NCBI RefSeq assembly: GCF_003122385.1
Contig: NZ_CP029255.1
Span: forward strand, 5,456,001 to 5,520,000
Origin: Flavobacterium crocinum
GTDB taxonomy: Bacteria; Bacteroidota; Bacteroidia; Flavobacteriales; Flavobacteriaceae
Direction of reading: 5' to 3'
Length of the DNA stretch: 64,000 nucleotides
Under the pieces are notes generated by a model. That model did no database searches. It saw only the letters and a program-made list of their open reading frames with translations, and was not told where the DNA came from. Position numbers and translations under genes: made by a program. Below are positions 1 to 64,000 of the stretch, in pieces (the first letter of the stretch is position 1; the number at the start of each line of letters is the position of its first letter).

Positions 1-455
1 AAAAAACAATAACAGAATGTCGCAGGATATAATTGAACCAGATGCTGAAAGGTTTCAACAAAATCAAATTCGACCAAAAGTACATCTTCACTTCGGGACA
101 AAACCACTTTTTTGAACTCTTCGTTTTTAATTGCTTGAATTCCCTGAGCAACTAAATATTCGTATTGAAATTTAGCTTCGGGATCAAAACCCAAATCATC
201 TATCTCAATTGATTCAAATGAAGTCGGTTCTTTTTCTGAAGTAATGATTTCAGATTCATTTTCCGGAATTAAGATTAATTGTCTTTCATCAAAAGAAGCA
301 AAAACAAATCCCTTTTCGCTATAATCTGAAACCGTATGCAGATTATTATTGTGTTGTAAAATTCCAACTAGGTTTGTCGAGTTGGGTTTTGAATAAAGTA
401 CAAATGGTAAATTTTGTTCTTTATGATTTTTAATTTTTAAGAAAAATGGACTCAT
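1..455 (-). CDS. menF: Isochorismate synthase-like chorismate-binding enzyme, N-terminal part (cut by window edge)
   Basis: Only the first ~151 codons are inside the window; the gene runs off the left edge. The reading starts MSPFFLKIKNHK and is open throughout. A stretch reading AIKNEEFKKVVLSRSE matches the conserved 'KxVLSR' strand of chorismate-using enzymes (isochorismate, anthranilate and salicylate synthases). The gene begins 3 bp downstream of a hotdog thioesterase stop codon, so the two are co-transcribed. That pairing suggests menaquinone synthesis (chorismate to isochorismate, then thioester hydrolysis later in the pathway). The catalytic C-terminal domain cannot be seen, so another chorismate enzyme is possible. 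Confidence 0.75.
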   Translation of the reverse strand, partial: MSPFFLKIKNHKEQNLPFVLYSKPNSTNLVGILQHNNNLHTVSDYSEKGFVFASFDERQLILIPENESEIITSEKEPTSFESIEIDDLGFDPEAKFQYEYLVAQGIQAIKNEEFKKVVLSRSEDVLLVEFDFVETFQHLVQLYPATFCYCF

Positions 456-458
456 AAT

Positions 459-890
459 TTATTCATTCTTCTTTCTTTCCAAAACCATATTCGTCAACTT
501 GCATAGCGAAACCAAATTACCTTCTTCATCGGTAATTTTGATTTCCCATAAATGAAGGCTTCTTCCTTTATGAATAATTCTCGCCGTGCCAAAAACATAA
601 CCTTCACGAATACTTTTTAGGTGATTTGCCGAAATTTCAATTCCTCTTACCTCCTGCTCTTTTGGATTGATAAAAAAGAAAGAAGCCGCACTTCCTACGC
701 TTTCCGCCAAAGCTACAGAAGCACCTCCGTGCAATAATCCCATTGGTTGATGAACACTTGGATTTACAGGCATTTTTGCAGTTAAAAAATCTTCTCCGGC
801 GTCGATATATTCAATTTTCAGCGTTTCCATTAATGTGTTTTTAGAAAACTCATTACAGCGCGCTAAAATCTGCTCTTTTGTATAGTTCAT
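459..890 (-). CDS. PaaI/YbgC-type hotdog-fold acyl-CoA thioesterase
   Basis: 143 residues, a normal length for a single hotdog domain. The segment HQPMGLLHGGASVALAES is the signature of the PaaI/MenI branch: the HGG loop followed by a long helix, with an acidic residue (Glu65) at the usual catalytic position. These cytoplasmic enzymes hydrolyse acyl-CoA thioesters as dimers or tetramers. Its position directly upstream of a probable isochorismate synthase suggests a 1,4-dihydroxy-2-naphthoyl-CoA thioesterase role in menaquinone synthesis. That is inferred from context only; phenylacetate-type thioesterases look the same at this level. Confidence 0.85.
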   Translation of the reverse strand: MNYTKEQILARCNEFSKNTLMETLKIEYIDAGEDFLTAKMPVNPSVHQPMGLLHGGASVALAESVGSAASFFFINPKEQEVRGIEISANHLKSIREGYVFGTARIIHKGRSLHLWEIKITDEEGNLVSLCKLTNMVLERKKNE

Positions 891-1035
891 TAAAATAATC
901 TTTAAAATCGTAAAATTAAAGAAAGATAAGACATAAATCTAAAATCACATTCTAAAATTTAAAATTCAATTATGAACTTGTCAGTTTTTTGCTATTTTTA
1001 CAAAAACAATCAAAATTAATCTTTGGCTTTTTTTT

Positions 1036-1181
1036 GCCACAGATTACACAGATTAAACGGATTTTTTTTAGATAGCCACGAATTGCACGAATTTCCACGA
1101 ATTTTTATTCAATTTAATTCGTGTAATTGGTGGCAAAAAAAATCTTTTTTAATCCTTTTAATCTGTGGCTAAAAAAAAAAT
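1036..1181. repeat. Intergenic palindromic repeat block (two families)
   Basis: Two nested inverted repeats fill the gap before the lipoprotein gene. The outer one has GCCACAGATTACACAGATTA on the left and TTTTAATCTGTGGC on the right. The inner one has CCACGAATTGCACGAATTTC on the left and AATTCGTGTAATTGGTGGC on the right. Copies of both families recur in the window (6.9 and 20.2 kb). They could form long hairpins in RNA. No coding potential. Confidence 0.8.
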
Positions 1182-1184
1182 CAA

Positions 1185-2696
1185 ATGCGTCAATACTTTG
1201 CAATCTTTATTCTTGGTTTAATTTTAGTTTTTAGTTCGTGTAGAACGGACTTTGATACTGTTGCCAGCACTGGAGATTTGAAGTTTTCAAAAGACACTGT
1301 TTATCTGGATACTGTTTTTAAAAATATTGGTTCGAGTACGTATCAATTAAAAGTCTATAACCGAAGTAAAAATGATATTTCGATTCCGGTTGTTCAGCTT
1401 AAAAAAGGTTTAAATTCTAAATACAGAATGACCGTTGACGGAATGACAGGCAATAACGGAAAGATTTTCAACAATGTCACGCTTTTAGCAAAAGACAGTC
1501 TCTACATTTTTATAGAAACCACCGCCGATATTACAGATGCCAATCCAACCGATTTTTTATATACTGATGAAATTCAGTTTGACAGCGGTGATAATCTTCA
1601 GGAAGTAGCTTTGGTTACTTTGATTCAGGATGCCATTTTTCTATATCCGAATCAAAATCCTGACGGCACAAAAGAAAAAATCAAAATCGACGGCAAAGAT
1701 GTGGAGGGATTTTATTTGAGTGAAAATGATCCTGAAAACGGAAACGAATTGATTTTTACCAAACAAAAACCTTATGTAATATATGGCTACGCAGGAGTTC
1801 CGGAAAACAAGACTGTAATTTTTGAAGCCGGAGCAAGAGTTCATTTTCATGCTAATTCCGGATTATATGTTGGAAACAAAGCTTCTTTACAAATTAACGG
1901 AACAACTTCTACAACAGACAAACTCGAAAATGAAGTTATTTTTGAAGGCGATCGTCTGGAATCACTTTATTCTGATATCCCAGGTCAATGGAAATCGGTT
2001 CTTTTTGCAAATGGAAGTACCAATCATTTCATCAATCATTTGACTTTAAAAAATGCTGTTATAGGTTTAGATTTCAAAAATCCATTTAACAACATTACAA
2101 TTCAGAATACGCAGATTTATAATTGTGTTGAATATGGAATTTTAGCTCAAAACGCTCAGATTACCGGAGAAAATATAGTGATTAATTATGCAGGTTTAGC
2201 CAGTTTATCTTGTGTTTACGGTGGAAACTATAAATTCACGCATTGTACCTTCAATAATAATTGGTCAGCGCCTACGCAATTTGCCGTTAGCTTGAGCAAC
2301 TCGTTAACTGGTGCAGTTCCTGAATCAAATGCTTTAACACAGGCTACTTTTAACAACTGCATCATTTATGGATCGGGAACAAACGAATTTAATTTGAGTA
2401 AAAACGCTAATTCTGCTTTTGTTTATCAATTGAATAATTGTCTTTTAAAATTCAGCAGTTCGTCTACAAATCCACTTTATCAGTTTAAAACAGACACAGA
2501 ACATTACAACAACATTATTCTGAATGAAAATCCTAAGTTTTACAAACCTTCTGAAAATAAATTTAATATTGACAAAACTTCTTCCGCTTTCGCGAAAGGG
2601 AATCAGGCTTACATCATTCCGTTGGATATTTTAGGAATTACAAGAACTTCTCCGCCGGATTTGGGTGCTTATCAGAGTCAGGATTTCCCTAAATAG
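1185..2696 (+). CDS. Surface lipoprotein with right-handed beta-helix domain
   Basis: 503 residues. The N-terminus MRQYFAIFILGLILVFSSC is a type II signal peptide with lipobox VFSSC, so the protein is probably lipidated at Cys19 and exported to the cell envelope. Residues ~25-140 (LKFSKDTVYLDTVFKNIGSS and following) resemble an immunoglobulin-like module often found in Bacteroidota surface proteins. From ~residue 190 there is a repeating pattern of short beta strands with Asn ladders (NAVIGLDFKNPFNNITIQNT) typical of right-handed parallel beta-helices. No catalytic motif is recognised, so the ligand or substrate is unknown. It stands alone between repeats. Confidence 0.75.
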   Translation: MRQYFAIFILGLILVFSSCRTDFDTVASTGDLKFSKDTVYLDTVFKNIGSSTYQLKVYNRSKNDISIPVVQLKKGLNSKYRMTVDGMTGNNGKIFNNVTLLAKDSLYIFIETTADITDANPTDFLYTDEIQFDSGDNLQEVALVTLIQDAIFLYPNQNPDGTKEKIKIDGKDVEGFYLSENDPENGNELIFTKQKPYVIYGYAGVPENKTVIFEAGARVHFHANSGLYVGNKASLQINGTTSTTDKLENEVIFEGDRLESLYSDIPGQWKSVLFANGSTNHFINHLTLKNAVIGLDFKNPFNNITIQNTQIYNCVEYGILAQNAQITGENIVINYAGLASLSCVYGGNYKFTHCTFNNNWSAPTQFAVSLSNSLTGAVPESNALTQATFNNCIIYGSGTNEFNLSKNANSAFVYQLNNCLLKFSSSSTNPLYQFKTDTEHYNNIILNENPKFYKPSENKFNIDKTSSAFAKGNQAYIIPLDILGITRTSPPDLGAYQSQDFPK

Positions 2697-3186
2697 TTTT
2701 TTATTTGCCACGAAAGCACTAAGACACTAAGTTTTTTTGTCTTACTCAAAAAGTCGTGAAGTCGCAAAGTTTTGCTACAAAGTACTCCAAATAGTTTGTC
2801 ATTTCGACGAAGGAGAAATGACAAAAAATGACAAAAATCTTTGCGGTTCATATAAAAAAACTTTGCCACTTCGCGACTTTGCGAGATTAAATTTCGTCTA
2901 TTCTGCAAATTTCTCGGATTTACTTTAGAAAAATTTGTAATTAAATTTTAAGAATCTCTTTCATCTTATCAAGTACTTTTTCGACTTAAATTTTAAAAAC
3001 AACAACAGTTTACAAAGAAAAACTGAAGAGTAAAAAATGTTAAATTCTGAACGGAAAAACAAGCAAAAAAATTGCATTTTCAGGGCAGAAAAGGGTAAAA
3101 ATAAATAATTAAAAACGCACTGTTTGTTGCTTTTTTTTTCGGTTTAGATTGTCTAAATTTGCACCTCAATACAACAAACTACACAA
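2697..3186. other. Intergenic region upstream of purL with degenerate repeats and a -7 box
   Basis: About 490 bp without a convincing gene. It starts with a GCCACGAA-AGCACTAAG repeat (2707-2730) whose inverted partner is AACTTTGCCACTTCGCGAC near 2860. Inside is a small hairpin GTCATTTCGACGAAGGAGAAATGAC (2799-2823; two paired ATTTC arms). A Bacteroidota -7 element TAAATTTG lies at 3154-3161, 25 bp before the purL start, and is the likely purL promoter. The two short open frames here are translations of the repeats. Confidence 0.6.
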
Positions 3187-6100
3187 ATGATCCATTTCTT
3201 TGAAAACCAAAGCAAAACTGTTTTTGCGGTACAAACGCAAAACGAAATTTCAGCTCAAGACATTTCAAAATTAAACTGGCTTTTTGCCGATGCGAGTAAG
3301 ATTGAAAAATCAGCATTACCTGGTTTCTTCGTTGGGCCTCGCGCAACCATGATTACACCTTGGAGTACAAATGCTGTAGAAATTACTCAAAACATGGGAA
3401 TTTCAGGCATTATCAGAATCGAGGAATTTCATCCTGCAACGGAAGATTTTACTGATTTTGATCCAATGCTTTCTCAAAAATTCAACGAATTAGATCAGGA
3501 AATCTTCACTATCAACATTCAGCCGGAACCAATTTTAGAAATTGACGATATTGCTGCTTACAACAAAGTAGAAGGTTTAGCTTTAAGCGAAGAAGAAGTT
3601 GATTACTTAAACAATCTTTCAACTAAACTAGGAAGAAAATTAACCGATTCTGAAATTTTCGCTTTTTCTCAAGCAAATTCAGAACACTGTCGTCACAAAA
3701 TCTTCAACGGAACATTTGTGATCGACGGAGAAGAAAAAGAAACTTCTCTTTTCAAATTAATCAAAAAAACATCTCAGGAAAATCCTAACGATATTGTTTC
3801 TGCTTACAAAGACAACGTTGCTTTTGTAAAAGGACCAAAAGTGCAGCAATTTGCACCAAAATCGGCAGACAAACCTGATTTTTACGAAATAAGAGAATTT
3901 GATTCGGTTATCTCATTAAAAGCCGAAACACACAATTTCCCAACAACAGTGGAACCTTTCAACGGAGCTGCAACAGGGTCTGGAGGAGAAATTCGTGACC
4001 GTTTAGCGGGAGGACAAGGATCTTTGCCATTAGCCGGAACTGCAGTTTACATGACTTCATATTCTCGTTTAAACGATGATAGAAAATGGGAAAATGCTGT
4101 TGAAGAAAGAAAATGGTTGTACCAAACACCAATGGATATTTTGATCAAAGCTTCAAACGGAGCTTCTGATTTCGGAAATAAATTTGGTCAGCCTCTTATT
4201 ACAGGTTCTGTTTTGACTTTCGAACATTCAGAAAACGACCGTAAAATTGGTTATGACAAAGTAATCATGCAAGCGGGAGGAATTGGATATGGAAAATTAG
4301 ATCAATCCATTAAAAAGAAACCACAAGAAGGCGATAAAATCGTAATTCTGGGTGGAGAAAATTATAGAATCGGAATGGGTGGTGCTGCAGTTTCTTCTGC
4401 AGATACTGGAGCTTTCGGTTCAGGAATCGAATTAAATGCGATTCAGCGTTCAAATCCTGAAATGCAAAAACGTGCTGCAAACGCGATTCGTGGTTTAGTA
4501 GAAAGCGACAATAACCCAATTGTTTCTATTCACGATCACGGTGCGGGTGGACACTTAAACTGTCTTTCTGAATTGGTTGAGGAAACTGGAGGTTTGATCG
4601 ATTTAGACAAATTGCCTGTTGGAGATCCAACACTTTCTGCAAAAGAAATCATTGGTAACGAATCTCAGGAAAGAATGGGATTGGTTATTGGTCAAAAAGA
4701 TATTGACACACTACAAAGAATTGCCGACAGAGAGCGTTCACCAATGTATCAGGTTGGAGATGTAACAGGAGATCACCGTTTTACATTCGAATCAAAATCA
4801 AATGGTTCAAAACCGATGGATTATGCTTTAGAAGATTTCTTCGGAAGTTCTCCAAAAACGGTTATGACAGATAATACAGTGGACAGAAAATATGCTGATG
4901 TTGCTTACAACACTGCAGATTTCGAAAGCTATTTAAAAGACGTTTTACGTTTAGAGGCTGTTGCTTCAAAAGACTGGTTGACGAACAAAGTTGACCGTTG
5001 CGTTGGAGGAAAAGTGGCTAAACAACAAAATGCTGGTCCGTTACAATTGCCTTTAAATAACGTCGGCGTTATGGCTCTGGATTATTTAGGAAAAGAAGGT
5101 ATTGCAACTTCTATTGGACACGCTCCTATTGCCGCTTTGATTGATCCGGTTGCCGGATCTAGAAATGCGATTGCAGAATCATTATCAAACCTTATCTGGG
5201 CGCCAATTAAAGAGCAGTTAAAAGGAGTTTCATTATCTGCAAACTGGATGTGGGCTTGTAAAAACGAAGGTGAAGACGCTCGTCTATATGCTGCAGTTGA
5301 AGGTTGTTCTGAATTTGCTATTGAATTAGGAATCAATATTCCGACAGGAAAAGATTCACTTTCGATGAAGCAAAAATATCCAAAAGACGAAGTAATTGCG
5401 CCAGGAACAGTTATTATTTCGGCTGCCGGAAACTGTACCGATATTAGAAAAGTAGTTGAACCAGTTTTACAGAAAAACGGAGATTCAATCTATTATATCA
5501 ATTTGTCTCAGGATGATTTCAAACTTGGAGGTTCATCTTTTGCACAAATTAGAAATACAATCGGAAACGAAACGTCTACAATTAAGGATGCTTCTTTCTT
5601 CAAAAATGCCTTTAATACAATACAGGATTTAATCGGCGAAAGCCAAATTTTAGCGGGTCACGATATCGGAAGCGGTGGTTTAATCACTACTTTATTAGAA
5701 TTGTGTTTTGCTGATGTTAACCTTGGTGCTAAAATTGATTTCAGCGCTTTCACGGAAAAAGACTTGTTGAAAATCCTTTTCGCAGAAAACATCGGAATCG
5801 TTTTTCAAGCTAAATCTGATGCTGCTGTTGAAGCTAAATTAAAAGCTAACAATATTGAATTCTTTAAATTAGGTACAGTTCAAAGCAAACCAAGTTTGGA
5901 ATTTGGAATTTATAATTTGGATATTGCGGAATACAGAGACGTTTGGTTCGAGACTTCTTATTTATTAGATCAAAAACAATCTAAAAATGGAAGAGCTCAA
6001 GCACGTTTCGAAAACTATAAAAATCAAGTTTTAAATTATACTTTCCCAACACATTTTACAGGGAAGAAACCAGAAATCGACAACTCTAAACCAAGACCAA

Positions 6101-6840
6101 AAGCGGCGATTATCCGTGAAAAAGGAAGTAACTCTGAGCGTGAAATGGCAAATGCTATGTACTTAGCAGGTTTTGATGTAAAAGACGTTCACATGACGGA
6201 TTTAATTTCTGGACGTGAAACATTAGAAGATATTCAATTCATTGGAGCAGTTGGAGGATTCTCTAACTCAGACGTTTTAGGTTCTGCTAAAGGCTGGGCC
6301 GGAGCTTTCTTGTACAACGAAAAAGCAAAAACTGCTTTAGATAATTTCTTCAAAAGAAATGATACACTTTCTGTTGGAATCTGTAACGGATGTCAGTTGT
6401 TTATGGAATTAGAAGTGATTAATCCTGAACACGAAATTCACGGAAAAATGCACCATAACGAAAGCCAGAAACACGAAAGTATTTTTACTTCTGTAAAAGT
6501 TCAGGAAAACAACTCAGTGATGTTGTCAACTTTAGCAGGAAGCACTTTAGGAGTTTGGGTTTCACACGGAGAAGGTAAATTCAAATTACCTTATGCCGAA
6601 GATCAATACAACATTGTTTCTAAATATGCTTACGAAGGATATCCAGCAAACCCAAATGGTTCTGATTACAACACTGCTATGATGTGTGACAAAACAGGAA
6701 GACATTTGGTGATGATGCCTCACATTGAGCGTTCGACTTTCCAGTGGAACTGGGCACATTATCCAAAAGACAGAAATGACGAGGTTACGCCTTGGCATGA
6801 AGCTTTTGTTAATGCCAGAAAATGGATTGAGAAAAACTAA
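3187..6840 (+). CDS. purL: Phosphoribosylformylglycinamidine synthase (single-chain PurL)
   Basis: 1217 residues, the size of the large one-chain FGAM synthase of proteobacteria and Bacteroidota. It converts FGAR, glutamine and ATP to FGAM in de novo purine synthesis. Order: N-terminal PurS-like part, linker with [15 protein letters not shown] (~residues 155-172), two AIRS-type ATP-binding halves (HDHGAGG near 445; GHDIGSGG near 825) and a C-terminal class I glutamine amidotransferase with nucleophile Cys1066 in GICNGCQLF and a late His-x-Glu. It is preceded by a -7 box and followed by a strong terminator, so it is a monocistronic unit. Confidence 0.98.
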
Positions 6841-6856
6841 GAAATATATTTTTACT

Positions 6857-6890
6857 AAAAGCGCCCGATAAACTCGGGCGCTTTTTTTTT
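6857..6890 (+). terminator. Rho-independent terminator of purL
   Basis: GC-rich hairpin with stem AGCGCCCGA / TCGGGCGCT and 5-nt loop TAAAC, followed by ten T residues, 17 bp after the purL stop codon. Confidence 0.95.
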
Positions 6891-7026
6891 GATAGCCACG
6901 AATTCACGAATTTTCACGAATTATTTTTTGCTAGTCCTGATTGTTATCTAATGGGATTTTTTATTGATTTGCATAAGCAAATCAATAAAAAACCTAATTC
7001 GTGAAAATTCGTGCAATTCGTGGCTG
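6891..7026. repeat. Long inverted repeat (CACGAATT family) with inner perfect hairpin
   Basis: The left arm has GCCACGAATTCACGAATTTT and the right arm AATTCGTGCAATTCGTGGC. In the centre (6961-6988) is a perfect 12-bp hairpin TTATTGATTTGC / GCAAATCAATAA with a 4-nt loop. This is the same family as the repeat at about 1.08 kb. No open frame here looks real. Confidence 0.85.
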
Positions 7027-7076
7027 AAAAAACACACCGACGCTATCCCCAAATATGTCGAGGCATTTCTATATTT

Positions 7077-7358
7077 TCAATCTTTAAATGCTGTTGCAAT
7101 TCCAGTTACAATATTAGCAGTACCAAAAGCAAATAATCCCGAAGCAATTGCTGCTTGTCCTGAAAAATATTGACTTTCGCGAATCACCATACTAAAAACC
7201 GTTCCGCCGGCAAGTCCGGCAATTAAGCCCAAACCAATAGTCGAAATAATCCACCAAGGTTCGGGATCAGGAATTGGAGGTTTCTTCAAAAAATTACGCC
7301 ACCAGCCCGGATACTTTGTGCCGCACCAGCCCATCGCCAAGAAAAAAGCAGTTTCCAT
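7077..7358 (-). CDS. Small membrane protein, unknown function
   Basis: 93 residues starting METAFFLAMGWCGTKYPGWW with an ATG start. There are two likely membrane segments: IISTIGLGLIAGLAGGTVFS (~residues 38-58) and AAIASGLFAFGTANIVTGIA (~70-88), both rich in Gly and Ala. The Trp-rich, Pro-rich N-terminal part would lie outside the membrane. No family is recognised. The opposite-strand open frame over the same bases lacks these features, so this strand is preferred. It stands alone. Confidence 0.6.
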   Translation of the reverse strand: METAFFLAMGWCGTKYPGWWRNFLKKPPIPDPEPWWIISTIGLGLIAGLAGGTVFSMVIRESQYFSGQAAIASGLFAFGTANIVTGIATAFKD

Positions 7359-7592
7359 AGTATTTTATTTTATGTAAGGCCTACTCTTTTGCTTTTCGGC
7401 TTCCGCATTATGACGGGGATAAAAGTAAGATTTGACCTTTTTAATTAATCTATGTGATTTCCTGTTTTTAACAGGGGAAAAATCCCCTTTTTTCAGAATC
7501 TTAATTTTATTTAAAGCCAACCATTCATAAGCCCTAAGTTTAATTTAATAATATCTTAAGGCGCTTTATTCGTCCGTGTTTTATGTGATAAA

Positions 7593-7600
7593 TAACTTTG
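7593..7600 (+). promoter_or_regulatory. -7 promoter element of the TonB receptor gene
   Basis: TAACTTTG matches the Bacteroidota -7 consensus TAnnTTTG. It ends only 4 bp before the ATG, so the transcript is probably leaderless or nearly so. Confidence 0.55.
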
Positions 7601-7604
7601 CTTC

Positions 7605-10013
7605 ATGAAAAAATCGAAACAAATTTTAGTCACTGCAATTTTATTATTTGCCTTTCAAAACTCTTTTAGTCAAAAAACGAATTCGATAAACGGAACCGTT
7701 TCAGACGGAAAAATACCTGTCGAATTTGTAGATGTTGTTTTAAAACCTGCTAATGATACCACCAAAACGACTGCCTATGCAGTTACAGATGTTTCGGGAA
7801 AATTCATTCTGGGAAACATCAATACCGCCGATTATGTATTAAAATTGAGATTGATTGGTTTTAAAACCATTACTCAAAAAGTAAAATACACCGGAACTCC
7901 AATTTCACTTGGAACTATTATTTTGCAGGAAGATGCAAACCTTCTTAATACTGTAGTGGTAAGTTCTCAGAAAAAACAAATTCAGAAAACAAATGAAGGT
8001 TTTGTTTTTAATGCGGTTTCAAATATTTCGCAGTCTGGCGGAACAGCAATTGATATGTTAAAAAATATTCCAACCGTCTCTGTTGATGCCGATGATGCTA
8101 TTTCACTAAGAGGAAAAACACCACTGATTCTAATTAACGGAAAAAATTCTGCCATTACCGACATGAATCAAATTCCGGCCAGCAGTATTGAGAGTATAGA
8201 AATTATTACAAGTCCAACCGCAAAATATGATGCCAATGCAGAAAGCGGCATCATTAATATTAAACTTAAAAAGAATAATTCAAATGGTTTAAATGGAGCT
8301 GCTGTTCTTGGCGGTGGATTTGGTGCAAAAGGCAGAATGAATAGTTCTGTTCTTTTGAATAATAAAACAGATAAATGGAATATAGGAATAGCTTACGACA
8401 ATCGTTTTGCCGGCCGAACAAAAAAAATTAAAGGTGAAAGAACTAATTATTTTATTGAAGATGAACATTTTATTAACCAAAACAGAAGCGACCAACGAAC
8501 AGAAGGTTTGCAGAATTTAAAATTCAATGTTGATTTTTCTCCAAATGACAACAATACCTTTTCATTTGAAGCGCTTGGAAATCTGGAAAACAAAGACAAT
8601 GATGAAACCTTAAAAACAGATATTTTCAACAATTCCGGTCAGTTTTTCTCCGGAAATCAACGCCATTCAATAGAAATTCAAAAAGCCAAAGCTGCAGAAA
8701 TGGCTTTCAATTATGATCGAAAATTTTCTGACGTCAGAAAAAGTTTAAATGCCAGTATCACCACATCATTTAATTTTGGAAAAGAAAACACTGATATCGA
8801 TACCAATAAATACGATGAAAATGAAACCATAATTGGAGATCCTTTTTTACAGCAAACTCATAATTATGCAAAAGAAAATATCTCAAATGCAATTCTGAAT
8901 TACGCTTTTCCTATCTCAGAAAAAGCTACAATTGAAACAGGATATAAAGGAACATTAAGATTCTTCAATTCCGATTTTCAAAGCGCAGATTTCGTTAACA
9001 ATGAATATGTAGTGAATCCGCTGGTAAGTAATATTTTTGATTTTAATGAACAAATTAACGCTGTTTACGGACTTTGGAATTCTTATTCAGGATCAGAAGA
9101 AAATCAAAAATGGAAATACAACATTGGTCTTCGCGCTGAACAGGTTTCAAATAACGGAAAAACTGAAAATGGAAGTGATCGCTTCTCCAACAATTATACA
9201 AAGCTTTTCCCTTCTGCCTCTTTACAATTGAATATAAAATCAAACGAGTCATTAAAATTGGGATACAGCAAAAGAATCAATCGCCCGGACTTGGATGATT
9301 TAAATCCATTTGTTGATATTACAGATGCACTCAATCCTCATGGAGGAAACCCTTATTTAAAACCTGAAATCATTCATATCGCAGAGTTAAATTATAATAA
9401 AGAATGGGAGAATTACTCGCTTTCTGCCAATGCTTTTTACAGAAATGCAAAAGATGCCATCAGACAGTATTCAATACTACAAGATAATGGAGCGGTTTTG
9501 TTACAGCCTCAAAATATTGGAAGTACAATAACTTATGGACTGGAAACGATCTGTAGTTTTAAACCATTTTCTTTTTATGACGCGAATATCAGTCTGACCG
9601 CTTTTGAACAGCAAATCAATGCAGATAATCTGGTACAAGCTGAAGATGCTGTAAAAAATGCTTTCAGCTGGTACGGAAAAATCATTAATAATTTTGTTCC
9701 CTGGAGAGGTGGAAAACTGCAGATTATCGGAAACTATAATTCTTCGGTTGCAACAGCACAGGGAAAAAGAATTCCAATTTACAATATAGACATGGGTTTT
9801 CAGCAGAAACTAGGAAAAAGTAATGCCCGCTTAGGTTTGGTTGTAACGGATATGTTTAATACTCTGGAAAGCGGTTATAAAAACAATACTTTATTATTCA
9901 GCAACAACAGAACTTCTAAATCGGACACTCGTGCTTTAATGGTCACTTTCGCTTACACTTTCAAATCTGATTTTAAAGAAAAATTACTGGAAAATCAATT
10001 TTCTACAGAATAA
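7605..10013 (+). CDS. TonB-dependent outer-membrane receptor (CarboxypepD_reg-like domain, plug, beta-barrel)
   Basis: 802 residues. A signal peptide (MKKSKQILVTAILLFAFQNS, cleavage after FSQ) leads into a carboxypeptidase-regulatory-like beta-sandwich (~residues 25-105, INGTVSDGKIPVEFVDVVLK). Next is a plug domain with GGTAIDMLKNIPTVSVDADD (~145-165) and an outer-membrane barrel ending near the C-terminus. KLGYSKRINRPDLDDLNPFVDI (two halves around 550-570) is the usual motif of the OMP_b-brl_3 group, which lacks a partner SusD lipoprotein. No susD-like gene is next to it. The substrate cannot be told from sequence. A -7 box sits directly before the start. Confidence 0.9.
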   Translation: MKKSKQILVTAILLFAFQNSFSQKTNSINGTVSDGKIPVEFVDVVLKPANDTTKTTAYAVTDVSGKFILGNINTADYVLKLRLIGFKTITQKVKYTGTPISLGTIILQEDANLLNTVVVSSQKKQIQKTNEGFVFNAVSNISQSGGTAIDMLKNIPTVSVDADDAISLRGKTPLILINGKNSAITDMNQIPASSIESIEIITSPTAKYDANAESGIINIKLKKNNSNGLNGAAVLGGGFGAKGRMNSSVLLNNKTDKWNIGIAYDNRFAGRTKKIKGERTNYFIEDEHFINQNRSDQRTEGLQNLKFNVDFSPNDNNTFSFEALGNLENKDNDETLKTDIFNNSGQFFSGNQRHSIEIQKAKAAEMAFNYDRKFSDVRKSLNASITTSFNFGKENTDIDTNKYDENETIIGDPFLQQTHNYAKENISNAILNYAFPISEKATIETGYKGTLRFFNSDFQSADFVNNEYVVNPLVSNIFDFNEQINAVYGLWNSYSGSEENQKWKYNIGLRAEQVSNNGKTENGSDRFSNNYTKLFPSASLQLNIKSNESLKLGYSKRINRPDLDDLNPFVDITDALNPHGGNPYLKPEIIHIAELNYNKEWENYSLSANAFYRNAKDAIRQYSILQDNGAVLLQPQNIGSTITYGLETICSFKPFSFYDANISLTAFEQQINADNLVQAEDAVKNAFSWYGKIINNFVPWRGGKLQIIGNYNSSVATAQGKRIPIYNIDMGFQQKLGKSNARLGLVVTDMFNTLESGYKNNTLLFSNNRTSKSDTRALMVTFAYTFKSDFKEKLLENQFSTE

Positions 10014-10159
10014 AGGAGACTTCAAAAAGCCCTAAAAATTAAAAATTTCATTCTTGTATTTTTAAGTCATAGTTCTATTAAAAAATTGGACTATATTAGC
10101 CACAGAAAAAATTTACCACTAGATTTTTCAGGCTCCAAAAACACTTAAACCTACATAGA

Positions 10160-10591
10160 ATGAAATTTTTAAAATTACTTATCTGCAGTTTATTTTTAAC
10201 TGCTTTTCAATTACATGCCCAAGTTCACGTAGATCAGATTACCCACAATTCTAAAGAACGTTATATTACCACTACCATTGGATATCCGGTTCCGGGAACT
10301 TATGCTCCTTTAAATCAAAAACAACCTATTACAGTTTTAAATCCGGACGGAACAGGTTTTATTCAGGCAGAAGATTTAAGCAAACAAAAAATCAACTGGG
10401 GAGTAGAATGTACAGAAGAAGGCGTTCCTGTTTTTAAAGAAGGGTTCAATAGTGCTTCATACACTTTTTGGTACAGACCAAATGACACTGACGAATGGTA
10501 TTATTCTCAATTCTCCATTCATTTTACTAAGAAAAAAATGTTCTTAATGGGAGAAAGAGTAAAAGATTATGTGGATTATAATGTCCAATAA
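10160..10591 (+). CDS. Small secreted protein, unknown function
   Basis: 143 residues with a clear signal peptide (MKFLKLLICSLFLTAFQLHA, cleavage near Ala-Gln). The mature part (VHVDQITHNSKERYITTTIG) is mainly beta and carries one Cys. No family is recognised. It follows the TonB receptor by 146 bp on the same strand, so it may be co-expressed, but nothing in the sequence proves this. Confidence 0.7.
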   Translation: MKFLKLLICSLFLTAFQLHAQVHVDQITHNSKERYITTTIGYPVPGTYAPLNQKQPITVLNPDGTGFIQAEDLSKQKINWGVECTEEGVPVFKEGFNSASYTFWYRPNDTDEWYYSQFSIHFTKKKMFLMGERVKDYVDYNVQ

Positions 10592-10770
10592 ATAATAAAA
10601 ACTGGCCTTCTTATTAAATATTTAGTCGATTTTGACGGTATTTTGTACAAAAAAGAAAACGTTTTCGTTGAATTTTGATAGTACCCGTAAATTTTCCGAT
10701 TAAATTTTATAAATTTAAAAATCATACCCAATTTTTATTTAATTTGCAATAATAATTCAATATATTAAAC

Positions 10771-12549
10771 ATGGTTTCAATCACACGCCTTTTTGATTTT
10801 CCCTATTATCAACAAGAAACTTACAACCTCCAGGTTGCTCTCGCAACTAAGAAAAACGGAATCTGGGAAAAAACATCTAGCCAGGAATATATTGCAAAAG
10901 CAAATGCTATTTCGAGAGCATTATTGCGCATGAGCGTACAGAAAGATGATAAAATTGCATTAATCTCTTCCAATAACAGAACCGAATGGAACATTATGGA
11001 TATTGGTATCCTGCAAACAGGTGCACAAAATGTCCCTATTTATCCAACTATTGCAGAAGAAGATTACGAATATATTTTAAACCATAGTGGTAGTATTTAC
11101 TGTTTTGTATCAGATGATGAAGTATTACAAAAAGTAAACGCAATTAAAGCCAATGTACCAACTTTGAAAGAAGTTTATTCTTTTAACGAAATTCCGGGAT
11201 GTAAACACTGGAGCGAACTTTTAAATTTGGGTGCAGATGAAAGCAACCAAAGTGAAGTTGAGGCCAGAAAAGACAGCATTCATACAGATGACTTGGCAAC
11301 AATAATTTATACTTCCGGGACAACCGGAAGACCAAAAGGTGTAATGCTTTCTCACAAAAATATTGTTTCAAACGTTCTGGACAGCGCACCTAGAATTCCG
11401 TTTGATCCGGGAAAAAGTACAGCTTTAAGCTTCCTGCCTATTTGCCATATTTTTGAACGAATGATTTTATACATCTATCAATATTATGGTGTTTCGGTTT
11501 ATTTTGGAGAATCTATTGATAAAATTAGTGACAACTTAAAAGAAGTACGTCCAACTGTAATTACGGCTGTACCAAGACTTTTAGAGAAAGTTTACGATAA
11601 AATTTATGCAAAAGGAGCCGAATTAACCGGCATCAAGAAAAAACTATTTTTCTGGGCCATTGATTTAGGTTTAAAATACGAACCATACGGAGCAAATGGA
11701 GCCTGGTATGAATTCCAGCTAAAAATTGCCCGTAAATTGATTTTCAGTAAATGGAAAGAAGGTTTGGGCGGAAATCTTGATTTAATGGTTTCCGGAAGTG
11801 CTGCTTTACAACCACGTTTGACAAGAGTTTTCGCAGCTGCAGAAATTCCGGTTATGGAAGGTTACGGTTTAACTGAAACTTCTCCTGTAATTGCTGTAAA
11901 CGACCAAAGAGATAAAGGTTTTAAAATTGGAACTGTTGGAAAACCAATTCGTAATCTTGAAGTTAAAATTGCTCAGGACGGCGAAATTTTAATAAAAGGC
12001 CCTAACGTAATGTTAGGCTATTATAAAGATGAAGAAAAAACAGCCGAAGCTTTACAAGACGGCTATTTTCATACGGGAGATATTGGAGAAATTGACAGCG
12101 AAGGTTTCTTAAAAATAACCGACCGTAAAAAAGAAATGTTCAAAACTTCCGGTGGTAAATATATTGCTCCACAAATGATCGAAAATGCGATGAAACAATC
12201 TCGTTTTATTGAGCAGATTATGGTTGTGGGTGAAGGAGAAAAAATGCCTGGAGCTTTTATTCAGCCAAACTTCGAATTTGTAAAAGAATGGGCAAAAATT
12301 CATAAAATTACTTTAGGAAGCACTGATGCTGAAATTAGTTCAAACCCAGACGTTATTAAACGTATCGATGAAGAAGTTGAAAGCATCAACAAAAAATTCG
12401 GACACTGGGAACAAATTAAACGTTTTGAACTAACTCCGGATGTTTGGTCAATTGATGGCGGACAACTTACTCCTACATTAAAATTAAAGCGTAAAATTAT
12501 TAAAGAGATTTACAAAGATCTTTACGCAAAAATTTATGGTCAGAATTAA
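10771..12549 (+). CDS. fadD: Long-chain fatty acid-CoA ligase (AMP-forming)
   Basis: 592 residues, a typical length for Bacteroidota long-chain acyl-CoA synthetases (FAA1-like group). The P-loop motif YTSGTTGRPKG spans residues 180-190. The adenylation motif GYGLTETSP and the hinge motif TDRKKEMFKTSGGKYIAP with the late Lys (LTPTLKLKRK) are all present. It activates fatty acids with ATP and CoA for beta-oxidation or lipid synthesis, at the membrane or in the cytosol. A bidirectional terminator follows. It acts upstream of the fadN-fadA-fadE genes at the other end of the window. Confidence 0.93.
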   Translation: MVSITRLFDFPYYQQETYNLQVALATKKNGIWEKTSSQEYIAKANAISRALLRMSVQKDDKIALISSNNRTEWNIMDIGILQTGAQNVPIYPTIAEEDYEYILNHSGSIYCFVSDDEVLQKVNAIKANVPTLKEVYSFNEIPGCKHWSELLNLGADESNQSEVEARKDSIHTDDLATIIYTSGTTGRPKGVMLSHKNIVSNVLDSAPRIPFDPGKSTALSFLPICHIFERMILYIYQYYGVSVYFGESIDKISDNLKEVRPTVITAVPRLLEKVYDKIYAKGAELTGIKKKLFFWAIDLGLKYEPYGANGAWYEFQLKIARKLIFSKWKEGLGGNLDLMVSGSAALQPRLTRVFAAAEIPVMEGYGLTETSPVIAVNDQRDKGFKIGTVGKPIRNLEVKIAQDGEILIKGPNVMLGYYKDEEKTAEALQDGYFHTGDIGEIDSEGFLKITDRKKEMFKTSGGKYIAPQMIENAMKQSRFIEQIMVVGEGEKMPGAFIQPNFEFVKEWAKIHKITLGSTDAEISSNPDVIKRIDEEVESINKKFGHWEQIKRFELTPDVWSIDGGQLTPTLKLKRKIIKEIYKDLYAKIYGQN

Positions 12550-12570
12550 ATCAAAATAATATAACCCAAC

Positions 12571-12600
12571 GAAAACGGCTGTCATTAGACAGCCGTTTTT
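12571..12600. terminator. Bidirectional terminator between convergent genes
   Basis: Stem AAAACGGCTGTC / GACAGCCGTTTT with loop ATTA, A-rich on the left and T-rich on the right. It serves the acyl-CoA ligase on the plus strand and the five-gene MoxR operon on the minus strand. Confidence 0.9.
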
Positions 12601-14414
12601 TATTTCCTCAATTTCAGTTTATACTTCATAACATCCTTAAGCATCGATTTGTTTTTTTCATTAAAAGCAAGTAATTCAGATGCGATATCCGGTTTAATTG
12701 TAATCTGATCGGCTACAATTTCGTAAGCAATATTTTTGGTGATTTCTTCTAAGTCTTCATGTTTTTTAAACTCCTGTTTCATAGCCTTTAAAAACAACTC
12801 TGAATTCTCAGCCGAAACCTCTGTTTCATAAATGGAAGTTATGGCTCCGGATAATTTCTCTGTTGATTCGATATTCACAAAATAGTTATTGAGGCAATTG
12901 AATGCATCTTTATTGCTTCTCCAGCCCGTTATCAAAACTTCCTGCGCTCCATCAATATTCCAGATTTTATCTTTATAAATAAAAGACGCTTTTACGAATT
13001 GATTACTCTCTTTGTACTCGTCTATCACTTTACCATAAAACTTATCTGCTTCCGGTTTGTCCTTTAGAATCGTATACAAATCGCCCACTTTTTCGTTTTG
13101 ATTGAGTTCTCTGTATAATTCAATTGCCTGTTTGTAAACATGTCCTTTTTCGTAACACTCTGCTGCTTTGTTTTTATTATTACAATATTTAAGATGTACT
13201 GCTGCGGCTTCACTGTACAGCTCACCTTCCTCAAGCACATCTGCGGCTTTGTAATGATTTTTAAGCAGTTTCATATATATATGTGCGGCTTTGGCGTAAT
13301 CTTTTCTTTCTTTAAATTGCTCAGCCATTTTTTCATATCGGCTTTGTATAGTCGAAAAACGTTCCGAATCTATCAAAGCTGAACCTCCTGAACCCGATGG
13401 TTGACGTTTTGGCTCTGAATAACTTCTGGAAGAACCGGCTGAGCCACTGTCTTTTACAGCCATGGCAATAATTAACACAAGTGCACCTAAAATCACAACT
13501 AAAGCGACAAAAGGGTTCATCCCACTACTACTAGTGCCTGAGGAAGAGCAACTTCGCATGTTTAACAAAAAAATCGATGCAAAAGCTAACGTCAAAACAA
13601 TAGTAAAAGGTCCACATCCGGAATCGGTGGATTCATTTATCGTCTTTCTTCCTCCTCCTGAAAAAGAGCCACCAGCACCAGCAGCAGAACCTGAACCAAT
13701 TCCTTCAAAAGAAAGCTTTCCATCAAATCCACCTCTTGCTGTTTTTAAGGTATCCAGAGGAATAGCCATTTTTAAAGCCAGTTCAGGATTTTTATCCAGA
13801 AGCTCCAAAAACTTATCCATTTCTTTCTGATTTCCCTGCATTAACTTTTCCATATCAAACGGCAATTCTCCTAATACTTCTTCATCAGAAAATGGTTTTT
13901 CTATGTTTTCAAGAATCTCTTCCGTATTAGCTTCGTAACGTAATGACTCTATATGCTGCGGAATATAAACTGTTTTGAAAGGTTCGAGTATATCAATTTC
14001 TTTCAAAATTGGCGTTTCAAGTAAATCAATCCAGGAAACCTCATCCTTCAATTCCACCAATCCAATATCTGGATGCATGAAATGATAATGTTCAGAAAAT
14101 AAACTGTGCCACTCAGCCTTTGTTAACTGAGGGGTCACAATTGTATTTTCGGGAATGAACAATTTATTTTCTATCAATTGACAATAATAGTTCTTTCCAA
14201 TAGCATCAATTTTAGTCCGACTCTGATCCAAAACTAACAAACAACCAAACAACTCATTGACATCTGCTCCCGGAACCGGAAAAGCTTTGACCAAATGGAA
14301 CGGTAATCCAATACTCTGAATTTCCTGAAGCCATACTTTGACCAAACCGCTTTTTATAAAAATACCTCCTTTGGGAAATGTATTTTTAGTATTTATTCTA
14401 AGTTTAAGTTCCAT
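12600..14414 (-). CDS. bpX6-type membrane protein with TPR-like repeats (MoxR-vWA-propeller ternary system)
   Basis: 604 residues, last gene of the operon; its start overlaps the preceding gene by 11 bp. The N-terminal ~200 residues form an alpha/beta domain that fits the 'bpX' domains of MoxR-vWA-beta-propeller ternary systems (recognised from context; the bpX6 label is my best match). A Gly/Ser-rich linker leads to two hydrophobic segments, IVLTLAFASIFLLNM (~270-285) and VALVVILGALVLIIAMAV (~300-318), so it is probably anchored in the inner membrane. After another Ser/Gly linker come TPR-like helical repeats (DYAKAAHIYMKLLKNHYKAA; KAAECYEKGHVYKQAIELYR; ~370-500). It may tether or scaffold the ATPase machinery. 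Confidence 0.7.
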   Translation of the reverse strand: MELKLRINTKNTFPKGGIFIKSGLVKVWLQEIQSIGLPFHLVKAFPVPGADVNELFGCLLVLDQSRTKIDAIGKNYYCQLIENKLFIPENTIVTPQLTKAEWHSLFSEHYHFMHPDIGLVELKDEVSWIDLLETPILKEIDILEPFKTVYIPQHIESLRYEANTEEILENIEKPFSDEEVLGELPFDMEKLMQGNQKEMDKFLELLDKNPELALKMAIPLDTLKTARGGFDGKLSFEGIGSGSAAGAGGSFSGGGRKTINESTDSGCGPFTIVLTLAFASIFLLNMRSCSSSGTSSSGMNPFVALVVILGALVLIIAMAVKDSGSAGSSRSYSEPKRQPSGSGGSALIDSERFSTIQSRYEKMAEQFKERKDYAKAAHIYMKLLKNHYKAADVLEEGELYSEAAAVHLKYCNNKNKAAECYEKGHVYKQAIELYRELNQNEKVGDLYTILKDKPEADKFYGKVIDEYKESNQFVKASFIYKDKIWNIDGAQEVLITGWRSNKDAFNCLNNYFVNIESTEKLSGAITSIYETEVSAENSELFLKAMKQEFKKHEDLEEITKNIAYEIVADQITIKPDIASELLAFNEKNKSMLKDVMKYKLKLRK

Positions 14415-16941
14415 TTTGTCTTACATTTTTAATAAACGGATCCAGATATTTCTCCAGAAAATCTTTCTCTTTTATACTCATTAGGAAAGAATCTATAATA
14501 AAATAATCGTTACCGGAATATTCTGTTTCCGAAGCCATAATTGTCCTTGCGTTTACAATAAAAGGAACATAAAACTTAGGAATATCCTCTTTACTGCTTT
14601 CAAAAATTAAAATTCCGTCCTTATTTCTTACCCGGCTTCCATCCTTAGATTCAAAAGACAAGGTTTCGATGTAGCAAATTGCTCCGTTACTTTCTATTGT
14701 ACTCTTCAACGCTTCTGCTTCTTGTCTTGTCACATCATTCAAAATTACACCAAGCTCTTCATCTACAACAGCTTTACTTTCAACTAAAGATTTGGCTGTA
14801 TTTAGTTTTATTATTTTAACAAGATCAAGAGCAGATGCTCCTTTGTTTTTCAGAATAAGATTTACTTTTTCATCAAATTGTATCGATGGGTGTTTCCAGT
14901 CCTGAGAATAATAACCTCGCTTAGAAAACTCTAAGTGCGTTAAGTTAAATCCGTTAATTGTGATACCATCATTAACAATTGATAATCCTTTTATTTTTTT
15001 TATGATACTGTATTTGAATTTACTATTCATAAAATTTTGAACAAAAGAATTTTGTTTTAAGCTATAGGCCGAGAAAGCTTCATTAAGAAAATTATTACCA
15101 CTGGATCTTATTTTTAAAGCATCATCGACACGCCAATAATAGGTGCCATCGGTTAAATAGAACTCATTTTTATATCCAAATGCATTAACTTTCACTCCTT
15201 TAAGATCTTCATCAGAAACCATACTGCTCTTTAACTTCTGTTGATCAATGTTATATACATTAATTCGGGGAGCCGAAGCGCTGACATAACATAATAGCAG
15301 TTTTTCACCTTTGTCATTGGTTTTCATGGCAAATTCCCCTTTCTCAAAAGGAAGATTTGATGCTAATTTTTTAAATCCTTTGTCGAACTTATTACTAACA
15401 AACCAGTATAAATTTCCATTCAGGTAGGTATAAAAATCCGTTCCGTAATAAAAAATATTCTGGTAACTTCTCTCAATTGGAAATAGAAGAGGAATATCAT
15501 CGAACTCTGTTTCAGCAGGTTTTCGACGCGGTAAATCTTTCTTCTCTTTATTCCACAATTCCTCCAGCGGCATTATAATATGTTGAAGCATTTTTCTGCC
15601 ATTATTCTGATTTTTATAGACTTTGATACCTTCGATTTCCATTTCGAAAACATACTTGATCTCGTTATAGTACGCGCTAATCACATTTTTCATTGCAGTA
15701 AGTTTCAAACTATCTTCTGAAGAAAAAAGAAATACTTCCTGATTTTTACTGCTGATTTTATTTTGCTGAAAAAACGCTTCAAGTCCCATCGAACAATCCA
15801 GTTTACCGCTGAGCTCACTCAAAGCCTCAATAACATCATGAACGTTTTCTAACGGAACTTCTTTAAAATCCTGTCCTGCTATAAAAACTCTGCATTTAAT
15901 ATCCGTTTTTGGATGTCTTGCAATGGCAATCGCCGAAGCAAAAGACAGAATCTTAGGATTTCCCCAGTTTTTTAATGAGCTGTCAATAATCAGAATACGT
16001 TCGAACTTATCGGCTTCCGGCGGAACTTCTCTTTGAATATACAGTGCTTCGTTGTTGGCAATTCTGGACATAAAAACATCATCATCATAAGCAAATTCAG
16101 AAATTACCAGTTTATCAAAATCACCTTTGTTGGTCAAGTCTGAGATTCCTCCCAAAGGCTGCTCACTCGGATGATTATGGTGCAACGGAATATGAAGTCC
16201 GGACCAAAGTCGCTTGATAAGGCTTCCTACATGAAACGTACGGTCGTCCTGAATAAGTTGCTCAATAAAAGTAGCGGTATCAGCAAGATTTTCTTCTTCT
16301 AAAATTTCTTCTTTCAGCTTCTCTTTTACCTCTTCATGTGGATTATTCTCCATGGCAGACAAAATCGACTCCACCGTTGGAAAGTTCTTTTTAAGCAAAG
16401 CTAGCGTTCTGAAATCTTTTATAAAATTGGCCTCATTAAAAGGCTCTTTTACACCTGCCCTTACCAAATGATGTCTATGCTCTTTGTACTCTTCCAGAAT
16501 CTTTTTTGCTTTTTCGGAAGAAATTCTGTTGTGACAACCATCAAAAATGGTCTGAAACATTTTCAGTCTTTTTTCTCCCATTTTATATTCATCCGGCAAA
16601 GCCGCAAGTTGTCTCATAAAACCAATACTGGCACCTAATCTAAACGAATGTTCTACAGGAAAAGATTTGGTTATTTCCAGGGCTTTTGCCCAATCCTGAA
16701 TTCTGTCGATAGTTTCTTTACTATCGTGATTGGTTGCTGTAATGGCTAATAAAAGGGTTCCGAATGGCGGAAAATTAGTATCAGAAAGCGCTTCTAAAAC
16801 TTCAAAGACAAATTTCTCATAACCGATCGTTTGTCCATTCGGAATTGTGATCGTTTCAAATACACTATCGGGAGAAAATATCTGATTTTCCCATTCCCAA
16901 AAATAGTCTGTAAACGATTGAAAATATCTTTGAAATTCCAT
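14404..16941 (-). CDS. vWA plus beta-propeller-like protein with L7/L12-C-terminal-like insert (ternary system)
   Basis: 845 residues. The N-terminal ~300 residues are helical. A vWA-like Rossmann domain starts near 313 (FERILIIDSSLKNWG); Asp320 sits at the MIDAS position, but the DxSxS motif is degenerate (DSSLK). From ~450 to 680 there are repeated short beta blades (NLYWFVSNKFDKGFKKLASN; GTYYWRVDDALKIRS), as in a divergent beta-propeller. Residues 687-763 closely resemble the C-terminal domain of ribosomal protein L7/L12 (VNLILKNKGASALDLVKIIK, AEALKSTIESNGAICYIE). It follows the 232-residue gene by 7 bp. Its likely role is as vWA partner and effector of the MoxR ATPase. Confidence 0.7.
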   Translation of the reverse strand: MEFQRYFQSFTDYFWEWENQIFSPDSVFETITIPNGQTIGYEKFVFEVLEALSDTNFPPFGTLLLAITATNHDSKETIDRIQDWAKALEITKSFPVEHSFRLGASIGFMRQLAALPDEYKMGEKRLKMFQTIFDGCHNRISSEKAKKILEEYKEHRHHLVRAGVKEPFNEANFIKDFRTLALLKKNFPTVESILSAMENNPHEEVKEKLKEEILEEENLADTATFIEQLIQDDRTFHVGSLIKRLWSGLHIPLHHNHPSEQPLGGISDLTNKGDFDKLVISEFAYDDDVFMSRIANNEALYIQREVPPEADKFERILIIDSSLKNWGNPKILSFASAIAIARHPKTDIKCRVFIAGQDFKEVPLENVHDVIEALSELSGKLDCSMGLEAFFQQNKISSKNQEVFLFSSEDSLKLTAMKNVISAYYNEIKYVFEMEIEGIKVYKNQNNGRKMLQHIIMPLEELWNKEKKDLPRRKPAETEFDDIPLLFPIERSYQNIFYYGTDFYTYLNGNLYWFVSNKFDKGFKKLASNLPFEKGEFAMKTNDKGEKLLLCYVSASAPRINVYNIDQQKLKSSMVSDEDLKGVKVNAFGYKNEFYLTDGTYYWRVDDALKIRSSGNNFLNEAFSAYSLKQNSFVQNFMNSKFKYSIIKKIKGLSIVNDGITINGFNLTHLEFSKRGYYSQDWKHPSIQFDEKVNLILKNKGASALDLVKIIKLNTAKSLVESKAVVDEELGVILNDVTRQEAEALKSTIESNGAICYIETLSFESKDGSRVRNKDGILIFESSKEDIPKFYVPFIVNARTIMASETEYSGNDYFIIDSFLMSIKEKDFLEKYLDPFIKNVRQNGT

Positions 16942-16948
16942 TTTTATT

Positions 16949-17647
16949 TTATGAAAAAGTTAAGCGAAATGAACTAATTGATAGTGGTTTAATATTTTGT
17001 TTTGGAATAGAGGAATAACTGTTATCCTTATTCCAGAGTATTAGGTTTTTATCAAAAGGATTTATTTTATCCTTAAGCGTTTGAGTCAAAACTGGCCATT
17101 CAAAATCATATCCCGAAGGCAGTAAAAAATCATTCTTCTGCCAATAGGTATCTCCTTTTAAAGGCAACAAAGGTTTCCCGATAATCAACGCTTTATTATG
17201 GATTACAACCCATTGTAAAGGTTCCAGTCGGAATTTTGGAGCTGATTCGATATACACTTTCAATTCCTGATATTCTACTAGTAAAGCCTGTGCTTCTTTT
17301 TCCTCTTCTGATCGTTTTAATCCAATCTCAAGCTTCTGATTTATACCAAAAAAGTTATGATTGAAATTCGGCAATGAAACGGGCAAACCTCTCAAAACCG
17401 GCGACCATAATAAACCCGAAGGCAGTTTTTTGGACGGTAATTGTTTGCCTCTTTCGAACAACAAATTTTCTTTTAACTCGTATATTTTGGTATACGGAAT
17501 CTGAAGAAGTTCAGCCGAATTTATTTGTTCGGCCGAAAACTCTTTTATCCAGATCGTGTTGGCTTCAAAAGCAATTTTGAGATTTTCCCAATGCCGCACT
17601 GCACCAAGAAAATCTTTATGCTCTTTGTTAATTTCTAAAAAGTACAT
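16949..17647 (-). CDS. MoxR-system accessory protein (bpX-type domain), unknown function
   Basis: 232 residues, no signal peptide or membrane segment. It opens MYFLEINKEHKDFLGAVRHW and is rich in Trp and aromatic residues. A central segment GDTYWQKNDFLLPSGYDFEW is probably part of a compact fold. It lies 3 bp after the MoxR ATPase and 7 bp before the vWA protein, so it is translated with them. This size and position fit one of the short bpX domains of ternary systems; I cannot say which number. Confidence 0.6.
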   Translation of the reverse strand: MYFLEINKEHKDFLGAVRHWENLKIAFEANTIWIKEFSAEQINSAELLQIPYTKIYELKENLLFERGKQLPSKKLPSGLLWSPVLRGLPVSLPNFNHNFFGINQKLEIGLKRSEEEKEAQALLVEYQELKVYIESAPKFRLEPLQWVVIHNKALIIGKPLLPLKGDTYWQKNDFLLPSGYDFEWPVLTQTLKDKINPFDKNLILWNKDNSYSSIPKQNIKPLSISSFRLTFS

Positions 17648-17650
17648 TTT

Positions 17651-18781
17651 TTAAATAGTTTGCAGAATTTTTTGCCACAAAGATTCTATATGTTCCTGAA
17701 TATATTTTTTCTTTTCTGCGTCTTTAATCCAGTCGCAACGCGTTTGAATGTATCGTAATTTATCTTTGATTACGTTCTGTTCTTCAAAAGAAAGACTGTC
17801 TTCCTGCCATTTTTCGATCAGATAATTTACTTCCTTCATTACACTTTCTGCATCCGGTGTTTTGTTGTACATCGCCTGTGGATGTGCTTCTGTAGAAGTA
17901 TCTTTTTCAATAATTTTATTGATGATTCCTTCCAGAATTTCAATTTGCTCTTCGTTGTCCCAGATGTATTTCAACACCCAGAAATCGGATACAATCGATT
18001 CTTTTCTACCGCACATTAAAGCACTTGCCGCGATAAGGTTCTGAAGTTTTACGGCACGTCGGTCAGAAACTTTGATTCCGGTATTTCGAAGGCTATGAAT
18101 AATATCTACATATTCTTTTCGTGTAGCACTCAAATCGACCTGACGACAAAGTTTTTGCAATTCGCGAACCTCATCTGCCGAAATGGTTGGTACTTCTTCC
18201 GTTACCGAACCTTCCAGTTTCCATCCTGCAAGTAACACCTGATGCAGTAAATCCGGTTCTACGTAATCACATTTTATACGAATCAAAAAACGGTCTAGTA
18301 AAGCATTTAACGATTCATCTTCGGGCATAAGGTTACTTGCGCCAACGAACATCAAGGCCGGTAATTTTTTAGTTTCCTTACCACGACGAAAGATTTTCTC
18401 GTTAAGCGCCATCAGCAAACTGTTCAGGATAGCCGAATTGGCGTTAAAAATCTCATCCAGGAAAACCATCGAAGCTTCCGGCATCATTCCGTCAGTATTC
18501 GTAATCAATTCTCCTTCTTTCAGTTTTCGAATATCAAACGGTCCAAAAATCTCGTTAGGTTCTGTAAAACGGGTTAACAGATATTCGAAATTTTTGTCGC
18601 CCTCGATTCCTTTAGAAAGCGATCTCACGATGGCACTTTTTGCCGTTCCCGGAGGCCCAAGCAAAAAGGCATTTTCTCGTGCCATTAATCCAATTCCCAA
18701 CAAATCGATGATTTCATTTTTACCAACAAAAGTTTCTTTGATATATTTTAAAACGGCATTTAATTTAGCTGTAGCATTCAT
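17651..18781 (-). CDS. MoxR-family AAA+ ATPase
   Basis: 376 residues. Walker A GPPGTAKS at 42-49 and Walker B VFLDE at 106-110 are intact. A sensor-1 Asn (VGASNLMP, ~147-154) and the arginine-finger region DRFLIRIKCDYV fit the MoxR/RavA branch. These ATPases form hexamers and act as chaperones or remodellers together with vWA-domain proteins. Here the vWA partner is two genes downstream in the same operon. A coiled C-terminal part (~310-376) lies beyond the AAA lid. Confidence 0.92.
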   Translation of the reverse strand: MNATAKLNAVLKYIKETFVGKNEIIDLLGIGLMARENAFLLGPPGTAKSAIVRSLSKGIEGDKNFEYLLTRFTEPNEIFGPFDIRKLKEGELITNTDGMMPEASMVFLDEIFNANSAILNSLLMALNEKIFRRGKETKKLPALMFVGASNLMPEDESLNALLDRFLIRIKCDYVEPDLLHQVLLAGWKLEGSVTEEVPTISADEVRELQKLCRQVDLSATRKEYVDIIHSLRNTGIKVSDRRAVKLQNLIAASALMCGRKESIVSDFWVLKYIWDNEEQIEILEGIINKIIEKDTSTEAHPQAMYNKTPDAESVMKEVNYLIEKWQEDSLSFEEQNVIKDKLRYIQTRCDWIKDAEKKKYIQEHIESLWQKILQTI

Positions 18782-18813
18782 TATTTACTTCTATTTTTAT
18801 TAATTCGTTTATT

Positions 18814-19440
18814 TTAAAGCTGTGCCCAAAATAGTTTTTGATAGTCTCCAAATCCTATTTCTAGTTGTTTTTTTATAAAATCAGACTGTGCCCATTTTAC
18901 AGATTTTCTTTGCACGATTCGGTCAACATAAAGTTGAAGCAAACAATCATTTGCCGCAACTACATCAAAACTTATATTTTCGGCATACAAATCAGATCCT
19001 ATCGCCGAATAATGAAACTGGATTAAATGTTGCTCTAATATCTCAATAATCAAATCTTCCGGATCAATCTTCCTTATTTCTGTTATAATCTGAGGCAAAA
19101 AACGAAGACACAAATCTGCCGAAATAATTGCCGAAGCATCTATTACACCAATATAAAAAGGCAAAAGTTCCTTTACATCGCTCATTTTATGCTCTCTATG
19201 CAACAAAAGTTGTGTGGCCAAATATACTGTTCTGGCAGCCCATAAAGCGGATTCCGAATTAAAACCTGGTGCTATTCCCGGGTATTCTAAAGTTTCCTTT
19301 TCATATTCTGTTTCCAGAAACAAAACGGCTTCGTTTTCCTCTGTTGGGGCAATTGTAATTAACTTATCATACAAAATAACCTGTTCGATTGTTCTGAGAT
19401 GATAAATAGTATCCAAAAAAGGTGTTTTTATTTTCTCCAT
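18814..19440 (-). CDS. First gene of the MoxR ternary operon (bpX-type, helical), unknown function
   Basis: 208 residues and mostly helical, opening MEKIKTPFLDTIYHLRTIEQ. The middle part WAARTVYLATQLLLHREHKM and ELLPFYIGVIDASAIISADL looks like amphipathic helices rather than membrane spans. It lies 32 bp upstream of the MoxR ATPase. Proteins of this size at the head of MoxR-vWA-propeller operons carry a bpX domain; the assignment rests on operon position. An upstream hairpin at ~19.6 kb separates it from the exonuclease gene. Confidence 0.6.
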   Translation of the reverse strand: MEKIKTPFLDTIYHLRTIEQVILYDKLITIAPTEENEAVLFLETEYEKETLEYPGIAPGFNSESALWAARTVYLATQLLLHREHKMSDVKELLPFYIGVIDASAIISADLCLRFLPQIITEIRKIDPEDLIIEILEQHLIQFHYSAIGSDLYAENISFDVVAANDCLLQLYVDRIVQRKSVKWAQSDFIKKQLEIGFGDYQKLFWAQL

Positions 19441-19591
19441 ATTGTTAATTATACCTATTTTGAATTGGGTAATTTTTTAAGAAAACAATTTCCCGTCTCA
19501 TACGAAAAATTGTACAGGAACAAATATATTATTAAATCCGAACCTTTGCTCAAATATTATTTTTAGCTTTTGCAATTGTTTTTAACAAAAA

Positions 19592-19624
19592 AGAGAAACT
19601 ACAGCTGCGAAAAACTGCAGTTTC
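19592..19624. terminator. Hairpin between the exonuclease gene and the MoxR operon
   Basis: Stem GAAACT-CAG / CTG-AGTTTC (one unpaired base on each side) around a short A-rich loop, in a 237-bp gap. On the minus strand it lies downstream of the exonuclease gene and upstream of the MoxR operon, so it could end the exonuclease transcript. No long T-run follows, so it is only moderately supported. Confidence 0.45.
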
Positions 19625-19677
19625 CTTCTACAGCTATCAACCATGCATTTTGATAACTGTTTTCAACAAATTAAATT

Positions 19678-20223
19678 CTAGTTCTTAAGGCACCAATCCA
19701 AAATCTTAGCGATATTTTTTGCATCGTCAATACCTCTATGATGTGTTCCCTCCAGTGGAATATTCAATAATTGCAAAGCACCATTCATTCCAGTGGATCT
19801 TTTAAGACCAAACTTTTCGGCAAAATGCTCTTTTACATTGATGTGTTCCTCTCCCATCGGATAGGAAATACCAAAGGATTTACATTGCTTCATGAGCATA
19901 TTCAAATCGTACTGACCGTAACTTGCCCAAGTATATAAATCGGGATTATATTCGTCGATTAGCAAATCGACAGCTTCTTCAAAACCAACTCCGTTTTTGT
20001 TCAGTAAATTCTGAGTAATAGTTGTCAGTTCTGTACAAAACGGACTCACACTGGAATGCTGTGGTTTGATTAAAATGCCTTTATTCTGGCTGATTACTCC
20101 TGTTTCTGTATCCAAAACCGCTAATCCGATTTCTATAATTTCATTTTGCTGGCCTTTCGGGACTGCTCCCTGCCAGCATGTGGCTTCTAAATCAATAATG
20201 ATGATTTTATCTGTAGTTTTCAT
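19678..20223 (-). CDS. DEDDh 3'-5' exonuclease, KapD/ERI1-like
   Basis: 181 residues, a stand-alone DEDDh exonuclease. ExoI is IIIDLEATCWQG (Asp and Glu ligands at ~residues 10-14), ExoII includes YTWASYGQYDLNML (~115-128) and ExoIII is HHRGIDDAKNIAKI with the catalytic His and Asp (~160-172). The Cys-Trp after DLEAT is typical of the ERI1/KapD branch, which trims the 3' ends of RNAs. An RNA substrate is inferred from the family. It is not in an operon with the RNA-repair genes, though it lies between them and the MoxR system. Confidence 0.88.
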   Translation of the reverse strand: MKTTDKIIIIDLEATCWQGAVPKGQQNEIIEIGLAVLDTETGVISQNKGILIKPQHSSVSPFCTELTTITQNLLNKNGVGFEEAVDLLIDEYNPDLYTWASYGQYDLNMLMKQCKSFGISYPMGEEHINVKEHFAEKFGLKRSTGMNGALQLLNIPLEGTHHRGIDDAKNIAKILDWCLKN

Positions 20224-20512
20224 TTTTTAAAATTTTTAAATAATTGTGTTTATATTTTTTAACCGCAAAGGGCGCTAAGATTTGTTTCACGCAGATTTTG
20301 CAGATTTTTTAAATAATCCTCTTAATCTTTATAAGCTGTGGCTAAAACTTTGCGCTTTTGCGTCTTTGCGAGATTTTTTTTAACCGCAAAGGGCGCAAGG
20401 GTTTACGCAAAGGAACGCTAAGATTTGTTTCTCGCAGATTTGGCAGATTTTTTTAATCCTTTTAATCTGTGACTAAAAAACTTTGTGCCTTAGCGCCTTT
20501 GTAGCAGAAAGA
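20224..20512. repeat. Tandem palindromic repeats (AACCGCAAAGGGCGC family)
   Basis: Two imperfect copies of about 140 bp lie head to tail, at about 20261-20373 and 20382-20505. Each opens AACCGCAAAGGGCGC-AAG and continues GATTTGTTTC-CGCAGATTT-GCAGATT, then closes with an inverted end (AATCTGTGACT, CTTTGTGCCTTAGCGCCTTT). Each could form a long hairpin. No gene is seen in this 289-bp gap. Confidence 0.85.
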
Positions 20513-21016
20513 TTAGAAAAACATACTTTTAATATCTAGAAAGAAACTTCTTTTCTTAGATTTTTTTTCAGGCTTCTCTTTTTTCAGAGCATCTTTCTTT
20601 TCTAAAACAGCTTTAACTTTCTCAAGCTTTTTTACTGGTTTTGCTTCTTCTTTTTTAGAAATTTCATAAAACTTTTTGAAAGGTCTTGGCTCAAAATCAA
20701 CCAAAATAGCTGCCATATTTATAGCATCGATATTTGATGGATCTGTCTCTCCTTTTAAGAACGTTTCAATCGGTCGGAATTTGTCTTTCTTTTCCTTGAA
20801 CTTATTCTTTTTGGTATGATCAAAATCTAGTCCCAATAGATTCTTGAAAACATTCAAATCATCTTGAGTTGGGTTATTTTCGAAAATAAGCCAGCACAAA
20901 TCACGCAGTTTACCACGAGAAGGCTTGTATAAATAATCAAAGTATTGACCGCCTTTTTCTGTCTCGTATTTATTTCTAATTGCTTTTTTATATTTTTCTA
21001 GTGTATTGTTTTGCAT
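20513..21016 (-). CDS. Lysine-rich hypothetical protein
   Basis: 167 residues from the ATG at 21016; an upstream TTG would add six residues but is less likely. The first ~110 residues (MQNNTLEKYKKAIRNKYETE) form a helical, charged domain with a conserved-looking core GKLRDLCWLIFENNPTQDDL. The C-terminal ~55 residues are a basic tail full of Lys and Glu (KKLEKVKAVLEKKDALKKEK), ending RSFFLDIKSMFF. The tail could bind nucleic acid, but that is only a guess from charge. No family is recognised. Confidence 0.6.
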   Translation of the reverse strand: MQNNTLEKYKKAIRNKYETEKGGQYFDYLYKPSRGKLRDLCWLIFENNPTQDDLNVFKNLLGLDFDHTKKNKFKEKKDKFRPIETFLKGETDPSNIDAINMAAILVDFEPRPFKKFYEISKKEEAKPVKKLEKVKAVLEKKDALKKEKPEKKSKKRSFFLDIKSMFF

Positions 21017-21127
21017 GGTATTTTTTTTTTGCAATTCTTGGAAATCTCAGGAAAGACCAGGTAATTCTTGAGATTTCAGTAGTATGCAAAGCTTTAAAAA
21101 GACCTTTACTTTACTGGATAAATACCT

Positions 21128-21283
21128 CTAAATGAGATAATCTCTAGATTTCACCTTCTCTTTCCATTGCTTAATGTGCTCCGCATTTACCTCTTTACTC
21201 GAGGCAAACGCAGATTCACTAAGCTCAACTATACCGTCTTGACCAAACTGATGGCACGACGTAAAAACTATTTCTTGATTCAT
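21128..21283 (-). CDS. Small protein, 51 residues, unknown function
   Basis: A short open frame starting MNQEIVFTSCHQFGQDGIVE and ending KVKSRDYLI, with ATG start and TAG stop. It lies between the SPFH gene (59 bp downstream of it) and the Lys-rich protein. The composition is protein-like (His, Trp, Glu spread evenly, one Cys) and the frame fills most of an otherwise empty gap. No family is recognised. Confidence 0.5.
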   Translation of the reverse strand: MNQEIVFTSCHQFGQDGIVELSESAFASSKEVNAEHIKQWKEKVKSRDYLI

Positions 21284-21341
21284 CCTTAAATTTTTATTAT
21301 TAAACTTAAACTATCAACATTTACTGCTAACGGTTCCTATT

Positions 21342-22439
21342 TTACTTTACGAAGATTTCTTTCAATTGACCAATTACGTTTCCGCCTCCAGAAATGGTGA
21401 TTTCACCAATTTTATCCGCGATTTTTTCAACGTATTCCATCTCTTTCAACTTCCACAGCATTTCGTTTTCTTCCATCAGCTTAGCTGTGTTTAACAAACT
21501 TCTTGTTGAAGCCGTTTCTTCTCTTCTCATGATGCTGTTCGCCTGTGCTTTTTTCTCTGCAACCAAAACCTGATTCATAATCTCTTTCATATCACCTGGA
21601 AGAATTACATCTCTTATTCCGGCGTCTGAAATTTTCAAACCTAAGTTTTCGATTTTTGAAGCCACTTCTGCCAGAATTTCTTCCGCAATAGCATCTTTTT
21701 TGTTTAACAATTCATCCAAGGTCAAACCTCCGATAAAAGCTCTTAAAGCCAATTGCATTGCTACATACAATTGCTTTTCAAAGTCCTTGTTTTCTATCAA
21801 AGCTTTCATAATATCAACTACTTGGTATCTCACAAAGAAATTGATTCTCAATCCCGCTTTATCTTTAGTCAACAATTCCTGACCTGATATTTCAACTTGC
21901 TGTTGTCTCATATCGATTGTTTTTACTTCGATTGTAATCGCGTTGTTCCAGAAGTAATGCGTTCCAGATTTCAACTCTTTTACAAAAGTTCCGTTCACAA
22001 ACAACAACGCTTTGTCGTTGCTCGCTACAATAAACTTTCTTACGAAGTATCTCATTTTCACATTTTCCAATAAGTTTACCTTAATGTCTTCTGTGATTTC
22101 GATTTTTGACAAATCAGCCTTTGTGAATTCATTTTTCACAATTCCTTTCCAGAAAGCATATCTTCCTGGAGTTAAAACTTCTTTAAAGTTTCCATTCACG
22201 AACTGCAATACAATTTCGTTATCGGCAACCTCAACAATTTCAAGCATTGAAGCCAAAACTTCATTTTCCAATAAAATATTCAATTCAAATGGAGCCTGAA
22301 AAACGGCATTCATATCGTAGATCAACACATTTTTGTTTCCAAAAATCCAGTGTAAACCTTCTTCTAATACTTTTACTAATTTTCTGTTTTCGAAGACCAA
22401 GCCCACTTGGTATCCTCCGATTTTAATTTTCTTTATCAT
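21342..22439 (-). CDS. SPFH/Band-7 (slipin-like) protein, probable RNA-repair scaffold
   Basis: 365 residues. The SPFH core is at ~residues 150-290: GQELLTKDKAGLRINFFVRY, then LLNKKDAIAEEILAEVASKI and LGLKISDAGIRDVILPGDMK. A long helical, Ala/Glu-rich segment follows (~285-340). Unlike membrane stomatins there is no N-terminal hydrophobic anchor; instead residues 1-140 carry repeated beta strands (VGLVFENRKLVKVLEEGLHW), so it may be a cytosolic ring or scaffold. Its ~0.8-kb leader holds a palindromic operator and tRNA-like RNAs. SPFH proteins paired with a tRNA-like RNA are a predicted RNA-repair module (Burroughs and Aravind 2016). The role is inferred from this context. Confidence 0.85.
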   Translation of the reverse strand: MIKKIKIGGYQVGLVFENRKLVKVLEEGLHWIFGNKNVLIYDMNAVFQAPFELNILLENEVLASMLEIVEVADNEIVLQFVNGNFKEVLTPGRYAFWKGIVKNEFTKADLSKIEITEDIKVNLLENVKMRYFVRKFIVASNDKALLFVNGTFVKELKSGTHYFWNNAITIEVKTIDMRQQQVEISGQELLTKDKAGLRINFFVRYQVVDIMKALIENKDFEKQLYVAMQLALRAFIGGLTLDELLNKKDAIAEEILAEVASKIENLGLKISDAGIRDVILPGDMKEIMNQVLVAEKKAQANSIMRREETASTRSLLNTAKLMEENEMLWKLKEMEYVEKIADKIGEITISGGGNVIGQLKEIFVK

Positions 22440-22866
22440 TTTTATTTTGTTTTAAGGTTTCAGGTTTAATGTTTCATGTTCCGAAATCTATAAAACCTTT
22501 ATCCTCTATTATCTTTATGCTATTTTATTTAAAAGTCAAACGTCTAACTTTTAACATTTAACTTATAACTTCCTTTAATAAAAAACCTCCTTGCCTTTAT
22601 CCTCCGAAAAAAGCGGGTGAAAAGTTGTCCTTTGTTTACCTGAGTCGTTTGCGATTATCTTTTGTCTTCATGATCCCCAAATCATTTTAACAATCAAACC
22701 GAAAAGAAAACAAGTGTTTCAAAAAACAGTACTTTCCGCACTGGCTTTATCATGAGTGTGAAATTTCAGTCCCGAAGCCTCGGGATGGAATTCTTAGTTT
22801 CACTGACAAAGACAAATCAGTTTTTCTAACTGGTCATCTTTTTAAGAGTGATGGTCTCTACTGTTT
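22440..22866 (-). other. Structured leader between tRNA-like RNAs and the SPFH gene
   Basis: No gene is seen. On the minus strand there are several hairpins: TCCCGAGGC / TCGGGA (22770-22785) inside an outer stem GTGAAA / TTTCAC (22758-22763 with 22798-22803), and CAGTT / AACTG (22818-22832). The last ~150 bp before the SPFH start are unstructured and A/T-rich. The outer hairpin pair could be a processing site or the 3' end of the tRNA-like transcript. Confidence 0.5.
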
Positions 22867-22936
22867 ACAGATTTTCAGTCTGTTGACTTACCAATTTGTC
22901 TAACCGAAGCGTATTCGGTGTAGGACTCGAACCTAC
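22867..22936 (-). ncRNA. Circularly permuted tRNA-like RNA, anticodon loop CTGAAAA (GAA)
   Basis: Read 5'-3' on the minus strand, the arms appear in permuted order. First a T-arm GTAGG-TTCGAGT-CCTAC (22936-22920), then a 6-bp acceptor helix ACCGAA / TTCGGT closed by loop TACGC (22919-22903). Then TA at positions 8-9, a D-arm (GAC, loop with A14, G18-G19 and A21, GTC; 22900-22885), A26, and an anticodon arm ACAGA-CTGAAAA-TCTGT (22883-22867). The chain break falls in the variable loop and the acceptor end is capped, so it cannot be charged. The anticodon would read Phe. It lies in the SPFH leader. Confidence 0.75.
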
Positions 22937-22940
22937 ATAA

Positions 22941-23022
22941 ACACTCTAATGTTCTATCCGGATTGAACTACCGTATTACTACGAGTGGGATTCGAACCCA
23001 CAACCCTTAGATTCCTTGTGTG
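22941..23022 (-). ncRNA. Circularly permuted tRNA-like RNA with GNRA-capped acceptor stem
   Basis: Arms in order on the minus strand: a closing helix 5' strand (ACAC, bulge, TCTAA; 23021-23007), 5-nt variable region GGGTT, T-arm GTGGG-TTCGAAT-CCCAC (23001-22985), 5-bp acceptor helix TCGTA / TACGG capped by GTAA (22984-22971), TA (positions 8-9), D-arm GTTC-AATCCGGATA-GAAC (22968-22951, with A14, G18-G19, A21), A26, and closing strand TTAGA-GTGT (22949-22941). Core spacings equal those of a real tRNA. The 5' and 3' ends meet in the anticodon stem, as in bacterial Y-RNA tRNA-like domains. Confidence 0.78.
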
Positions 23023-23227
23023 TGATAGTTTTTTGGAAAACCATCAAAACCTCCAAATCAAGTTGCATAGAAAAACATAATCCGCCTCTGCGAAAAGTTC
23101 CCTACAATGGTGCTATACAGAAACACTCAACTGGACTTGTTTGATATTTTTAAACAAAGCCTATACTTTGTTGTATTTCAGTTTTTAAAAGAACTTCTTT
23201 TATTTCTTATTCAAATATTCAAATTAC

Positions 23228-23250
23228 ACTGCGCAATTATTTTGCGCAGT
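23228..23250. promoter_or_regulatory. Palindromic operator of the RNA-repair regulon, copy 1 (SPFH/tRNA-like unit)
   Basis: Perfect dyad ACTGCGCAA / TTGCGCAGT with 5-bp spacer TTATT. On the minus strand it is followed at once by GTAATTTGAATATTTGAATA, a weak -7-like region. It lies ~205 bp upstream of the first tRNA-like RNA and just after the ATP-grasp-like gene. The same core (TRCGCA-RTTATTT-TGCGYA) recurs at 50457, 52021, 55032 and 55121. Confidence 0.8.
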
Positions 23251-23260
23251 GCAAAAGAAA

Positions 23261-24046
23261 TTAGTTAATCCATTCGATAACAGTTGACAAATAAACTTGT
23301 CGCACCTCTTCAAATCGGGTTATATTTGGTATATGGTTTACTTCTAATAAATATTTAGTACCATCTTTGGCGACGATATAATCATTTCCAATCATATCCA
23401 TTTGCAAAGTGTTCCTGATATAGATAGTATCCTCTAACAAGTCCTGATCTACAGTCATAAAAGTCGCATCGTCCGGATGAATTGATTTTAACCAGTCGTC
23501 GCCTTCCAGTTTAATCTGCCAATAGGTATCGCCAATCATCATGATTCGAACTGCTTCGCCTTCGTAAAAAGGTTCGATAGTAGCAGTAAATTCGCTTTCC
23601 CACTCTCCTGTAAAACGATGTTTGTTTTCGCCACAATGCCAGTTTCCCCATTTTGCAACAGTATCACCCGTTGCATTGACAGAAGCGCCGGCACTTACAA
23701 ATCCGCGTGGAGCACTAAATCTGGAAAGAGATAAAGCTTTTACCAGACACGGAATCTTAAATCGGCAATCCAACATCGCAGAAGCTTTTGGATAACAATC
23801 GCCACCCCAGATTGCAAGACCTGCAATAAAGTCAAAGTCATTATCATAAATTCCGTAATAGACCACTTTATCAACCGGCAACATGCCAATTCCGTTAGAT
23901 TTTTCCATATAAAGAATTTCATCTTTCACTACAATTTTTGGTATCGACTGATGCCAGATAATATGTCCTGAATATTGTTTTTTTATGATGTCATATTCTT
24001 CCTGTTCAATTCCAACAAGGGCTATTCGGTTGTATTTTTGTTTCAT
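23261..24046 (-). CDS. ATP-grasp-like protein in RNA-repair locus A
   Basis: 261 residues, no signal peptide. The C-terminal motif YLLEVNHIPNITRFEEVR (~residues 230-247) matches the metal- and ATP-binding 'LEVNxxP' of ATP-grasp enzymes. An earlier conserved-looking stretch is FYEGEAVRIMMIGDTYWQIK (~160-180). The first 100 residues (RIALVGIEQEEYDIIKKQYS) look like the N-terminal alpha/beta part. ATP-grasp enzymes join an acid to an amine or thiol using ATP. It ends 10 bp before the operator and the tRNA-like RNAs of the SPFH unit, with tRNA-like genes ~210 bp upstream. A role in modifying RNA or protein in that system is an inference. Confidence 0.65.
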   Translation of the reverse strand: MKQKYNRIALVGIEQEEYDIIKKQYSGHIIWHQSIPKIVVKDEILYMEKSNGIGMLPVDKVVYYGIYDNDFDFIAGLAIWGGDCYPKASAMLDCRFKIPCLVKALSLSRFSAPRGFVSAGASVNATGDTVAKWGNWHCGENKHRFTGEWESEFTATIEPFYEGEAVRIMMIGDTYWQIKLEGDDWLKSIHPDDATFMTVDQDLLEDTIYIRNTLQMDMIGNDYIVAKDGTKYLLEVNHIPNITRFEEVRQVYLSTVIEWIN

Positions 24047-24068
24047 CGTTTTTAATTTAAATGTTACT

Positions 24069-24196
24069 TTTTTCTGCCACGAAGGCTCTAAGGCACAAAG
24101 TTTATTTTTCTTAGCGTCTTGGCAACTTTGCGAGAATATTGCACGCTATTACATCTTTAAAATCTCTCGCAAAGTCGCAGAATCGCAAAGTTTTCT
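24069..24196. repeat. GCCACGAAGGC-CTAAG palindromic repeat
   Basis: The left part GCCACGAAGGCTCTAAGGCA and right parts TTAGCGTCTTGGCAACTTTG and CTCGCAAAGTCGCAGAATCG form an imperfect inverted repeat. Other copies lie at about 2.7, 24.6, 47.7 and 56.1 kb. No gene. Confidence 0.7.
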
Positions 24197-24255
24197 TTTT
24201 AAGCCAACTTGAGAAACCTGTATGGTTTTCCGTCTTATGACACACTCAATATTTG

Positions 24256-24327
24256 TCTGGGAAGCAGGATTCGAACCTGCGACCTCCCGCGTCCAAGGCG
24301 GGTAAACAACCACCGTTATCTTCCCAG
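24256..24327 (-). tRNA. Atypical tRNA-Pro-like gene (anticodon TGG)
   Basis: 72-nt cloverleaf: acceptor CTGGGAA / TTCCCAG, T-arm GCAGG-TTCGAAT-CCTGC, anticodon arm CCCGC-CTTGGAC-GCGGG (TGG, proline), discriminator A, no encoded CCA. The D-arm is abnormal: position 8 is G instead of U, the stem is AAC / GTT with a T-T mismatch, and A14 is missing. A normal proline tRNA starts with C-G at 1-72 and has a standard D-loop. It could be a tRNA-like decoy or cofactor of the RNA-repair locus rather than a translating tRNA. Confidence 0.6.
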
Positions 24328-24401
24328 TTTTTTCAAAGACCCTGAGGTAGCTAAGGCTTAAAAAACTTAGATTCTTAGAACCTTAGCATCTTTAAAAAAA
24401 G

Positions 24402-24474
24402 CGGTTCATACGGGAATCGAACCCGTTTCTCCCGAGAGACAATCGGGAAGGTTAGCCAGTAACCCCAATGAACC
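24402..24474 (-). tRNA. Atypical tRNA-Asp-like gene (anticodon GTC)
   Basis: 73-nt cloverleaf with perfect acceptor GGTTCAT / ATGAACC, D-arm GGTT-ACTGGCT-AACC after a 3-nt linker (one more than normal), anticodon arm CCCGA-TTGTCTC-TCGGG (GTC, aspartate), 4-nt variable loop, T-arm ACGGG-TTCGATT-CCCGT and discriminator G, followed by a run of T. The extra nucleotide before the D-stem and the two-nucleotide 26 region are unusual. It may be a divergent second Asp tRNA or another tRNA-like RNA. Confidence 0.65.
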
Positions 24475-24494
24475 TGTTCCTTCTAGAGAACGTG

Positions 24495-24568
24495 TGATTT
24501 TGGAAGGATTCGAACCTTCGACCATCTGCTTAGAAGGCAGACGCTCTATCCAACTGAGCTACAAAATC
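24495..24568 (-). tRNA. tRNA-Arg (anticodon TCT)
   Basis: Canonical 74-nt cloverleaf: acceptor GATTTTG / CAAAATC, TA at 8-9, D-arm GCTC-AGTTGGATA-GAGC, anticodon arm TCTGC-CTTCTAA-GCAGA (TCT), variable TGGTC, T-arm GAAGG-TTCGAAT-CCTTC, discriminator A, no encoded CCA. All core bases are normal, unlike the two neighbours downstream. Confidence 0.95.
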
Positions 24569-24582
24569 ATTTATTTTTTGTT

Positions 24583-24662
24583 TTGCCACGAAGGCGCTAA
24601 GCCACTAAGTTTTTTTTTACGCTTATTAAATCTTTGCGACTTTTTGCCTTCGTGGCAAAACT
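24583..24662. repeat. GCCACGAAGGCGCTAAG inverted repeat
   Basis: The arms TTTTGCCACGAAGGCGCTAA and CTTCGTGGCAAAA form an inverted repeat upstream of the tRNA-Arg gene. A copy of the same family as at 24.07 and 47.7 kb. Confidence 0.75.
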
Positions 24663-24669
24663 ATAAGCA

Positions 24670-24700
24670 TAAAAAAAGCACCCGATCAAAGGTGCTTTAC
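24670..24700 (-). terminator. Terminator of the 31-residue small gene
   Basis: Stem AAAGCACC / GGTGCTTT with 7-nt loop. On the minus strand the stem is followed by seven T residues. It lies 25 bp after the stop codon of the small gene at 24725-24820. Confidence 0.85.
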
Positions 24701-24724
24701 AAAATTCAACGTGATATAACTATC

Positions 24725-24820
24725 CTATTGCCTATATTGATGCACCTGCATTGTGAAACGTCCAAGATCAAATCTTGCGTTTACTGGTAATCCGTATGAT
24801 ATTTTATTTTGTAAAGCCAT
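24725..24820 (-). CDS. Very small protein, 31 residues
   Basis: Open frame MALQNKISYGLPVNARFDLG, ending FTMQVHQYRQ. It has a promoter matching both consensus boxes 70 bp upstream and a strong terminator directly after it, so an RNA of about 200 nt is very likely made. The product could be a peptide, or the RNA itself may be functional. No family is recognised. A second unit of the same design lies at 25251-25349. Confidence 0.55.
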   Translation of the reverse strand: MALQNKISYGLPVNARFDLGRFTMQVHQYRQ

Positions 24821-24889
24821 TTTATATGTTGTATTATATTTTAAAAATTATTGTTATTATTTGAAACGCTGTGTTTCAATTTTGTTCGG

Positions 24890-24922
24890 CAAAGATAATG
24901 TCGAAAAAATCATATTTCCAAA
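24890..24922 (-). promoter_or_regulatory. Promoter of the 31-residue small gene
   Basis: On the minus strand TTTG (24922-24919), 21 bp, TATCTTTG (24897-24890), matching the Bacteroidota -33/-7 consensus. The spacing equals that of the promoter at 25378-25410. Confidence 0.7.
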
Positions 24923-25190
24923 TATCTTTTAAGATTATTTATCTGATTTTCAAATAGTTAATCCTAAAATTAAAGCAAAGAAATTCCTGTCCGCAAACTG
25001 GTGCAGATTTATCTTTTTATCAAATGACTGTTACTCATTAGATTACTTCTCAAGATTATATTTCGCTATTTTGATTAATCATTAAACATTTGGTCAATTA
25101 TTTTTTTAGTTTTTTTAGTTAATACTTCTTTTTAATCATTTTTCAATCTCTTTTTTCTACTATTAGACAAATTCGAATTGTCTAAAAACA

Positions 25191-25220
25191 AAAAAAGCGT
25201 CCTACAATGTGGACGCTTTT
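25191..25220 (-). terminator. Terminator of the 32-residue small gene
   Basis: Stem AAAAGCGTCC / GGACGCTTTT with 8-nt loop, followed on the minus strand by a run of T. It starts 30 bp after the stop codon of the small gene. Confidence 0.88.
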
Positions 25221-25250
25221 ACTATTTTATGATGAGTTTGACTCTAAATT

Positions 25251-25349
25251 TTACATTTTAATTTCATAAAAATACATATAGCATCCTGATACTTTAGCCG
25301 GAAGTGATCCTGCTAAGTGGTCAAAATATTTTGCTATTGAAAGTCTCAT
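25251..25349 (-). CDS. Very small protein, 32 residues
   Basis: Open frame MRLSIAKYFDHLAGSLPAKV, ending SGCYMYFYEIKM. A perfect promoter ends 29 bp upstream and a strong terminator follows, so the unit is expressed as a short RNA. The product is mildly basic and aromatic, with one Cys and no signal peptide. No family is recognised. It shares gene plan but no clear sequence with the small gene at 24725. Confidence 0.55.
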   Translation of the reverse strand: MRLSIAKYFDHLAGSLPAKVSGCYMYFYEIKM

Positions 25350-25377
25350 ATGTATTTTTCTGTTTTTATTACGGGGA

Positions 25378-25410
25378 CAAATGTAGTATATTTTATATTA
25401 ATTTAACAAA
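25378..25410 (-). promoter_or_regulatory. Promoter of the 32-residue small gene
   Basis: Minus strand TTTG (25410-25407), 21 bp, TACATTTG (25385-25378). A full match to the -7 consensus TAnnTTTG. Confidence 0.75.
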
Positions 25411-25834
25411 ACATCTCTAAAATATATTTTTTTATAACAAAAAAAATCCCTCGTAAATTATTTTTAATAAGTGATGCTTTTTATTGGTATTTATCAATAT
25501 TGAAAATAATTCTATTTAAACGTGAATTTTTTACCGATTCGCTACCACTAAAACGCGAATTGGAACGTCTTTTTAATTGGATTGAATTGTTGCTCCACAG
25601 AGATTCACAAAGTCATTCTCATTGTTATTGTTATCCAATAGGAGGTATTTTGAAGAAAAACTATTCAATAGGCTTTTAATTGCCAGCATTACTGGATTAT
25701 GACTTAAAATAGACAATCATTTTTTATATTATATAAATTTCTCTTTTGTGACTTTTATCATACTATCTCTCAATAATGTGATTTATTTTTGTTTAAATAG
25801 TTCGGGAAATGTTTTAATTTAAATTCATAATATC
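25411..25834. other. 424-bp gap before the ATP-cone gene
   Basis: No gene with a normal start is seen. An open plus-strand frame at about 25499-25679 reads LFKREFFTDSLPLKRELERL but begins at TTG or nothing. It may be a remnant. The last ~60 bp must hold the promoter for the gene at 25835. Confidence 0.4.
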
Positions 25835-26665
25835 ATGAAAGTAATCAAACATTCAGGTCACGTTGTGCCTTTTGATATTGAAAAACTAAAAAAATCACTT
25901 CAAAAATCAGGCGCTTCAGCCGATCTTATTGAAAAATGCCTAAAACAAATACAAGACCAAATCTACGAAGGAATTACAACCAAAAAGATATATAAATTGG
26001 CCTTTGCTATTTTAAAAAAAGCAGCAAACGGATATGCTGCACGTTACAATATCCGATCTGCTTTACAAATGCTGGGGCCAGACGGCTTTTTCTTTGAAAA
26101 ATATATTTCGCGTTTATATGCAGAGGAAGGCTATAAAACCAAAACCAATTTAATCTTACAAGGAAAATGTGTATCACATGAAGTAGACATCGTACTCAAA
26201 AAAGAGAATCTAATCTGGATGATTGAATGTAAATTCCACAATAGCCAAGAAAAGTCATCAGATGTAAAAGTTCCTATGTACATTCTTTCGCGTTTTAATG
26301 ATCTTAAAACCAAACAGCACACGCTTTTTTTAAACAATGAAACAATTAATTCATGTATTATTGTCACTAATAATCGTTTTACTAAAGATGCAGAAACTTT
26401 TGCCAATTGCAGTAAAATAAATCTTTTAAGCTGGGATTATCCTAGGAACAATAGCATTAAAAATAAAATTGATGAAACTGGCCTCTACCCTATTACTTGT
26501 CTAACAACGCTATCGATGTTCGAAAAAGAGCAACTACTTATCCTAAATTTAATACTTACAAAGGATCTTATTAATAACTCAGAAAGTCTTTATAAAATAG
26601 GTCTTACTGAAAAACGAATTAAAAATATACTTAAGGAAGCCTCTCAAATTTGTAAACTTATTTAA
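25835..26665 (+). CDS. ATP-cone domain fused to an Mrr-like restriction-endonuclease fold
   Basis: 276 residues. Residues 1-85 are an ATP-cone, the regulatory nucleotide-binding domain of ribonucleotide reductase and NrdR (VIKHSGHVVPFDIEKLKKSL). Residues ~95-200 look like the Mrr/REase fold: HEVDIVLKKENLIWMIECKF supplies a D-x(n)-E-x-K active site (Asp, Glu, Lys). A helical tail follows. It ends one base before the beta-CASP RNase gene, so the two are co-translated. In Bacteroidota this pair is often near stress genes and P-type ATPases. The role is unknown; a nucleotide-controlled nuclease is a fair inference. Confidence 0.72.
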   Translation: MKVIKHSGHVVPFDIEKLKKSLQKSGASADLIEKCLKQIQDQIYEGITTKKIYKLAFAILKKAANGYAARYNIRSALQMLGPDGFFFEKYISRLYAEEGYKTKTNLILQGKCVSHEVDIVLKKENLIWMIECKFHNSQEKSSDVKVPMYILSRFNDLKTKQHTLFLNNETINSCIIVTNNRFTKDAETFANCSKINLLSWDYPRNNSIKNKIDETGLYPITCLTTLSMFEKEQLLILNLILTKDLINNSESLYKIGLTEKRIKNILKEASQICKLI

Positions 26666-26666
26666 A

Positions 26667-28022
26667 ATGAAAATAAAATTCATAGGCGGTTCTGGAATCG
26701 TTACAGGTTCAAAAACACTAATAGAAAGCAATGGTGTAAGATTACTAATTGATTGTGGATTGTTTCAAGGTCTTAAAGCACTGCGAGAACTTAATTGGCA
26801 ACCTTTACCAGTTTTACCATCCAGTATCAATTATGTTCTTCTAACTCATGGTCATCTGGATCATTGTGGCTGGTTGCCAAGATTAATTGCACAGGGTTTT
26901 AAAGGTAAAATATATTGCACCAATCCAACTAAATCTGTAGCAGAGCTTGTTCTTTTGGATAGTGCTAAAATTCAAGAAGAGGAAGCTTATTATGCCAACA
27001 AAAAACACTATTCTAAACATGAAAAAGCAGAGCCGTTATACACTGTAGAGCAGGCAAAAGCAGTTTTTCCTTTTTTTAAGATCGTCCAACAAAAGACACC
27101 CGTAATTCTGGATAATGATATCGAAGCTGTTTTTTCAACCTCTGGACATATTATAGGCGCCTGTAGCATTACGTTAAACATCGAGGGTAAAACTTTGGTA
27201 TTTTCAGGAGATATAGGACGTGATAATGATGTACTGATGTTTCCTCCAACAAAACCAGTACTGGGCGATTATCTTTTTTTAGAAAGCACTTATGGAAATC
27301 GTCTACATCCTGATCTCGATGTAAAAAAAAAGCTGGAAAACTATATCAATACAACAATACAGCAAAGAGGAACTGTTATTATTCCAGGATTTGCAGTTGA
27401 AAGAGCGCAATCGATAATGTATCTTTTATGGCAGCTTAAAACCGAAAGAAGAATTCCAGATGTTCCCTATATTCTTGACACACCAATGGGTGCTAATGTA
27501 TTGAACGTTTTTTTAGAAAATAGTCAATGGCACAAGCTCTCGATTACTGATTGTCATGAAATATGCAAAATGTTCCGAATAATTTCTGAATTTGAAGACA
27601 CTATGCGCATTATAGAAGATCCTCAGCCTAAAGTAATTATCGCTGCTAGCGGAATGATTACGGGAGGAAGAGTGTTATCTTATTTTGAACATTATATAGG
27701 GCTTAAAAAAACGACCGTTATCATTGTAGGATATCAGGCTGAAGGTACACGTGGAAGAAAGCTTATAGAGGGAGCTCAAGAAATCAAAATATACGGAAAC
27801 TATTATGATGTAAAAGCAAAAATTGTTCAAATAGAGGGACTTTCTGCCCATGGCGACCAGCAAGATTTGTTAAACTGGCTTTCTATTTTAAAAAATGCTC
27901 CAAAATGTATTTATTTAGTTCATGGTGAAAATCAGGCTGCCGACGAATTAAGATTTAAAATTCAGGAACGATATGGCTATAAATGTAGTGTTCCACTACT
28001 GGGAACTAAAATAGAGATCTAA
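26667..28022 (+). CDS. Metallo-beta-lactamase/beta-CASP ribonuclease (CPSF73-like)
   Basis: 451 residues, the size of bacterial and archaeal CPSF/Ysh1-type RNases. The zinc motif THGHLDHCG is at ~residues 68-76 and a second His ligand is in STSGHIIGAC (~157). The beta-CASP motifs are DTPMGANV and PGFAVERAQ, and the RMMBL end has LSAHGDQQDLLNWL. Such enzymes cut or degrade RNA in the cytosol. It follows the ATP-cone gene by one base and its stop overlaps the stop of the convergent P-type ATPase. Confidence 0.9.
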   Translation: MKIKFIGGSGIVTGSKTLIESNGVRLLIDCGLFQGLKALRELNWQPLPVLPSSINYVLLTHGHLDHCGWLPRLIAQGFKGKIYCTNPTKSVAELVLLDSAKIQEEEAYYANKKHYSKHEKAEPLYTVEQAKAVFPFFKIVQQKTPVILDNDIEAVFSTSGHIIGACSITLNIEGKTLVFSGDIGRDNDVLMFPPTKPVLGDYLFLESTYGNRLHPDLDVKKKLENYINTTIQQRGTVIIPGFAVERAQSIMYLLWQLKTERRIPDVPYILDTPMGANVLNVFLENSQWHKLSITDCHEICKMFRIISEFEDTMRIIEDPQPKVIIAASGMITGGRVLSYFEHYIGLKKTTVIIVGYQAEGTRGRKLIEGAQEIKIYGNYYDVKAKIVQIEGLSAHGDQQDLLNWLSILKNAPKCIYLVHGENQAADELRFKIQERYGYKCSVPLLGTKIEI

Positions 28023-30517
28023 GATTTTTTTCTCCTTAAATATTTTACTGCTTCAAACCACAACACTGAAACTGCACCTGTAAAAATGCATAAACTAAAA
28101 TTAAAAAGCGTGAGGCGTTCAAAACTAAAAATGGATCGCATGAAAGGTATTGTCAATAGCATTGCAAACACAAACACTGTAATACATATTATAATTGGAA
28201 TCAGATTATTTTTGTATTGAAGTGTTGTCCATAACGAATAATAAAAAGATCGGTTGACGAGTGTCAGCACAACATTAGCCGTTATTAAGGTTAGAAAAAC
28301 CATCGTACGGGTTAAATCCTGATTCCATTGATTATGTACCGAATACTGATAGACAAACAACAGTCCCAATGTTATGGCAACTCCCTGAAAAATGCTGATT
28401 GCAAGTTCTTTTACATTAAAAAATGTCGAAGTTAAGGTTCTTGGCTTTCTTTTCATTATGTCTGCTTCTGTAGGTTCGTTCTCATATATTATCGAGCAAG
28501 TTGGCCCCATAATAAGCTCTAGTAAAATAACATGAATAGGACTGAATATATTAGGATAAACCCACCCTAAAACAAGTGGAAGAAAAACAATCAGAATTAT
28601 TGGGATATGTATTGATATAATATACTGAACAGCCTTTTTTAAATTAGTATAAATTTTCCTGCCCATCGCTACAGCATCTACCATTTTTGAAAGATCATCT
28701 TCTGCCAAAATAAGTGATGCGGCATCTTTAGCAATCGCAGTACCTTTTTTTCCCATAGCAATACCTATATGAGCTGCCTTGAGCGAAGGCCCATCATTTA
28801 CACCATCTCCAGTCATGGCTACAATTTGTCCAGAAGCTTTCAATGCATTCACTATCCTAAGTTTGGCATCAGGAAACATTCGGCTAAAAATATTAATATC
28901 CATGACCTTTTCCTGCAATTCTGCATCGCTCATCTGCATTAGCTCATCTCCTGTAATAGCTTTATCAAAACCCTCAAAACCAATTTCTCGTGCTATCGCA
29001 TTTGTAGTAATGGCATTGTCGCCGGTAATAATTTTAACAGCTATTCCTGCTTTGTAAAAAGACTGCAACACCTGCGTGATATGATCCTTGGGCGGATCAT
29101 AAAATGCTACTAAACCTTTAAAAACAAACGGAATTTCCTGTTGCATTTTGGGGTAATCAGTACCTTCCCAATTTCCAAGCGCAACACCTAATATTCTATA
29201 ACCACTGCCTGCAAGCCTATTCATTCCTGCTATTGCTTTTTCTCTTTCTTCTCCTAAAAGGTTACAGACTTCAAAAATAGCTTCGGGCGCACCCTTTGAC
29301 GCAATAATTCGATTGCCAGCCTTATCTTCAAAAACATGAGTCATCATAGGGGGGGTGCCAGCTAAAGGATATTCGTGAATCATTTTAAAAAAAATCCTAA
29401 TATCCTGAGCTGAGTTTTGTTTGTAAATATTATGAATAGCAATTTCCATTGGGTCAAAAGCTATTGGTTCACTTGCCCACATTGCCGTGGTAATAAGTTC
29501 TTCCGATTCTTTTAATTCATTAAACGTATTTACTCCAACTTCTAATCCAGAAGGTAAGTAAAGACCCGCCAATTCCATCTTATTCTGCGTAATGGTTCCT
29601 GTTTTATCTGTACAAATAACTGTAGCGCTTCCTAATGTTTCAACGGTTTTCATTTGTTTCACTATGATACCCATTTTCATAAGTCTCCTGGCTCCTAAAG
29701 CCATAAATGTTGTAAAAGCCACGGGAATTTCTTCGGGTAAAATACTCATAGCCAAAGTAAGTGCTATTAAAAGGCTTTCTAAAAAATTACCTATCCTGTA
29801 ATAATTAAGTATCCAAATTAAAATGAATATCAATCCACCTGCAAAAACCATTTTTTTTATAAAATCCCCTATTTGAATCTCCAATGGTGTTTTTTCTTCT
29901 GCAATAGACTCTAAGCTGTGGCCAATTTTGCCTAATTGTGTTTGATTTCCAATTTTAGTTGCCTCAAAAATAGCAACTCCAGTGACAACAGTGGTTCCTG
30001 AAAAAACATTATTATCTTCCAGATTCTCATTTTTTAAAACCGCCATAGACTCGCCAGTAAGCAATGATTCATTTATTGAAAAATCATTTGAACGAACAAG
30101 GATACCATCAGCCGGAACCAAAGCGCCCTCTTCAATAATAACCAAATCTCCCACAACAATATCCTCCGTTTTAATGCTTTGCTCTATTCCTTCACGAATA
30201 ACTTTACATAAAGGTTTAGTAAACTCCTGTAGTTCTAACAAAGCATTACGACTTCTCTTTTCTTGATAAAGTGATATTGCAGTAATCAATAAAATCGAAA
30301 CTGCAAGAAATATGGCATCACTATATTGTCTGTTAATAAAGTAAATTGCAGAAGCTACCAATAATAAAAGAACCATTGGTTCAGTGAAAACATTTTTGAT
30401 AAAGGCCACGATCCTGTTCTCTGTTTTATGATTATAAGTATTGGTGCCAAATTTTTTCCTTAACAAAATTACCTCACTATAACTTAGTCCTTTTAATTCT
30501 TTTTCATCTTTATTCAT
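28019..30517 (-). CDS. Cation-transporting P-type ATPase (P2-type, Ca2+-like)
   Basis: 832 residues with N-terminal cation-ATPase domain, about ten membrane segments, and all hallmark motifs: TGES in the actuator domain, the ion-site helix ILPEEIPVAF (M4), the phosphorylation site CTDKTGT and the hinge TGDGVND. The M4 PEEIP sequence and overall length fit P2-type calcium or related pumps, but the ion is not certain. It sits convergent with the ATP-cone/beta-CASP pair, with a 4-bp overlap. It is probably monocistronic. Confidence 0.92.
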   Translation of the reverse strand: MNKDEKELKGLSYSEVILLRKKFGTNTYNHKTENRIVAFIKNVFTEPMVLLLLVASAIYFINRQYSDAIFLAVSILLITAISLYQEKRSRNALLELQEFTKPLCKVIREGIEQSIKTEDIVVGDLVIIEEGALVPADGILVRSNDFSINESLLTGESMAVLKNENLEDNNVFSGTTVVTGVAIFEATKIGNQTQLGKIGHSLESIAEEKTPLEIQIGDFIKKMVFAGGLIFILIWILNYYRIGNFLESLLIALTLAMSILPEEIPVAFTTFMALGARRLMKMGIIVKQMKTVETLGSATVICTDKTGTITQNKMELAGLYLPSGLEVGVNTFNELKESEELITTAMWASEPIAFDPMEIAIHNIYKQNSAQDIRIFFKMIHEYPLAGTPPMMTHVFEDKAGNRIIASKGAPEAIFEVCNLLGEEREKAIAGMNRLAGSGYRILGVALGNWEGTDYPKMQQEIPFVFKGLVAFYDPPKDHITQVLQSFYKAGIAVKIITGDNAITTNAIAREIGFEGFDKAITGDELMQMSDAELQEKVMDINIFSRMFPDAKLRIVNALKASGQIVAMTGDGVNDGPSLKAAHIGIAMGKKGTAIAKDAASLILAEDDLSKMVDAVAMGRKIYTNLKKAVQYIISIHIPIILIVFLPLVLGWVYPNIFSPIHVILLELIMGPTCSIIYENEPTEADIMKRKPRTLTSTFFNVKELAISIFQGVAITLGLLFVYQYSVHNQWNQDLTRTMVFLTLITANVVLTLVNRSFYYSLWTTLQYKNNLIPIIICITVFVFAMLLTIPFMRSIFSFERLTLFNFSLCIFTGAVSVLWFEAVKYLRRKKS

Positions 30518-30788
30518 AGAATCCTTTTTAAAGTTAAATTAATGTCAGGCGAATCATTTTAAAAACCCTCTCTCATCTTAATCTTAATATAGTATTAAAC
30601 AAAAAACAAGAATTTACTTATGAGAATTTTCAAAAAAACATTATTTTCTCCTTTCCATTTTCTTATCAAATTAAATTTACTGCATATTCGAGCAATCATG
30701 TATAATAATTTTATTCCGTTTCAATTATTTGAAAGTTTATTAAGACCTAACAGTCCCGATTCTGAAGCTTCGGAACGGTAAATCTTAT

Positions 30789-31532
30789 TTAATTCTCATA
30801 GTTTTTTGCTCTCTCTTTGTCGATATGCTTTGTGGACACGGATTGCAAATCCGCGCGATCGGGTTTATTTTTTCGTACAATAATTTTGTCTAATTTCATA
30901 GATGTTATTTCAAAAGTATCTCCGCCATCAGAATGAAAAATCCACAAAGAATTATTGTCTCGATTGTCAATAAATAATATTCGTGTATTTTCATAACCAA
31001 TTGTAAGACAATTTGAAAGTTCATCCAAAGTAAACTGGTGTGCCTTTTTTCTTTTTGGCGTTTCTTCAATTATTTCTTTCAAAGAATCAACATACCCTTT
31101 TAGTTCTCTAATTCTCAAATTTGATTTTCCGTCCACATTTACTTTTTCACAAAGTTCATTAAGATTATATAGATTAAAATCGTCTTCGTCTACAAAAACT
31201 GATACTTTAGGATTGAAATTTTCCTTTATTAAATATTCCAAATATGGCGTTGGAATTTCAATTTTTGCTTTATTAAGAATAGCCATTAATTGTTTAGTTG
31301 TTTTTTTCTTTTTCTCAACAACAATGTTTGGGTCTGAAAAACCAAATTCATCAGCTTCCCATTTTACAGTGTCAAATTTATACCGTCTTTTACATTTTGG
31401 ACAATGTAAAAACATAAAAGTTATTTTTTTTTCTGTCGCAGACTTTAAAAATTCAAAGTCATCCTTTTTCATTTCTGAAGGATTAAAGTTTTTTCCACAG
31501 TCCCAATAATATGGACAATTAATTTCTCTCAT
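30789..31532 (-). CDS. SMI1/KNR4-like (SUKH) protein with zinc-finger N-terminus; probable immunity protein
   Basis: 247 residues. The N-terminus has four Cys (CPYYWDCG at ~6-13; CPKCKRRYKFD at ~50-60) that could bind zinc. The C-terminal ~130 residues end with LSNCLTIGYENTRILFIDNR, SLWIFHSDGG and FEITS, which fit the SMI1/KNR4 (SUKH) immunity superfamily. It is the last gene of a minus-strand array of small immunity-like genes separated by a common repeat. No toxin is encoded next to it, so it may be an orphan immunity gene. Confidence 0.6.
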   Translation of the reverse strand: MREINCPYYWDCGKNFNPSEMKKDDFEFLKSATEKKITFMFLHCPKCKRRYKFDTVKWEADEFGFSDPNIVVEKKKKTTKQLMAILNKAKIEIPTPYLEYLIKENFNPKVSVFVDEDDFNLYNLNELCEKVNVDGKSNLRIRELKGYVDSLKEIIEETPKRKKAHQFTLDELSNCLTIGYENTRILFIDNRDNNSLWIFHSDGGDTFEITSMKLDKIIVRKNKPDRADLQSVSTKHIDKERAKNYEN

Positions 31533-31616
31533 ACTCTTTAGTTTGTTTTGGAGGTAATATGCTTTTAAGACTTTTTAGTTTCGTTGAAAAAGCAAAATAC
31601 AAAGGTTAGATTTATC

Positions 31617-31722
31617 CTCGCTTCCCGTAATCTTCCTGAACAAGTAAATGTTATTTTTTTAGCATGCACAGTAATCTCTTAATTTTTGAAGGTTTTTTTT
31701 AAAAGAATGCTTTGTTGAGCAG
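31617..31722. repeat. Immunity-array spacer repeat, copy 1
   Basis: About 105 bp: CGCTTCCCGTAATCTTCC, then TAAATGTTATTTTTTTAGCA, GCATGCACAGTAATCTC, TTTTTGAAGG and TTGTTGAGCAG. It shares its core (AGCATGCACAG-AATC, then TTTTTGAAGGTTT) with five other copies to 34.87 kb. Confidence 0.85.
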
Positions 31723-31723
31723 A

Positions 31724-32353
31724 TTAAGTGTCTTTATTTTTTTCAAGTTCTCTTACCATGTCCAGATAAAAATTCTTCATGTTAATATCTTCTTCTTTCT
31801 CTATTTTTTCTTTCAAATAGATAATTGTGTTTAGTGTTCCTTCGTAGCATACATATTGTCCTATCGAATCCCAAGTACGATGGTCATAATCTATAAATGG
31901 TAAAATATCAATCATAAGTTTTAATCCCAATTCTTTATTTCGGGCAAAAACGCATTCCGCCATATTCATTTTTAGATTGTTGTTTGTTGCTGTGTTATAA
32001 TATTTTTCAAAATAATCATCAAATTTATTTGGATATAAATAAGTTAAATATTGAAACGCCCATGTAGAAATATAAAAATTTATATCCCAATTTTTAAAAC
32101 TTTCGTACTCTGTATTTAAATTTTCTTCGATTCCCTGAATGCAAAAATTTTTCAGTGTATCCATTTTTGGAGAATTCAACAATAGAACCCAAATTAAATC
32201 ATAAGTGATGAGCTCTTCTTTCTGTTTAAAGTTTGAGGCGATGAAGTTCAATTCGTCAACAGTAAGTATTTCCTTTTTATCAATAAGTTCTTTTAGTTTC
32301 TTATCTCTTACTTCTCGAGTTTTAAGTTTAAATATGGTTAGGATTCTATTCAT
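31724..32353 (-). CDS. Helical immunity-like protein, unknown family
   Basis: 209 residues from the ATG at 32353 (MNRILTIFKLKTREVRDKKL). A longer reading from a TTG runs into the spacer repeat and is rejected. It is all-helical in look, with TPR- or HEAT-like pairs (FDDYFEKYYNTATNNNLKMN; NTIIYLKEKIEKEEDINMKN). No signal peptide. It lies between two copies of the spacer repeat. An immunity role is inferred from the array only. Confidence 0.55.
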   Translation of the reverse strand: MNRILTIFKLKTREVRDKKLKELIDKKEILTVDELNFIASNFKQKEELITYDLIWVLLLNSPKMDTLKNFCIQGIEENLNTEYESFKNWDINFYISTWAFQYLTYLYPNKFDDYFEKYYNTATNNNLKMNMAECVFARNKELGLKLMIDILPFIDYDHRTWDSIGQYVCYEGTLNTIIYLKEKIEKEEDINMKNFYLDMVRELEKNKDT

Positions 32354-32375
32354 TGTTTTTTTATTTTGTTTTTCA

Positions 32376-32482
32376 TGCTCCCCAAATTCTTCCCGAAAAA
32401 TCAAATTTTATTTTTTAGCATGCACAGCAATCTCTTATTTTTTTTGGATGTTTGTTTTTTAAAGAATATTTTGTGGAGTGAG
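32376..32482. repeat. Immunity-array spacer repeat, copy 2
   Basis: Ends TGCTCCCCAAATTCTTCC and TTTGTGGAGTGAG, with core TTAGCATGCACAGCAATCTC. A clear member of the six-copy family. Confidence 0.85.
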
Positions 32483-32485
32483 TGG

Positions 32486-32968
32486 TCATATCTCTTCTAA
32501 ATCTTCTTTGTGAAAAATATCCATTACTTTGAAAAAATCTTCTCTTGTAACATTCTCGGGTAATATATCCGGTTTGTAAATTCTGTTAAAGAAAATACGA
32601 TAATCAGAAACTATCTTATCAAATTCTTCATCGGTAAGTTTATCAAAATCTTCTGCATTGTCTGGAAGAGCTATGCTTTCTATTGCGCCATATAAATCTT
32701 GATATTGTAGTATTTGCTGTCCTCGCCAGTTATCGCCCAATGTTTCCCAAAGTGAAATGATGCCCAGCAAACGCAAAGGGTCTGAGCCAATAAAAGTGCG
32801 CTGTGGGCTTAATGCCCAATAATCTCCATAATATTCTTCTCTGGCATCAGGACATAAAAATATTTTATACCCTTTGGATTTAATAATTGTCAGTGCCCAA
32901 TTATACGTATTCATGGCGTCGGCTATACGGCATAATTCTTCACTGTTCCAGTTGTTGTTTTCTTCCAT
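32486..32968 (-). CDS. Immunity-like acidic protein, unknown family
   Basis: 160 residues, acidic, no signal peptide. The middle GYKIFLCPDAREEYYGDYWA and FIGSDPLRLLGIISLWETLG look like a compact alpha/beta fold, followed by helices (AEDFDKLTDEEFDKIVSDYR). No family is recognised. It is flanked by spacer repeats like the other genes of the array. Confidence 0.6.
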   Translation of the reverse strand: MEENNNWNSEELCRIADAMNTYNWALTIIKSKGYKIFLCPDAREEYYGDYWALSPQRTFIGSDPLRLLGIISLWETLGDNWRGQQILQYQDLYGAIESIALPDNAEDFDKLTDEEFDKIVSDYRIFFNRIYKPDILPENVTREDFFKVMDIFHKEDLEEI

Positions 32969-32987
32969 TTTTAAATTCTATTATTAA

Positions 32988-33026
32988 TAACTTGCTCAAC
33001 AATCTTTTAATTTTTGAAGGTTTGTT
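32988..33026. repeat. Immunity-array spacer repeat, copy 3 (shortened)
   Basis: Only the right part of the unit remains: CTTGCTCAACAATC, TTTTAATTTTTGAAGGTTTG. The GCATGC core is missing. Confidence 0.65.
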
Positions 33027-33519
33027 TTACTCATCATCTTCCTCTTCCTCATATACTCTTAATTTTTTTAAAAATGCTTCGATAGAATCAGCAAGAAAAA
33101 CCTGTTTGGGTATGCCTGTATCATCTTCATCATAATAATAGGCATATACTTTGGGTTCTTCATAGGTAAAATCAAGATAAAGCTGATTGTTGGAACCATC
33201 AAATCCCCAAGGAACAAACAGGATGTTTTCAAGTAGGTTTTTGTCTATTATCGTAAATACATTGGTTTCAAACTTGTCATTTTCTTCATTTGCTACCAAA
33301 TGATAAAAATCGTTTATCGAAAATGTTTCAAATTTATCATCGTCATTTTTGAAAAAATTGTTTTCTTTTATACTTCCGCCATTATTAGCGGTATAGAATT
33401 CTTTATAAGACAAAGGAAGACTTCTATTAATTATAAGCTCTAATGCCTTAAAGTCGTTTTCATTTACCGCCTCTGCTGGGTTAAATGAATAAAAATGAAG
33501 TTTGTTTATAATTTTCCAT
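33027..33519 (-). pseudogene. SMI1/KNR4 (SUKH) immunity gene with an early frameshift
   Basis: The ATG at 33519 reads MENYKQTSFLFI and stops. The frame one base over reads FYSFNPAEAVNENDFKALEL and continues without stop through SLPLSYKEFYTANNGGSIKE to a SUKH-like C-terminus (LENILFVPWGFDGSNNQLYL; VFLADSIEAFLKKL). Removing one A from the run of five at 33491-33495 would join them into a ~163-residue protein. So the gene is broken by a homopolymer change, is phase-variable, or contains a sequencing error. The intact 3' part alone would need a TTG start at 33413. Flanked by spacer repeats. Confidence 0.65.
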
Positions 33520-33553
33520 TTAATTAATATTTTAATATCAGTTTTTAGGTGTG

Positions 33554-33658
33554 CCCGCTCCCTAAACTCTTCCCGAACAAGTAAATGTTATTTTTAGCAT
33601 GCACAGCTAGCTCTTAATTTTTGAAGGTTTTTTTTAAAAGAATAATTTGTGGAGCGGG
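33554..33658. repeat. Immunity-array spacer repeat, copy 4 (perfect inverted ends)
   Basis: Best copy: CCCGCTCC at 33554-33561 and GGAGCGGG at 33651-33658 are perfect terminal inverted repeats; the core is TTTTTAGCATGCACAGC. Confidence 0.9.
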
Positions 33659-34153
33659 TTATTTTTCTTCGTGATCGAATGGGTGTTCTATTATCGAGAT
33701 TTTAGTTATATCGTTAAGCTGAATAATGACTTCAATTTTTGCATCCGACATACAAATCAGTTTGTCCTCTATAATTTTTGCACTTATTATCGGGTTCGAA
33801 AATGTAAAAAATATCCCCCAGATCAAGTCGCCATTTTCGTCTATATGTGCTACAAATCCGTCGCTTCCCATACCTCCATCACCAAATACTATTTTTCCAT
33901 TTCCGTAATTGATTTCGCCGTTAAAAATGTCAACACATACCCAAGCATTACCTTCATATTTTTCTACGCTTTCTATTGTTGTATCGCACAAGGGAGACCA
34001 ATATCGTTTGCTTGTATTATTTTCAGTATCTATTAGCCGATAAGTATTTGCGATAATAATATCGCCATTAGCAAATGATATACCGTCTATTAATGGTAGG
34101 AGTCCTTCTCTCCATTTGCTTTGTATGTAATCTTTTTTGTTGTTTATTGGCAT
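33659..34153 (-). CDS. Immunity-like beta-rich protein, unknown family
   Basis: 164 residues starting MPINNKKDYIQSKWREGLLP. It is mostly beta (GDIIIANTYRLIDTENNTSK; NYGNGKIVFGDGGMGSDGFV; HIDENGDLIWGIFFTFSNPI), like a half-propeller or sandwich. Its last codon directly abuts the GGAGCGGG end of spacer copy 4. No family is recognised; the role is inferred from the array. Confidence 0.6.
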   Translation of the reverse strand: MPINNKKDYIQSKWREGLLPLIDGISFANGDIIIANTYRLIDTENNTSKRYWSPLCDTTIESVEKYEGNAWVCVDIFNGEINYGNGKIVFGDGGMGSDGFVAHIDENGDLIWGIFFTFSNPIISAKIIEDKLICMSDAKIEVIIQLNDITKISIIEHPFDHEEK

Positions 34154-34189
34154 CTGTAATTTTCTATATTTTTATTTATTGATAAAATA

Positions 34190-34296
34190 TCCGCTCCTCA
34201 AACTCTTCCCAAACAAGCAACTGTTATTTTTTAGTATGCACAGCAATCGCTTAATTTTTTGAGGTTTGTTTTTTTTAAGAACACTTTGTAGAATAG
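34190..34296. repeat. Immunity-array spacer repeat, copy 5
   Basis: CCGCTCCTCAAACTCTTCCC at the left, core TTAGTATGCACAGCAATCGC, right end TTTGTAGAATAG (decayed inverted end). Confidence 0.85.
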
Positions 34297-34328
34297 TTCC
34301 TTTGCTTTCATTTCTTAACTTCTTTCAT

Positions 34329-34703
34329 TTATTGCTCATATACAAAAGGCGGATGCCCAGTATCAACATTCTTTAACTGACTTGGCGTTCTGAACCGCAT
34401 ACTTATTTTGAGTTCAAAAATCAATTTCTCAGCCGTGCTTTCAGTTAAAAATACTTTTATCCAAAGGGGAAATTTATAATTGGGCTGGGATAAAAAATCA
34501 CTCACTTCGTTTATGGTAAAAAAACGTCCGATTATATTTTTCTCATTTAACATCCATAGCCGAATAAAATCGTCGGTTGAATTGTATGTTACATTTGTTT
34601 CTTTAATTGGGTTTACTGTAAACCTGACTGCTTTATCTTCTGCCCCCTTTACAATTCCTTCTATTGTTTGCAATAAATGCTTTTTAAACTGTTCTTTTGT
34701 CAT
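34329..34703 (-). CDS. Small immunity-like protein, unknown family
   Basis: 124 residues, ATG start (MTKEQFKKHLLQTIEGIVKG). A basic N-terminal helix is followed by beta strands (RFTVNPIKETNVTYNSTDDF; FPLWIKVFLTESTAEKLIFE). No family is recognised. First gene of the array in the direction of transcription, between spacer copies 5 and 6. Confidence 0.6.
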   Translation of the reverse strand: MTKEQFKKHLLQTIEGIVKGAEDKAVRFTVNPIKETNVTYNSTDDFIRLWMLNEKNIIGRFFTINEVSDFLSQPNYKFPLWIKVFLTESTAEKLIFELKISMRFRTPSQLKNVDTGHPPFVYEQ

Positions 34704-34767
34704 TTCGGTTTTGCTCTTTTATTGTTTTGAACATATTATTTCAAAGATTCCTACGAAGCATAAAAAT

Positions 34768-34870
34768 CCCGCTCCCCAAAGCCTTCCCGCACAAGCAACT
34801 GTTATTTTTTTAGCATGTACAGCAATCGCGTAATTTTTGAAGGTTTGTTTTTTAAAGAACGCTGAAGAGC
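34768..34870. repeat. Immunity-array spacer repeat, copy 6
   Basis: CCCGCTCCCCAAAGCCTTCC at the left, core TTTAGCATGTACAGCAATCG, right end CGCTGAAGAGC. Confidence 0.85.
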
Positions 34871-35030
34871 AAAATCTAATAAAAGTGTAAAAAGAAAAAC
34901 ACAAAAACAGCTTTTAAAAGCCATAATTGTGTTGAAATAAGTTTTTTGTATAAAATAATTTGTGACCCCAAGAAACAGGGAATTGACAAAGTAATGCTAT
35001 GTTATCTGTTTATGAAAAGTTTATTAAGAC

Positions 35031-35055
35031 CTGACAGGTTTTAAAAACCTGTCAG
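35031..35055 (-). terminator. Palindromic terminator of the DUF4132 gene
   Basis: CTGACAGGTTTT / AAAACCTGTCAG is a nearly perfect palindrome, 18 bp downstream of the DUF4132 stop. Its inner T/A run would serve either strand. Confidence 0.65.
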
Positions 35056-35073
35056 ATCTAATTAAATATCTAA

Positions 35074-38000
35074 TTAAGCATACGTCTTATCAATCTGACT
35101 CAAAACAGTCGGATCCTGAATTTCATTGTCTTTGGCAAACAATAAAACTTTAGACATAACCTCAGCCGATTTTGGATCGTCGTCTGCAAATGGAAGGAAC
35201 AAACGTCCTCTGTGTTGTGAATGAATTGGCAATATCGATAAATATTTACCCGGAACCTGATGTACAATCGCACTTCCTAAATGCACGCTATATTCTGCCA
35301 ATTGTCCTTTTATGATGGCGTGGTTTCCGGTAATTTCTACATTCTTGATTTTGAACAAACGCAATGTCTCTCTTAACAATACCGCTCTCATTTCGATAGA
35401 AGAATGACTCGCTTCCGGATCAACACCGCCAACGTGGGCAACGCTTACTACTAAATCAATATCGCGCATTACTTCTGAGAAAATCCTCGGATTTATATCT
35501 TCAAAAGGAACGTTTTTATAATCTTTTAATGAATGAAATTCGATAGTTTCCAAAGTCGGACTTTCGACATCTGCGGGAGAAAACCAGTCGGCTAAGGCGT
35601 ACATTTTTACCTGATAGCCTTCTTTATGGAAAACTTTCTGCAATCCTTCTTCGTAATCTACTTTCCAGCCTCTTCCTTTTAATAATGCCAAAGTCTGATT
35701 TGGCTGAACCTGATGTCCGGCATAACGTCTCGAAATAGATTTTTCTTTTAATTCATCTGGCGTTGGAACATATAATTCTCTGAAAATCTGTTTAAACGGC
35801 TGTTGTAATTTATTGTCAAAACAATATTTCTGAAAATCTGTCCAAACGTTATTCTTATGCAAATCAAAACAGTGTGCGATTCTAAAAGTCAGTTTTTCGT
35901 TTAACGAAATCATTTCTCCTAAAGCCGTTACCAGATTTCCATCTACATAAAAACCTATTTGATCTTCGTTCGAAATAAAAACAAGTTTTTCCAAATGTTT
36001 TGAAATAATCGGATGTTCGAAAAGATTCTGCATTTCTGCGAATAAAAACTCGTCTCCGCGAATCATACTTTCTTCCAGTCCTTTTCTTGAACGTGTCCAT
36101 TGCTCACGCATGGTTTTGCGATAATTGGTCAGTTCCAGAATTCCTTTGTCTTTTTTGTATTTCGGCGGAATCGATTTTAATTCTTTATCACCTTTCAAAG
36201 TAACCAAATCGGCTTTTCCTTCTTTGTTGATGACCAAACTTATCGTTACATCATCTAACTTAACCTCAGTTTCTTTAGATAAAATATTCTGAATCTGTTT
36301 GGTTTCCATTGCCCAAGTCAAGCGAACAGGATCCGGATAACCTGCATTTCTGGCTAAGTTTTCCAAAGCCACACGAATCGCCAAAGCTTCGCTCGCTTGT
36401 TTCATCGAACCAAACTCTTTACTTTCTTTTTTAAACTGCTGTAAATACTCGTAACGTGCCAAAATATCTTTCTCCGGACTTGCTTTGCTCAAAGGCACCA
36501 AACCGTAAACGCGCAAATAATCCTGATCGCGTTTGTCTTTTACTTTTGCGGTAACTTCCCTGATTTTCAAATCGCCTGTAATCGTGTCTGCATACAAACG
36601 CGCACGGCGGTGTCCGTTTCCGTCGGTTACATATTTAGCCGATTCGTACAGCATTTCCCATTTGGCTTTGCTTAATTTTTTATATGCCGAAACGAACCAA
36701 TCTTTATCAACCGCTCCGTCTTTAAAATCCTGTAAATCGATTGACGAGAATTTTGCCATTTCGCTTTCCAATTCCGAATTTACGGCACTGTAACTTGCTG
36801 TTTTAGTATGCGCATGGAACCACCAGATTCCTTCGTCAAGACCTTTCCAGTCTAAATAATTACTGATGAACTTTTGCCATTGCGGAGCATAAATAGCCGT
36901 CTGAATCAATCTTTCTTCTGAGATTTTGGCTTTTTTAACCGCTTCATTAAAAATTTGCTGTGTATCAGATTCTAACGGATAACATCTTTTCAGCAAATAA
37001 CTGAATAGTTTTTGTTTCGTCAATTCGGTATAACTCCACGAATAAATATAGCCTTTGTACAAACTTGCTTTTCCAAGCGCCGTAAGCATTTCGACCAAAC
37101 GATTAATGCCATAAATTTTCTGAAAACTCTGCACCAAAGGCGTAACCGAAGTATTCGAATCGCCTCTTTTGACTTCGATATCCAAAAATGTTTCGCGGAT
37201 TTTATCAATCATCGGAACTAAAAATGGAAATGTTTTTAGCAATTCTTCGCTTCCATAATGTCTGTAATGTTTGCTTTCGCTGGTTAAAACCGAAATTCTT
37301 TCCGGTTCCAAAATACCTTCGTACAATTCGCCTTCGGTAATTATTTTTTGTTCAAAAGCGGTGCAGTATAAATGAATTGGCGGTTTGCAATACGAAATGT
37401 TTCTTTCCAATCCGTTGATTTGTCGCCATCTATAAAGGTTCCAAACTTTATTTTCCTGTTCTGCGGTTAAATCGGCTAAACTGATTTTATTCAGATAAAT
37501 ATCAAAAAAGCCCTGATTCTGCCAGCCATTTCCACTATCCGAATTGTAATAATATTGATCTTTTCCCGGTTTGTATTCAAATTCCAAAACAGATTGCGGA
37601 AGATCTGCATACAAAGTCGTACAAGCATCAATCAAGAAATCTGTTTCTTCTTTAAAGGCATATTTTAGCTTTAAAGCATTCAAAATATTCAGAATCGCAT
37701 TGTCCCAATCGTAACCTCTTTTGTTGGGATGCGGTAATAATTCTTTATAATAAAAAATATGTTTTTCGAGGAAATCACGCCAAACTTTTCGATCGCAATT
37801 GCTTACCAGCGTTATTAAAAACAAATCTCTTTCGTCTAATCCTGAATTTTCAAACCAGCCAGACCAAACTTCATACAAAGGATAATTTTTAGCCAAAGCT
37901 TCCTTGTCTTTTTCGTCTTTCAGATTTTTTAATGTTCTGAAAGTATTTCCAAGTAAAACCGTTTGTTTACTGTTATCGTAGTTTTCGATTTCGTACTCAT

Positions 38001-40146
38001 AATTTCGGTTTTCTTCGAATAATTGATACAGTTTCGAAATTTCGTTTTTAATATGAGACATCGATTTTGAAAAACCATATTGCTGTGCTTTTATCGATTT
38101 TGAATACAAAGAATCCGAAGCTGGTTTTGGCAATTCATAAGCTGAAACATGATTTGGCGTAAAGAAACCGTATCCGTTTTCGGCGCTTAGAATGTTTTTC
38201 TTTTGCGACGGTTCTAACTGTTCGATAAATTTGGTTTCTTTTTCGGTAATTTTTGGTCTTGCCGAATACGCTTTTACCCAATCGTTTACTTTATCCGTCA
38301 GTTTATTGTTTTTCTGCAATTGCAACATGATATCCAAAGCCGACATACGCTGTTCCATATCGCCTTTTTCCAGAATCGCATCTACAAAAGTGGTAATGTT
38401 TTGATCTTCCTGTTTCAGTAAAATCGACGTTAGGTTTTTCTTTAAATTAGAATTTTTACGTTTGTACAATTCCTGAAAAATTCCCAATTCGTCAGCTGTC
38501 AGCGTCAGATTGTTCAAGGTAGAAATTGCCGAAGCTACAAGCGATTCTCCCCTGTCTTTCAGGATTCTTAAAGCAAAACTTCTTTGGAAATCAGTCGGTG
38601 CTTTTTTCTCTTTTCCTTCATTACTTTTAAAACTGTAAAACGAATAACAATAATAATCTCCCAGAATTTGGCGCGTCAGTTTTTCTCTTAAATTGATAGA
38701 AAAACTTTCGAACTGATTTAAAATAAGTTCCAATCTATCGTTGTGATCGCCAATTAAATTAATGGCCGACGAATACAAAGTATCTTTTTCGAACTTCGCA
38801 TTCAGCCATGAAAATACTTTTCCTTCAAAAGTTTTTTCTTTTACCGTTATCGTTTGTGCAAGATTATAGACTTTATTGAAGAAATCCGGATAATCGGCAT
38901 TTTCGATATAATATTTCGATTTGGTGTTGGCATCCAAAAGTGCGTTCATTCTTGGAACGGCAAATGCCAAAACCTGAAGGTTTTCGTCGTCTAAAGCTTT
39001 AAAATAAAATGGCATTTCGATATACGGATCATGCGTTTCTCCAGCAAATTTCAACGCCAGACATTTCTTTTCTACCGAACCTTTTTCTAATAATTCGTGC
39101 AGAAACGGAACCGTTTTTTCAACATCTAAAACACCCTGAACCCAAAGCGCCATATAGGCTTCATTATTATTTTTACTTCGAATGCCTGTCGGAATCGTTT
39201 CCGGATTCGAAAAATAACCGTACGCCAAATCCAGAATATTACGAACCGTAGTTTCTTTTTCGGCATCCCAGCCTAAACCTGTCCACGTATCGATGGCTCT
39301 TACCACCGATGAAAAACGGCTCAGTTTATTATCGATAATCACTTTGATCATGTATTGCAAAGCGCCGATACTCGTTTCGTCCAACGCTTCTAAAACAACC
39401 TGACGCAATCCTTCCTGACGCTGTGCCGAAAGCAATAATTTTTCTACCAGTTCCCAGTTTTCTTTTTTCTCGCTGTTCAAAAGCGCTTTGATGATATTTC
39501 GGGAAACTTTTCCCTGTGGCTCTTTATTGAAAATAATATCTTCAAACAGCTGATATAGATTCGCCTTATTCAAATCAAGTGCCGATGACCAAATCATGAA
39601 TTGGTTGCCCGAATTTGAAATCTCCGTATCATAACGAATCTGATCTTCGATACTCAAATTATAATAAACCGTTTTCGAATCCTGATAATGGTATTTGCTG
39701 GCTCCGTTTAACAACGAACGCAGAAAATTAACCTGATTGACCAACAGATATTTTTTATGATTTGGCGCTCTAAAAGAACGTCTGGAATACCCCGTTTGAT
39801 ACATTTTTTGCGGAAGTCTGTTCCAGGCCTCTTTTACATAAACCGCATTTTCTTCCTCAAAAAAGAATACCAAAAGATCGTAATAGTTTTTGTCTTCCCA
39901 AATATTCTCTTTTATCAGCGCTGTAAACTTTTCGGCCTGTTTAGAACCCAGCGAAATATAATTGCTGTAATAATTGTCGTCCAGCTTAAGAAACTCCAAA
40001 CCAAACTCAGCGACTTCTTTTTTGAGTTTTGATCCGGAAAATAATTTCGTAACCAGATTACTGTTTACAATTTCTTCCAATTCTTTCTTGAACCTTTTAA
40101 TCGGATTCTCGATTGCTTTACTTTTTAATAAATCTTCAATTGTCAT
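35074..40146 (-). CDS. Giant DUF4132 (MolR/YehI-like) protein
   Basis: 1690 residues, no signal peptide. The C-terminal third has DUF4132 features: RVYGLVPLSKASPEKDILAR, MKQASEALAIRVALENLARN and YPDPVRLTWAMETKQIQ. The N-terminal half is helical and repetitive, like HEAT repeats (KKCLALKFAGETHDPYIEMP; MEQRMSALDIMLQLQKNNKL). Members include E. coli YehI/MolR-like proteins of unknown biochemical role. It forms a unit with a 144-residue gene 147 bp upstream. I found no catalytic motif I trust. Confidence 0.8.
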   Translation of the reverse strand: MTIEDLLKSKAIENPIKRFKKELEEIVNSNLVTKLFSGSKLKKEVAEFGLEFLKLDDNYYSNYISLGSKQAEKFTALIKENIWEDKNYYDLLVFFFEEENAVYVKEAWNRLPQKMYQTGYSRRSFRAPNHKKYLLVNQVNFLRSLLNGASKYHYQDSKTVYYNLSIEDQIRYDTEISNSGNQFMIWSSALDLNKANLYQLFEDIIFNKEPQGKVSRNIIKALLNSEKKENWELVEKLLLSAQRQEGLRQVVLEALDETSIGALQYMIKVIIDNKLSRFSSVVRAIDTWTGLGWDAEKETTVRNILDLAYGYFSNPETIPTGIRSKNNNEAYMALWVQGVLDVEKTVPFLHELLEKGSVEKKCLALKFAGETHDPYIEMPFYFKALDDENLQVLAFAVPRMNALLDANTKSKYYIENADYPDFFNKVYNLAQTITVKEKTFEGKVFSWLNAKFEKDTLYSSAINLIGDHNDRLELILNQFESFSINLREKLTRQILGDYYCYSFYSFKSNEGKEKKAPTDFQRSFALRILKDRGESLVASAISTLNNLTLTADELGIFQELYKRKNSNLKKNLTSILLKQEDQNITTFVDAILEKGDMEQRMSALDIMLQLQKNNKLTDKVNDWVKAYSARPKITEKETKFIEQLEPSQKKNILSAENGYGFFTPNHVSAYELPKPASDSLYSKSIKAQQYGFSKSMSHIKNEISKLYQLFEENRNYEYEIENYDNSKQTVLLGNTFRTLKNLKDEKDKEALAKNYPLYEVWSGWFENSGLDERDLFLITLVSNCDRKVWRDFLEKHIFYYKELLPHPNKRGYDWDNAILNILNALKLKYAFKEETDFLIDACTTLYADLPQSVLEFEYKPGKDQYYYNSDSGNGWQNQGFFDIYLNKISLADLTAEQENKVWNLYRWRQINGLERNISYCKPPIHLYCTAFEQKIITEGELYEGILEPERISVLTSESKHYRHYGSEELLKTFPFLVPMIDKIRETFLDIEVKRGDSNTSVTPLVQSFQKIYGINRLVEMLTALGKASLYKGYIYSWSYTELTKQKLFSYLLKRCYPLESDTQQIFNEAVKKAKISEERLIQTAIYAPQWQKFISNYLDWKGLDEGIWWFHAHTKTASYSAVNSELESEMAKFSSIDLQDFKDGAVDKDWFVSAYKKLSKAKWEMLYESAKYVTDGNGHRRARLYADTITGDLKIREVTAKVKDKRDQDYLRVYGLVPLSKASPEKDILARYEYLQQFKKESKEFGSMKQASEALAIRVALENLARNAGYPDPVRLTWAMETKQIQNILSKETEVKLDDVTISLVINKEGKADLVTLKGDKELKSIPPKYKKDKGILELTNYRKTMREQWTRSRKGLEESMIRGDEFLFAEMQNLFEHPIISKHLEKLVFISNEDQIGFYVDGNLVTALGEMISLNEKLTFRIAHCFDLHKNNVWTDFQKYCFDNKLQQPFKQIFRELYVPTPDELKEKSISRRYAGHQVQPNQTLALLKGRGWKVDYEEGLQKVFHKEGYQVKMYALADWFSPADVESPTLETIEFHSLKDYKNVPFEDINPRIFSEVMRDIDLVVSVAHVGGVDPEASHSSIEMRAVLLRETLRLFKIKNVEITGNHAIIKGQLAEYSVHLGSAIVHQVPGKYLSILPIHSQHRGRLFLPFADDDPKSAEVMSKVLLFAKDNEIQDPTVLSQIDKTYA

Positions 40147-40149
40147 GTT

Positions 40150-40290
40150 TTTTTATTTTAGATTTTAGACTGTAGATTTTAGATTCTGAAAACGAACCTC
40201 AACATTGAATTTTTTAATTGATTTTTAGAATTGCAATTGCCATTCACATTGATATTGATATTGATTTTTGACATTGACATTGCCATTGAA
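40150..40290. repeat. Simple-sequence tract (ATTGA / CATTGA)
   Basis: Between the 144-residue gene and DUF4132: repeated units such as CATTGATATTGATATTGA and GACATTGACATTGCCATTGA. It probably arose by slippage. No gene. Confidence 0.7.
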
Positions 40291-40293
40291 ATT

Positions 40294-40728
40294 TTACCAA
40301 TAGCTTCCCGCCAGAAACGTAAGCCTGATAAAAGTGATGGATTTGTTTTTGGATAAATCGATTTCCTCGGTTAAAGTTTCGAGCTGATCGTCGCCGTAGA
40401 AAACAGCGTACAAACCGTCTTCGAAAGCTACAATGGCATTTTCCTGCGCTTTGGCCAAATCTACTTTGTTGTGGTTATAAAGTGCGCCAAAACCCACTTT
40501 TCCCGTATCGGTTAAAATGGGAAGGTAATTTTCTTTTGGAAGATGGATTTTGTCTTCGTCTTCAAATTCAAAAGAGGAAGCATGGAATAATTGTACCTGA
40601 TAATCTACAATCGATTCGATTAGTTTTTGTGTGGAAATGACAGGATTTTCTATAGCCAGCGCTATACTTTTTTCCTGAAGAAGCGGATGTTTTTTTCCTA
40701 ATTGTTTTACTGAGATGCTGATATTCAT
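40294..40728 (-). CDS. Hypothetical protein upstream of DUF4132
   Basis: 144 residues, ATG start (MNISISVKQLGKKHPLLQEK). The order is beta-alpha-beta (AIENPVISTQKLIESIVDYQ), then a charged loop (FEFEDEDKIHLPKENYLPIL) and a C-terminal beta sheet (ALYNHNKVDLAKAQENAIVA; GLYAVFYGDDQLETLTEEID). No family is recognised. Same strand and 147 bp before the DUF4132 gene, so probably its operon partner. Confidence 0.65.
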   Translation of the reverse strand: MNISISVKQLGKKHPLLQEKSIALAIENPVISTQKLIESIVDYQVQLFHASSFEFEDEDKIHLPKENYLPILTDTGKVGFGALYNHNKVDLAKAQENAIVAFEDGLYAVFYGDDQLETLTEEIDLSKNKSITFIRLTFLAGSYW

Positions 40729-41023
40729 CTTTAATCGGCTTTTATTTTGAGGTGGTAATGTAAGAATTTTAAATCAGTTTATTCTTAAAATAATGTCTTT
40801 AAAATGTTAAAAAAAATATTAGAAATAAACTCTTGAGCATAATTATTTTTCGTTTAGTTTGTCATTTCGAGGAACGAGAAATCACACTAGAAACTCCACA
40901 AAATAAAACCCAATCTGTGTCGAATCCCGCGTGCGATTTCTCCCTTCGGTAGGATGACAAGATTGTGGAAACTTATTGTGTCTAATCTCTTTTATAAAAT
41001 TACAAACCAATACTAAAAAAATA
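40729..41023. repeat. Gap with a GTCATTTCGAGGAACGAG palindromic element
   Basis: A 103-bp element at 40858-40960 opens TTTGTCATTTCGAGGAACGA and closes GCGATTTCTCCCTTCGGTAG then GATGACAA. It is a diverged member of the family whose best copies are at 52058 and 56118. Nothing else is seen here. Confidence 0.8.
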
Positions 41024-41047
41024 CCCTGCAAATTGGTATTTGCAGGG
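41024..41047 (-). terminator. Terminator of the 49-residue gene
   Basis: Stem CCCTGCAAAT / ATTTGCAGGG with loop TGGT. On the minus strand it is followed by TATTTTTTT. Confidence 0.88.
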
Positions 41048-41071
41048 TTTAAGTTTTTATTGGGATAAAAA

Positions 41072-41221
41072 TTACTTTCTTTTCTTCTTTTCTTTAGAAG
41101 TACTTACTTCACTGAGCCATTTTGCTTGCGCTCTTGCTTGTTCTAAAGTAACTCCTTCCTGTTTTGCCAGTTGTTCCTCGCTAAGTTTAGCTCTTTCCTT
41201 AAATGATATTTTATAGTTCAT
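41072..41221 (-). CDS. Small basic protein, 49 residues
   Basis: Open frame MNYKISFKERAKLSEEQLAK, then QEGVTLEQARAQAKWLSEVS and a Lys-rich end. Helical and basic, with a protein-like codon pattern. A -7 box TACATTTG at 41248-41241 (minus) lies 20 bp before the start and a good terminator follows. Small proteins with this 'SEEQLAKQEG' look are common next to other flavobacterial genes, but I know no function. Confidence 0.65.
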   Translation of the reverse strand: MNYKISFKERAKLSEEQLAKQEGVTLEQARAQAKWLSEVSTSKEKKKRK

Positions 41222-41274
41222 TGTCAAAAAAAATTTAAAACAAATGTAAGAATTTTACTTTTACAAAATTAAAA

Positions 41275-41298
41275 CCCTGCAAAAACCAATTTGCAGGG
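41275..41298 (-). terminator. Terminator of the 93-residue gene
   Basis: Stem CCCTGCAAA / TTTGCAGGG with a short loop, nearly identical to the one at 41024; the flanks (GTTTTTATTGGG) are shared too, so the two arose by duplication. Confidence 0.85.
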
Positions 41299-41307
41299 TT
41301 TGAGTTT

Positions 41308-41589
41308 TTATTGGGTTAATTTACGATTGCTTCTACAAGCCTTATAAATCTGTTTCTCTGAAAATGGCGATAAGGTTTCTACCAGATTTCGGCTGGTTCT
41401 TAAACAGCTCAGGATTTTGTGCCTTAAATTGATATCGTCGCCAAACTCTGTATGCATTAATAGCTCGAAGATTTCCTGCAAATACAGGGGCTGTTCTTTG
41501 TAATCTCCCTCAAACAATTCGTCTGAAAGGAAATTAATTACGGATGGCACTACATCACGATGTGTTGGTTTTTGATTTTCTTTTGTCAT
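41308..41589 (-). CDS. Small hypothetical protein, 93 residues
   Basis: MTKENQKPTHRDVVPSVINF, helical and soluble (YLQEIFELLMHTEFGDDINL; LSCLRTSRNLVETLSPFSEK). No family is recognised. Its leader (41.6-41.76 kb) has two interleaved inverted repeats, which suggests RNA-level control. It ends at a strong terminator. Confidence 0.65.
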   Translation of the reverse strand: MTKENQKPTHRDVVPSVINFLSDELFEGDYKEQPLYLQEIFELLMHTEFGDDINLRHKILSCLRTSRNLVETLSPFSEKQIYKACRSNRKLTQ

Positions 41590-41611
41590 TTTTCTGAAAA
41601 TATTAAACGCA

Positions 41612-41755
41612 CGAAACCCTCATCTTCGGTTGTGACAAAACATTCTTATCGAATGAGATTAGGGCTATCACTAGCTCCAGCAACGTGTATGAGGGCTTCG
41701 CTTATGTTAACTTATAAAGTTTCAAAGTTCTCGATTGCCGATAAAATGTTTTGTC
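41612..41755 (-). promoter_or_regulatory. Structured leader with interleaved inverted repeats
   Basis: Arm pair A: CGAA-CCCTCAT (41612-41623) with ATGAGGG-TTCG (41689-41700). Arm pair B: GACAAAACATT-TTATCG (41634-41651) with CGATAA-ATGTTTTGTC (41739-41755). The order A1-B1-A2-B2 means the two stems cannot nest: they form a pseudoknot or alternate. It lies directly upstream of the 93-residue gene on the minus strand. No known riboswitch is recognised. Confidence 0.55.
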
Positions 41756-41891
41756 GAGAACAAAGATAAAATTTTATTTTAAAAGAAAGAAAAAACTTAC
41801 TTGTTTTTAGTTTTAAATTAGTTTGTTTTAACCAAGAAACTCACTTAATTATTTCTAGTAGAATTTCTATCTCAAACTTTTCATTAAAAAT

Positions 41892-42797
41892 TTAATTTTC
41901 AAAAATAATTTCGCTAATAATAAATTTAGAAGGTTCAAAAGGTGCTCTATCATATTTATTTATATCAAATCCAGACCCTACTCTCCAAATATCAATTTCA
42001 TCATAAATAATTGACATCATCATTGCTACAAACGTAAATGGTTTAGGCCCTAATGGAGCGATAATTATATTATACTCATCCTTAAGCAAATAATATAATG
42101 ATGTTAATTCTCGTTCCAAATATTGAAGATTATCAAATGGAAACTTGATTATATTTTTATCTTGATCAAGTATGTTTTTATTACTATTCTTAATTGTCTC
42201 AACAAACTTCGGATCTAAAGCAGGATCAGTAAAAAATAGATAAGTTATTTTAGGATCCAATTGATCAATTATTCCCTGAGCTTTATTTTCTTCATAACCC
42301 AAACAGACAATTAAAGCTTTTGGCTTATTATCTGGAATCCTATATTTACCAGGCAATGGTTGAATATCAGTGTTATGCTTGGGTGGCATTGGTTCCGAAT
42401 AAACTGAAGGAGTATAACTAAACAAAGCTCTGATTTTTTTGAAATTCAAAGTTCGATTAGATAAGTATAGTAAAATAGTATAATACCATGATTTTGTCAT
42501 ACAAGAATAATCAATAAAAAGAGTAATTTCATCTTTATTATTTTTTGAAAATTCTTCTTCTAATAAATTAATTATTTCATTATGATTATTGATTATAATA
42601 TTTCTAGTGTTTTCAATATTGTCAACATTAGAACTAGGATAATTTATTGAAATAACTTCTTTTACTTCGTTAAAAGTAGCAACCTGCTTTAAAGCGCAAA
42701 GTTTTCTTTTTTCAACATTATTCGCAAACAAAAATAAATCTATACTTTCATTTACAATGTTTTCCATTTTAATTTGTTTGCCGTATTTCACTTTCAT
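41892..42797 (-). CDS. Rossmann-like protein of the four-gene methyltransferase/ATPase cluster, unknown function
   Basis: 301 residues. An N-terminal alpha/beta part (ESIDLFLFANNVEKRKLCAL) leads to DEITLFIDYSCMTKSWYYTI. A second alpha/beta half follows a spacer: KPKALIVCLGYEENKAQGII and DPKITYLFFTDPALDPKFVE, a pattern like nucleotide-sensing Rossmann folds. No catalytic residue set is recognised. Its start overlaps the ATPase stop by 4 bp (ATGA), so the two are translationally coupled. It is probably the effector or sensor partner of the ATPase. Confidence 0.55.
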   Translation of the reverse strand: MKVKYGKQIKMENIVNESIDLFLFANNVEKRKLCALKQVATFNEVKEVISINYPSSNVDNIENTRNIIINNHNEIINLLEEEFSKNNKDEITLFIDYSCMTKSWYYTILLYLSNRTLNFKKIRALFSYTPSVYSEPMPPKHNTDIQPLPGKYRIPDNKPKALIVCLGYEENKAQGIIDQLDPKITYLFFTDPALDPKFVETIKNSNKNILDQDKNIIKFPFDNLQYLERELTSLYYLLKDEYNIIIAPLGPKPFTFVAMMMSIIYDEIDIWRVGSGFDINKYDRAPFEPSKFIISEIIFEN

Positions 42798-44572
42798 AAT
42801 TCCTGACTAAAAAGATTATGCGATTTGTTATTTTCTTTCAAAATTGTAGAGAGTCCAATTGAAGAACTTTTCCTAATTGGCAATTTATATTCCGGATAAT
42901 ACAAATAAGATAACTTAAATTTTTTATCGTAGATTTCAAAATCAAAACTTTCATTATTACAATCAACTAATATAAAAGCTCCTTGAAATATTCCTTTTTC
43001 CAGCAATGTTATAAAATCTTTAGAATCTACATCAAATTTGAATGTCGAATTTGGTTCTGGGATAAATTTTCCTCCAAGTACTTGTCTTTGAAAATAATTG
43101 CCAATTACCTCAACTAATGATTTAATTGTCAAATTTGGATCATGCAATTTTACTGGAATATTCTCGATTGAATTCATAAATCGCTTCGAAATATTGATTA
43201 CTTCATCATATTGAACCCTCGGAAGAGCATTAATTTCTTTCGATTTGGAGAGAATAGCATTTGTTAGACCAATAATCCATCTTGGATTCCCTTCACAAAT
43301 CTTTGACAAGATATCTATTCCGCTATATAATTCAACTGCTTTGTTTCTTGTTCTAAATTGGGGTTTTGGCTTTTCTTTACTGTTAAAATCTATAAAATAA
43401 TTTCTAAAATAAACTATAGGTTTTATTTTTCTAAATATTGAACTCTTTTGATTTAGATCTTTAGGAGCTGGATTTACATTATCTACATCTTTAGACTTTA
43501 AAAACTCTCTGAACGAATAATCTTTTTCAGAAAGCTCTCTCATTTCTTTCAAATATAAACTAGTAGCACTGTAACTTTCCCTTTCTTCCAAATACATATA
43601 ATTTTTCCCAAAATATTTTTTAGAATCTTTTGTTCCAAATTTATCATTCAACAATGACTCAATTAATTCTCTCGAAAAATCCTCATTTGTCGACAAATTC
43701 CACATTTTTATACAATCAAAATCATTTCCTGAACTAGGAGAATATTCGTCTTTAAATATTTTCTCAACTTCTTTTGGTAGGATTGGGCTGGAACTAATTT
43801 TATATAAAATCTTTTGATTATTTCTACTTCTAAGTGATTTATACAGTTTATCTTGTAACCATGATGGAGCAAATTCTAGCTCATCAAAACATAATGCCCA
43901 TTTTTTGATTTTAGGTATATTATAAATTCTTTCAAATACAGAAATAATATGTGATACTGATGAATCAAAACTTAAATTAAAGAAATCGAAATCTGGAATA
44001 TTTTGTTCCTCTTCATAATTAAAAATAACGTCTTGTACCAACTGACTTACAAAATCAATTCTTTTTAAAAGTGCCTCTTTTACATATTCTAATTTAGGAA
44101 TCGTATTATTTAAATACCAACTATCAATTAAATAGTTAGATAATTCAATTTCTTTCTTCAGTTCCGAATCATTTAGTTCTATATTTAAAACATTTAAAAA
44201 AGTCTCGCACAATGCTATAAACACATTACTATTAACCGAAAATTTTGATATCTTATCCGCAAAATTACCAAAACGCCTTAACTGCTCATCATAACTTTGT
44301 TCTTTAACATCCCAATACACATCCGTTGAAATGTAGATTGCATAAAATGGAAAACTTTTTTTTATTTCATAAGCTTTTTCATGTTTCCAATTATTAAGAG
44401 CAGGAATAGTAAGCATTTTCATTAATGTAGTTTTCCCACAGCCACGCGCTCCCAAAATAACTGAGTGCCTATTTTTTATAAGTGTTTCAAAACTTTCCGA
44501 ATAAATAAACTTCTCAGCAACTTGACTAGGTTCTAGATATCTTGCATTATATGTATTGTAAAAGTTATTCAT
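42794..44572 (-). CDS. P-loop ATPase (ORC/STAND-like) of the four-gene cluster
   Basis: 592 residues. Walker A GARGCGKTT lies at ~residues 42-50 (VILGARGCGKTTLMKMLTIP). A Walker B-like strand WALCFDELEFAPSW follows at ~225-238 with the acidic pair DE. The sensor-like YKISSSPILP is next. The N-terminal SFETLIKNRHSVILGARGCG fits ORC1-like or STAND/KAP-type ATPases seen in defence islands. The C-terminal half is unassigned. It lies 3 bp after the phosphoesterase gene. Confidence 0.7.
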   Translation of the reverse strand: MNNFYNTYNARYLEPSQVAEKFIYSESFETLIKNRHSVILGARGCGKTTLMKMLTIPALNNWKHEKAYEIKKSFPFYAIYISTDVYWDVKEQSYDEQLRRFGNFADKISKFSVNSNVFIALCETFLNVLNIELNDSELKKEIELSNYLIDSWYLNNTIPKLEYVKEALLKRIDFVSQLVQDVIFNYEEEQNIPDFDFFNLSFDSSVSHIISVFERIYNIPKIKKWALCFDELEFAPSWLQDKLYKSLRSRNNQKILYKISSSPILPKEVEKIFKDEYSPSSGNDFDCIKMWNLSTNEDFSRELIESLLNDKFGTKDSKKYFGKNYMYLEERESYSATSLYLKEMRELSEKDYSFREFLKSKDVDNVNPAPKDLNQKSSIFRKIKPIVYFRNYFIDFNSKEKPKPQFRTRNKAVELYSGIDILSKICEGNPRWIIGLTNAILSKSKEINALPRVQYDEVINISKRFMNSIENIPVKLHDPNLTIKSLVEVIGNYFQRQVLGGKFIPEPNSTFKFDVDSKDFITLLEKGIFQGAFILVDCNNESFDFEIYDKKFKLSYLYYPEYKLPIRKSSSIGLSTILKENNKSHNLFSQEL

Positions 44573-44575
44573 ACT

Positions 44576-45760
44576 TTACTTTATTTTAAAAATCAATTGT
44601 GGAAAATTACAAATTGGTTCATCCGTTTTTAATTTTGCCCCAATGAACATTTTATTTATCTGCTCTAATTCTTGTGGGATTAGATTTTTAAGTTCCCTTA
44701 CATCACTAATTACATTTTCCCACGTTTCGAATGGTTTGTCACCGACAATTTTTTCAACTTCATTGACTATTTCTTCTAATTTTTTTTCATTGCCAAAACC
44801 TGCGTGAGGTGCAAAACCATTTTCATCATAATTTTTCTTCCAACCTTGTTTAGGGAAATAAGTCCATGAAAAAATCTCTCCTATCGCTTTTTCTGTTTTT
44901 TCCAGATTTATAATATGAAAATAATTACGTACAGATGTATATTCTAAATTACTAATTGATGAAAAACTTCCAGAAGAAAAAATTGGCAATCTATAACTCG
45001 TCTTTGTTGTATTATGATATCTTAAAAGAGGATCGTGCTTATGACCGTGTATTAGCAAATCAAATTTATTTTCGCCTAAAACGTTTAAAAATTCATCCGC
45101 ATTTACAATTTTATCATATTCACCAAGTTCAAAACGAGAATGATCAATAGGATGGTGGTGTGTTAATGCTATTTTAATTTTATTATCGTCAACTTTTTCA
45201 AGGTATTCATTAATATAAATAAAAATTTCTTCATCTACTTTTCCCGATGATGAATTTGCCTTATTATGATGAAAATGACAACTATTTATAACTAAAACTC
45301 TATAATTTTCTCGTTCTACAAAAACGCACCCTTTTGACCAAAATGTCTCACACTCTTCATTTTTTTCAAGAGGAAAATTACGCTTAATTTTTTTAGCAAT
45401 TTCAAAACTATATGAGGAATGATTATTAAAAGAATCAACATCGTGATTTCCAATAGTAGCGATTACTTCATCTGATTTTAATAAATCCTTTAATTCCAAT
45501 ACGTAGTTCCAACCTGATATAAAACCTTGTACATTTGACTTATCGGTTAAATCTCCAGGGCAAATAACCAAATCTACCGTTTCATCTTTTACAACGGGGA
45601 TTAAACTTTCTATCGGATGATCACTTTTTCGTAAGAGATCAGTATATAAATATGTTGCATTAACTGCTCCATCTTTATTACCATATGGAATTTCTGGATG
45701 ACAATGTAAATCACTAACAACTGCTATTCTAATTTTCCTTTCAATCATATTTGATTTCAT
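44576..45760 (-). CDS. Calcineurin-like metallophosphoesterase
   Basis: 394 residues. The metal-binding motifs are all present: VVSDLHCHPE (DxH, ~16-20), DLVICPGDLTDKS (GDxxD), ATIGNHDVDSF (GNHD), ALTHHHPIDH (H) and LLIHGHKHDP (GHxH). These enzymes cleave phosphodiesters or phosphomonoesters (nucleic acids, cyclic nucleotides, proteins). It is the second gene of a tightly packed operon: 3 bp after the adenine methyltransferase and 3 bp before the ATPase. A nuclease or signalling role is open. Confidence 0.85.
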   Translation of the reverse strand: MKSNMIERKIRIAVVSDLHCHPEIPYGNKDGAVNATYLYTDLLRKSDHPIESLIPVVKDETVDLVICPGDLTDKSNVQGFISGWNYVLELKDLLKSDEVIATIGNHDVDSFNNHSSYSFEIAKKIKRNFPLEKNEECETFWSKGCVFVERENYRVLVINSCHFHHNKANSSSGKVDEEIFIYINEYLEKVDDNKIKIALTHHHPIDHSRFELGEYDKIVNADEFLNVLGENKFDLLIHGHKHDPLLRYHNTTKTSYRLPIFSSGSFSSISNLEYTSVRNYFHIINLEKTEKAIGEIFSWTYFPKQGWKKNYDENGFAPHAGFGNEKKLEEIVNEVEKIVGDKPFETWENVISDVRELKNLIPQELEQINKMFIGAKLKTDEPICNFPQLIFKIK

Positions 45761-45763
45761 AAA

Positions 45764-46672
45764 TTAATTATGAATTAAAACTATTTCCTCTTCAATTTTA
45801 TTAACAATTAAAAGTTCGCTCAAATGCTTACTTTTAGAATTATTATTAATAAATCTTTTAACTTTTACTCTATTTATATCATAATCACAGTATAGATCAT
45901 CAAAAAAAGTATCTTCAGAACCTTCTACTTTAACATCAGAATTACTCAAAATCCAATAAGCTTTTTTATCCAATAATTTACAAAAATCACGTAAGCGTAT
46001 TTGTTCTTTATCATTAAACTGACTATTTGAATAAGAATTAAAATTAGAAGTCTTATTTAATGGCTTGTAAGGCGGATCTAAATAAAAAAGTGTCTTGTCG
46101 TTAATGTAATTTATAGTACGTTGATAATCTCCTGAAAGAATTTTAACCTCTTTCAAAATTTTGCTTACTTGTGAAATATTATGAGAATCACAAATTTGTG
46201 GCTTTAGGTAACTCCCAATAGGAACATTAAATTCATTCTTTTTATTTACTCTATATAGTCCATTGAAACAAGTTCTGTTTAAAAAAATAAAAATTCCAGC
46301 TTGTTCTAAATCATTAGAATTTCTAGAATTAAACAATGCCCGTTTCTCATAATAGTAATTCTTTCTACCTTCATCATCAAATTCAAAAGAGTGAAACTCA
46401 TTTTGGAGCACTTTCAAATATTCAATCAACTTTGTTGGTTTTTTTTTAATTACTTTATAAACATTTATTAAATCTGAATTTACATCATTAATAATTACAT
46501 TTTTTATGTTTGGAAACTTATCTAAAATCCAAAACAAAACAGCTCCTCCTCCAACAAAAGGTTCTATATAAGTATCAAATTGAATATTAAAATCATATGG
46601 TAAAGATTTTTCAATATCCGTTAGTAACCGACTTTTTCCACCTGCCCATTTTAAAAATGGTTTTGCTTGCAT
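45764..46672 (-). CDS. D12-class DNA adenine N6-methyltransferase (Dam family)
   Basis: 302 residues, the normal size of the family. Motif I is FLKWAGGKSRLL (residues 6-17), the FVGGGAV stretch follows, and the catalytic motif IV is FYLDPPYKPL (~195-204). It transfers methyl from S-adenosylmethionine to adenine in a short DNA site (GATC in the best-known members). No restriction enzyme of a known type is next to it; instead it heads a phosphoesterase-ATPase-unknown operon. The four genes are more AT-rich than their surroundings, which suggests horizontal transfer. Confidence 0.92.
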   Translation of the reverse strand: MQAKPFLKWAGGKSRLLTDIEKSLPYDFNIQFDTYIEPFVGGGAVLFWILDKFPNIKNVIINDVNSDLINVYKVIKKKPTKLIEYLKVLQNEFHSFEFDDEGRKNYYYEKRALFNSRNSNDLEQAGIFIFLNRTCFNGLYRVNKKNEFNVPIGSYLKPQICDSHNISQVSKILKEVKILSGDYQRTINYINDKTLFYLDPPYKPLNKTSNFNSYSNSQFNDKEQIRLRDFCKLLDKKAYWILSNSDVKVEGSEDTFFDDLYCDYDINRVKVKRFINNNSKSKHLSELLIVNKIEEEIVLIHN

Positions 46673-46909
46673 ATTATCTTATTTTTCTGCTAATATAACA
46701 ATTAATAAATATTTAAATAATTGATCAAAAACCTTTACTAGCAAAACGTTGTTCCAAAACAAATCTATTTTTATTATACTTTATCTAAAGCATAATTTTC
46801 TAAAATCCCAGCATTTTTCTTAGTTTTCAAATGTATATAAACAAAAAGCCTTCAAACCAAGTACAAACCCCTGATTTAAAAGCCAACAAATAATCTTTAT
46901 AATTAAGAC

Positions 46910-47707
46910 TTAAATCCCAAAAAAGCTTTTAGAATTCCTCGTCGTTTCCTCCGCCACTTTAGCCAAAGAAATTCCTTTAAACTGTGCAATTGTTCCGGCA
47001 ACATACGGCAGAAAAGCAGGTTCGCAACGGCGTTCGTGGTATTTCTTCAAGAGGCTGTTCGGGACATTTTTAGGAAGCATAAACGGCGCATCGGTTTCAA
47101 TCATCATTCGGTCAAGCGGTACGTACTGAATGACTTCTTTTAAAGGACTGAAACGCCTGGCATCTGAAATCGCTCCCGTAAAACCCAGATAAAATCCGTT
47201 ATCGAGATAGGTTTTGGCTTCTTGCAAGGTTCCCGTAAAACAATGTACAACGGCTTTTGGCAATTGCGGTAAATAATCTTTGGTACTATTCATAAAAGAA
47301 TTGAAAGCGCTTCTTTCGTGCAAAAACAAAGGTTTCTGAACTTCAATCGCCAATTCTAATTGGGCTTTATAACATTCTTCCTGTTTGTTTCGGGGCGAAA
47401 AATCACGATCAAAATCGAGTCCGCATTCGCCAACGGAAACTACGTGTTTCAGTTCTAATAATTTCTTCAGTTTCGAAATACTCTGCGCATCGAAACTCTT
47501 CGCATCATGCGGATGTATTCCTGCCGTAGCGTACAACACGCCCGGATATTGTTTTGCGATTTCTAATGATGCTTCGCTGTTTCGCACGCTTGTTCCCGTT
47601 AGGATCATTTGCGATACATCGGCGTCGAGCGCGTCTTGTACGACATCGTCTATGTCGTTTTGGAATTGTTTGTTGGTTAGGTTGATTCCTATGTCTATGT
47701 AATTCAT
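46910..47707 (-). CDS. tatD: TatD-family metal-dependent hydrolase (DNase)
   Basis: 265 residues from the ATG at 47707; a start 36 bp upstream would add MCLSAFVAKNKK, part of a repeat, and is rejected. Metal-site motifs: the family's first HxH has become DIGINL here (DIGINLTNKQF), then GIHPHDAK, VGECGLDFDR, FLHERSAF, VHCFTG and MIETDAPFM. TatD proteins are 3'-5' exonucleases or DNA-repair hydrolases. The first metal motif lacks its His pair, which is common in the YcfH/TatD branch. It is a housekeeping gene next to the foreign-looking four-gene cluster. Confidence 0.88.
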   Translation of the reverse strand: MNYIDIGINLTNKQFQNDIDDVVQDALDADVSQMILTGTSVRNSEASLEIAKQYPGVLYATAGIHPHDAKSFDAQSISKLKKLLELKHVVSVGECGLDFDRDFSPRNKQEECYKAQLELAIEVQKPLFLHERSAFNSFMNSTKDYLPQLPKAVVHCFTGTLQEAKTYLDNGFYLGFTGAISDARRFSPLKEVIQYVPLDRMMIETDAPFMLPKNVPNSLLKKYHERRCEPAFLPYVAGTIAQFKGISLAKVAEETTRNSKSFFGI

Positions 47708-47710
47708 TTT

Positions 47711-47800
47711 TTTGTTTTTTGCCACGAAGGCACTAAGACACAAAGTTTTTTTATTCTTTGTGTTGGTTGTTATTTTTTTAAGTTGCTAAGGTTCTGAAAG
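47711..47800. repeat. GCCACGAAGGCACTAAG repeat
   Basis: TTTTGCCACGAAGGCACTAA, then GACACAAAGTTTTTTT, and AAGGTTCTGAAAGGTTAAG. Same family as at 2.7, 24.07 and 24.58 kb. Confidence 0.7.
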
Positions 47801-47857
47801 GTTAAGATTCTAAGTCTTTTTCTCTTTGTTACCTTATTTTTTTTGTTACTTGGAATT

Positions 47858-48196
47858 TTAATTGTGTAAAACTTTGTTATTTATACGTTCGCAAAATTTT
47901 TTCAAATCTGTTTTTAAAATATCTCCTAGATAAATATTTTCAAAAAAACTATCACTAACATTGCATGGCACTGTCGAAAAGCCAATTTCAATTATATTCT
48001 TTTTAGGATAATCAAACTTGTCTATCAATAAATCCATAAAAAGTTTTTTGCCCTGAGGACTCCAAACAGAAACAAATTCAATAATTTCGGCAAAATACCA
48101 CTCTATTACCTGATCACTAAAGCCTGCATTTTTCCAGCCATTTGCTTCAAGAGCATTTATTAATGTTACTATTCTTTTATCATCTATCAACATCAT
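47858..48196 (-). CDS. Hypothetical protein, 112 residues
   Basis: ATG start (MMLIDDKRIVTLINALEANG). Alpha/beta with an amphipathic helix (KKLFMDLLIDKFDYPKKNII) and a beta strand IEIGFSTVPCNVS. Trp and Phe rich and soluble. No family is recognised. It sits alone between repeats and resembles the small immunity-like genes in style. Confidence 0.6.
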   Translation of the reverse strand: MMLIDDKRIVTLINALEANGWKNAGFSDQVIEWYFAEIIEFVSVWSPQGKKLFMDLLIDKFDYPKKNIIEIGFSTVPCNVSDSFFENIYLGDILKTDLKKFCERINNKVLHN

Positions 48197-48276
48197 TTCA
48201 TCATTTTTTATAAATAATCTGTGAACATCTGCTTAAATCTTTTTAAATCTGCGTGACAAAATCTTTAACCACAAAG

Positions 48277-48375
48277 TTTGTCATCCTGAGGAACGAAGGA
48301 TCACATCCAATATTCCTCAAAGATAATCGCCAATCTTAGTAGAGTTTCTAGTGTGATCGTTCTTCAAGGTGACAT
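48277..48375. repeat. GTCATCCTGAGGAACGAAGG palindromic element (one decayed arm)
   Basis: The left arm TTTGTCATCCTGAGGAACGA is intact. The right arm GTGTGATCGTTCTTCAAGGT is decayed. The interior is like the full copies at 52058 and 56118. It sits ~65 bp beyond the tRNA-like segment at the end of the RNA-repair operon. Confidence 0.85.
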
Positions 48376-48441
48376 AAAATTGAACGTAAATTTTTCTATA
48401 AAAAACCAACTATTTTCCCTTGCTAAACTACCGCGACTTAT

Positions 48442-48470
48442 TGGTTGCGTAGGAAGGATTTGAACCTTCG
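48442..48470 (-). ncRNA. tRNA 3'-half-like element at the end of the ligase-kinase operon
   Basis: On the minus strand: T-arm GAAGG-TTCAAAT-CCTTC, acceptor strand CTACGCA and then ACCA, that is, discriminator A plus an encoded CCA. No matching 5' half (TGCGTAG, D-arm) lies upstream. Just downstream GCGGTAGTTTAGCAAGG could give a capped, permuted acceptor stem (CTAC-GC with GC-GTAG). It is in the 3' trailer of the RNA ligase/Pnkp transcript, ~65 bp after the Pnkp stop. Other tRNAs in the window have no encoded CCA. Confidence 0.5.
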
Positions 48471-48532
48471 TCTTTTGGATTTCTTAAACCTTTGAACCTT
48501 TGCCTCTCTCAACCTTTGAGCCTAATTAAAAA

Positions 48533-49405
48533 CTAAAAATCTCCGTAATAAACTTGAAAACAAGGCAATTTCAAATCATTTCTCCAGGTATCAACCACTT
48601 GATTTCTATCATCTAAAACAAATTCTACAAAGTATTTATCTTTGATCGATTCGTTATAGATTTCGGTTTTAATGATTGAATCTTTTCGGCTGTCTTTGGT
48701 TTTACGCATGATCAGGTCGTCGTATTCGATTTCGTGTTTTTCAAGGAAACGCAAGGTTGGTTCTTTGTATCGGTCTTCTCTTCCCGAAACTAAAAGTATT
48801 TGATATCCTAATTTTTTGTAATTTCTCAACACATTTGCCACCGGATTGTTGAGTTCATCTTCATCACATTTGCTGGCATCAAACGGATTTCTTCCGTTCA
48901 TTAGCGCAAGCGTTCCATCAAGATCACAGATAATTGCTTTTGGCAAATCTGGGTTTTGGGCGCAATATTCAGGAGAATCTTTAAAAAACTGACGGTGCAT
49001 TTTTCTAATTACTTTTTCTCCAACTGGTTTTTCTCTTAAAGCATCTCTTTCGATACAAACCGCAACATCCGTATTTACTTCCATAACTTCAACCTCAACT
49101 TTTTGATTGAATTTTGTGTTGTATTCCTGAACCAATTGCGAAACACGTCTAAGATTAGTTTCAGACAAATTGGTATCATCGATTACAATGTTTTTTCCTT
49201 CTTCTAAAGATTTTACGATTAATAAATCGCGAACTTTTTTAACGAATTTTTCATTGCTTTGAGACGTAATACCGTTATCAAACATCGCGCGCAAATCGTC
49301 TCTGTTGATTCTTTTATAATTTTCCGGATTTTCTGCAACTATTTTTTTAGCCAAAGTCGATTTTCCACTTCCCGGCAATCCTTTCATTAAAATTACTTTT
49401 CTCAT
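48533..49405 (-). CDS. T4 Pnkp-like polynucleotide 5'-kinase / 3'-phosphatase
   Basis: 290 residues from the ATG at 49405, which is 1 bp after the ligase stop; a TTG start upstream would overlap the ligase and is rejected. The N-terminal kinase has P-loop GLPGSGKS (9-16), the NRDDLR substrate motif (~34-39) and DDTNLS. The C-terminal HAD phosphatase has D161-L-D163-G-T (ICDLDGTLALMN), VSGRED and FVLDDRNQVVDTWR. As in phage T4 it removes 3'-phosphate or 2',3'-cyclic phosphate and phosphorylates the 5'-OH of a cleaved RNA so the ligase can seal it. Kinase-first order is the T4 arrangement. Confidence 0.92.
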   Translation of the reverse strand: MRKVILMKGLPGSGKSTLAKKIVAENPENYKRINRDDLRAMFDNGITSQSNEKFVKKVRDLLIVKSLEEGKNIVIDDTNLSETNLRRVSQLVQEYNTKFNQKVEVEVMEVNTDVAVCIERDALREKPVGEKVIRKMHRQFFKDSPEYCAQNPDLPKAIICDLDGTLALMNGRNPFDASKCDEDELNNPVANVLRNYKKLGYQILLVSGREDRYKEPTLRFLEKHEIEYDDLIMRKTKDSRKDSIIKTEIYNESIKDKYFVEFVLDDRNQVVDTWRNDLKLPCFQVYYGDF

Positions 49406-49406
49406 T

Positions 49407-50423
49407 TTATTCTTCTTCCTTATTAAATGGTCTTTCAAATTTTGGGCGAATCATTTTCCAGATAATCGCTGGGTAATCTTTGCCATTCAGCATTGCAAAC
49501 AAGACTCCTTTATAATTACAAGTCTGAAAATACAAAGCGGTTTCTTTTCTGGATTCTAAAACTCTGAAATCCAATTTGCATTGCTCTTCAATTTCTTTAA
49601 ATTCTTTTTCCAAATCGGCTTTTGTCTGCTTAACCCAGCTGAAAAATTCATCAGGAACACGCTCCAGAATTTCTTCCATTGATTGGTTTGTTTTTAAATA
49701 TTCCCAGATATTCAAATTCGAAACCTGAGTAATGATTCGGTGCAAACGAAGGTATTCGTCGAACTTGATTTTTACACGGAAGTTGTTTGCATATTTGATA
49801 ATGAAACCTTCTTTGTTGGCCAATTCCATTTCTTTTAAAGCCTCAATATCTTTAATTCCGTGGTATTTTTCAACAACAGGAAAACCAATATCTTCCAACG
49901 GAAATTCTTCTCCTGAATTGGTATCAATAATGGCTAGCAAAACCAACTCTTCTGATGCTCCGTAATCTAAAACAATACGGTTTTCAGGATAAATAATCTC
50001 GAACAAATAGGTTTTATTTTTATCCAAAAGTGACCATGAATCTTTATATTTTCCGTGCAACATTTCATTAGCCTTATCTGACTGTTCACTGGTAAAAGAG
50101 CCTCTGCTGGCTATAAAAGGAACATTTTCTATCCAATATAAAATACCTAACGAGCCGTCCATTTTATCATAAACTTCAAAAGCTGATTCAGGAAGAACCT
50201 GATTTTCCATTTCGCCTAAGTTGAAAAACTTTGGAAAAGGTCTTGCGATTACATTTCCTTTTTCATCCAAAATCAAACCTCTGCAAGCCAATGTTACTTC
50301 ATTCCAGATTCTCTCAAATTGGGCATTTTGGGTATAATTGTAAATGTACAAATCGTGTTCAGGGTGTTTGTTTACCCTTACATAATTTGCAGAAATCATT
50401 TCTTTTAAAAGCGTTGTATTCAT
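49407..50423 (-). CDS. Rnl1-like (T4 RnlA-type) ATP-dependent RNA ligase
   Basis: 338 residues, near the size of phage T4 Rnl1 (374). Motif I is YDKMDGSLG with adenylated Lys87. Motif Ia is like ASRGSF. Motif IIIa/IV is NKEGFIIKY (~212) and motif V is VKIKF. It seals 3'-OH and 5'-phosphate RNA ends after AMP transfer. It is translated with the Pnkp gene (1-bp gap), which is the exact T4 tRNA-repair pair. A palindromic operator and -7-like box (GAATCTTTG) lie directly upstream. The substrate (nicked tRNA) is inferred from the T4 model and the tRNA-like RNAs nearby. Confidence 0.9.
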   Translation of the reverse strand: MNTTLLKEMISANYVRVNKHPEHDLYIYNYTQNAQFERIWNEVTLACRGLILDEKGNVIARPFPKFFNLGEMENQVLPESAFEVYDKMDGSLGILYWIENVPFIASRGSFTSEQSDKANEMLHGKYKDSWSLLDKNKTYLFEIIYPENRIVLDYGASEELVLLAIIDTNSGEEFPLEDIGFPVVEKYHGIKDIEALKEMELANKEGFIIKYANNFRVKIKFDEYLRLHRIITQVSNLNIWEYLKTNQSMEEILERVPDEFFSWVKQTKADLEKEFKEIEEQCKLDFRVLESRKETALYFQTCNYKGVLFAMLNGKDYPAIIWKMIRPKFERPFNKEEE

Positions 50424-50456
50424 TAGTTCTTTTCTTTGAACAAAGATTCAAAAGTC

Positions 50457-50479
50457 ACTGCGCAGTTATTTTGCGTAGC
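50457..50479. promoter_or_regulatory. RNA-repair operator, copy 2 (RNA ligase/Pnkp unit)
   Basis: Core TGCGCA-GTTATTT-TGCGTA, with flanking bases extending the dyad (ACTGCGCA). It overlaps the stop codon of the nucleotidyltransferase gene (50466-50468). On the minus strand TTTTGAATCTTTG follows at the same distance as in the copies at 55032 and 55121, then the ligase ATG 34 bp after the operator. Confidence 0.8.
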
Positions 50480-51206
50480 TAAAATCATTTTTGTCTTCAT
50501 ATTTATATTCGGACATGTTTTTCATATTTAAACTTCTTGTTTTCAGCAATTCAATGAAATATAAAAGTTCTTTTTGTAAATCGTTTAAATTGACGTTTTC
50601 TTCCCTGAAAAGATATTTTCGCAAATCAGGAAAATGTTCTGCAATTTGATTTTTGGTGTACAATTCTTTTCCTTTATGAAGTGCTATACATTGCCCTAAC
50701 TGAAAAGCGATTGACTTTATAATATCATTATTATTTTTTCCTTTTCCGAAAGAAACAATTTTAGTTAAATCCAGATTTTCCAGAGCCTGAATTCTTTCCT
50801 GCAGATTTCCGTTTAACGCTTTTTTTACCAAAACACGGTACTCGGTTTTGCTTACAAAAGACAAAATTATTCGGGTGCTTCTTAAAAATTTCAAATTGAC
50901 ATCACGCACCAAAAGTTTTGTAATTTGATTTTCCTTGTTTTGTTTATGAAAATCATAGGTATAAAACAAAGCATTATTTAATTCATCTGTTGTTCCTTTG
51001 TACACCTCAGTTAAATGTCCGTTTTTACAAACGGCTAGATTGGTATTCAGTTCTTTTTCCGGAAAAAATGAAGTGATTGATTGACTTAATTCTTTTGATA
51101 AAGCCAGTTTTTCTACTACCGTGTTTGGCATTTCTTCAATAAAGAAAACCAAATCGGCATCGAGCGAATTTTCAGATCCGAATATTTGATAAATTGGTGG
51201 TTTCAT
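50466..51206 (-). CDS. Nucleotidyltransferase (polymerase-beta-like) of the RNA-repair locus, paralogue 2
   Basis: 246 residues from the ATG at 51206; the longer TTG/ATG reading (MHRYAKRKVLK) overlaps the upstream gene. The N-terminus IYQIFGSENSLDADLVFFIE has the minimal nucleotidyltransferase signature G10-S11, D16, D18 (GS-x4-DxD). Next come strands (NTNLAVCKNGHLTEVYKGTT) and then a helical domain (LKFLRSTRIILSFVSKTEYR). It is a paralogue of the gene just upstream with the same order and length. A 'novel nucleotidyltransferase' accompanying diverse RNA ligases has been predicted; 3'-end (for example CCA) repair is an inference. Confidence 0.72.
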   Translation of the reverse strand: MKPPIYQIFGSENSLDADLVFFIEEMPNTVVEKLALSKELSQSITSFFPEKELNTNLAVCKNGHLTEVYKGTTDELNNALFYTYDFHKQNKENQITKLLVRDVNLKFLRSTRIILSFVSKTEYRVLVKKALNGNLQERIQALENLDLTKIVSFGKGKNNNDIIKSIAFQLGQCIALHKGKELYTKNQIAEHFPDLRKYLFREENVNLNDLQKELLYFIELLKTRSLNMKNMSEYKYEDKNDFSYAK

Positions 51207-51208
51207 TT

Positions 51209-51979
51209 TTAAAACTTTTCGTTTAGCATATCGATGCATTCATCATTACAACTCAGAAAACCATTTACCGATTGAAACTCTCCAAAATTGCTAATCAGTT
51301 TTAGCCAATAATGAACATATTGTTGTAAAATTTCTTTTTCTTTTACAGTGATTGTTTTTATATAAATAAAAGCTTCCAAATCACTAAAATGGCTAACAAA
51401 TTTCTTTTTAGTATATATTTCTATATCCCTTTCAATTAGTGCAATATTTTGTCCTATGTAAAAAGCAATGATTTTCCAAATATCAATATCATCAGTATTC
51501 TTTTGATTAAATTCTGAAATAGAAACAAAATCTATATTCCCGAGAGCTTTCAGTTTTAAATTAAAATCATGAATTCCTTTTAAGATTGGTCGAATCTGAG
51601 TTCTGTACTCAGTTCTTGTCAGCATAGTCAAAACGGTACGTACAGCTTTATAAATAGCTAATGTTTTATTTCTGATATGTTTTTCTTTTACCAGCAATTC
51701 ATGATTTTGTTCATGTAGAGAATACGTTTCCAACAATGCATTATTAAGCGAATCAATCCATGATTTTGTATAAATAGTATCTGAAATTTTTCCATTTTCA
51801 ATCACAGCTAATGTTGCATTCCAATTCAGATCATACTCTTTCAAAAGTGCCAATACTTTATTTTTTCTGTCCTCCTGTTTTCCAGGCATGTCTTCTTTTG
51901 AAATAATAATAATTACATCCTGATCTGTAGAATCATCAGAACCATAGAAATAATAAGGATATGGCAAATTAGGTTTCAT
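51209..51979 (-). CDS. Nucleotidyltransferase (polymerase-beta-like) of the RNA-repair locus, paralogue 1
   Basis: 256 residues. YPYYFYGSDDSTDQDVIIII carries G13-S14, D19, D21, the same catalytic pattern as paralogue 2. The helical half aligns too (LAIYKAVRTVLTMLTRTEYR against LKFLRSTRIILSFVSKTEYR). So the two arose by tandem duplication but have diverged strongly, which suggests different jobs or a heterodimer. It is preceded by an operator copy 42 bp upstream of its start and followed 2 bp later by paralogue 2. Confidence 0.72.
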   Translation of the reverse strand: MKPNLPYPYYFYGSDDSTDQDVIIIISKEDMPGKQEDRKNKVLALLKEYDLNWNATLAVIENGKISDTIYTKSWIDSLNNALLETYSLHEQNHELLVKEKHIRNKTLAIYKAVRTVLTMLTRTEYRTQIRPILKGIHDFNLKLKALGNIDFVSISEFNQKNTDDIDIWKIIAFYIGQNIALIERDIEIYTKKKFVSHFSDLEAFIYIKTITVKEKEILQQYVHYWLKLISNFGEFQSVNGFLSCNDECIDMLNEKF

Positions 51980-52020
51980 TATAAATTATTTTTAATTGAT
52001 AATGTAAAGGTTATGATCTG

Positions 52021-52042
52021 GTACGCAGTTATTTTGCGTAGA
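52021..52042. promoter_or_regulatory. RNA-repair operator, copy 3 (nucleotidyltransferase unit)
   Basis: Core TACGCA-GTTATTT-TGCGTA, a perfect 6-bp dyad with the same 7-bp spacer as the others. On the minus strand a looser A/T region (AACCTTTACATTATC) follows before the gene start. Confidence 0.78.
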
Positions 52043-52057
52043 TTTTTTTTCTCCTTT

Positions 52058-52161
52058 TTTGTCATCCTGAGGAACGAAGGATCACATCCAGTATTCCGCA
52101 AAGAGAATTGTCAATCTTTGTCGAGTTTCTTGTGTGATCCTTCGTTCCTCAGGATGACAAA
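52058..52161. repeat. Full GTCATCCTGAGGAACGAAGG palindromic element
   Basis: 104 bp with ~29-bp nearly perfect inverted arms (TTTGTCATCCTGAGGAACGA / TCGTTCCTCAGGATGACAAA). The interior is the reverse complement of the interior at 56118, so the two copies are in opposite orientation. No gene inside. The rest of the gap to 52282 holds AAACTTTGCGCCTTTGCGAG and other short repeats. Confidence 0.93.
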
Positions 52162-52282
52162 CAGTGCGTTTAATAAAAAACTTTGCGCCTTTGCGAGATT
52201 AAATTCACCAATCTTTGCGGAGACGCACAGCAGTGCGCCTCTACAAAACCTTTGTCACTTTGTTACTATGAACCTTTGCAAC

Positions 52283-54523
52283 TTAATCCACCAATAATTG
52301 CGTCACCACTGCTGGATTCATCGCCCATTGCGCTGTATAAACCTCATCGGCAATTTCATTTTCGGTGATTGTCAAACCTTGAGCTTCCGCTTTAAGCTGT
52401 AACAAATTACCAATATTCAATTTGCTGTTTAGTTTTGACAACAACGCCTGAATTCCTTTGAAATCCAAACCACCAACAACCTGACCTCCGAAAGTCATCT
52501 CCAACCAAACGATTTCTCTTTTGGCTACATCCAACACTCCAAAAACCAAACCTTTAGCAACATTCTGCGTCACACGAACCTGATGATCTACACACGACGG
52601 ATCGTAGGCAACACCTGTTTTCTCTGAAATTTTCATCGGGTGTTTGCTGTTCATCCAACCTACTATTAAATTTGGCGTAATACTTCCGTTGCTGTACGCG
52701 TTGCAGGTAAAAGTTACAAATTTAGCTTTGGCTTTCGCCAATTCGTCGATGTTGATGTTGATATATTCGGCTGTTCCAATTTGATTCGGAATGCTTCGGA
52801 TATCTCCACTATGCTGACAACCTGTTGTGGTTAATCGGCTGAAAGAACAAATATCGGCTTTATCCTCATAAGCGATATGACAGCTTAAATCCATATCTAA
52901 ATGTTGCGCTGGCAAATCTTTACCCCATTGCATAAACAATCGCACTTCGTTACCTTCAATTGGGAAACGTGTTCCCATTAAAGCAACTGGCAAATCTTGA
53001 ACTGTTTCACTTCGATCTCCTATAGAAACCGGAATATTAAACAATTGCGGATCGATATAGATAGTTTTGTTGGTGTTCGCAATTTTTGCAAATCGTTTTT
53101 TCATGGCCAAAAGACACAATTCTTCGATTTGATTTTTCATTGCTTCCAACTGCACATCAGCATACAACTTCAATAAAGCGTTGGCTTCAATTCGTTTGTT
53201 TGTTCCACCCAAAGGTTTCACACTTCTCTGCATGTTTTTATCAAAATAATTTTGAGCATACATATTCAAAGTAAACACCAATCGAGCCGGAACTTTATCG
53301 ATGATTTCTTCAAAATGAGCAATAGTTTCCTCTGCTCCAAACCATAACATATTGGAGAATAACGAACGAGCAAATAATCCTGGACGTTGTTTCAATAATC
53401 CAAATGTTTTATCGGCATCAAATTTCAATCTTGACGAATCTACTTTGCTTTGCCAAACATCGTACACTTGGTTGTAGAATACATCCATTAAAAAGTTCAA
53501 TTTTTCGAACCCTTTTCTTTTACTGTATTCTGCCAAACGCAACGCTCGGATAAAACGAACCCACATTCCTCTTTTTGGATGCATGGTTTCGCACATGGCT
53601 TCAACGTCCATATCCATATTGTTCAGCCAGTTTGCTACCATTAAACATTCTTTTCGGGAATATTTAAGCTTTAAATCTTTTTGAGATGAAATTCTCGCCT
53701 GAACGCTTGTATCTAAAACATTATGGAAATGCTGTGCATTTTTTGTTGTTCTTTTGATAATCGTTTTTGGTTCGATAATTTGAAGCATTCCTGTGTTTTT
53801 ATACCACAAGTATCGTAAAATATCGGTTGGTGTTTTTAAAAACTGAGACGCTTGGTCTTCTTTACCGTTTTCGATCAAAAGATCAATTACCAGCATTAAA
53901 GTTTCCTTCATTGCTACTTCGGTTTTTGGTAAAGGCAAATAGTGCATCGCCATTTTTAAACTATCTATCTGAGTAGCGTCTAAAGCGGTTTTAGATTGCA
54001 ATAATGATATATAAAAATCATTTAAATCTTTTTCTGTCCACAATTCAAGCACTTTCAGTTTGCTTCCTTGTCCGATATTTTCCAGTTTTCCAAATTCAAA
54101 CGGAGTTCCGCAGAATGGGCAACCGTTGTATCTTTCTAATGGAAAAGTATTATCTGGGATAATATGTCCGCATTGTAATTTAGTTCCGTTTTTAGTCTGA
54201 AAAATGTTTCCGAAAAACGTTATGATATGATCTACAACAGATTCATTGGTTGGAATATTCCATTCTTTTACCAATGGTGTCCAGTTTTTATCTGTTCCTA
54301 AAACTTCTCTTAGAACTTCTAAAACCTCGATTTTATATTTTGGGTTTACGTTGTTTAAAGCATGAAGCAAAGATTCAGAAAATGTAAATCCAAGTTTTGA
54401 AACATTGGCTAACAAAACGGATGTTGTTCCGGATAAATTTTTAACATCATTCGTAATCATTTCTGATGGAATGAAAATAGCATTTTGACGTAAACTGATT
54501 TTTAATAATTCTTTTGTTTTCAT
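52283..54523 (-). CDS. Zinc-finger/RING-like plus TerD-like protein (MXAN_6230/SCO0854-like)
   Basis: 746 residues, no signal peptide. A zinc-binding site C118-x-H120 ... C135-x2-C138 (LQCGHIIPDNTFPLERYNGC) looks like a short RING or ribbon. The middle (~200-510) is helical, HEAT-like (HPKRGMWVRFIRALRLAEYS). The C-terminal ~220 residues resemble TerD: HLDMDLSCHIAYEDKADICS, GCQHSGDIRSIP, and INIDELAKAKAKFVTFTCNA. Proteins of the MXAN_6230/SCO0854 type have this make-up, and it may be a scaffold for RNA repair. Its leader carries a tRNA-like RNA and five structured repeats under two operators, the same plan as the SPFH gene. Confidence 0.7.
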   Translation of the reverse strand: MKTKELLKISLRQNAIFIPSEMITNDVKNLSGTTSVLLANVSKLGFTFSESLLHALNNVNPKYKIEVLEVLREVLGTDKNWTPLVKEWNIPTNESVVDHIITFFGNIFQTKNGTKLQCGHIIPDNTFPLERYNGCPFCGTPFEFGKLENIGQGSKLKVLELWTEKDLNDFYISLLQSKTALDATQIDSLKMAMHYLPLPKTEVAMKETLMLVIDLLIENGKEDQASQFLKTPTDILRYLWYKNTGMLQIIEPKTIIKRTTKNAQHFHNVLDTSVQARISSQKDLKLKYSRKECLMVANWLNNMDMDVEAMCETMHPKRGMWVRFIRALRLAEYSKRKGFEKLNFLMDVFYNQVYDVWQSKVDSSRLKFDADKTFGLLKQRPGLFARSLFSNMLWFGAEETIAHFEEIIDKVPARLVFTLNMYAQNYFDKNMQRSVKPLGGTNKRIEANALLKLYADVQLEAMKNQIEELCLLAMKKRFAKIANTNKTIYIDPQLFNIPVSIGDRSETVQDLPVALMGTRFPIEGNEVRLFMQWGKDLPAQHLDMDLSCHIAYEDKADICSFSRLTTTGCQHSGDIRSIPNQIGTAEYININIDELAKAKAKFVTFTCNAYSNGSITPNLIVGWMNSKHPMKISEKTGVAYDPSCVDHQVRVTQNVAKGLVFGVLDVAKREIVWLEMTFGGQVVGGLDFKGIQALLSKLNSKLNIGNLLQLKAEAQGLTITENEIADEVYTAQWAMNPAVVTQLLVD

Positions 54524-54581
54524 TTTTTTAATTTTTAAAATTTAGATAATGGTGCTTCTGAGTTCTACCTAAAAGATTTTT

Positions 54582-54601
54582 GAAGTAAGAAACACTTGAC
54601 C
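54582..54601 (-). repeat. GGTCAA-N7-TTACTTC element, unit 5
   Basis: N7 = GTGTTTC on the minus strand. It can pair over seven positions (one G-U) with GAAGCAC at 54558-54552, 30 nt downstream. Confidence 0.75.
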
Positions 54602-54659
54602 TGAAATTTGAGTGTAATGAATTAGCTGATTCAAATTGGAAGTTTGCGGGTTTCCCCAA

Positions 54660-54679
54660 GAAGTAAGCTAATTTTGACC
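54660..54679 (-). repeat. GGTCAA-N7-TTACTTC element, unit 4
   Basis: N7 = AATTAGC. With the next base it pairs 8 bp (AATTAGCT / AGCTAATT) with 54627-54620. A GGG-GAAA-CCC hairpin lies in the 40-nt interior. Confidence 0.8.
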
Positions 54680-54714
54680 CTCGTTTTTTTATTAATGATG
54701 ATTTTAAAACTATG

Positions 54715-54731
54715 TTCGGATTCGAACCGAA
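54715..54731 (-). ncRNA. Isolated T-arm-like hairpin within the leader array
   Basis: TTCGG-TTCGAAT-CCGAA, a perfect T-stem with a standard T-loop, inside the region enclosed by the N7 pairing of unit 3 (TTAAAAC 54759-54753 with GTTTTAA 54710-54704). Together these form an acceptor-like stem plus T-arm, a minimal tRNA half. Confidence 0.6.
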
Positions 54732-54745
54732 AGTAGCCGTTGTCT

Positions 54746-54765
54746 GAAGTAAGTTTTAATTGACC
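54746..54765 (-). repeat. GGTCAA-N7-TTACTTC element, unit 3
   Basis: N7 = TTAAAAC; an exact 7-bp complement GTTTTAA lies at 54710-54704, enclosing the T-arm-like hairpin. Confidence 0.8.
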
Positions 54766-54773
54766 ATTAATTG

Positions 54774-54890
54774 TGGAGCAGGTGGGATTCGAACCCACGA
54801 CACGGACATTAAAAGTGTAAGAAGTAAATTTTGATTGACCTTTGATTGATAATTTCAAAACTACCTGCTCTACCACTGAGCTACTGCCCC
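54774..54890 (-). ncRNA. tRNA-Lys-like RNA with a ~40-nt insertion before the anticodon loop
   Basis: Minus strand, normal (not permuted) order: acceptor GGGGCAG / CTGCTCC, TA, D-arm GCTC-AGTGGTA-GAGC, then an insertion with hairpin GTTTTGA / TCAAAAT and repeat unit 2. Then comes an anticodon-like arm ACA-CTTTTAA-TGT (anticodon TTT, Lys), variable CGTGTC region, T-arm GTGGG-TTCGAAT-CCCAC and discriminator A. Total 117 nt instead of ~73. The anticodon stem has only 3 bp. It is in the leader of the TerD-like gene. It could be a disrupted tRNA, an intron-bearing tRNA or a purpose-built tRNA mimic. Confidence 0.65.
54821..54840 (-). repeat. GGTCAA-N7-TTACTTC element, unit 2 (inside the tRNA-Lys-like RNA)
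   Basis: N7 = TCAAAAT; it pairs with GTTTTGA upstream at 54861-54855 (one G-U), unlike units 3-5, which pair downstream. Confidence 0.75.
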
Positions 54891-54949
54891 AATTATGATT
54901 ATAAAATAAAAAGGTAATCGTATAAGTGTGTACATTGGAAAGTGTTTTC

Positions 54950-54969
54950 GAAGTAACTCAAACTTGACC
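54950..54969 (-). repeat. GGTCAA-N7-TTACTTC element, unit 1
   Basis: N7 = GTTTGAG. Only a 5-bp complement (CAAAC) is found upstream at ~54999-55003. Downstream, ACACTTT-CCAATGT resembles the anticodon region ACACTTTTAATGT of the tRNA-Lys-like RNA. Confidence 0.65.
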
Positions 54970-55031
54970 TGTTTTATTTTTTTCTATTTCTATGAACGTT
55001 TGTTTTTATTTCTAAACAAAGATTTCTAAAC

Positions 55032-55055
55032 TAGTGCGCAGTTATTTTGCGTAGT
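55032..55055. promoter_or_regulatory. RNA-repair operator, copy 4 (proximal to the tRNA-like array)
   Basis: Core TGCGCA-GTTATTT-TGCGTA. On the minus strand TTTAGAAATCTTTG follows (a -7-like box). It is the nearer of two tandem copies before the array and TerD-like gene. Confidence 0.8.
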
Positions 55056-55120
55056 AAAATTTTTGTTTCATTTTTTAGAAATACTATTTGTTTTATTTCC
55101 TGAACAAAGATTTCAAAACC

Positions 55121-55143
55121 ACTACGCAATTATTTTGCGCAGT
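55121..55143. promoter_or_regulatory. RNA-repair operator, copy 5 (distal)
   Basis: ACTACGCAA / TTGCGCAGT with spacer TTATT. On the minus strand TTTTGAAATCTTTG follows. It lies 89 bp from copy 4 and 295 bp before the divergent HD-hydrolase gene, so it could serve both directions. Confidence 0.8.
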
Positions 55144-55189
55144 AAAAAAAGAATTTTAAATTTGAGTAAAATATTAATTTGAAAAAAAC

Positions 55190-55395
55190 GCGTAAGTCCC
55201 AGAGGGACGGTATATTTATAGCTATTTTTTATGAACGTTTGAAGAGCCCCCAGCGGGGTGACATATTTATATTGTTGAACATAAAAGCCGAATGTGTCGC
55301 TCCACTGGAGCTTTTTTAACTGTCATATATAAATTGCTATAAATATTTCGCTCTTCCAGAGCTTTCTACTGTGCCCAATTCAATTTCTATAAATA
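55190..55395. repeat. Short GC-rich palindromes (GTCCC-AGA-GGGAC type)
   Basis: GTCCCAGAGGGAC, GCCCCCAGCGGGGTG, GCTCCACTGGAGC and GCTCTTCCAGAGC are spaced through the gap and followed by ATATTTATA-type tracts. They look like REP units of the Bacteroidota. No gene is seen in this ~290-bp gap. Confidence 0.75.
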
Positions 55396-55437
55396 TTGGC
55401 TCCGCTAAAGCTTTTCAAATATTAAATAAAAAACAAG

Positions 55438-56052
55438 ATGAATTTAAAGCAAATTTATTCTCATTTACTTTCGAATATTGGCTTTTCAGCAAATGAAATT
55501 CAGCAAAACTGGTTGGATTTAGAAAAGGCATATTCCAAAAAATCAAGGCATTATCACAATCTCACACATTTAAAAGAAATGATTGAAAGTTTTGAACTCT
55601 ATCGAGACAAACTTCAAAATCCAAACGAAATATTATTTTCTATTTTTTATCATGATTTTGTTTATTCGGCTTCAAAAAAAGATAATGAATCCAAAAGTGC
55701 TAAGTATGCTTTGTCAATTTTACCTGAAAATAGCAATCTAAATAAACAATTAGTTTTTGATGCAATCTGCGCAACGCAACAGCATCAGCAAAATGCAATT
55801 GAAGATATTAATTGGTTAATTGATTTTGATTTGAAAATCCTCACTAAAGATTGGGATGATTACAAAATCTATTTCGAACAAATTCGGAAAGAATATCGCA
55901 TTTATCCTGATTTTCTATACAAACCTGGACGCGCAAAAGCGTTGAAGCATTTTTTGGAAAATGAGTTTATTTTTAAGACTGATGCGTTTAGAGGTTTGTA
56001 TGAAGAGAAAGCGAGAGCGAATATTGAAAAAGAAATAGAGTTATTAAGCTAA
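55438..56052 (+). CDS. HD-superfamily metal-dependent phosphohydrolase
   Basis: 204 residues, single HD domain: RHYHNLTHLKEM (H40 region), FYHDFVYS (His72-Asp73), CATQQHQQ and late Asp in INWLIDFDLKIL. This fits the COG4339 group of predicted phosphohydrolases, which are often near RNA- or nucleotide-processing genes. ATG start. It is divergent from the TerD-like unit, with operator copy 5 between them, and 260 bp before the WYL regulator. Removal of a 2',3'-cyclic phosphate or a nucleotide signal is a guess. Confidence 0.82.
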   Translation: MNLKQIYSHLLSNIGFSANEIQQNWLDLEKAYSKKSRHYHNLTHLKEMIESFELYRDKLQNPNEILFSIFYHDFVYSASKKDNESKSAKYALSILPENSNLNKQLVFDAICATQQHQQNAIEDINWLIDFDLKILTKDWDDYKIYFEQIRKEYRIYPDFLYKPGRAKALKHFLENEFIFKTDAFRGLYEEKARANIEKEIELLS

Positions 56053-56117
56053 AAATTGAATCTCGCAAAGTCGCAGAGTCGCAAAGTTTTTATTTAAAGT
56101 ATTAATTAAACGCCCAG

Positions 56118-56222
56118 TTTGTCATCCTGAGGAACGAAGGATCACACAAGAAACTCTACAAAGATTGGCGATTCTCTTTGAGGAATATTGGATGTGATCC
56201 TTCGTTCCTCAGGATGACAAAA
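56118..56222. repeat. Full GTCATCCTGAGGAACGAAGG palindromic element
   Basis: Arms TTTGTCATCCTGAGGAACGA and TCGTTCCTCAGGATGACAAA, each continued to ~29 bp. The loop carries AAACTCTACAAAGATTGGCG. Flanked by short CTCGCAAAGTCGCAGAG and TTAATCTGTGGC repeats. Confidence 0.93.
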
Positions 56223-56311
56223 AAATAGCAAATCATTTTAATCGTTTTAATCTGTGGCATAAAAAATAAAGTCTTAGCGTCCTCGTGCCTTTGTGGCAAA
56301 ACAACAGAAAA

Positions 56312-57349
56312 ATGTCACAAAACAAAAACGCCTTAATACGCTACAAAACGATTGACAAATGCCTTCAGAATAAATACCGGCAATGGACACTCGAAGATTT
56401 AATCGAAGAATGTTCTGAAGCTCTATTTGAATATGAAGGACGACAGAACCCAATCAGCAAACGAACGATTCAGATGGATATTCAGCTGATGCGAAGTGAA
56501 AAACTCGGTTATAATGCGCCAATCGTAGTTTACGACAAAAAGTATTATAAATATGAAGACGAAGATTTTTCGATAACCGATATTCCACTGACGGAAACCG
56601 ATATGAATGTTTTGACCGAAACGGTTTCGATGTTGAAACAATTTAAGGATTTCTCTTTATTTAATGATGTTTCGGATATTCTACAACGATTAGAGGACAA
56701 AATCTATTCAGAAAAGTCCAATACCAATCCTGTAATCTATCTCGATAAAAATGAAAAACTAAAAGGTTTACATTATCTGGACGAAATATATCAGGCGATT
56801 ATCAAAAAAATAGTTCTGGTTATTACCTATAAATCTTTTAAATCAAAAGACGAAAGTAAATTCCATTTTCATCCGTTTATATTGAAGGAATTCAACAACC
56901 GCTGGTTTTTGATCGGGAAGAAAAAAGCCTCACAGCCTATAACCAATTTGGCTTTGGACAGAATCATTTCTATTGATTACGATTTTAATCATCCTTATTT
57001 AGAAGAAGATTTTGATGCCGATGATTATTATAAGGATGTAATTGGCGTAACAGTGAATTCAGGATTAAACGCAAGACGTATTGAAATATGGGTTGATGCT
57101 TCGAATGCTCCTTATGTACTCACAAAACCTTTGCATACTTCTCAGCGATTAATAAAGGAAAATGAAGACGGGAGCGTTATTATACATATATATGTAATCC
57201 CAAATTATGAAATGGAAAGGCTTTTATTAGGTTTTGGAAGCTGTTTGGAGATTTTAAGACCAGAAAGTCTGAGAAATCGTATGAAAAAGACCCTTCAGAA
57301 TGCTATTTCGCGCTACGATTCTGACGAACGAATTGAAAAAAACGCATAA
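56312..57349 (+). CDS. WYL-domain transcriptional regulator (HTH-WYL)
   Basis: 345 residues from the ATG at 56312; nine residues upstream are inside a repeat and are rejected. The N-terminal winged HTH is at ~1-75 (TLEDLIEECSEALFEYEGRQ; SKRTIQMDIQLMRSEKLGYN). The WYL domain is at ~140-225 (VLVITYKSFKSKDESKFHFH; FILKEFNNRWFLIGKKK). The WCX C-terminal extension follows (ARRIEIWVDASNAPYVLTKP). WYL regulators sense nucleic-acid or small-molecule ligands and control DNA- and RNA-damage systems. It is the only regulator in locus B, so it is the best candidate to bind the five palindromes. Confidence 0.9.
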   Translation: MSQNKNALIRYKTIDKCLQNKYRQWTLEDLIEECSEALFEYEGRQNPISKRTIQMDIQLMRSEKLGYNAPIVVYDKKYYKYEDEDFSITDIPLTETDMNVLTETVSMLKQFKDFSLFNDVSDILQRLEDKIYSEKSNTNPVIYLDKNEKLKGLHYLDEIYQAIIKKIVLVITYKSFKSKDESKFHFHPFILKEFNNRWFLIGKKKASQPITNLALDRIISIDYDFNHPYLEEDFDADDYYKDVIGVTVNSGLNARRIEIWVDASNAPYVLTKPLHTSQRLIKENEDGSVIIHIYVIPNYEMERLLLGFGSCLEILRPESLRNRMKKTLQNAISRYDSDERIEKNA

Positions 57350-57520
57350 TTTTTTATATAATAAGGAATTTAATGCTTTTTAAAAACCAAAAAGAGATTT
57401 TTACTGCATTAAAAATGTTAAAATTTAAAAAAAGAATAGTATATTACACTTAAAATAAACAACCAAAACCCTCTAAATCAGGGATATTTTATAACTAACC
57501 AAAAAATTATTAAAAAATTA

Positions 57521-57532
57521 TATGCATGCATA
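57521..57532. promoter_or_regulatory. Probable MarR operator (TATGCATGCATA)
   Basis: A perfect 12-bp palindrome directly before the -7 box of the MarR gene. The position, between -33 and -7, suits a repressor. Autoregulation is inferred. Confidence 0.6.
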
Positions 57533-57544
57533 GTATTTTTTAAT

Positions 57545-57552
57545 TATATTTG
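57545..57552 (+). promoter_or_regulatory. -7 box of the marR-fadN-fadA-fadE unit
   Basis: TATATTTG matches TAnnTTTG, 18 bp before the MarR start codon. No clear TTTG at -33 is seen, which would fit a regulated promoter. Confidence 0.6.
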
Positions 57553-57570
57553 AAATCGATATAGTTACCT

Positions 57571-58029
57571 ATGAAAGACAAAACGATAGATTATATTTTA
57601 AGAGCGACATGGCAGGCTGTTTCAAGAATGTATAATGAAGAGGCCGCTAAATATGATGCAACAATGGCAACGGGATTTGCTCTTTTAAGTATGGACAAAG
57701 AAGAAGGAACACCATCGACCGCTTTAGGCCCTAGAATGGGCATGGAAGCAACCAGCTTAACAAGAACACTTAAATCTATGGAAGAAAAAGGTTTAATAGT
57801 TCGCAAAAAAAACCCAAGTGACGGCCGAGGTGTTTTGATCTACCTTACTGAGTTTGGAAAAGAAAAAAGAGATTTATCTAAAAATACAGTTTTGAAGTTT
57901 AACGAAACCGTTAGAAAACATGTTTCAGAAGAAAAGCTGAATCATTTTATCGAAGTTTCTGAAATCATCAACGAACTGATTCACGATAAAAACATATTTA
58001 ATCAAACAGAAAACACAGAAAAAGAATAG
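57571..58029 (+). CDS. MarR-family transcriptional regulator of beta-oxidation genes
   Basis: 152 residues. The winged HTH is clear: LGPRMGMEATSLTRTLKSME (recognition helix, ~48-68) and a wing with KKNPSDGRGVLIYLTEFG (~74-92). It lies 46 bp before fadN on the same strand. A perfect palindrome lies in its promoter. It probably represses the operon until a fatty acyl-CoA or similar ligand is present. Confidence 0.9.
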   Translation: MKDKTIDYILRATWQAVSRMYNEEAAKYDATMATGFALLSMDKEEGTPSTALGPRMGMEATSLTRTLKSMEEKGLIVRKKNPSDGRGVLIYLTEFGKEKRDLSKNTVLKFNETVRKHVSEEKLNHFIEVSEIINELIHDKNIFNQTENTEKE

Positions 58030-58075
58030 TCTTAAAAAAACATTCTTTTTCTCCTACAAACAAATAATAACAAGT

Positions 58076-60466
58076 ATGAAACGCACAATTAAAAAAGTTG
58101 CTGTAATTGGATCCGGAATTATGGGTTCAGGTATAGCTTGTCATTTTGCTAACATTGGTGTGGAAGTTTTACTTCTGGACATTGTACCGCGTGAACTGAC
58201 CGAAGCTGAAGCTAAAAAAGGATTAACACTTGAAAGTAAAGCCGTTCGCAACCGTGTGGTAAACGAACATTTGGCGAATTCATTAAAATCGAATCCATCT
58301 CCTATTTACAGCCAAAAATTCGCAAACCGAATCACGACTGGAAATACGACTGATGATATGGCAAAAATTGCCAATGTTGACTGGATTATTGAGGTTGTAG
58401 TGGAACGTTTGGATATCAAAAAATTGGTTTTTGAACAAATCGAGAAATTCCGTAAACCGGGAACTTTGGTTACTTCTAATACTTCTGGTATTCCAATTCA
58501 TTTTATGAGTGAAGGAAGAAGCGAAGATTTCCAACAGCACTTCTGCGGAACTCACTTTTTTAACCCTGCGCGTTACTTAAAATTATTTGAAATTATTCCT
58601 GGTCCAAAAACTTCTACTGAAGTATTGGATTTCTTAAACGAATATGGATCTAAATTCTTAGGAAAAACTTCGGTTGTTGCTAAAGATACTCCAGCGTTTA
58701 TTGGAAACAGAATTGGTATTTACGGAATCCAAAGTTTATTCCATTTAGTGAAAGAAATGGGATTAACAATTGAAGAAGTTGATAAATTGACTGGTCCAGT
58801 AATTGGTCGTCCAAAATCGGCTACTTTCCGTACGGTTGACGTTGTTGGATTGGATACTTTGGTACACGTTGCTAACGGTATTTACGAAAACTGCCCTAAC
58901 GACGAACAACACGAATTGTTCAAACTTCCTGATTTCATCAATAAAATGATGGAAAATAATTGGTTAGGAAGCAAAACTGGACAAGGTTTTTACAAAAAAG
59001 TAGATAAAGATATTCTTTCTTTAGACTTAGATACATTAGAATACCGCACTGCGAAAAAAGCAAATTTTGCTACTCTTGAACTAACAAAAACTATTGATAA
59101 ACCAATCAATCGTTTTAAAGTTTTAGTAAAAGGAACAGACAAAGCGGGAGAATTCTACCGTAAGAGTTTCGCTGGAATGTTTGCTTATGTGTCAAACAGA
59201 ATTCCTGAAATCTCAGACGAATTATACAAAATTGACGATGCCATGAAAGCTGGTTTTGGATGGGAAAATGGTCCATTCGAAATCTGGGATGCTATTGGTG
59301 TTGCCAAAGGAATTGAAATCATGAAAGCGGAAGGTTTAGCGCCTGCTGCATGGGTTACTGAAATGCTGGCTTCTGGAAGCGAAAGTTTCTACTCTGTAAA
59401 AGAAGGAGCAACTTATTTCTATAACATTCCAACAAAATCACAAGTTAAAGTTCCTGGACAAGATTCATTCATTATTCTAAACAACATCCGCGAAAGCAAA
59501 AAAGTTTGGAGTAATAGTGGTGCAATCATTCAGGATTTAGGAGACGGAATCTTAAACTTAGAATTCCAATCTAAAATGAATACAATTGGTGGTGACGTTC
59601 TTACTGCAATCAATAAGGCAATCGACTTATCTGAAAAAGAATATCAAGGTTTAGTTATTGGTAACCAAGCAGCGAATTTCTCTGTTGGTGCTAATATCGG
59701 AATGATTTTCATGATGGCAGTTGAGCAGGAATACGACGAATTGAACATGGCGATTAAATTGTTCCAAGACACCATGATGCGTGTTCGTTACTCTTCTATT
59801 CCAGTTGTAGTAGCGCCTCACGGAATGACTTTTGGTGGTGGATGCGAAATGAGCTTACACGCTGATAAAGTAGTTGCTGCTGCAGAAACGTACATGGGAT
59901 TAGTTGAATTTGGTGTTGGAGTTATCCCTGGCGGAGGTGGATCTAAAGAAATGGCTTTAAGAGCATCCGATTTATTCCGCAAAAATGATGTGGAATTGAA
60001 CGTTCTTCAAGAATATTTCTTGACAATCGCTATGGCTAAAGTTTCGACTTCTGGTTATGAAGCTTTTGATACTGGACTTCTTCAACACGGAAAAGATGTT
60101 ATCGTAGTAAACAAAGATCGTCAGATTGCTGAAGCTAAAAAACATGCATTGTTAATGGCTGAAGCTGGTTATACACAGCCAATCAGAAGAACTGATGTTA
60201 AAGTATTAGGAAAACAAGCTTTAGGTATGTTCTTAGTTGGAACAGATCAAATGGAAGCTGGAAAATACATTTCTGAGCACGATAAGAAAATCGCTAACAA
60301 ACTGGCTTACGTAATGGCTGGTGGTGATTTATCTGAAGCTACTTTAGTATCTGAACAATATTTATTAGATATCGAACGTGAAGCTTTCTTATCTCTTTGT
60401 ACGGAACGTAAGACTTTAGAGAGAATTCAATATATGTTAACTAAAGGAAAACCGCTTCGTAACTAG
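58076..60466 (+). CDS. fadN: 3-hydroxyacyl-CoA dehydrogenase / enoyl-CoA hydratase fusion (FadN-type)
   Basis: 796 residues. The dehydrogenase comes first: VAVIGSGIMGSGIACHFANI (NAD Rossmann, ~7-26), GTHFFNPARYLKLFEIIPG (His-Glu dyad) and its C-terminal domains. The hydratase comes last: QAANFSVGANIGMIFMMAVE (~535-555), oxyanion-hole GGGCEMSLHADKVVAAAE and GLVEFGVGVIPGGGGSKEMA (~625-645). This domain order is that of Bacillus FadN, opposite to E. coli FadB. The operon order FadN, FadA, FadE is also the Bacillus one. It does steps 2 and 3 of beta-oxidation. Confidence 0.93.
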   Translation: MKRTIKKVAVIGSGIMGSGIACHFANIGVEVLLLDIVPRELTEAEAKKGLTLESKAVRNRVVNEHLANSLKSNPSPIYSQKFANRITTGNTTDDMAKIANVDWIIEVVVERLDIKKLVFEQIEKFRKPGTLVTSNTSGIPIHFMSEGRSEDFQQHFCGTHFFNPARYLKLFEIIPGPKTSTEVLDFLNEYGSKFLGKTSVVAKDTPAFIGNRIGIYGIQSLFHLVKEMGLTIEEVDKLTGPVIGRPKSATFRTVDVVGLDTLVHVANGIYENCPNDEQHELFKLPDFINKMMENNWLGSKTGQGFYKKVDKDILSLDLDTLEYRTAKKANFATLELTKTIDKPINRFKVLVKGTDKAGEFYRKSFAGMFAYVSNRIPEISDELYKIDDAMKAGFGWENGPFEIWDAIGVAKGIEIMKAEGLAPAAWVTEMLASGSESFYSVKEGATYFYNIPTKSQVKVPGQDSFIILNNIRESKKVWSNSGAIIQDLGDGILNLEFQSKMNTIGGDVLTAINKAIDLSEKEYQGLVIGNQAANFSVGANIGMIFMMAVEQEYDELNMAIKLFQDTMMRVRYSSIPVVVAPHGMTFGGGCEMSLHADKVVAAAETYMGLVEFGVGVIPGGGGSKEMALRASDLFRKNDVELNVLQEYFLTIAMAKVSTSGYEAFDTGLLQHGKDVIVVNKDRQIAEAKKHALLMAEAGYTQPIRRTDVKVLGKQALGMFLVGTDQMEAGKYISEHDKKIANKLAYVMAGGDLSEATLVSEQYLLDIEREAFLSLCTERKTLERIQYMLTKGKPLRN

Positions 60467-60468
60467 AT

Positions 60469-60560
60469 TGTATATTGTAAAATGTATACTGTATTTACAG
60501 TCTTCATCTGTCAATACTTGATATATTTTACATTATTACAAGATATAAGTAATACACTAT
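60469..60560. repeat. Left end of the four-helix-bundle insertion (inverted repeat)
   Basis: TGTATATTGTAAAATGTATA, then CTGTATTTACAG. The reverse complement of a similar tract is found at 60929-60985, on the other side of the small gene. Confidence 0.6.
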
Positions 60561-60571
60561 AAAAGTAAAAG

Positions 60572-60928
60572 ATGAATTATTTTAAAGAATTGAAAGTTTG
60601 GCAAAAGGCAATTGAACTTGTGACTAATACCTACTTAAAATCTCAAACATTTCCAAAGGAAGAGATTTATGGTTTGACCTCACAAATAAGGAGATGCGCA
60701 GTTTCTATTCCATCAAATATTGCTGAAGGTTGCGGACGAAAATCTCCTAAGGATTTTAATAACTTTTTGGGAATTTCATTAGGATCTGCTTTTGAGTTTG
60801 AAACACAGCTGATTATTTGTAAAAATATTGGTTACATGGAACAAGAAGTTTTTAATTTTTTAGAATCTGAAATCCAACACATACAGAACATGCTCATTAA
60901 GCTTCAAGCTTCTTTAGATACAAAATAA
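60572..60928 (+). CDS. Four-helix-bundle protein (23S rRNA intervening-sequence type)
   Basis: 118 residues. MNYFKELKVWQKAIELVTNT, LTSQIRRCAVSIPSNIAEGC and FNNFLGISLGSAFEFETQLI are the hallmarks of the family found in 23S rRNA intervening sequences and scattered in Bacteroidota genomes. The function is unknown. It interrupts the otherwise tight fadN-fadA spacing and is flanked by inverted AT-rich sequences, so it is probably a mobile insertion. Confidence 0.92.
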   Translation: MNYFKELKVWQKAIELVTNTYLKSQTFPKEEIYGLTSQIRRCAVSIPSNIAEGCGRKSPKDFNNFLGISLGSAFEFETQLIICKNIGYMEQEVFNFLESEIQHIQNMLIKLQASLDTK

Positions 60929-60988
60929 ACATTTTACAAATTACAGTATACAAAAATACGATATACAATATACAAAATACACTCATTT
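60929..60988. repeat. Right end of the four-helix-bundle insertion (inverted repeat)
   Basis: CATTTTACAAATTACAGTAT, then ACGATATACAATATAC: inverted relative to 60469-60500. Directly before the fadA start. Confidence 0.6.
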
Positions 60989-62170
60989 ATGAAAACAGCA
61001 TATATAGTAAAAGCATATAGAACAGCAGTTGGAAAAGCTCCAAAAGGTGTTTTTAGATTTAAAAGACCTGATGAATTAGCTGCAGAAACGATCCAATTTA
61101 TGATGGACGAACTGCCTAATTTTGATAAAAAACGTATCGATGACGTTATGGTAGGAAATGCCATGCCGGAAGCAGAACAAGGTCTTAACGTTGGACGTTT
61201 GATCTCTTTAATGGGATTGAAAGTTGAAGATGTTCCTGGTGTTACAGTAAATCGTTACTGTGCATCTGGATTAGAAACTATCGGAATGGCGACTGCTAAA
61301 ATCCAATCAGGAATGGCAGATTGTATCATTGCAGGTGGTGCAGAAAGTATGAGTTACATTCCGATGGGAGGTTACAAACCAACTCCGGATTATAAAGTTG
61401 CTGCTGCAGGTCACGAAGATTACTACTGGGGAATGGGTTTAACTGCTGAAGCGGTGGCTAATCAATACAAAATCTCTAGAGAAGATCAGGATGAGTTTGC
61501 TTACAACTCTCACATGAAAGCATTAAAAGCACAAGCAGAAGGAAAATTCGATAAACAAATCGTTCCAATTACTGTTGAGCAGACTTTCATCAATGAAAAC
61601 GGCAAAAAAGAAACAAAATCATACGTTGTAAATAAAGACGAAGGACCAAGAGCAGGAACTTCTAAAGAAGCTTTAGCAGGTTTAAGACCAGTTTTCGCTG
61701 CGGACGGAAGTGTAACAGCAGGTAACTCTTCTCAAATGAGCGACGGTGCAGCATTCGTTTTAATTATGAGCGAAGAAATGGTAAAAGAATTAAACCTTGA
61801 ACCAATTGCACGTTTGGTAAATTTTGCTTCATCTGGTGTTGAGCCAAGAATTATGGGTATCGGACCGGTAAAAGCAATTCCGAAAGCCTTGAAACAAGCA
61901 GGATTAACATTAAACGATATTGAGCTAATTGAATTAAACGAGGCTTTTGCTTCACAAGCTTTAGCAGTAACTCGCGAATTAAACATTAACCCAGAAATCG
62001 TAAACGTAAATGGTGGAGCAATTTCTTTAGGTCATCCTCTGGGATGTACAGGAGCTAAACTTTCTGTTCAGTTATTCGATGAGATGAAACGCAGAGGTAA
62101 TAAGTACGGAATCGTTTCAATGTGTGTGGGAACTGGGCAAGGAAGCGCTGGTATTTACGAGGTGTTATAA
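60989..62170 (+). CDS. fadA: Acetyl-CoA C-acyltransferase (3-ketoacyl-CoA thiolase)
   Basis: 393 residues, standard thiolase length. The nucleophile Cys is in NRYCASGLETIGMA (~88-101), GGAESMSYIPMGG follows (~116-128), the catalytic His is in GGAISLGHPLGCTGA (~345) and the second Cys in GIVSMCVGTGQG (~380). It cleaves 3-ketoacyl-CoA with CoA to give acetyl-CoA, the last beta-oxidation step. It is co-oriented with fadN and fadE; a four-helix-bundle gene has been inserted between it and fadN. Confidence 0.95.
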   Translation: MKTAYIVKAYRTAVGKAPKGVFRFKRPDELAAETIQFMMDELPNFDKKRIDDVMVGNAMPEAEQGLNVGRLISLMGLKVEDVPGVTVNRYCASGLETIGMATAKIQSGMADCIIAGGAESMSYIPMGGYKPTPDYKVAAAGHEDYYWGMGLTAEAVANQYKISREDQDEFAYNSHMKALKAQAEGKFDKQIVPITVEQTFINENGKKETKSYVVNKDEGPRAGTSKEALAGLRPVFAADGSVTAGNSSQMSDGAAFVLIMSEEMVKELNLEPIARLVNFASSGVEPRIMGIGPVKAIPKALKQAGLTLNDIELIELNEAFASQALAVTRELNINPEIVNVNGGAISLGHPLGCTGAKLSVQLFDEMKRRGNKYGIVSMCVGTGQGSAGIYEVL

Positions 62171-62185
62171 GGAAGTATAAACAAT

Positions 62186-62345
62186 GTTTGTCATTCTGAG
62201 GAACGAAGAATCACACTAGCATTTCCACAAAGTAACCATCTAGTTTGTCATTCCGAGGAACGAGGAATCTCCACGACAATTATCCTCAAAGTTTGTCAAT
62301 CGTTGTGGAGCTACTTGTGGAGATTTCTCCTTCGTCGAAATGACA
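62186..62345. repeat. Half plus full copy of the GTCATTCCGAGGAACGAGG palindromic family
   Basis: A single left half at 62186-62240 (TTTGTCATTCTGAGGAACGA) is followed by a full imperfect palindrome at 62243-62345 (TTTGTCATTCCGAGGAACGA with AGATTTCTCCTTCGTCGAAA). It lies between fadA and fadE within the operon. Confidence 0.85.
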
Positions 62346-62382
62346 AGATTGAGCACAAATAAAAAATAAAAAAAACATAATC

Positions 62383-64000
62383 ATGGCAGATACAATCGAA
62401 AAAAACGTGACACGTGGTGGTCAGTTTTTAGTTAAAGAAACAAAATGCGAGGACATCTTCACACCAGAAGATTTCTCTGAAGAGCAGTTAATGATGCGTG
62501 ACTCTGTAAAAGAGTTCGTTGACAAAGAATTATGGGCGCATAAAGATCGTTTTGAGAAAAAAGATTACGCTTACACAGAATCATCTATGCGTAAAGCTGG
62601 TGAACTTGGACTTTTAGGAGTTGCAGTTCCTGAAGAATACGGTGGATTAGGAATGGGATTTGTTTCTACAATGTTGGTTTGCGACTACATTTCTGGAGCA
62701 ACAGGTTCATTCTCTACTGCTTTTGGTGCTCACACAGGAATTGGAACTATGCCAATTACACTTTACGGATCTGAAGAACAAAAGAAAAAATACGTTCCGT
62801 TATTAGCTTCTGGAGAATGGTTTGGTGCTTATTGCTTAACGGAACCAGGCGCAGGATCTGATGCTAATTCAGGAAAAACTAAAGCGGTTTTATCTGAAGA
62901 TGGAAAACACTACTCTATTACAGGTCAAAAAATGTGGATTTCGAATGCAGGTTTCTGCAGTGTTTTCATCGTTTTTGCTCGTATTGGAGATGATAAAAAC
63001 ATTACAGGTTTCATCGTAGAAAACGATCCAGCAAACGGAATTTCTATGAATGAAGAAGAGCATAAATTAGGAATCCGTGCTTCTTCTACTCGTCAGGTTT
63101 TCTTCAACGAAACAAAAGTTCCGGTTGAAAACATGTTATCTGAAAGAGGAAACGGTTTCAAAATCGCAATGAATGCCTTAAACGTTGGTCGTATTAAATT
63201 GGCTGCCGCTTGTTTAGATGCTCAAAGAAGAGTTACTTCTGGAGCTGTAAAATATGCTAACGAAAGAATTCAGTTCAATACTTCAATTTCATCTTTTGGC
63301 GCTATCCGTTCTAAATTAGCTGAAATGGCTACTAATGCTTACGCTGGAGAAAGTGCTTCTTACCGTGCTGCAAAAGATATCGAAGACAGAATCGCTGCTC
63401 GTGAAGCAGAAGGAACAAGTCACCAGGAAGCAGAATTGAAAGGTGTTGAAGAATATGCTATCGAGTGTTCTATCCTGAAAGTAGCGGTTTCTGAAGACGT
63501 TCAAAACTGTTCTGATGAAGGAATTCAGGTTTTTGGTGGAATGGGATTCTCTGAAGATACTCCAATGGAAAGTGCCTGGAGAGATGCTCGTATCGCTCGT
63601 ATTTACGAAGGAACAAACGAAATTAACAGAATGCTTTCTGTAGGTATGTTGATCAAAAAAGCAATGAAAGGTCACGTTGATTTACTTGGACCAGCAATGA
63701 AAGTTCAGGAAGAATTAATGGGAATTCCATCTTTTGATACACCGGATTTCTCTGAATTATTCTCAGAAGAAAAAGTAATCGTGGCTAACCTGAAAAAAGT
63801 GTTCTTAATGGTTGCCGGAAGTGCTGTTCAAAAATATGGTCCTGAATTAGATTCTCACCAGCAATTATTAATGGCTGCTGCCGATATCCTAATCGAAATC
63901 TACATGGCTGAAAGTACTATTTTGAGAACTGAAAAATTAGCAAAAGCCCAAGGCGAAGATAAAGTTCAGGAGCAAATTGCTATGGCAAAATTATATTTAT
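62383..64000 (+). CDS. fadE: Acyl-CoA dehydrogenase (cut by window edge)
   Basis: ATG at 62383 (MADTIEKNVTRGGQFLVKET); 539 codons are visible and the frame is open to the end. The core family motifs are present: GVAVPEEYGGLGMGF, WFGAYCLTEPGAGSDANS, YSITGQKMWISNAGFCSVFI (FAD/substrate site), NVGRIKLAAACLDAQRR and FGGMGFSEDTPMESAWRDAR with IYEGTNEI. It makes the trans-2-enoyl-CoA, step 1 of beta-oxidation. The long C-terminal extension after IYEGTNEI is typical of the ~600-residue FadE of Bacillus and Bacteroidota. Third enzyme of the fadN-A-E set. Confidence 0.93.
   Translation, partial: MADTIEKNVTRGGQFLVKETKCEDIFTPEDFSEEQLMMRDSVKEFVDKELWAHKDRFEKKDYAYTESSMRKAGELGLLGVAVPEEYGGLGMGFVSTMLVCDYISGATGSFSTAFGAHTGIGTMPITLYGSEEQKKKYVPLLASGEWFGAYCLTEPGAGSDANSGKTKAVLSEDGKHYSITGQKMWISNAGFCSVFIVFARIGDDKNITGFIVENDPANGISMNEEEHKLGIRASSTRQVFFNETKVPVENMLSERGNGFKIAMNALNVGRIKLAAACLDAQRRVTSGAVKYANERIQFNTSISSFGAIRSKLAEMATNAYAGESASYRAAKDIEDRIAAREAEGTSHQEAELKGVEEYAIECSILKVAVSEDVQNCSDEGIQVFGGMGFSEDTPMESAWRDARIARIYEGTNEINRMLSVGMLIKKAMKGHVDLLGPAMKVQEELMGIPSFDTPDFSELFSEEKVIVANLKKVFLMVAGSAVQKYGPELDSHQQLLMAAADILIEIYMAESTILRTEKLAKAQGEDKVQEQIAMAKLYL

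Follow-up and report, generated by a model that had tools for sequence, protein, structure and literature searches.

Y RNAs are encoded next to the gene of their partner protein and act in trans. Some archaea and algae have permuted tRNA genes with swapped halves, in which the 3' half precedes the 5' half and the transcript is matured into a chargeable tRNA. In 2016, Burroughs and Aravind reportedly proposed that RNA-repair cofactors include SPFH/Band-7 modules together with a novel tRNA-like molecule cognate to them; the association itself is therefore not new. Among the papers searched here, none joins SPFH and tRNA-like. YrlA (RF02553) is a substrate of DusA and TruB and tethers PNPase to Rsr (PMC8394870), and it can be superposed on tRNA once the circular permutation is allowed for (PMC11472068). 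We analysed a stretch of 64,000 nucleotides from Flavobacterium crocinum (the window), in which an RNA ahead of an SPFH gene shares the SPFH gene, the tRNA-like RNA and the RNA-repair neighbourhood with the 2016 proposal, and shows a permuted and doubled anatomy that may be new.

Two permuted tRNA-like units in a larger leader RNA

A first-pass annotation had claimed two neighbouring segments with tRNA arms in permuted order, and direct reading of the minus strand confirms them. They lie among the following features:

23229 to 23249, between the RNA and the ORF upstream: operator-like palindrome CTGCGCA-N7-TGCGCAG
23153 to 23172, minus strand: 5' hairpin AACAAAG-loop-CTTTGTT, read from the sequence, with changes of pairing partner visible in the aligned relatives
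23028 to 23150, minus strand: conserved 5' domain (alignment and consensus fold of 30 loci)
23011 to 22945, minus strand: permuted tRNA unit 1 (closing helix, variable loop, T-arm, capped acceptor, U8A9, D-arm, A26)
22944 to 22867, minus strand: permuted tRNA unit 2 (T-arm, capped acceptor, U8A9, D-arm, intact anticodon-type arm)
22737 to 22859, minus strand: 3' domain, conserved in the 30-locus alignment
22727 to 22743, minus strand: terminator-like hairpin with a T-run, its 3' arm differing in several relatives
21342 to 22439, minus strand: SPFH / Band 7 protein of 365 aa (Pfam Band_7, 106.9 bits), the constant partner of the RNA
19678 to 20223, minus strand: RNase_T-type exonuclease (Pfam RNase_T), a recurrent neighbour

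Unit 1 opens with TCTAA and GGGTT, followed by the T-arm GTGGG-TTCGAAT-CCCAC (23001-22985) and the capped acceptor TCGTA-GTAA-TACGG (22984-22971), a 5-bp stem closed by GTAA. U8 and A9 come next, then the D-arm GTTC-AATCCGGATA-GAAC (22968-22951), A26 and TTAGA, which pairs with TCTAA to form a closing helix equivalent to an opened anticodon stem. In unit 2, the T-arm GTAGG-TTCGAGT-CCTAC (22936-22920) leads into a 6-bp capped acceptor with loop TACGC, ACCGAA-TACGC-TTCGGT (22919-22903), again followed by U8 and A9. The D-arm (22900-22885) has a stem of 3 bp, in which 13-22 would be A.A, the sole blemish; A26 and an intact anticodon-type arm, ACAGA-CTGAAAA-TCTGT (22883-22867), complete the unit. 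Both caps, the closing helix and the CTGAAAA loop were read just as the first-pass annotation had described them, and U8, A14, G18-G19, A21, A26 and the T-loops are in the places it gave in both units. As the acceptor ends are capped, the modules cannot be charged.

ARAGORN called no tRNA at 22867-23022, where no linear cloverleaf of a tRNA gene was found, and no Rfam family scored above threshold over the same positions. The fold of the single sequence is unremarkable and only little better than that of shuffles (z -1.72), so that the case for the units rests on relatives. The extent first given to the RNA has to be revised: both units do lie at 22867-23022, but they are only part of a larger conserved RNA that continues on both sides, from about 23172 to 22737 on the minus strand in the 30-locus alignment, with 5' and 3' domains of its own. 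The 5' domain contains the hairpin GTG-TTTCTGTATAG-CAC (23126-23110), the motif of which was found in strict form in 51 of 80 loci (the best 80 of 522 SPFH relatives), with closing stems that vary between GUG/CAC, GCG/CGC, GGG/CCC and GAG/CUC. The consensus fold of the 3' domain over 30 loci gave no pairs. We discarded the hairpin at 22743-22727 as a conserved terminator, as it is not kept in the aligned relatives, and the 30-locus alignment holds no conserved terminator between the RNA and the SPFH gene. Elsewhere in the window, a tRNA array (Arg, Asp, Pro; 24255-24568, minus strand) lies upstream of the RNA, with Asp and Pro genes that score low (48.5 and 38.3 bits) and may be unusual, and an Rfam DUF805b RNA was found above threshold at 7378-7409 (minus strand).

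Unit 1 shares its topology with YrlA: its parts run in the order closing helix, T-arm, capped acceptor, UA, D-arm and closing helix, and the anticodon stem, opened, closes off the permuted tRNA-like domain. This supports the comparison with Y RNAs drawn in the first-pass annotation. The likeness extends to the RNA-repair neighbourhood and to a protein partner encoded next door. The window RNA differs in having two units in tandem, of which the second bears an anticodon-type arm, in its extra 5' and 3' domains, and in its partner, which is SPFH; by score and by partner it falls outside RF02553. With the Rfam YrlA model it scored 32.8 bits, below the gathering score of 69; this sub-threshold match carries no weight, since another part of the genome, readable as tandem tRNAs, reaches 31.2 bits, and the YrlA bit score was set aside. 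The outer stem of the YrlA model is largely mispaired on the window RNA, in which no equivalent of the Ro-binding basal stem was found.

Covariation and linkage to the SPFH gene

A DNA query of 461 bases matched 54 of 199 congeneric genomes, 42 of them strongly over the leader and 12 by short T-arm matches only, and 30 loci from the genus (L003-L032, window included) were aligned. In unit 1, 99.1% of the cells are paired (30 loci, 29 distinct rows) and 76 cells are changed on both sides versus 18.0 in shuffles (0 of 500). Slid-structure controls were paired at 33.0-49.6%, a comparison in which the proposed structures have an advantage, being drawn from the same sequences. For unit 2, the figures are 97.5% paired and 65 both-side changes versus 15.4 in shuffles (0 of 500) over 25 of the 30 loci; the count omits L018, L020 and L022, which have no last arm, and L019, which has no unit 2 (4 of 30 close relatives in which the unit is lost or shortened), as well as L023 with an extra arm. 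Both-side changes occur in all five pairs of cap 1 and all six pairs of cap 2, the sixth of which is unpaired in 9 of the 25 loci. In the closing helix of unit 1, three loci have A-U in place of U-A at the first pair, and three have this swap at the last pair; the T-stems and the D-stem covary as well. The covariation that the first-pass annotation had proposed to look for is thus present in both units among relatives from the genus, and chance pairing is excluded by these relatives.

Among the best 80 of 522 SPFH loci, a cap hairpin stands directly 3' of 136 of the 172 T-arms in the leaders; the corresponding counts are 46 of 338 for T-arms elsewhere in these loci and 184 of 3440 for shuffled stretches. 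We parsed 123 distinct capped acceptors with stems of 5-8 bp, and 12 of the 37 four-base cap loops are GNRA. The loops are mostly of 3-9 nt and imply no processing, in which the units differ from the archaeal and algal permuted tRNA genes whose halves are likewise swapped. Since the caps covary in relatives, the earlier view of the units as dedicated tRNA mimics rather than decayed tRNA genes is upheld.

The position ahead of the SPFH gene held throughout the alignment: SPFH lies downstream in the same orientation in 30 of 30 RNA loci, with about 620-820 nt from the RNA to its ATG, and in L019 its reading frame is split in two. A search of the same 199 genomes with the SPFH protein gave 49 matches, 42 at no less than 69% identity and seven at 48-50%. 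The 42 RNA-bearing genomes are exactly the 42 of the higher class, a one-to-one linkage in this sample of one genus. The seven others carry a diverged RNA with capped acceptors, the pairing of which, judged by eye, is complete in six genomes and broken by one mismatch in the seventh; most of the seven have the hairpin motif GYGUUUC-N-GUAURGCRC. At the family level, SPFH was found in 26 of 249 genomes, with T-loop motifs upstream in 25 of these 26.

A scan of named genomes gave these best 80 of 522 SPFH relatives, which by record title come from Flavobacteriaceae, Weeksellaceae, Cytophagales, Chitinophagaceae, Sphingobacteriales and Bacteroidales, with one titled Limnohabitans. A strict scanner found the module in 76 of these 80 leaders (1400 nt each, a few hits well upstream); a looser parser found it in 77 of 80 leaders of 850 nt, with at least two modules in 57. 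The looser parser gave no module in three loci: L189, which has a cap mismatch, L182 and L176. An ordinary-looking linear class II tRNA-like stands just before SPFH in L182, at the usual place of the permuted RNA. A further T-arm with an 8-bp capped hairpin, D-arm and anticodon arm was seen about 1.0-1.13 kb before SPFH in L146, L147, L149 and L174, at some distance upstream of the main RNA. By sequence, the SPFH protein resembles the stomatin, QmcA and HflK chains in the PDB, and a search of phage records for SPFH gave no match.

RNA-repair neighbourhood, probable Ro60-linked arrays and leaders beyond the phylum

The first-pass annotation had linked the RNA to SPFH, which does adjoin it, and had missed the RNA-repair setting of this link. 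Within 10 kb of SPFH in the best 80 of 522 loci, the neighbour clusters, each named from one representative, include RtcB (27/80), RNase_T (26/80), WYL, metallophosphoesterase and RNase H-like proteins (18/80 each), Rnl2 ligase and a cyclic-phosphate receiver (12/80 each), an RLIG1-like protein (8/80) and RlaP (7 and 6/80). Many of the 80 loci show no RtcB or named ligase cluster inside these 10 kb, and several loci are short contigs. In the window, the SPFH gene is the first of a minus-strand run with the RNase_T exonuclease and a MoxR-vWA-bpX ternary system. The latter (bpX0-bpX4, bpMoxR; 12600-19440, minus strand) lies downstream of SPFH. Ternary systems of this beta-propeller kind have been described as conflict systems (PMC7159879). 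We rejected the system as a constant partner, its genes being found within 10 kb in only 4-5 of the 80 loci; what recurs across these loci is RNA repair.

The palindrome next to the RNA belongs to a rare motif. TRCGCA-N7-TGCGYA has six sites in the 5.88 Mb genome (control 0), five of them in the window (23229, 50458, 52021, 55034 and 55122). These precede the RNA, a T4-type RNA ligase (49407-50423) and an ORF at 51209-51979, and two lie between a second tRNA-like leader and a divergent ORF-WYL pair. Of the best 80 of 522 loci, 47 have an exact copy of the operator in the 1100 nt ahead of SPFH, and we infer that the WYL protein may be the repressor acting at the palindrome. The T4-type RNA ligase and a PNKP-type kinase-phosphatase (48533-50423, minus strand) are in the common operator regulon, and the sixth site (L205, 1501) stands ahead of a 167-aa ORF of no recognised kind. 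The second conserved leader RNA (54524-55020, minus strand) precedes a 746-aa RING_SCO0854-like protein (52283-54523), the AlphaFold model of which is too poor for use (mean pLDDT 50.0). Its tRNA-like is linear and carries a long insertion (54774-54890; Rfam tRNA 50.7 bits, uncalled by ARAGORN). The motif GGTCAA-N-TTACTTC occurs five times in this leader and nowhere else in the window. Long matches to the leader were found in 23 of the 199 genus genomes, and 17 of these 23 keep the five copies.

The absence of a Ro60/Rsr gene, noted in the first-pass annotation, stands for the genome itself, which has no TROVE domain (PF05731), but not for its relatives, as TROVE lies within 10 kb in 6 of the best 80 of 522 SPFH loci. 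A model of unit 1 (R1) had that unit as its best match in its own genome (84.5 bits). The next matches, at 48.4, 46.8 and 43.0 bits, include the tandem-tRNA stretch; the count of 160 matched among 295 class genomes therefore mixes kinds, and we rejected it as a measure of prevalence. Among 29 R1 loci beyond the own one, 16 matches span at most 73 nt: 11 lie by SPFH and 3 by TROVE, and the remaining two are an array with no TROVE in view (L244) and a stretch that reads as tandem tRNAs (L248). Compact arrays of permuted modules adjoin TROVE genes in three class genomes (L233, L234 and L238), where T4-type ligases or other genes lie downstream of them or close by. A repeated motif, GTGYCGTA-N-ATACTTC, is seen in these three arrays and in L244, with TROVE beside three of the four. 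The four are probably the Ro60-linked Y RNA arrays of Bacteroidota, and the same module would thus serve two scaffolds in the phylum, Ro60 and SPFH.

Relatives of the SPFH protein at 34-42% identity were found in nine records of a plasmid collection, and leaders were read by eye in seven of them, a small set from outside the phylum. The Subdoligranulum leader has a T-arm and a capped acceptor (one mismatch in nine) with a possible D-arm, in agreement with its lowest-energy fold. Photobacterium has two linear tRNA-likes (Rfam tRNA 54.1 and 46.4 bits), and three Burkholderia records have a linear tRNA-like with its anticodon stem closed by GAAA. In E. coli and Citrobacter, a capped hairpin follows a T-loop sequence with no clear D-arm; the consensus fold of four such leaders retains the cap hairpin and pairs the T-arm strands elsewhere, which argues against a simple T-arm there. 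The E. coli leader was found in 1624 of 5426 complete genomes (about three in ten). The Citrobacter SPFH gene is divergent from rtcR and is followed by a nucleotidyltransferase, and a Pseudomonas SPFH gene sits in the rtc locus, according to one report (PMC13086221). This comparison suggests that the tRNA body is kept across SPFH leaders while its topology is not. All these RNAs may even form a single SPFH-cognate family in which evolution would preserve the tRNA body in three dimensions and re-wire the chain. Its members would be permuted, capped and doubled in Bacteroidota, linear in Photobacterium and also in Burkholderia, there with a tetraloop capping the anticodon stem, and cut down to T-arm and capped acceptor in E. 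coli and Citrobacter. The anticodon triplet of the second Bacteroidota module would diversify as bait for anticodon nucleases; taken as a whole, this is a tentative and rather unlikely proposal.

A proposed cofactor role and its alternatives

The most probable reading, which we regard as about evenly balanced between right and wrong, is that the RNA is the cofactor of an SPFH scaffold in tRNA repair, a counterpart of Y RNA with Ro60. It would be made along with RNA-repair genes from the operator of a WYL-linked regulon, and its two permuted, acceptor-capped modules would copy the tRNA body with its T-loop/D-loop elbow in a form that is not chargeable. The SPFH protein encoded next to it, presumably cytosolic, would assemble into a ring or cage and bind the RNA, itself stable. 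The tRNA modules would then recruit tRNA-handling enzymes to SPFH, candidates being ligases, kinase-phosphatases, exonucleases and modification enzymes, in the way that Y RNA brings PNPase to Rsr/Ro60.

Two other readings come behind it. The anticodon-type arm could act as a bait, its changing triplets being bound or cut by anticodon nucleases in place of tRNA, or its cleavage being sensed, and this would fit the RNA-repair setting of the SPFH loci. An arm following the last T-arm could be parsed in 70 of the 80 leaders (best 80 of 522). In the 48 that begin with CT or CA, there are 25 loops on 10 stems (24 on 9 in 47 leaders without the misparsed L167), and loop entropy is 1.59, 1.39 and 1.68 bits at positions 34-36 against 0.39 at U33; the Chryseobacterium group alone has 12 loops on 4 stems in 17 loci (11, 3 and 16 without the misparse). 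The constancy of the stems is, however, partly imposed, as arms were picked by their first stem letters. Unit 1 has no anticodon loop at all, and YrlA is not cut by the nuclease according to a published study. The window arm itself, with its CTGAAAA loop, is of the other type: 19 of the 22 arms that begin otherwise keep A36-A37-A38, a constant feature and the motif that the i6A enzyme MiaA recognises. The variable triplets fit a bait, and the constant arm type is in keeping with a modification enzyme or a protein site; we judge a bait unlikely. A slightly lower probability goes to a cis-acting leader that controls SPFH expression, for instance as the binding site of a tRNA-processing enzyme or as a target that is cut during attacks on tRNAs. 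The constant orientation and the position about 620-820 nt ahead of the ATG in all 30 loci speak for it, and with no conserved terminator before the gene the RNA may be only a leader. Yet the stretch from the RNA to the ATG is long and variable, no conserved pairing with the start site was seen, and Y RNAs also adjoin their protein gene while acting in trans.

An origin of the units by decay of tandem tRNA genes is very improbable, as is a permuted gene from which a tRNA would be matured. Tandem tRNA arrays also place a T-arm before a D-arm and match the YrlA and R1 models, real tRNA genes lie upstream, and pieces of the modules exceed the Rfam tRNA threshold in 4 of 6 relatives scanned. If the stretch between the units were a linear tRNA, the 3' strand of cap 1 should pair with the 5' strand of cap 2; this pairing reached 0.358 over 57 loci, below the 0.430 +/- 0.022 obtained by shuffling between loci, and the linear reading was dropped. 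The covariation of the caps, found in 123 distinct forms, refutes decay.

If the RNA is indeed a cofactor of SPFH, RNA repair would have a second protein scaffold, independent of Ro60 and served by a tRNA mimic of its own, present in tractable Flavobacterium and Chryseobacterium and, in a reduced form, in E. coli. The role of tRNA-like repair RNAs as tether, decoy or sensor becomes testable by swapping single modules. The RNA also carries a warning, since genome annotation labels pieces of the modules as tRNA. Selection for the shape of tRNA regardless of chain order would be direct evidence of shape mimicry, of which this family offers many natural examples.
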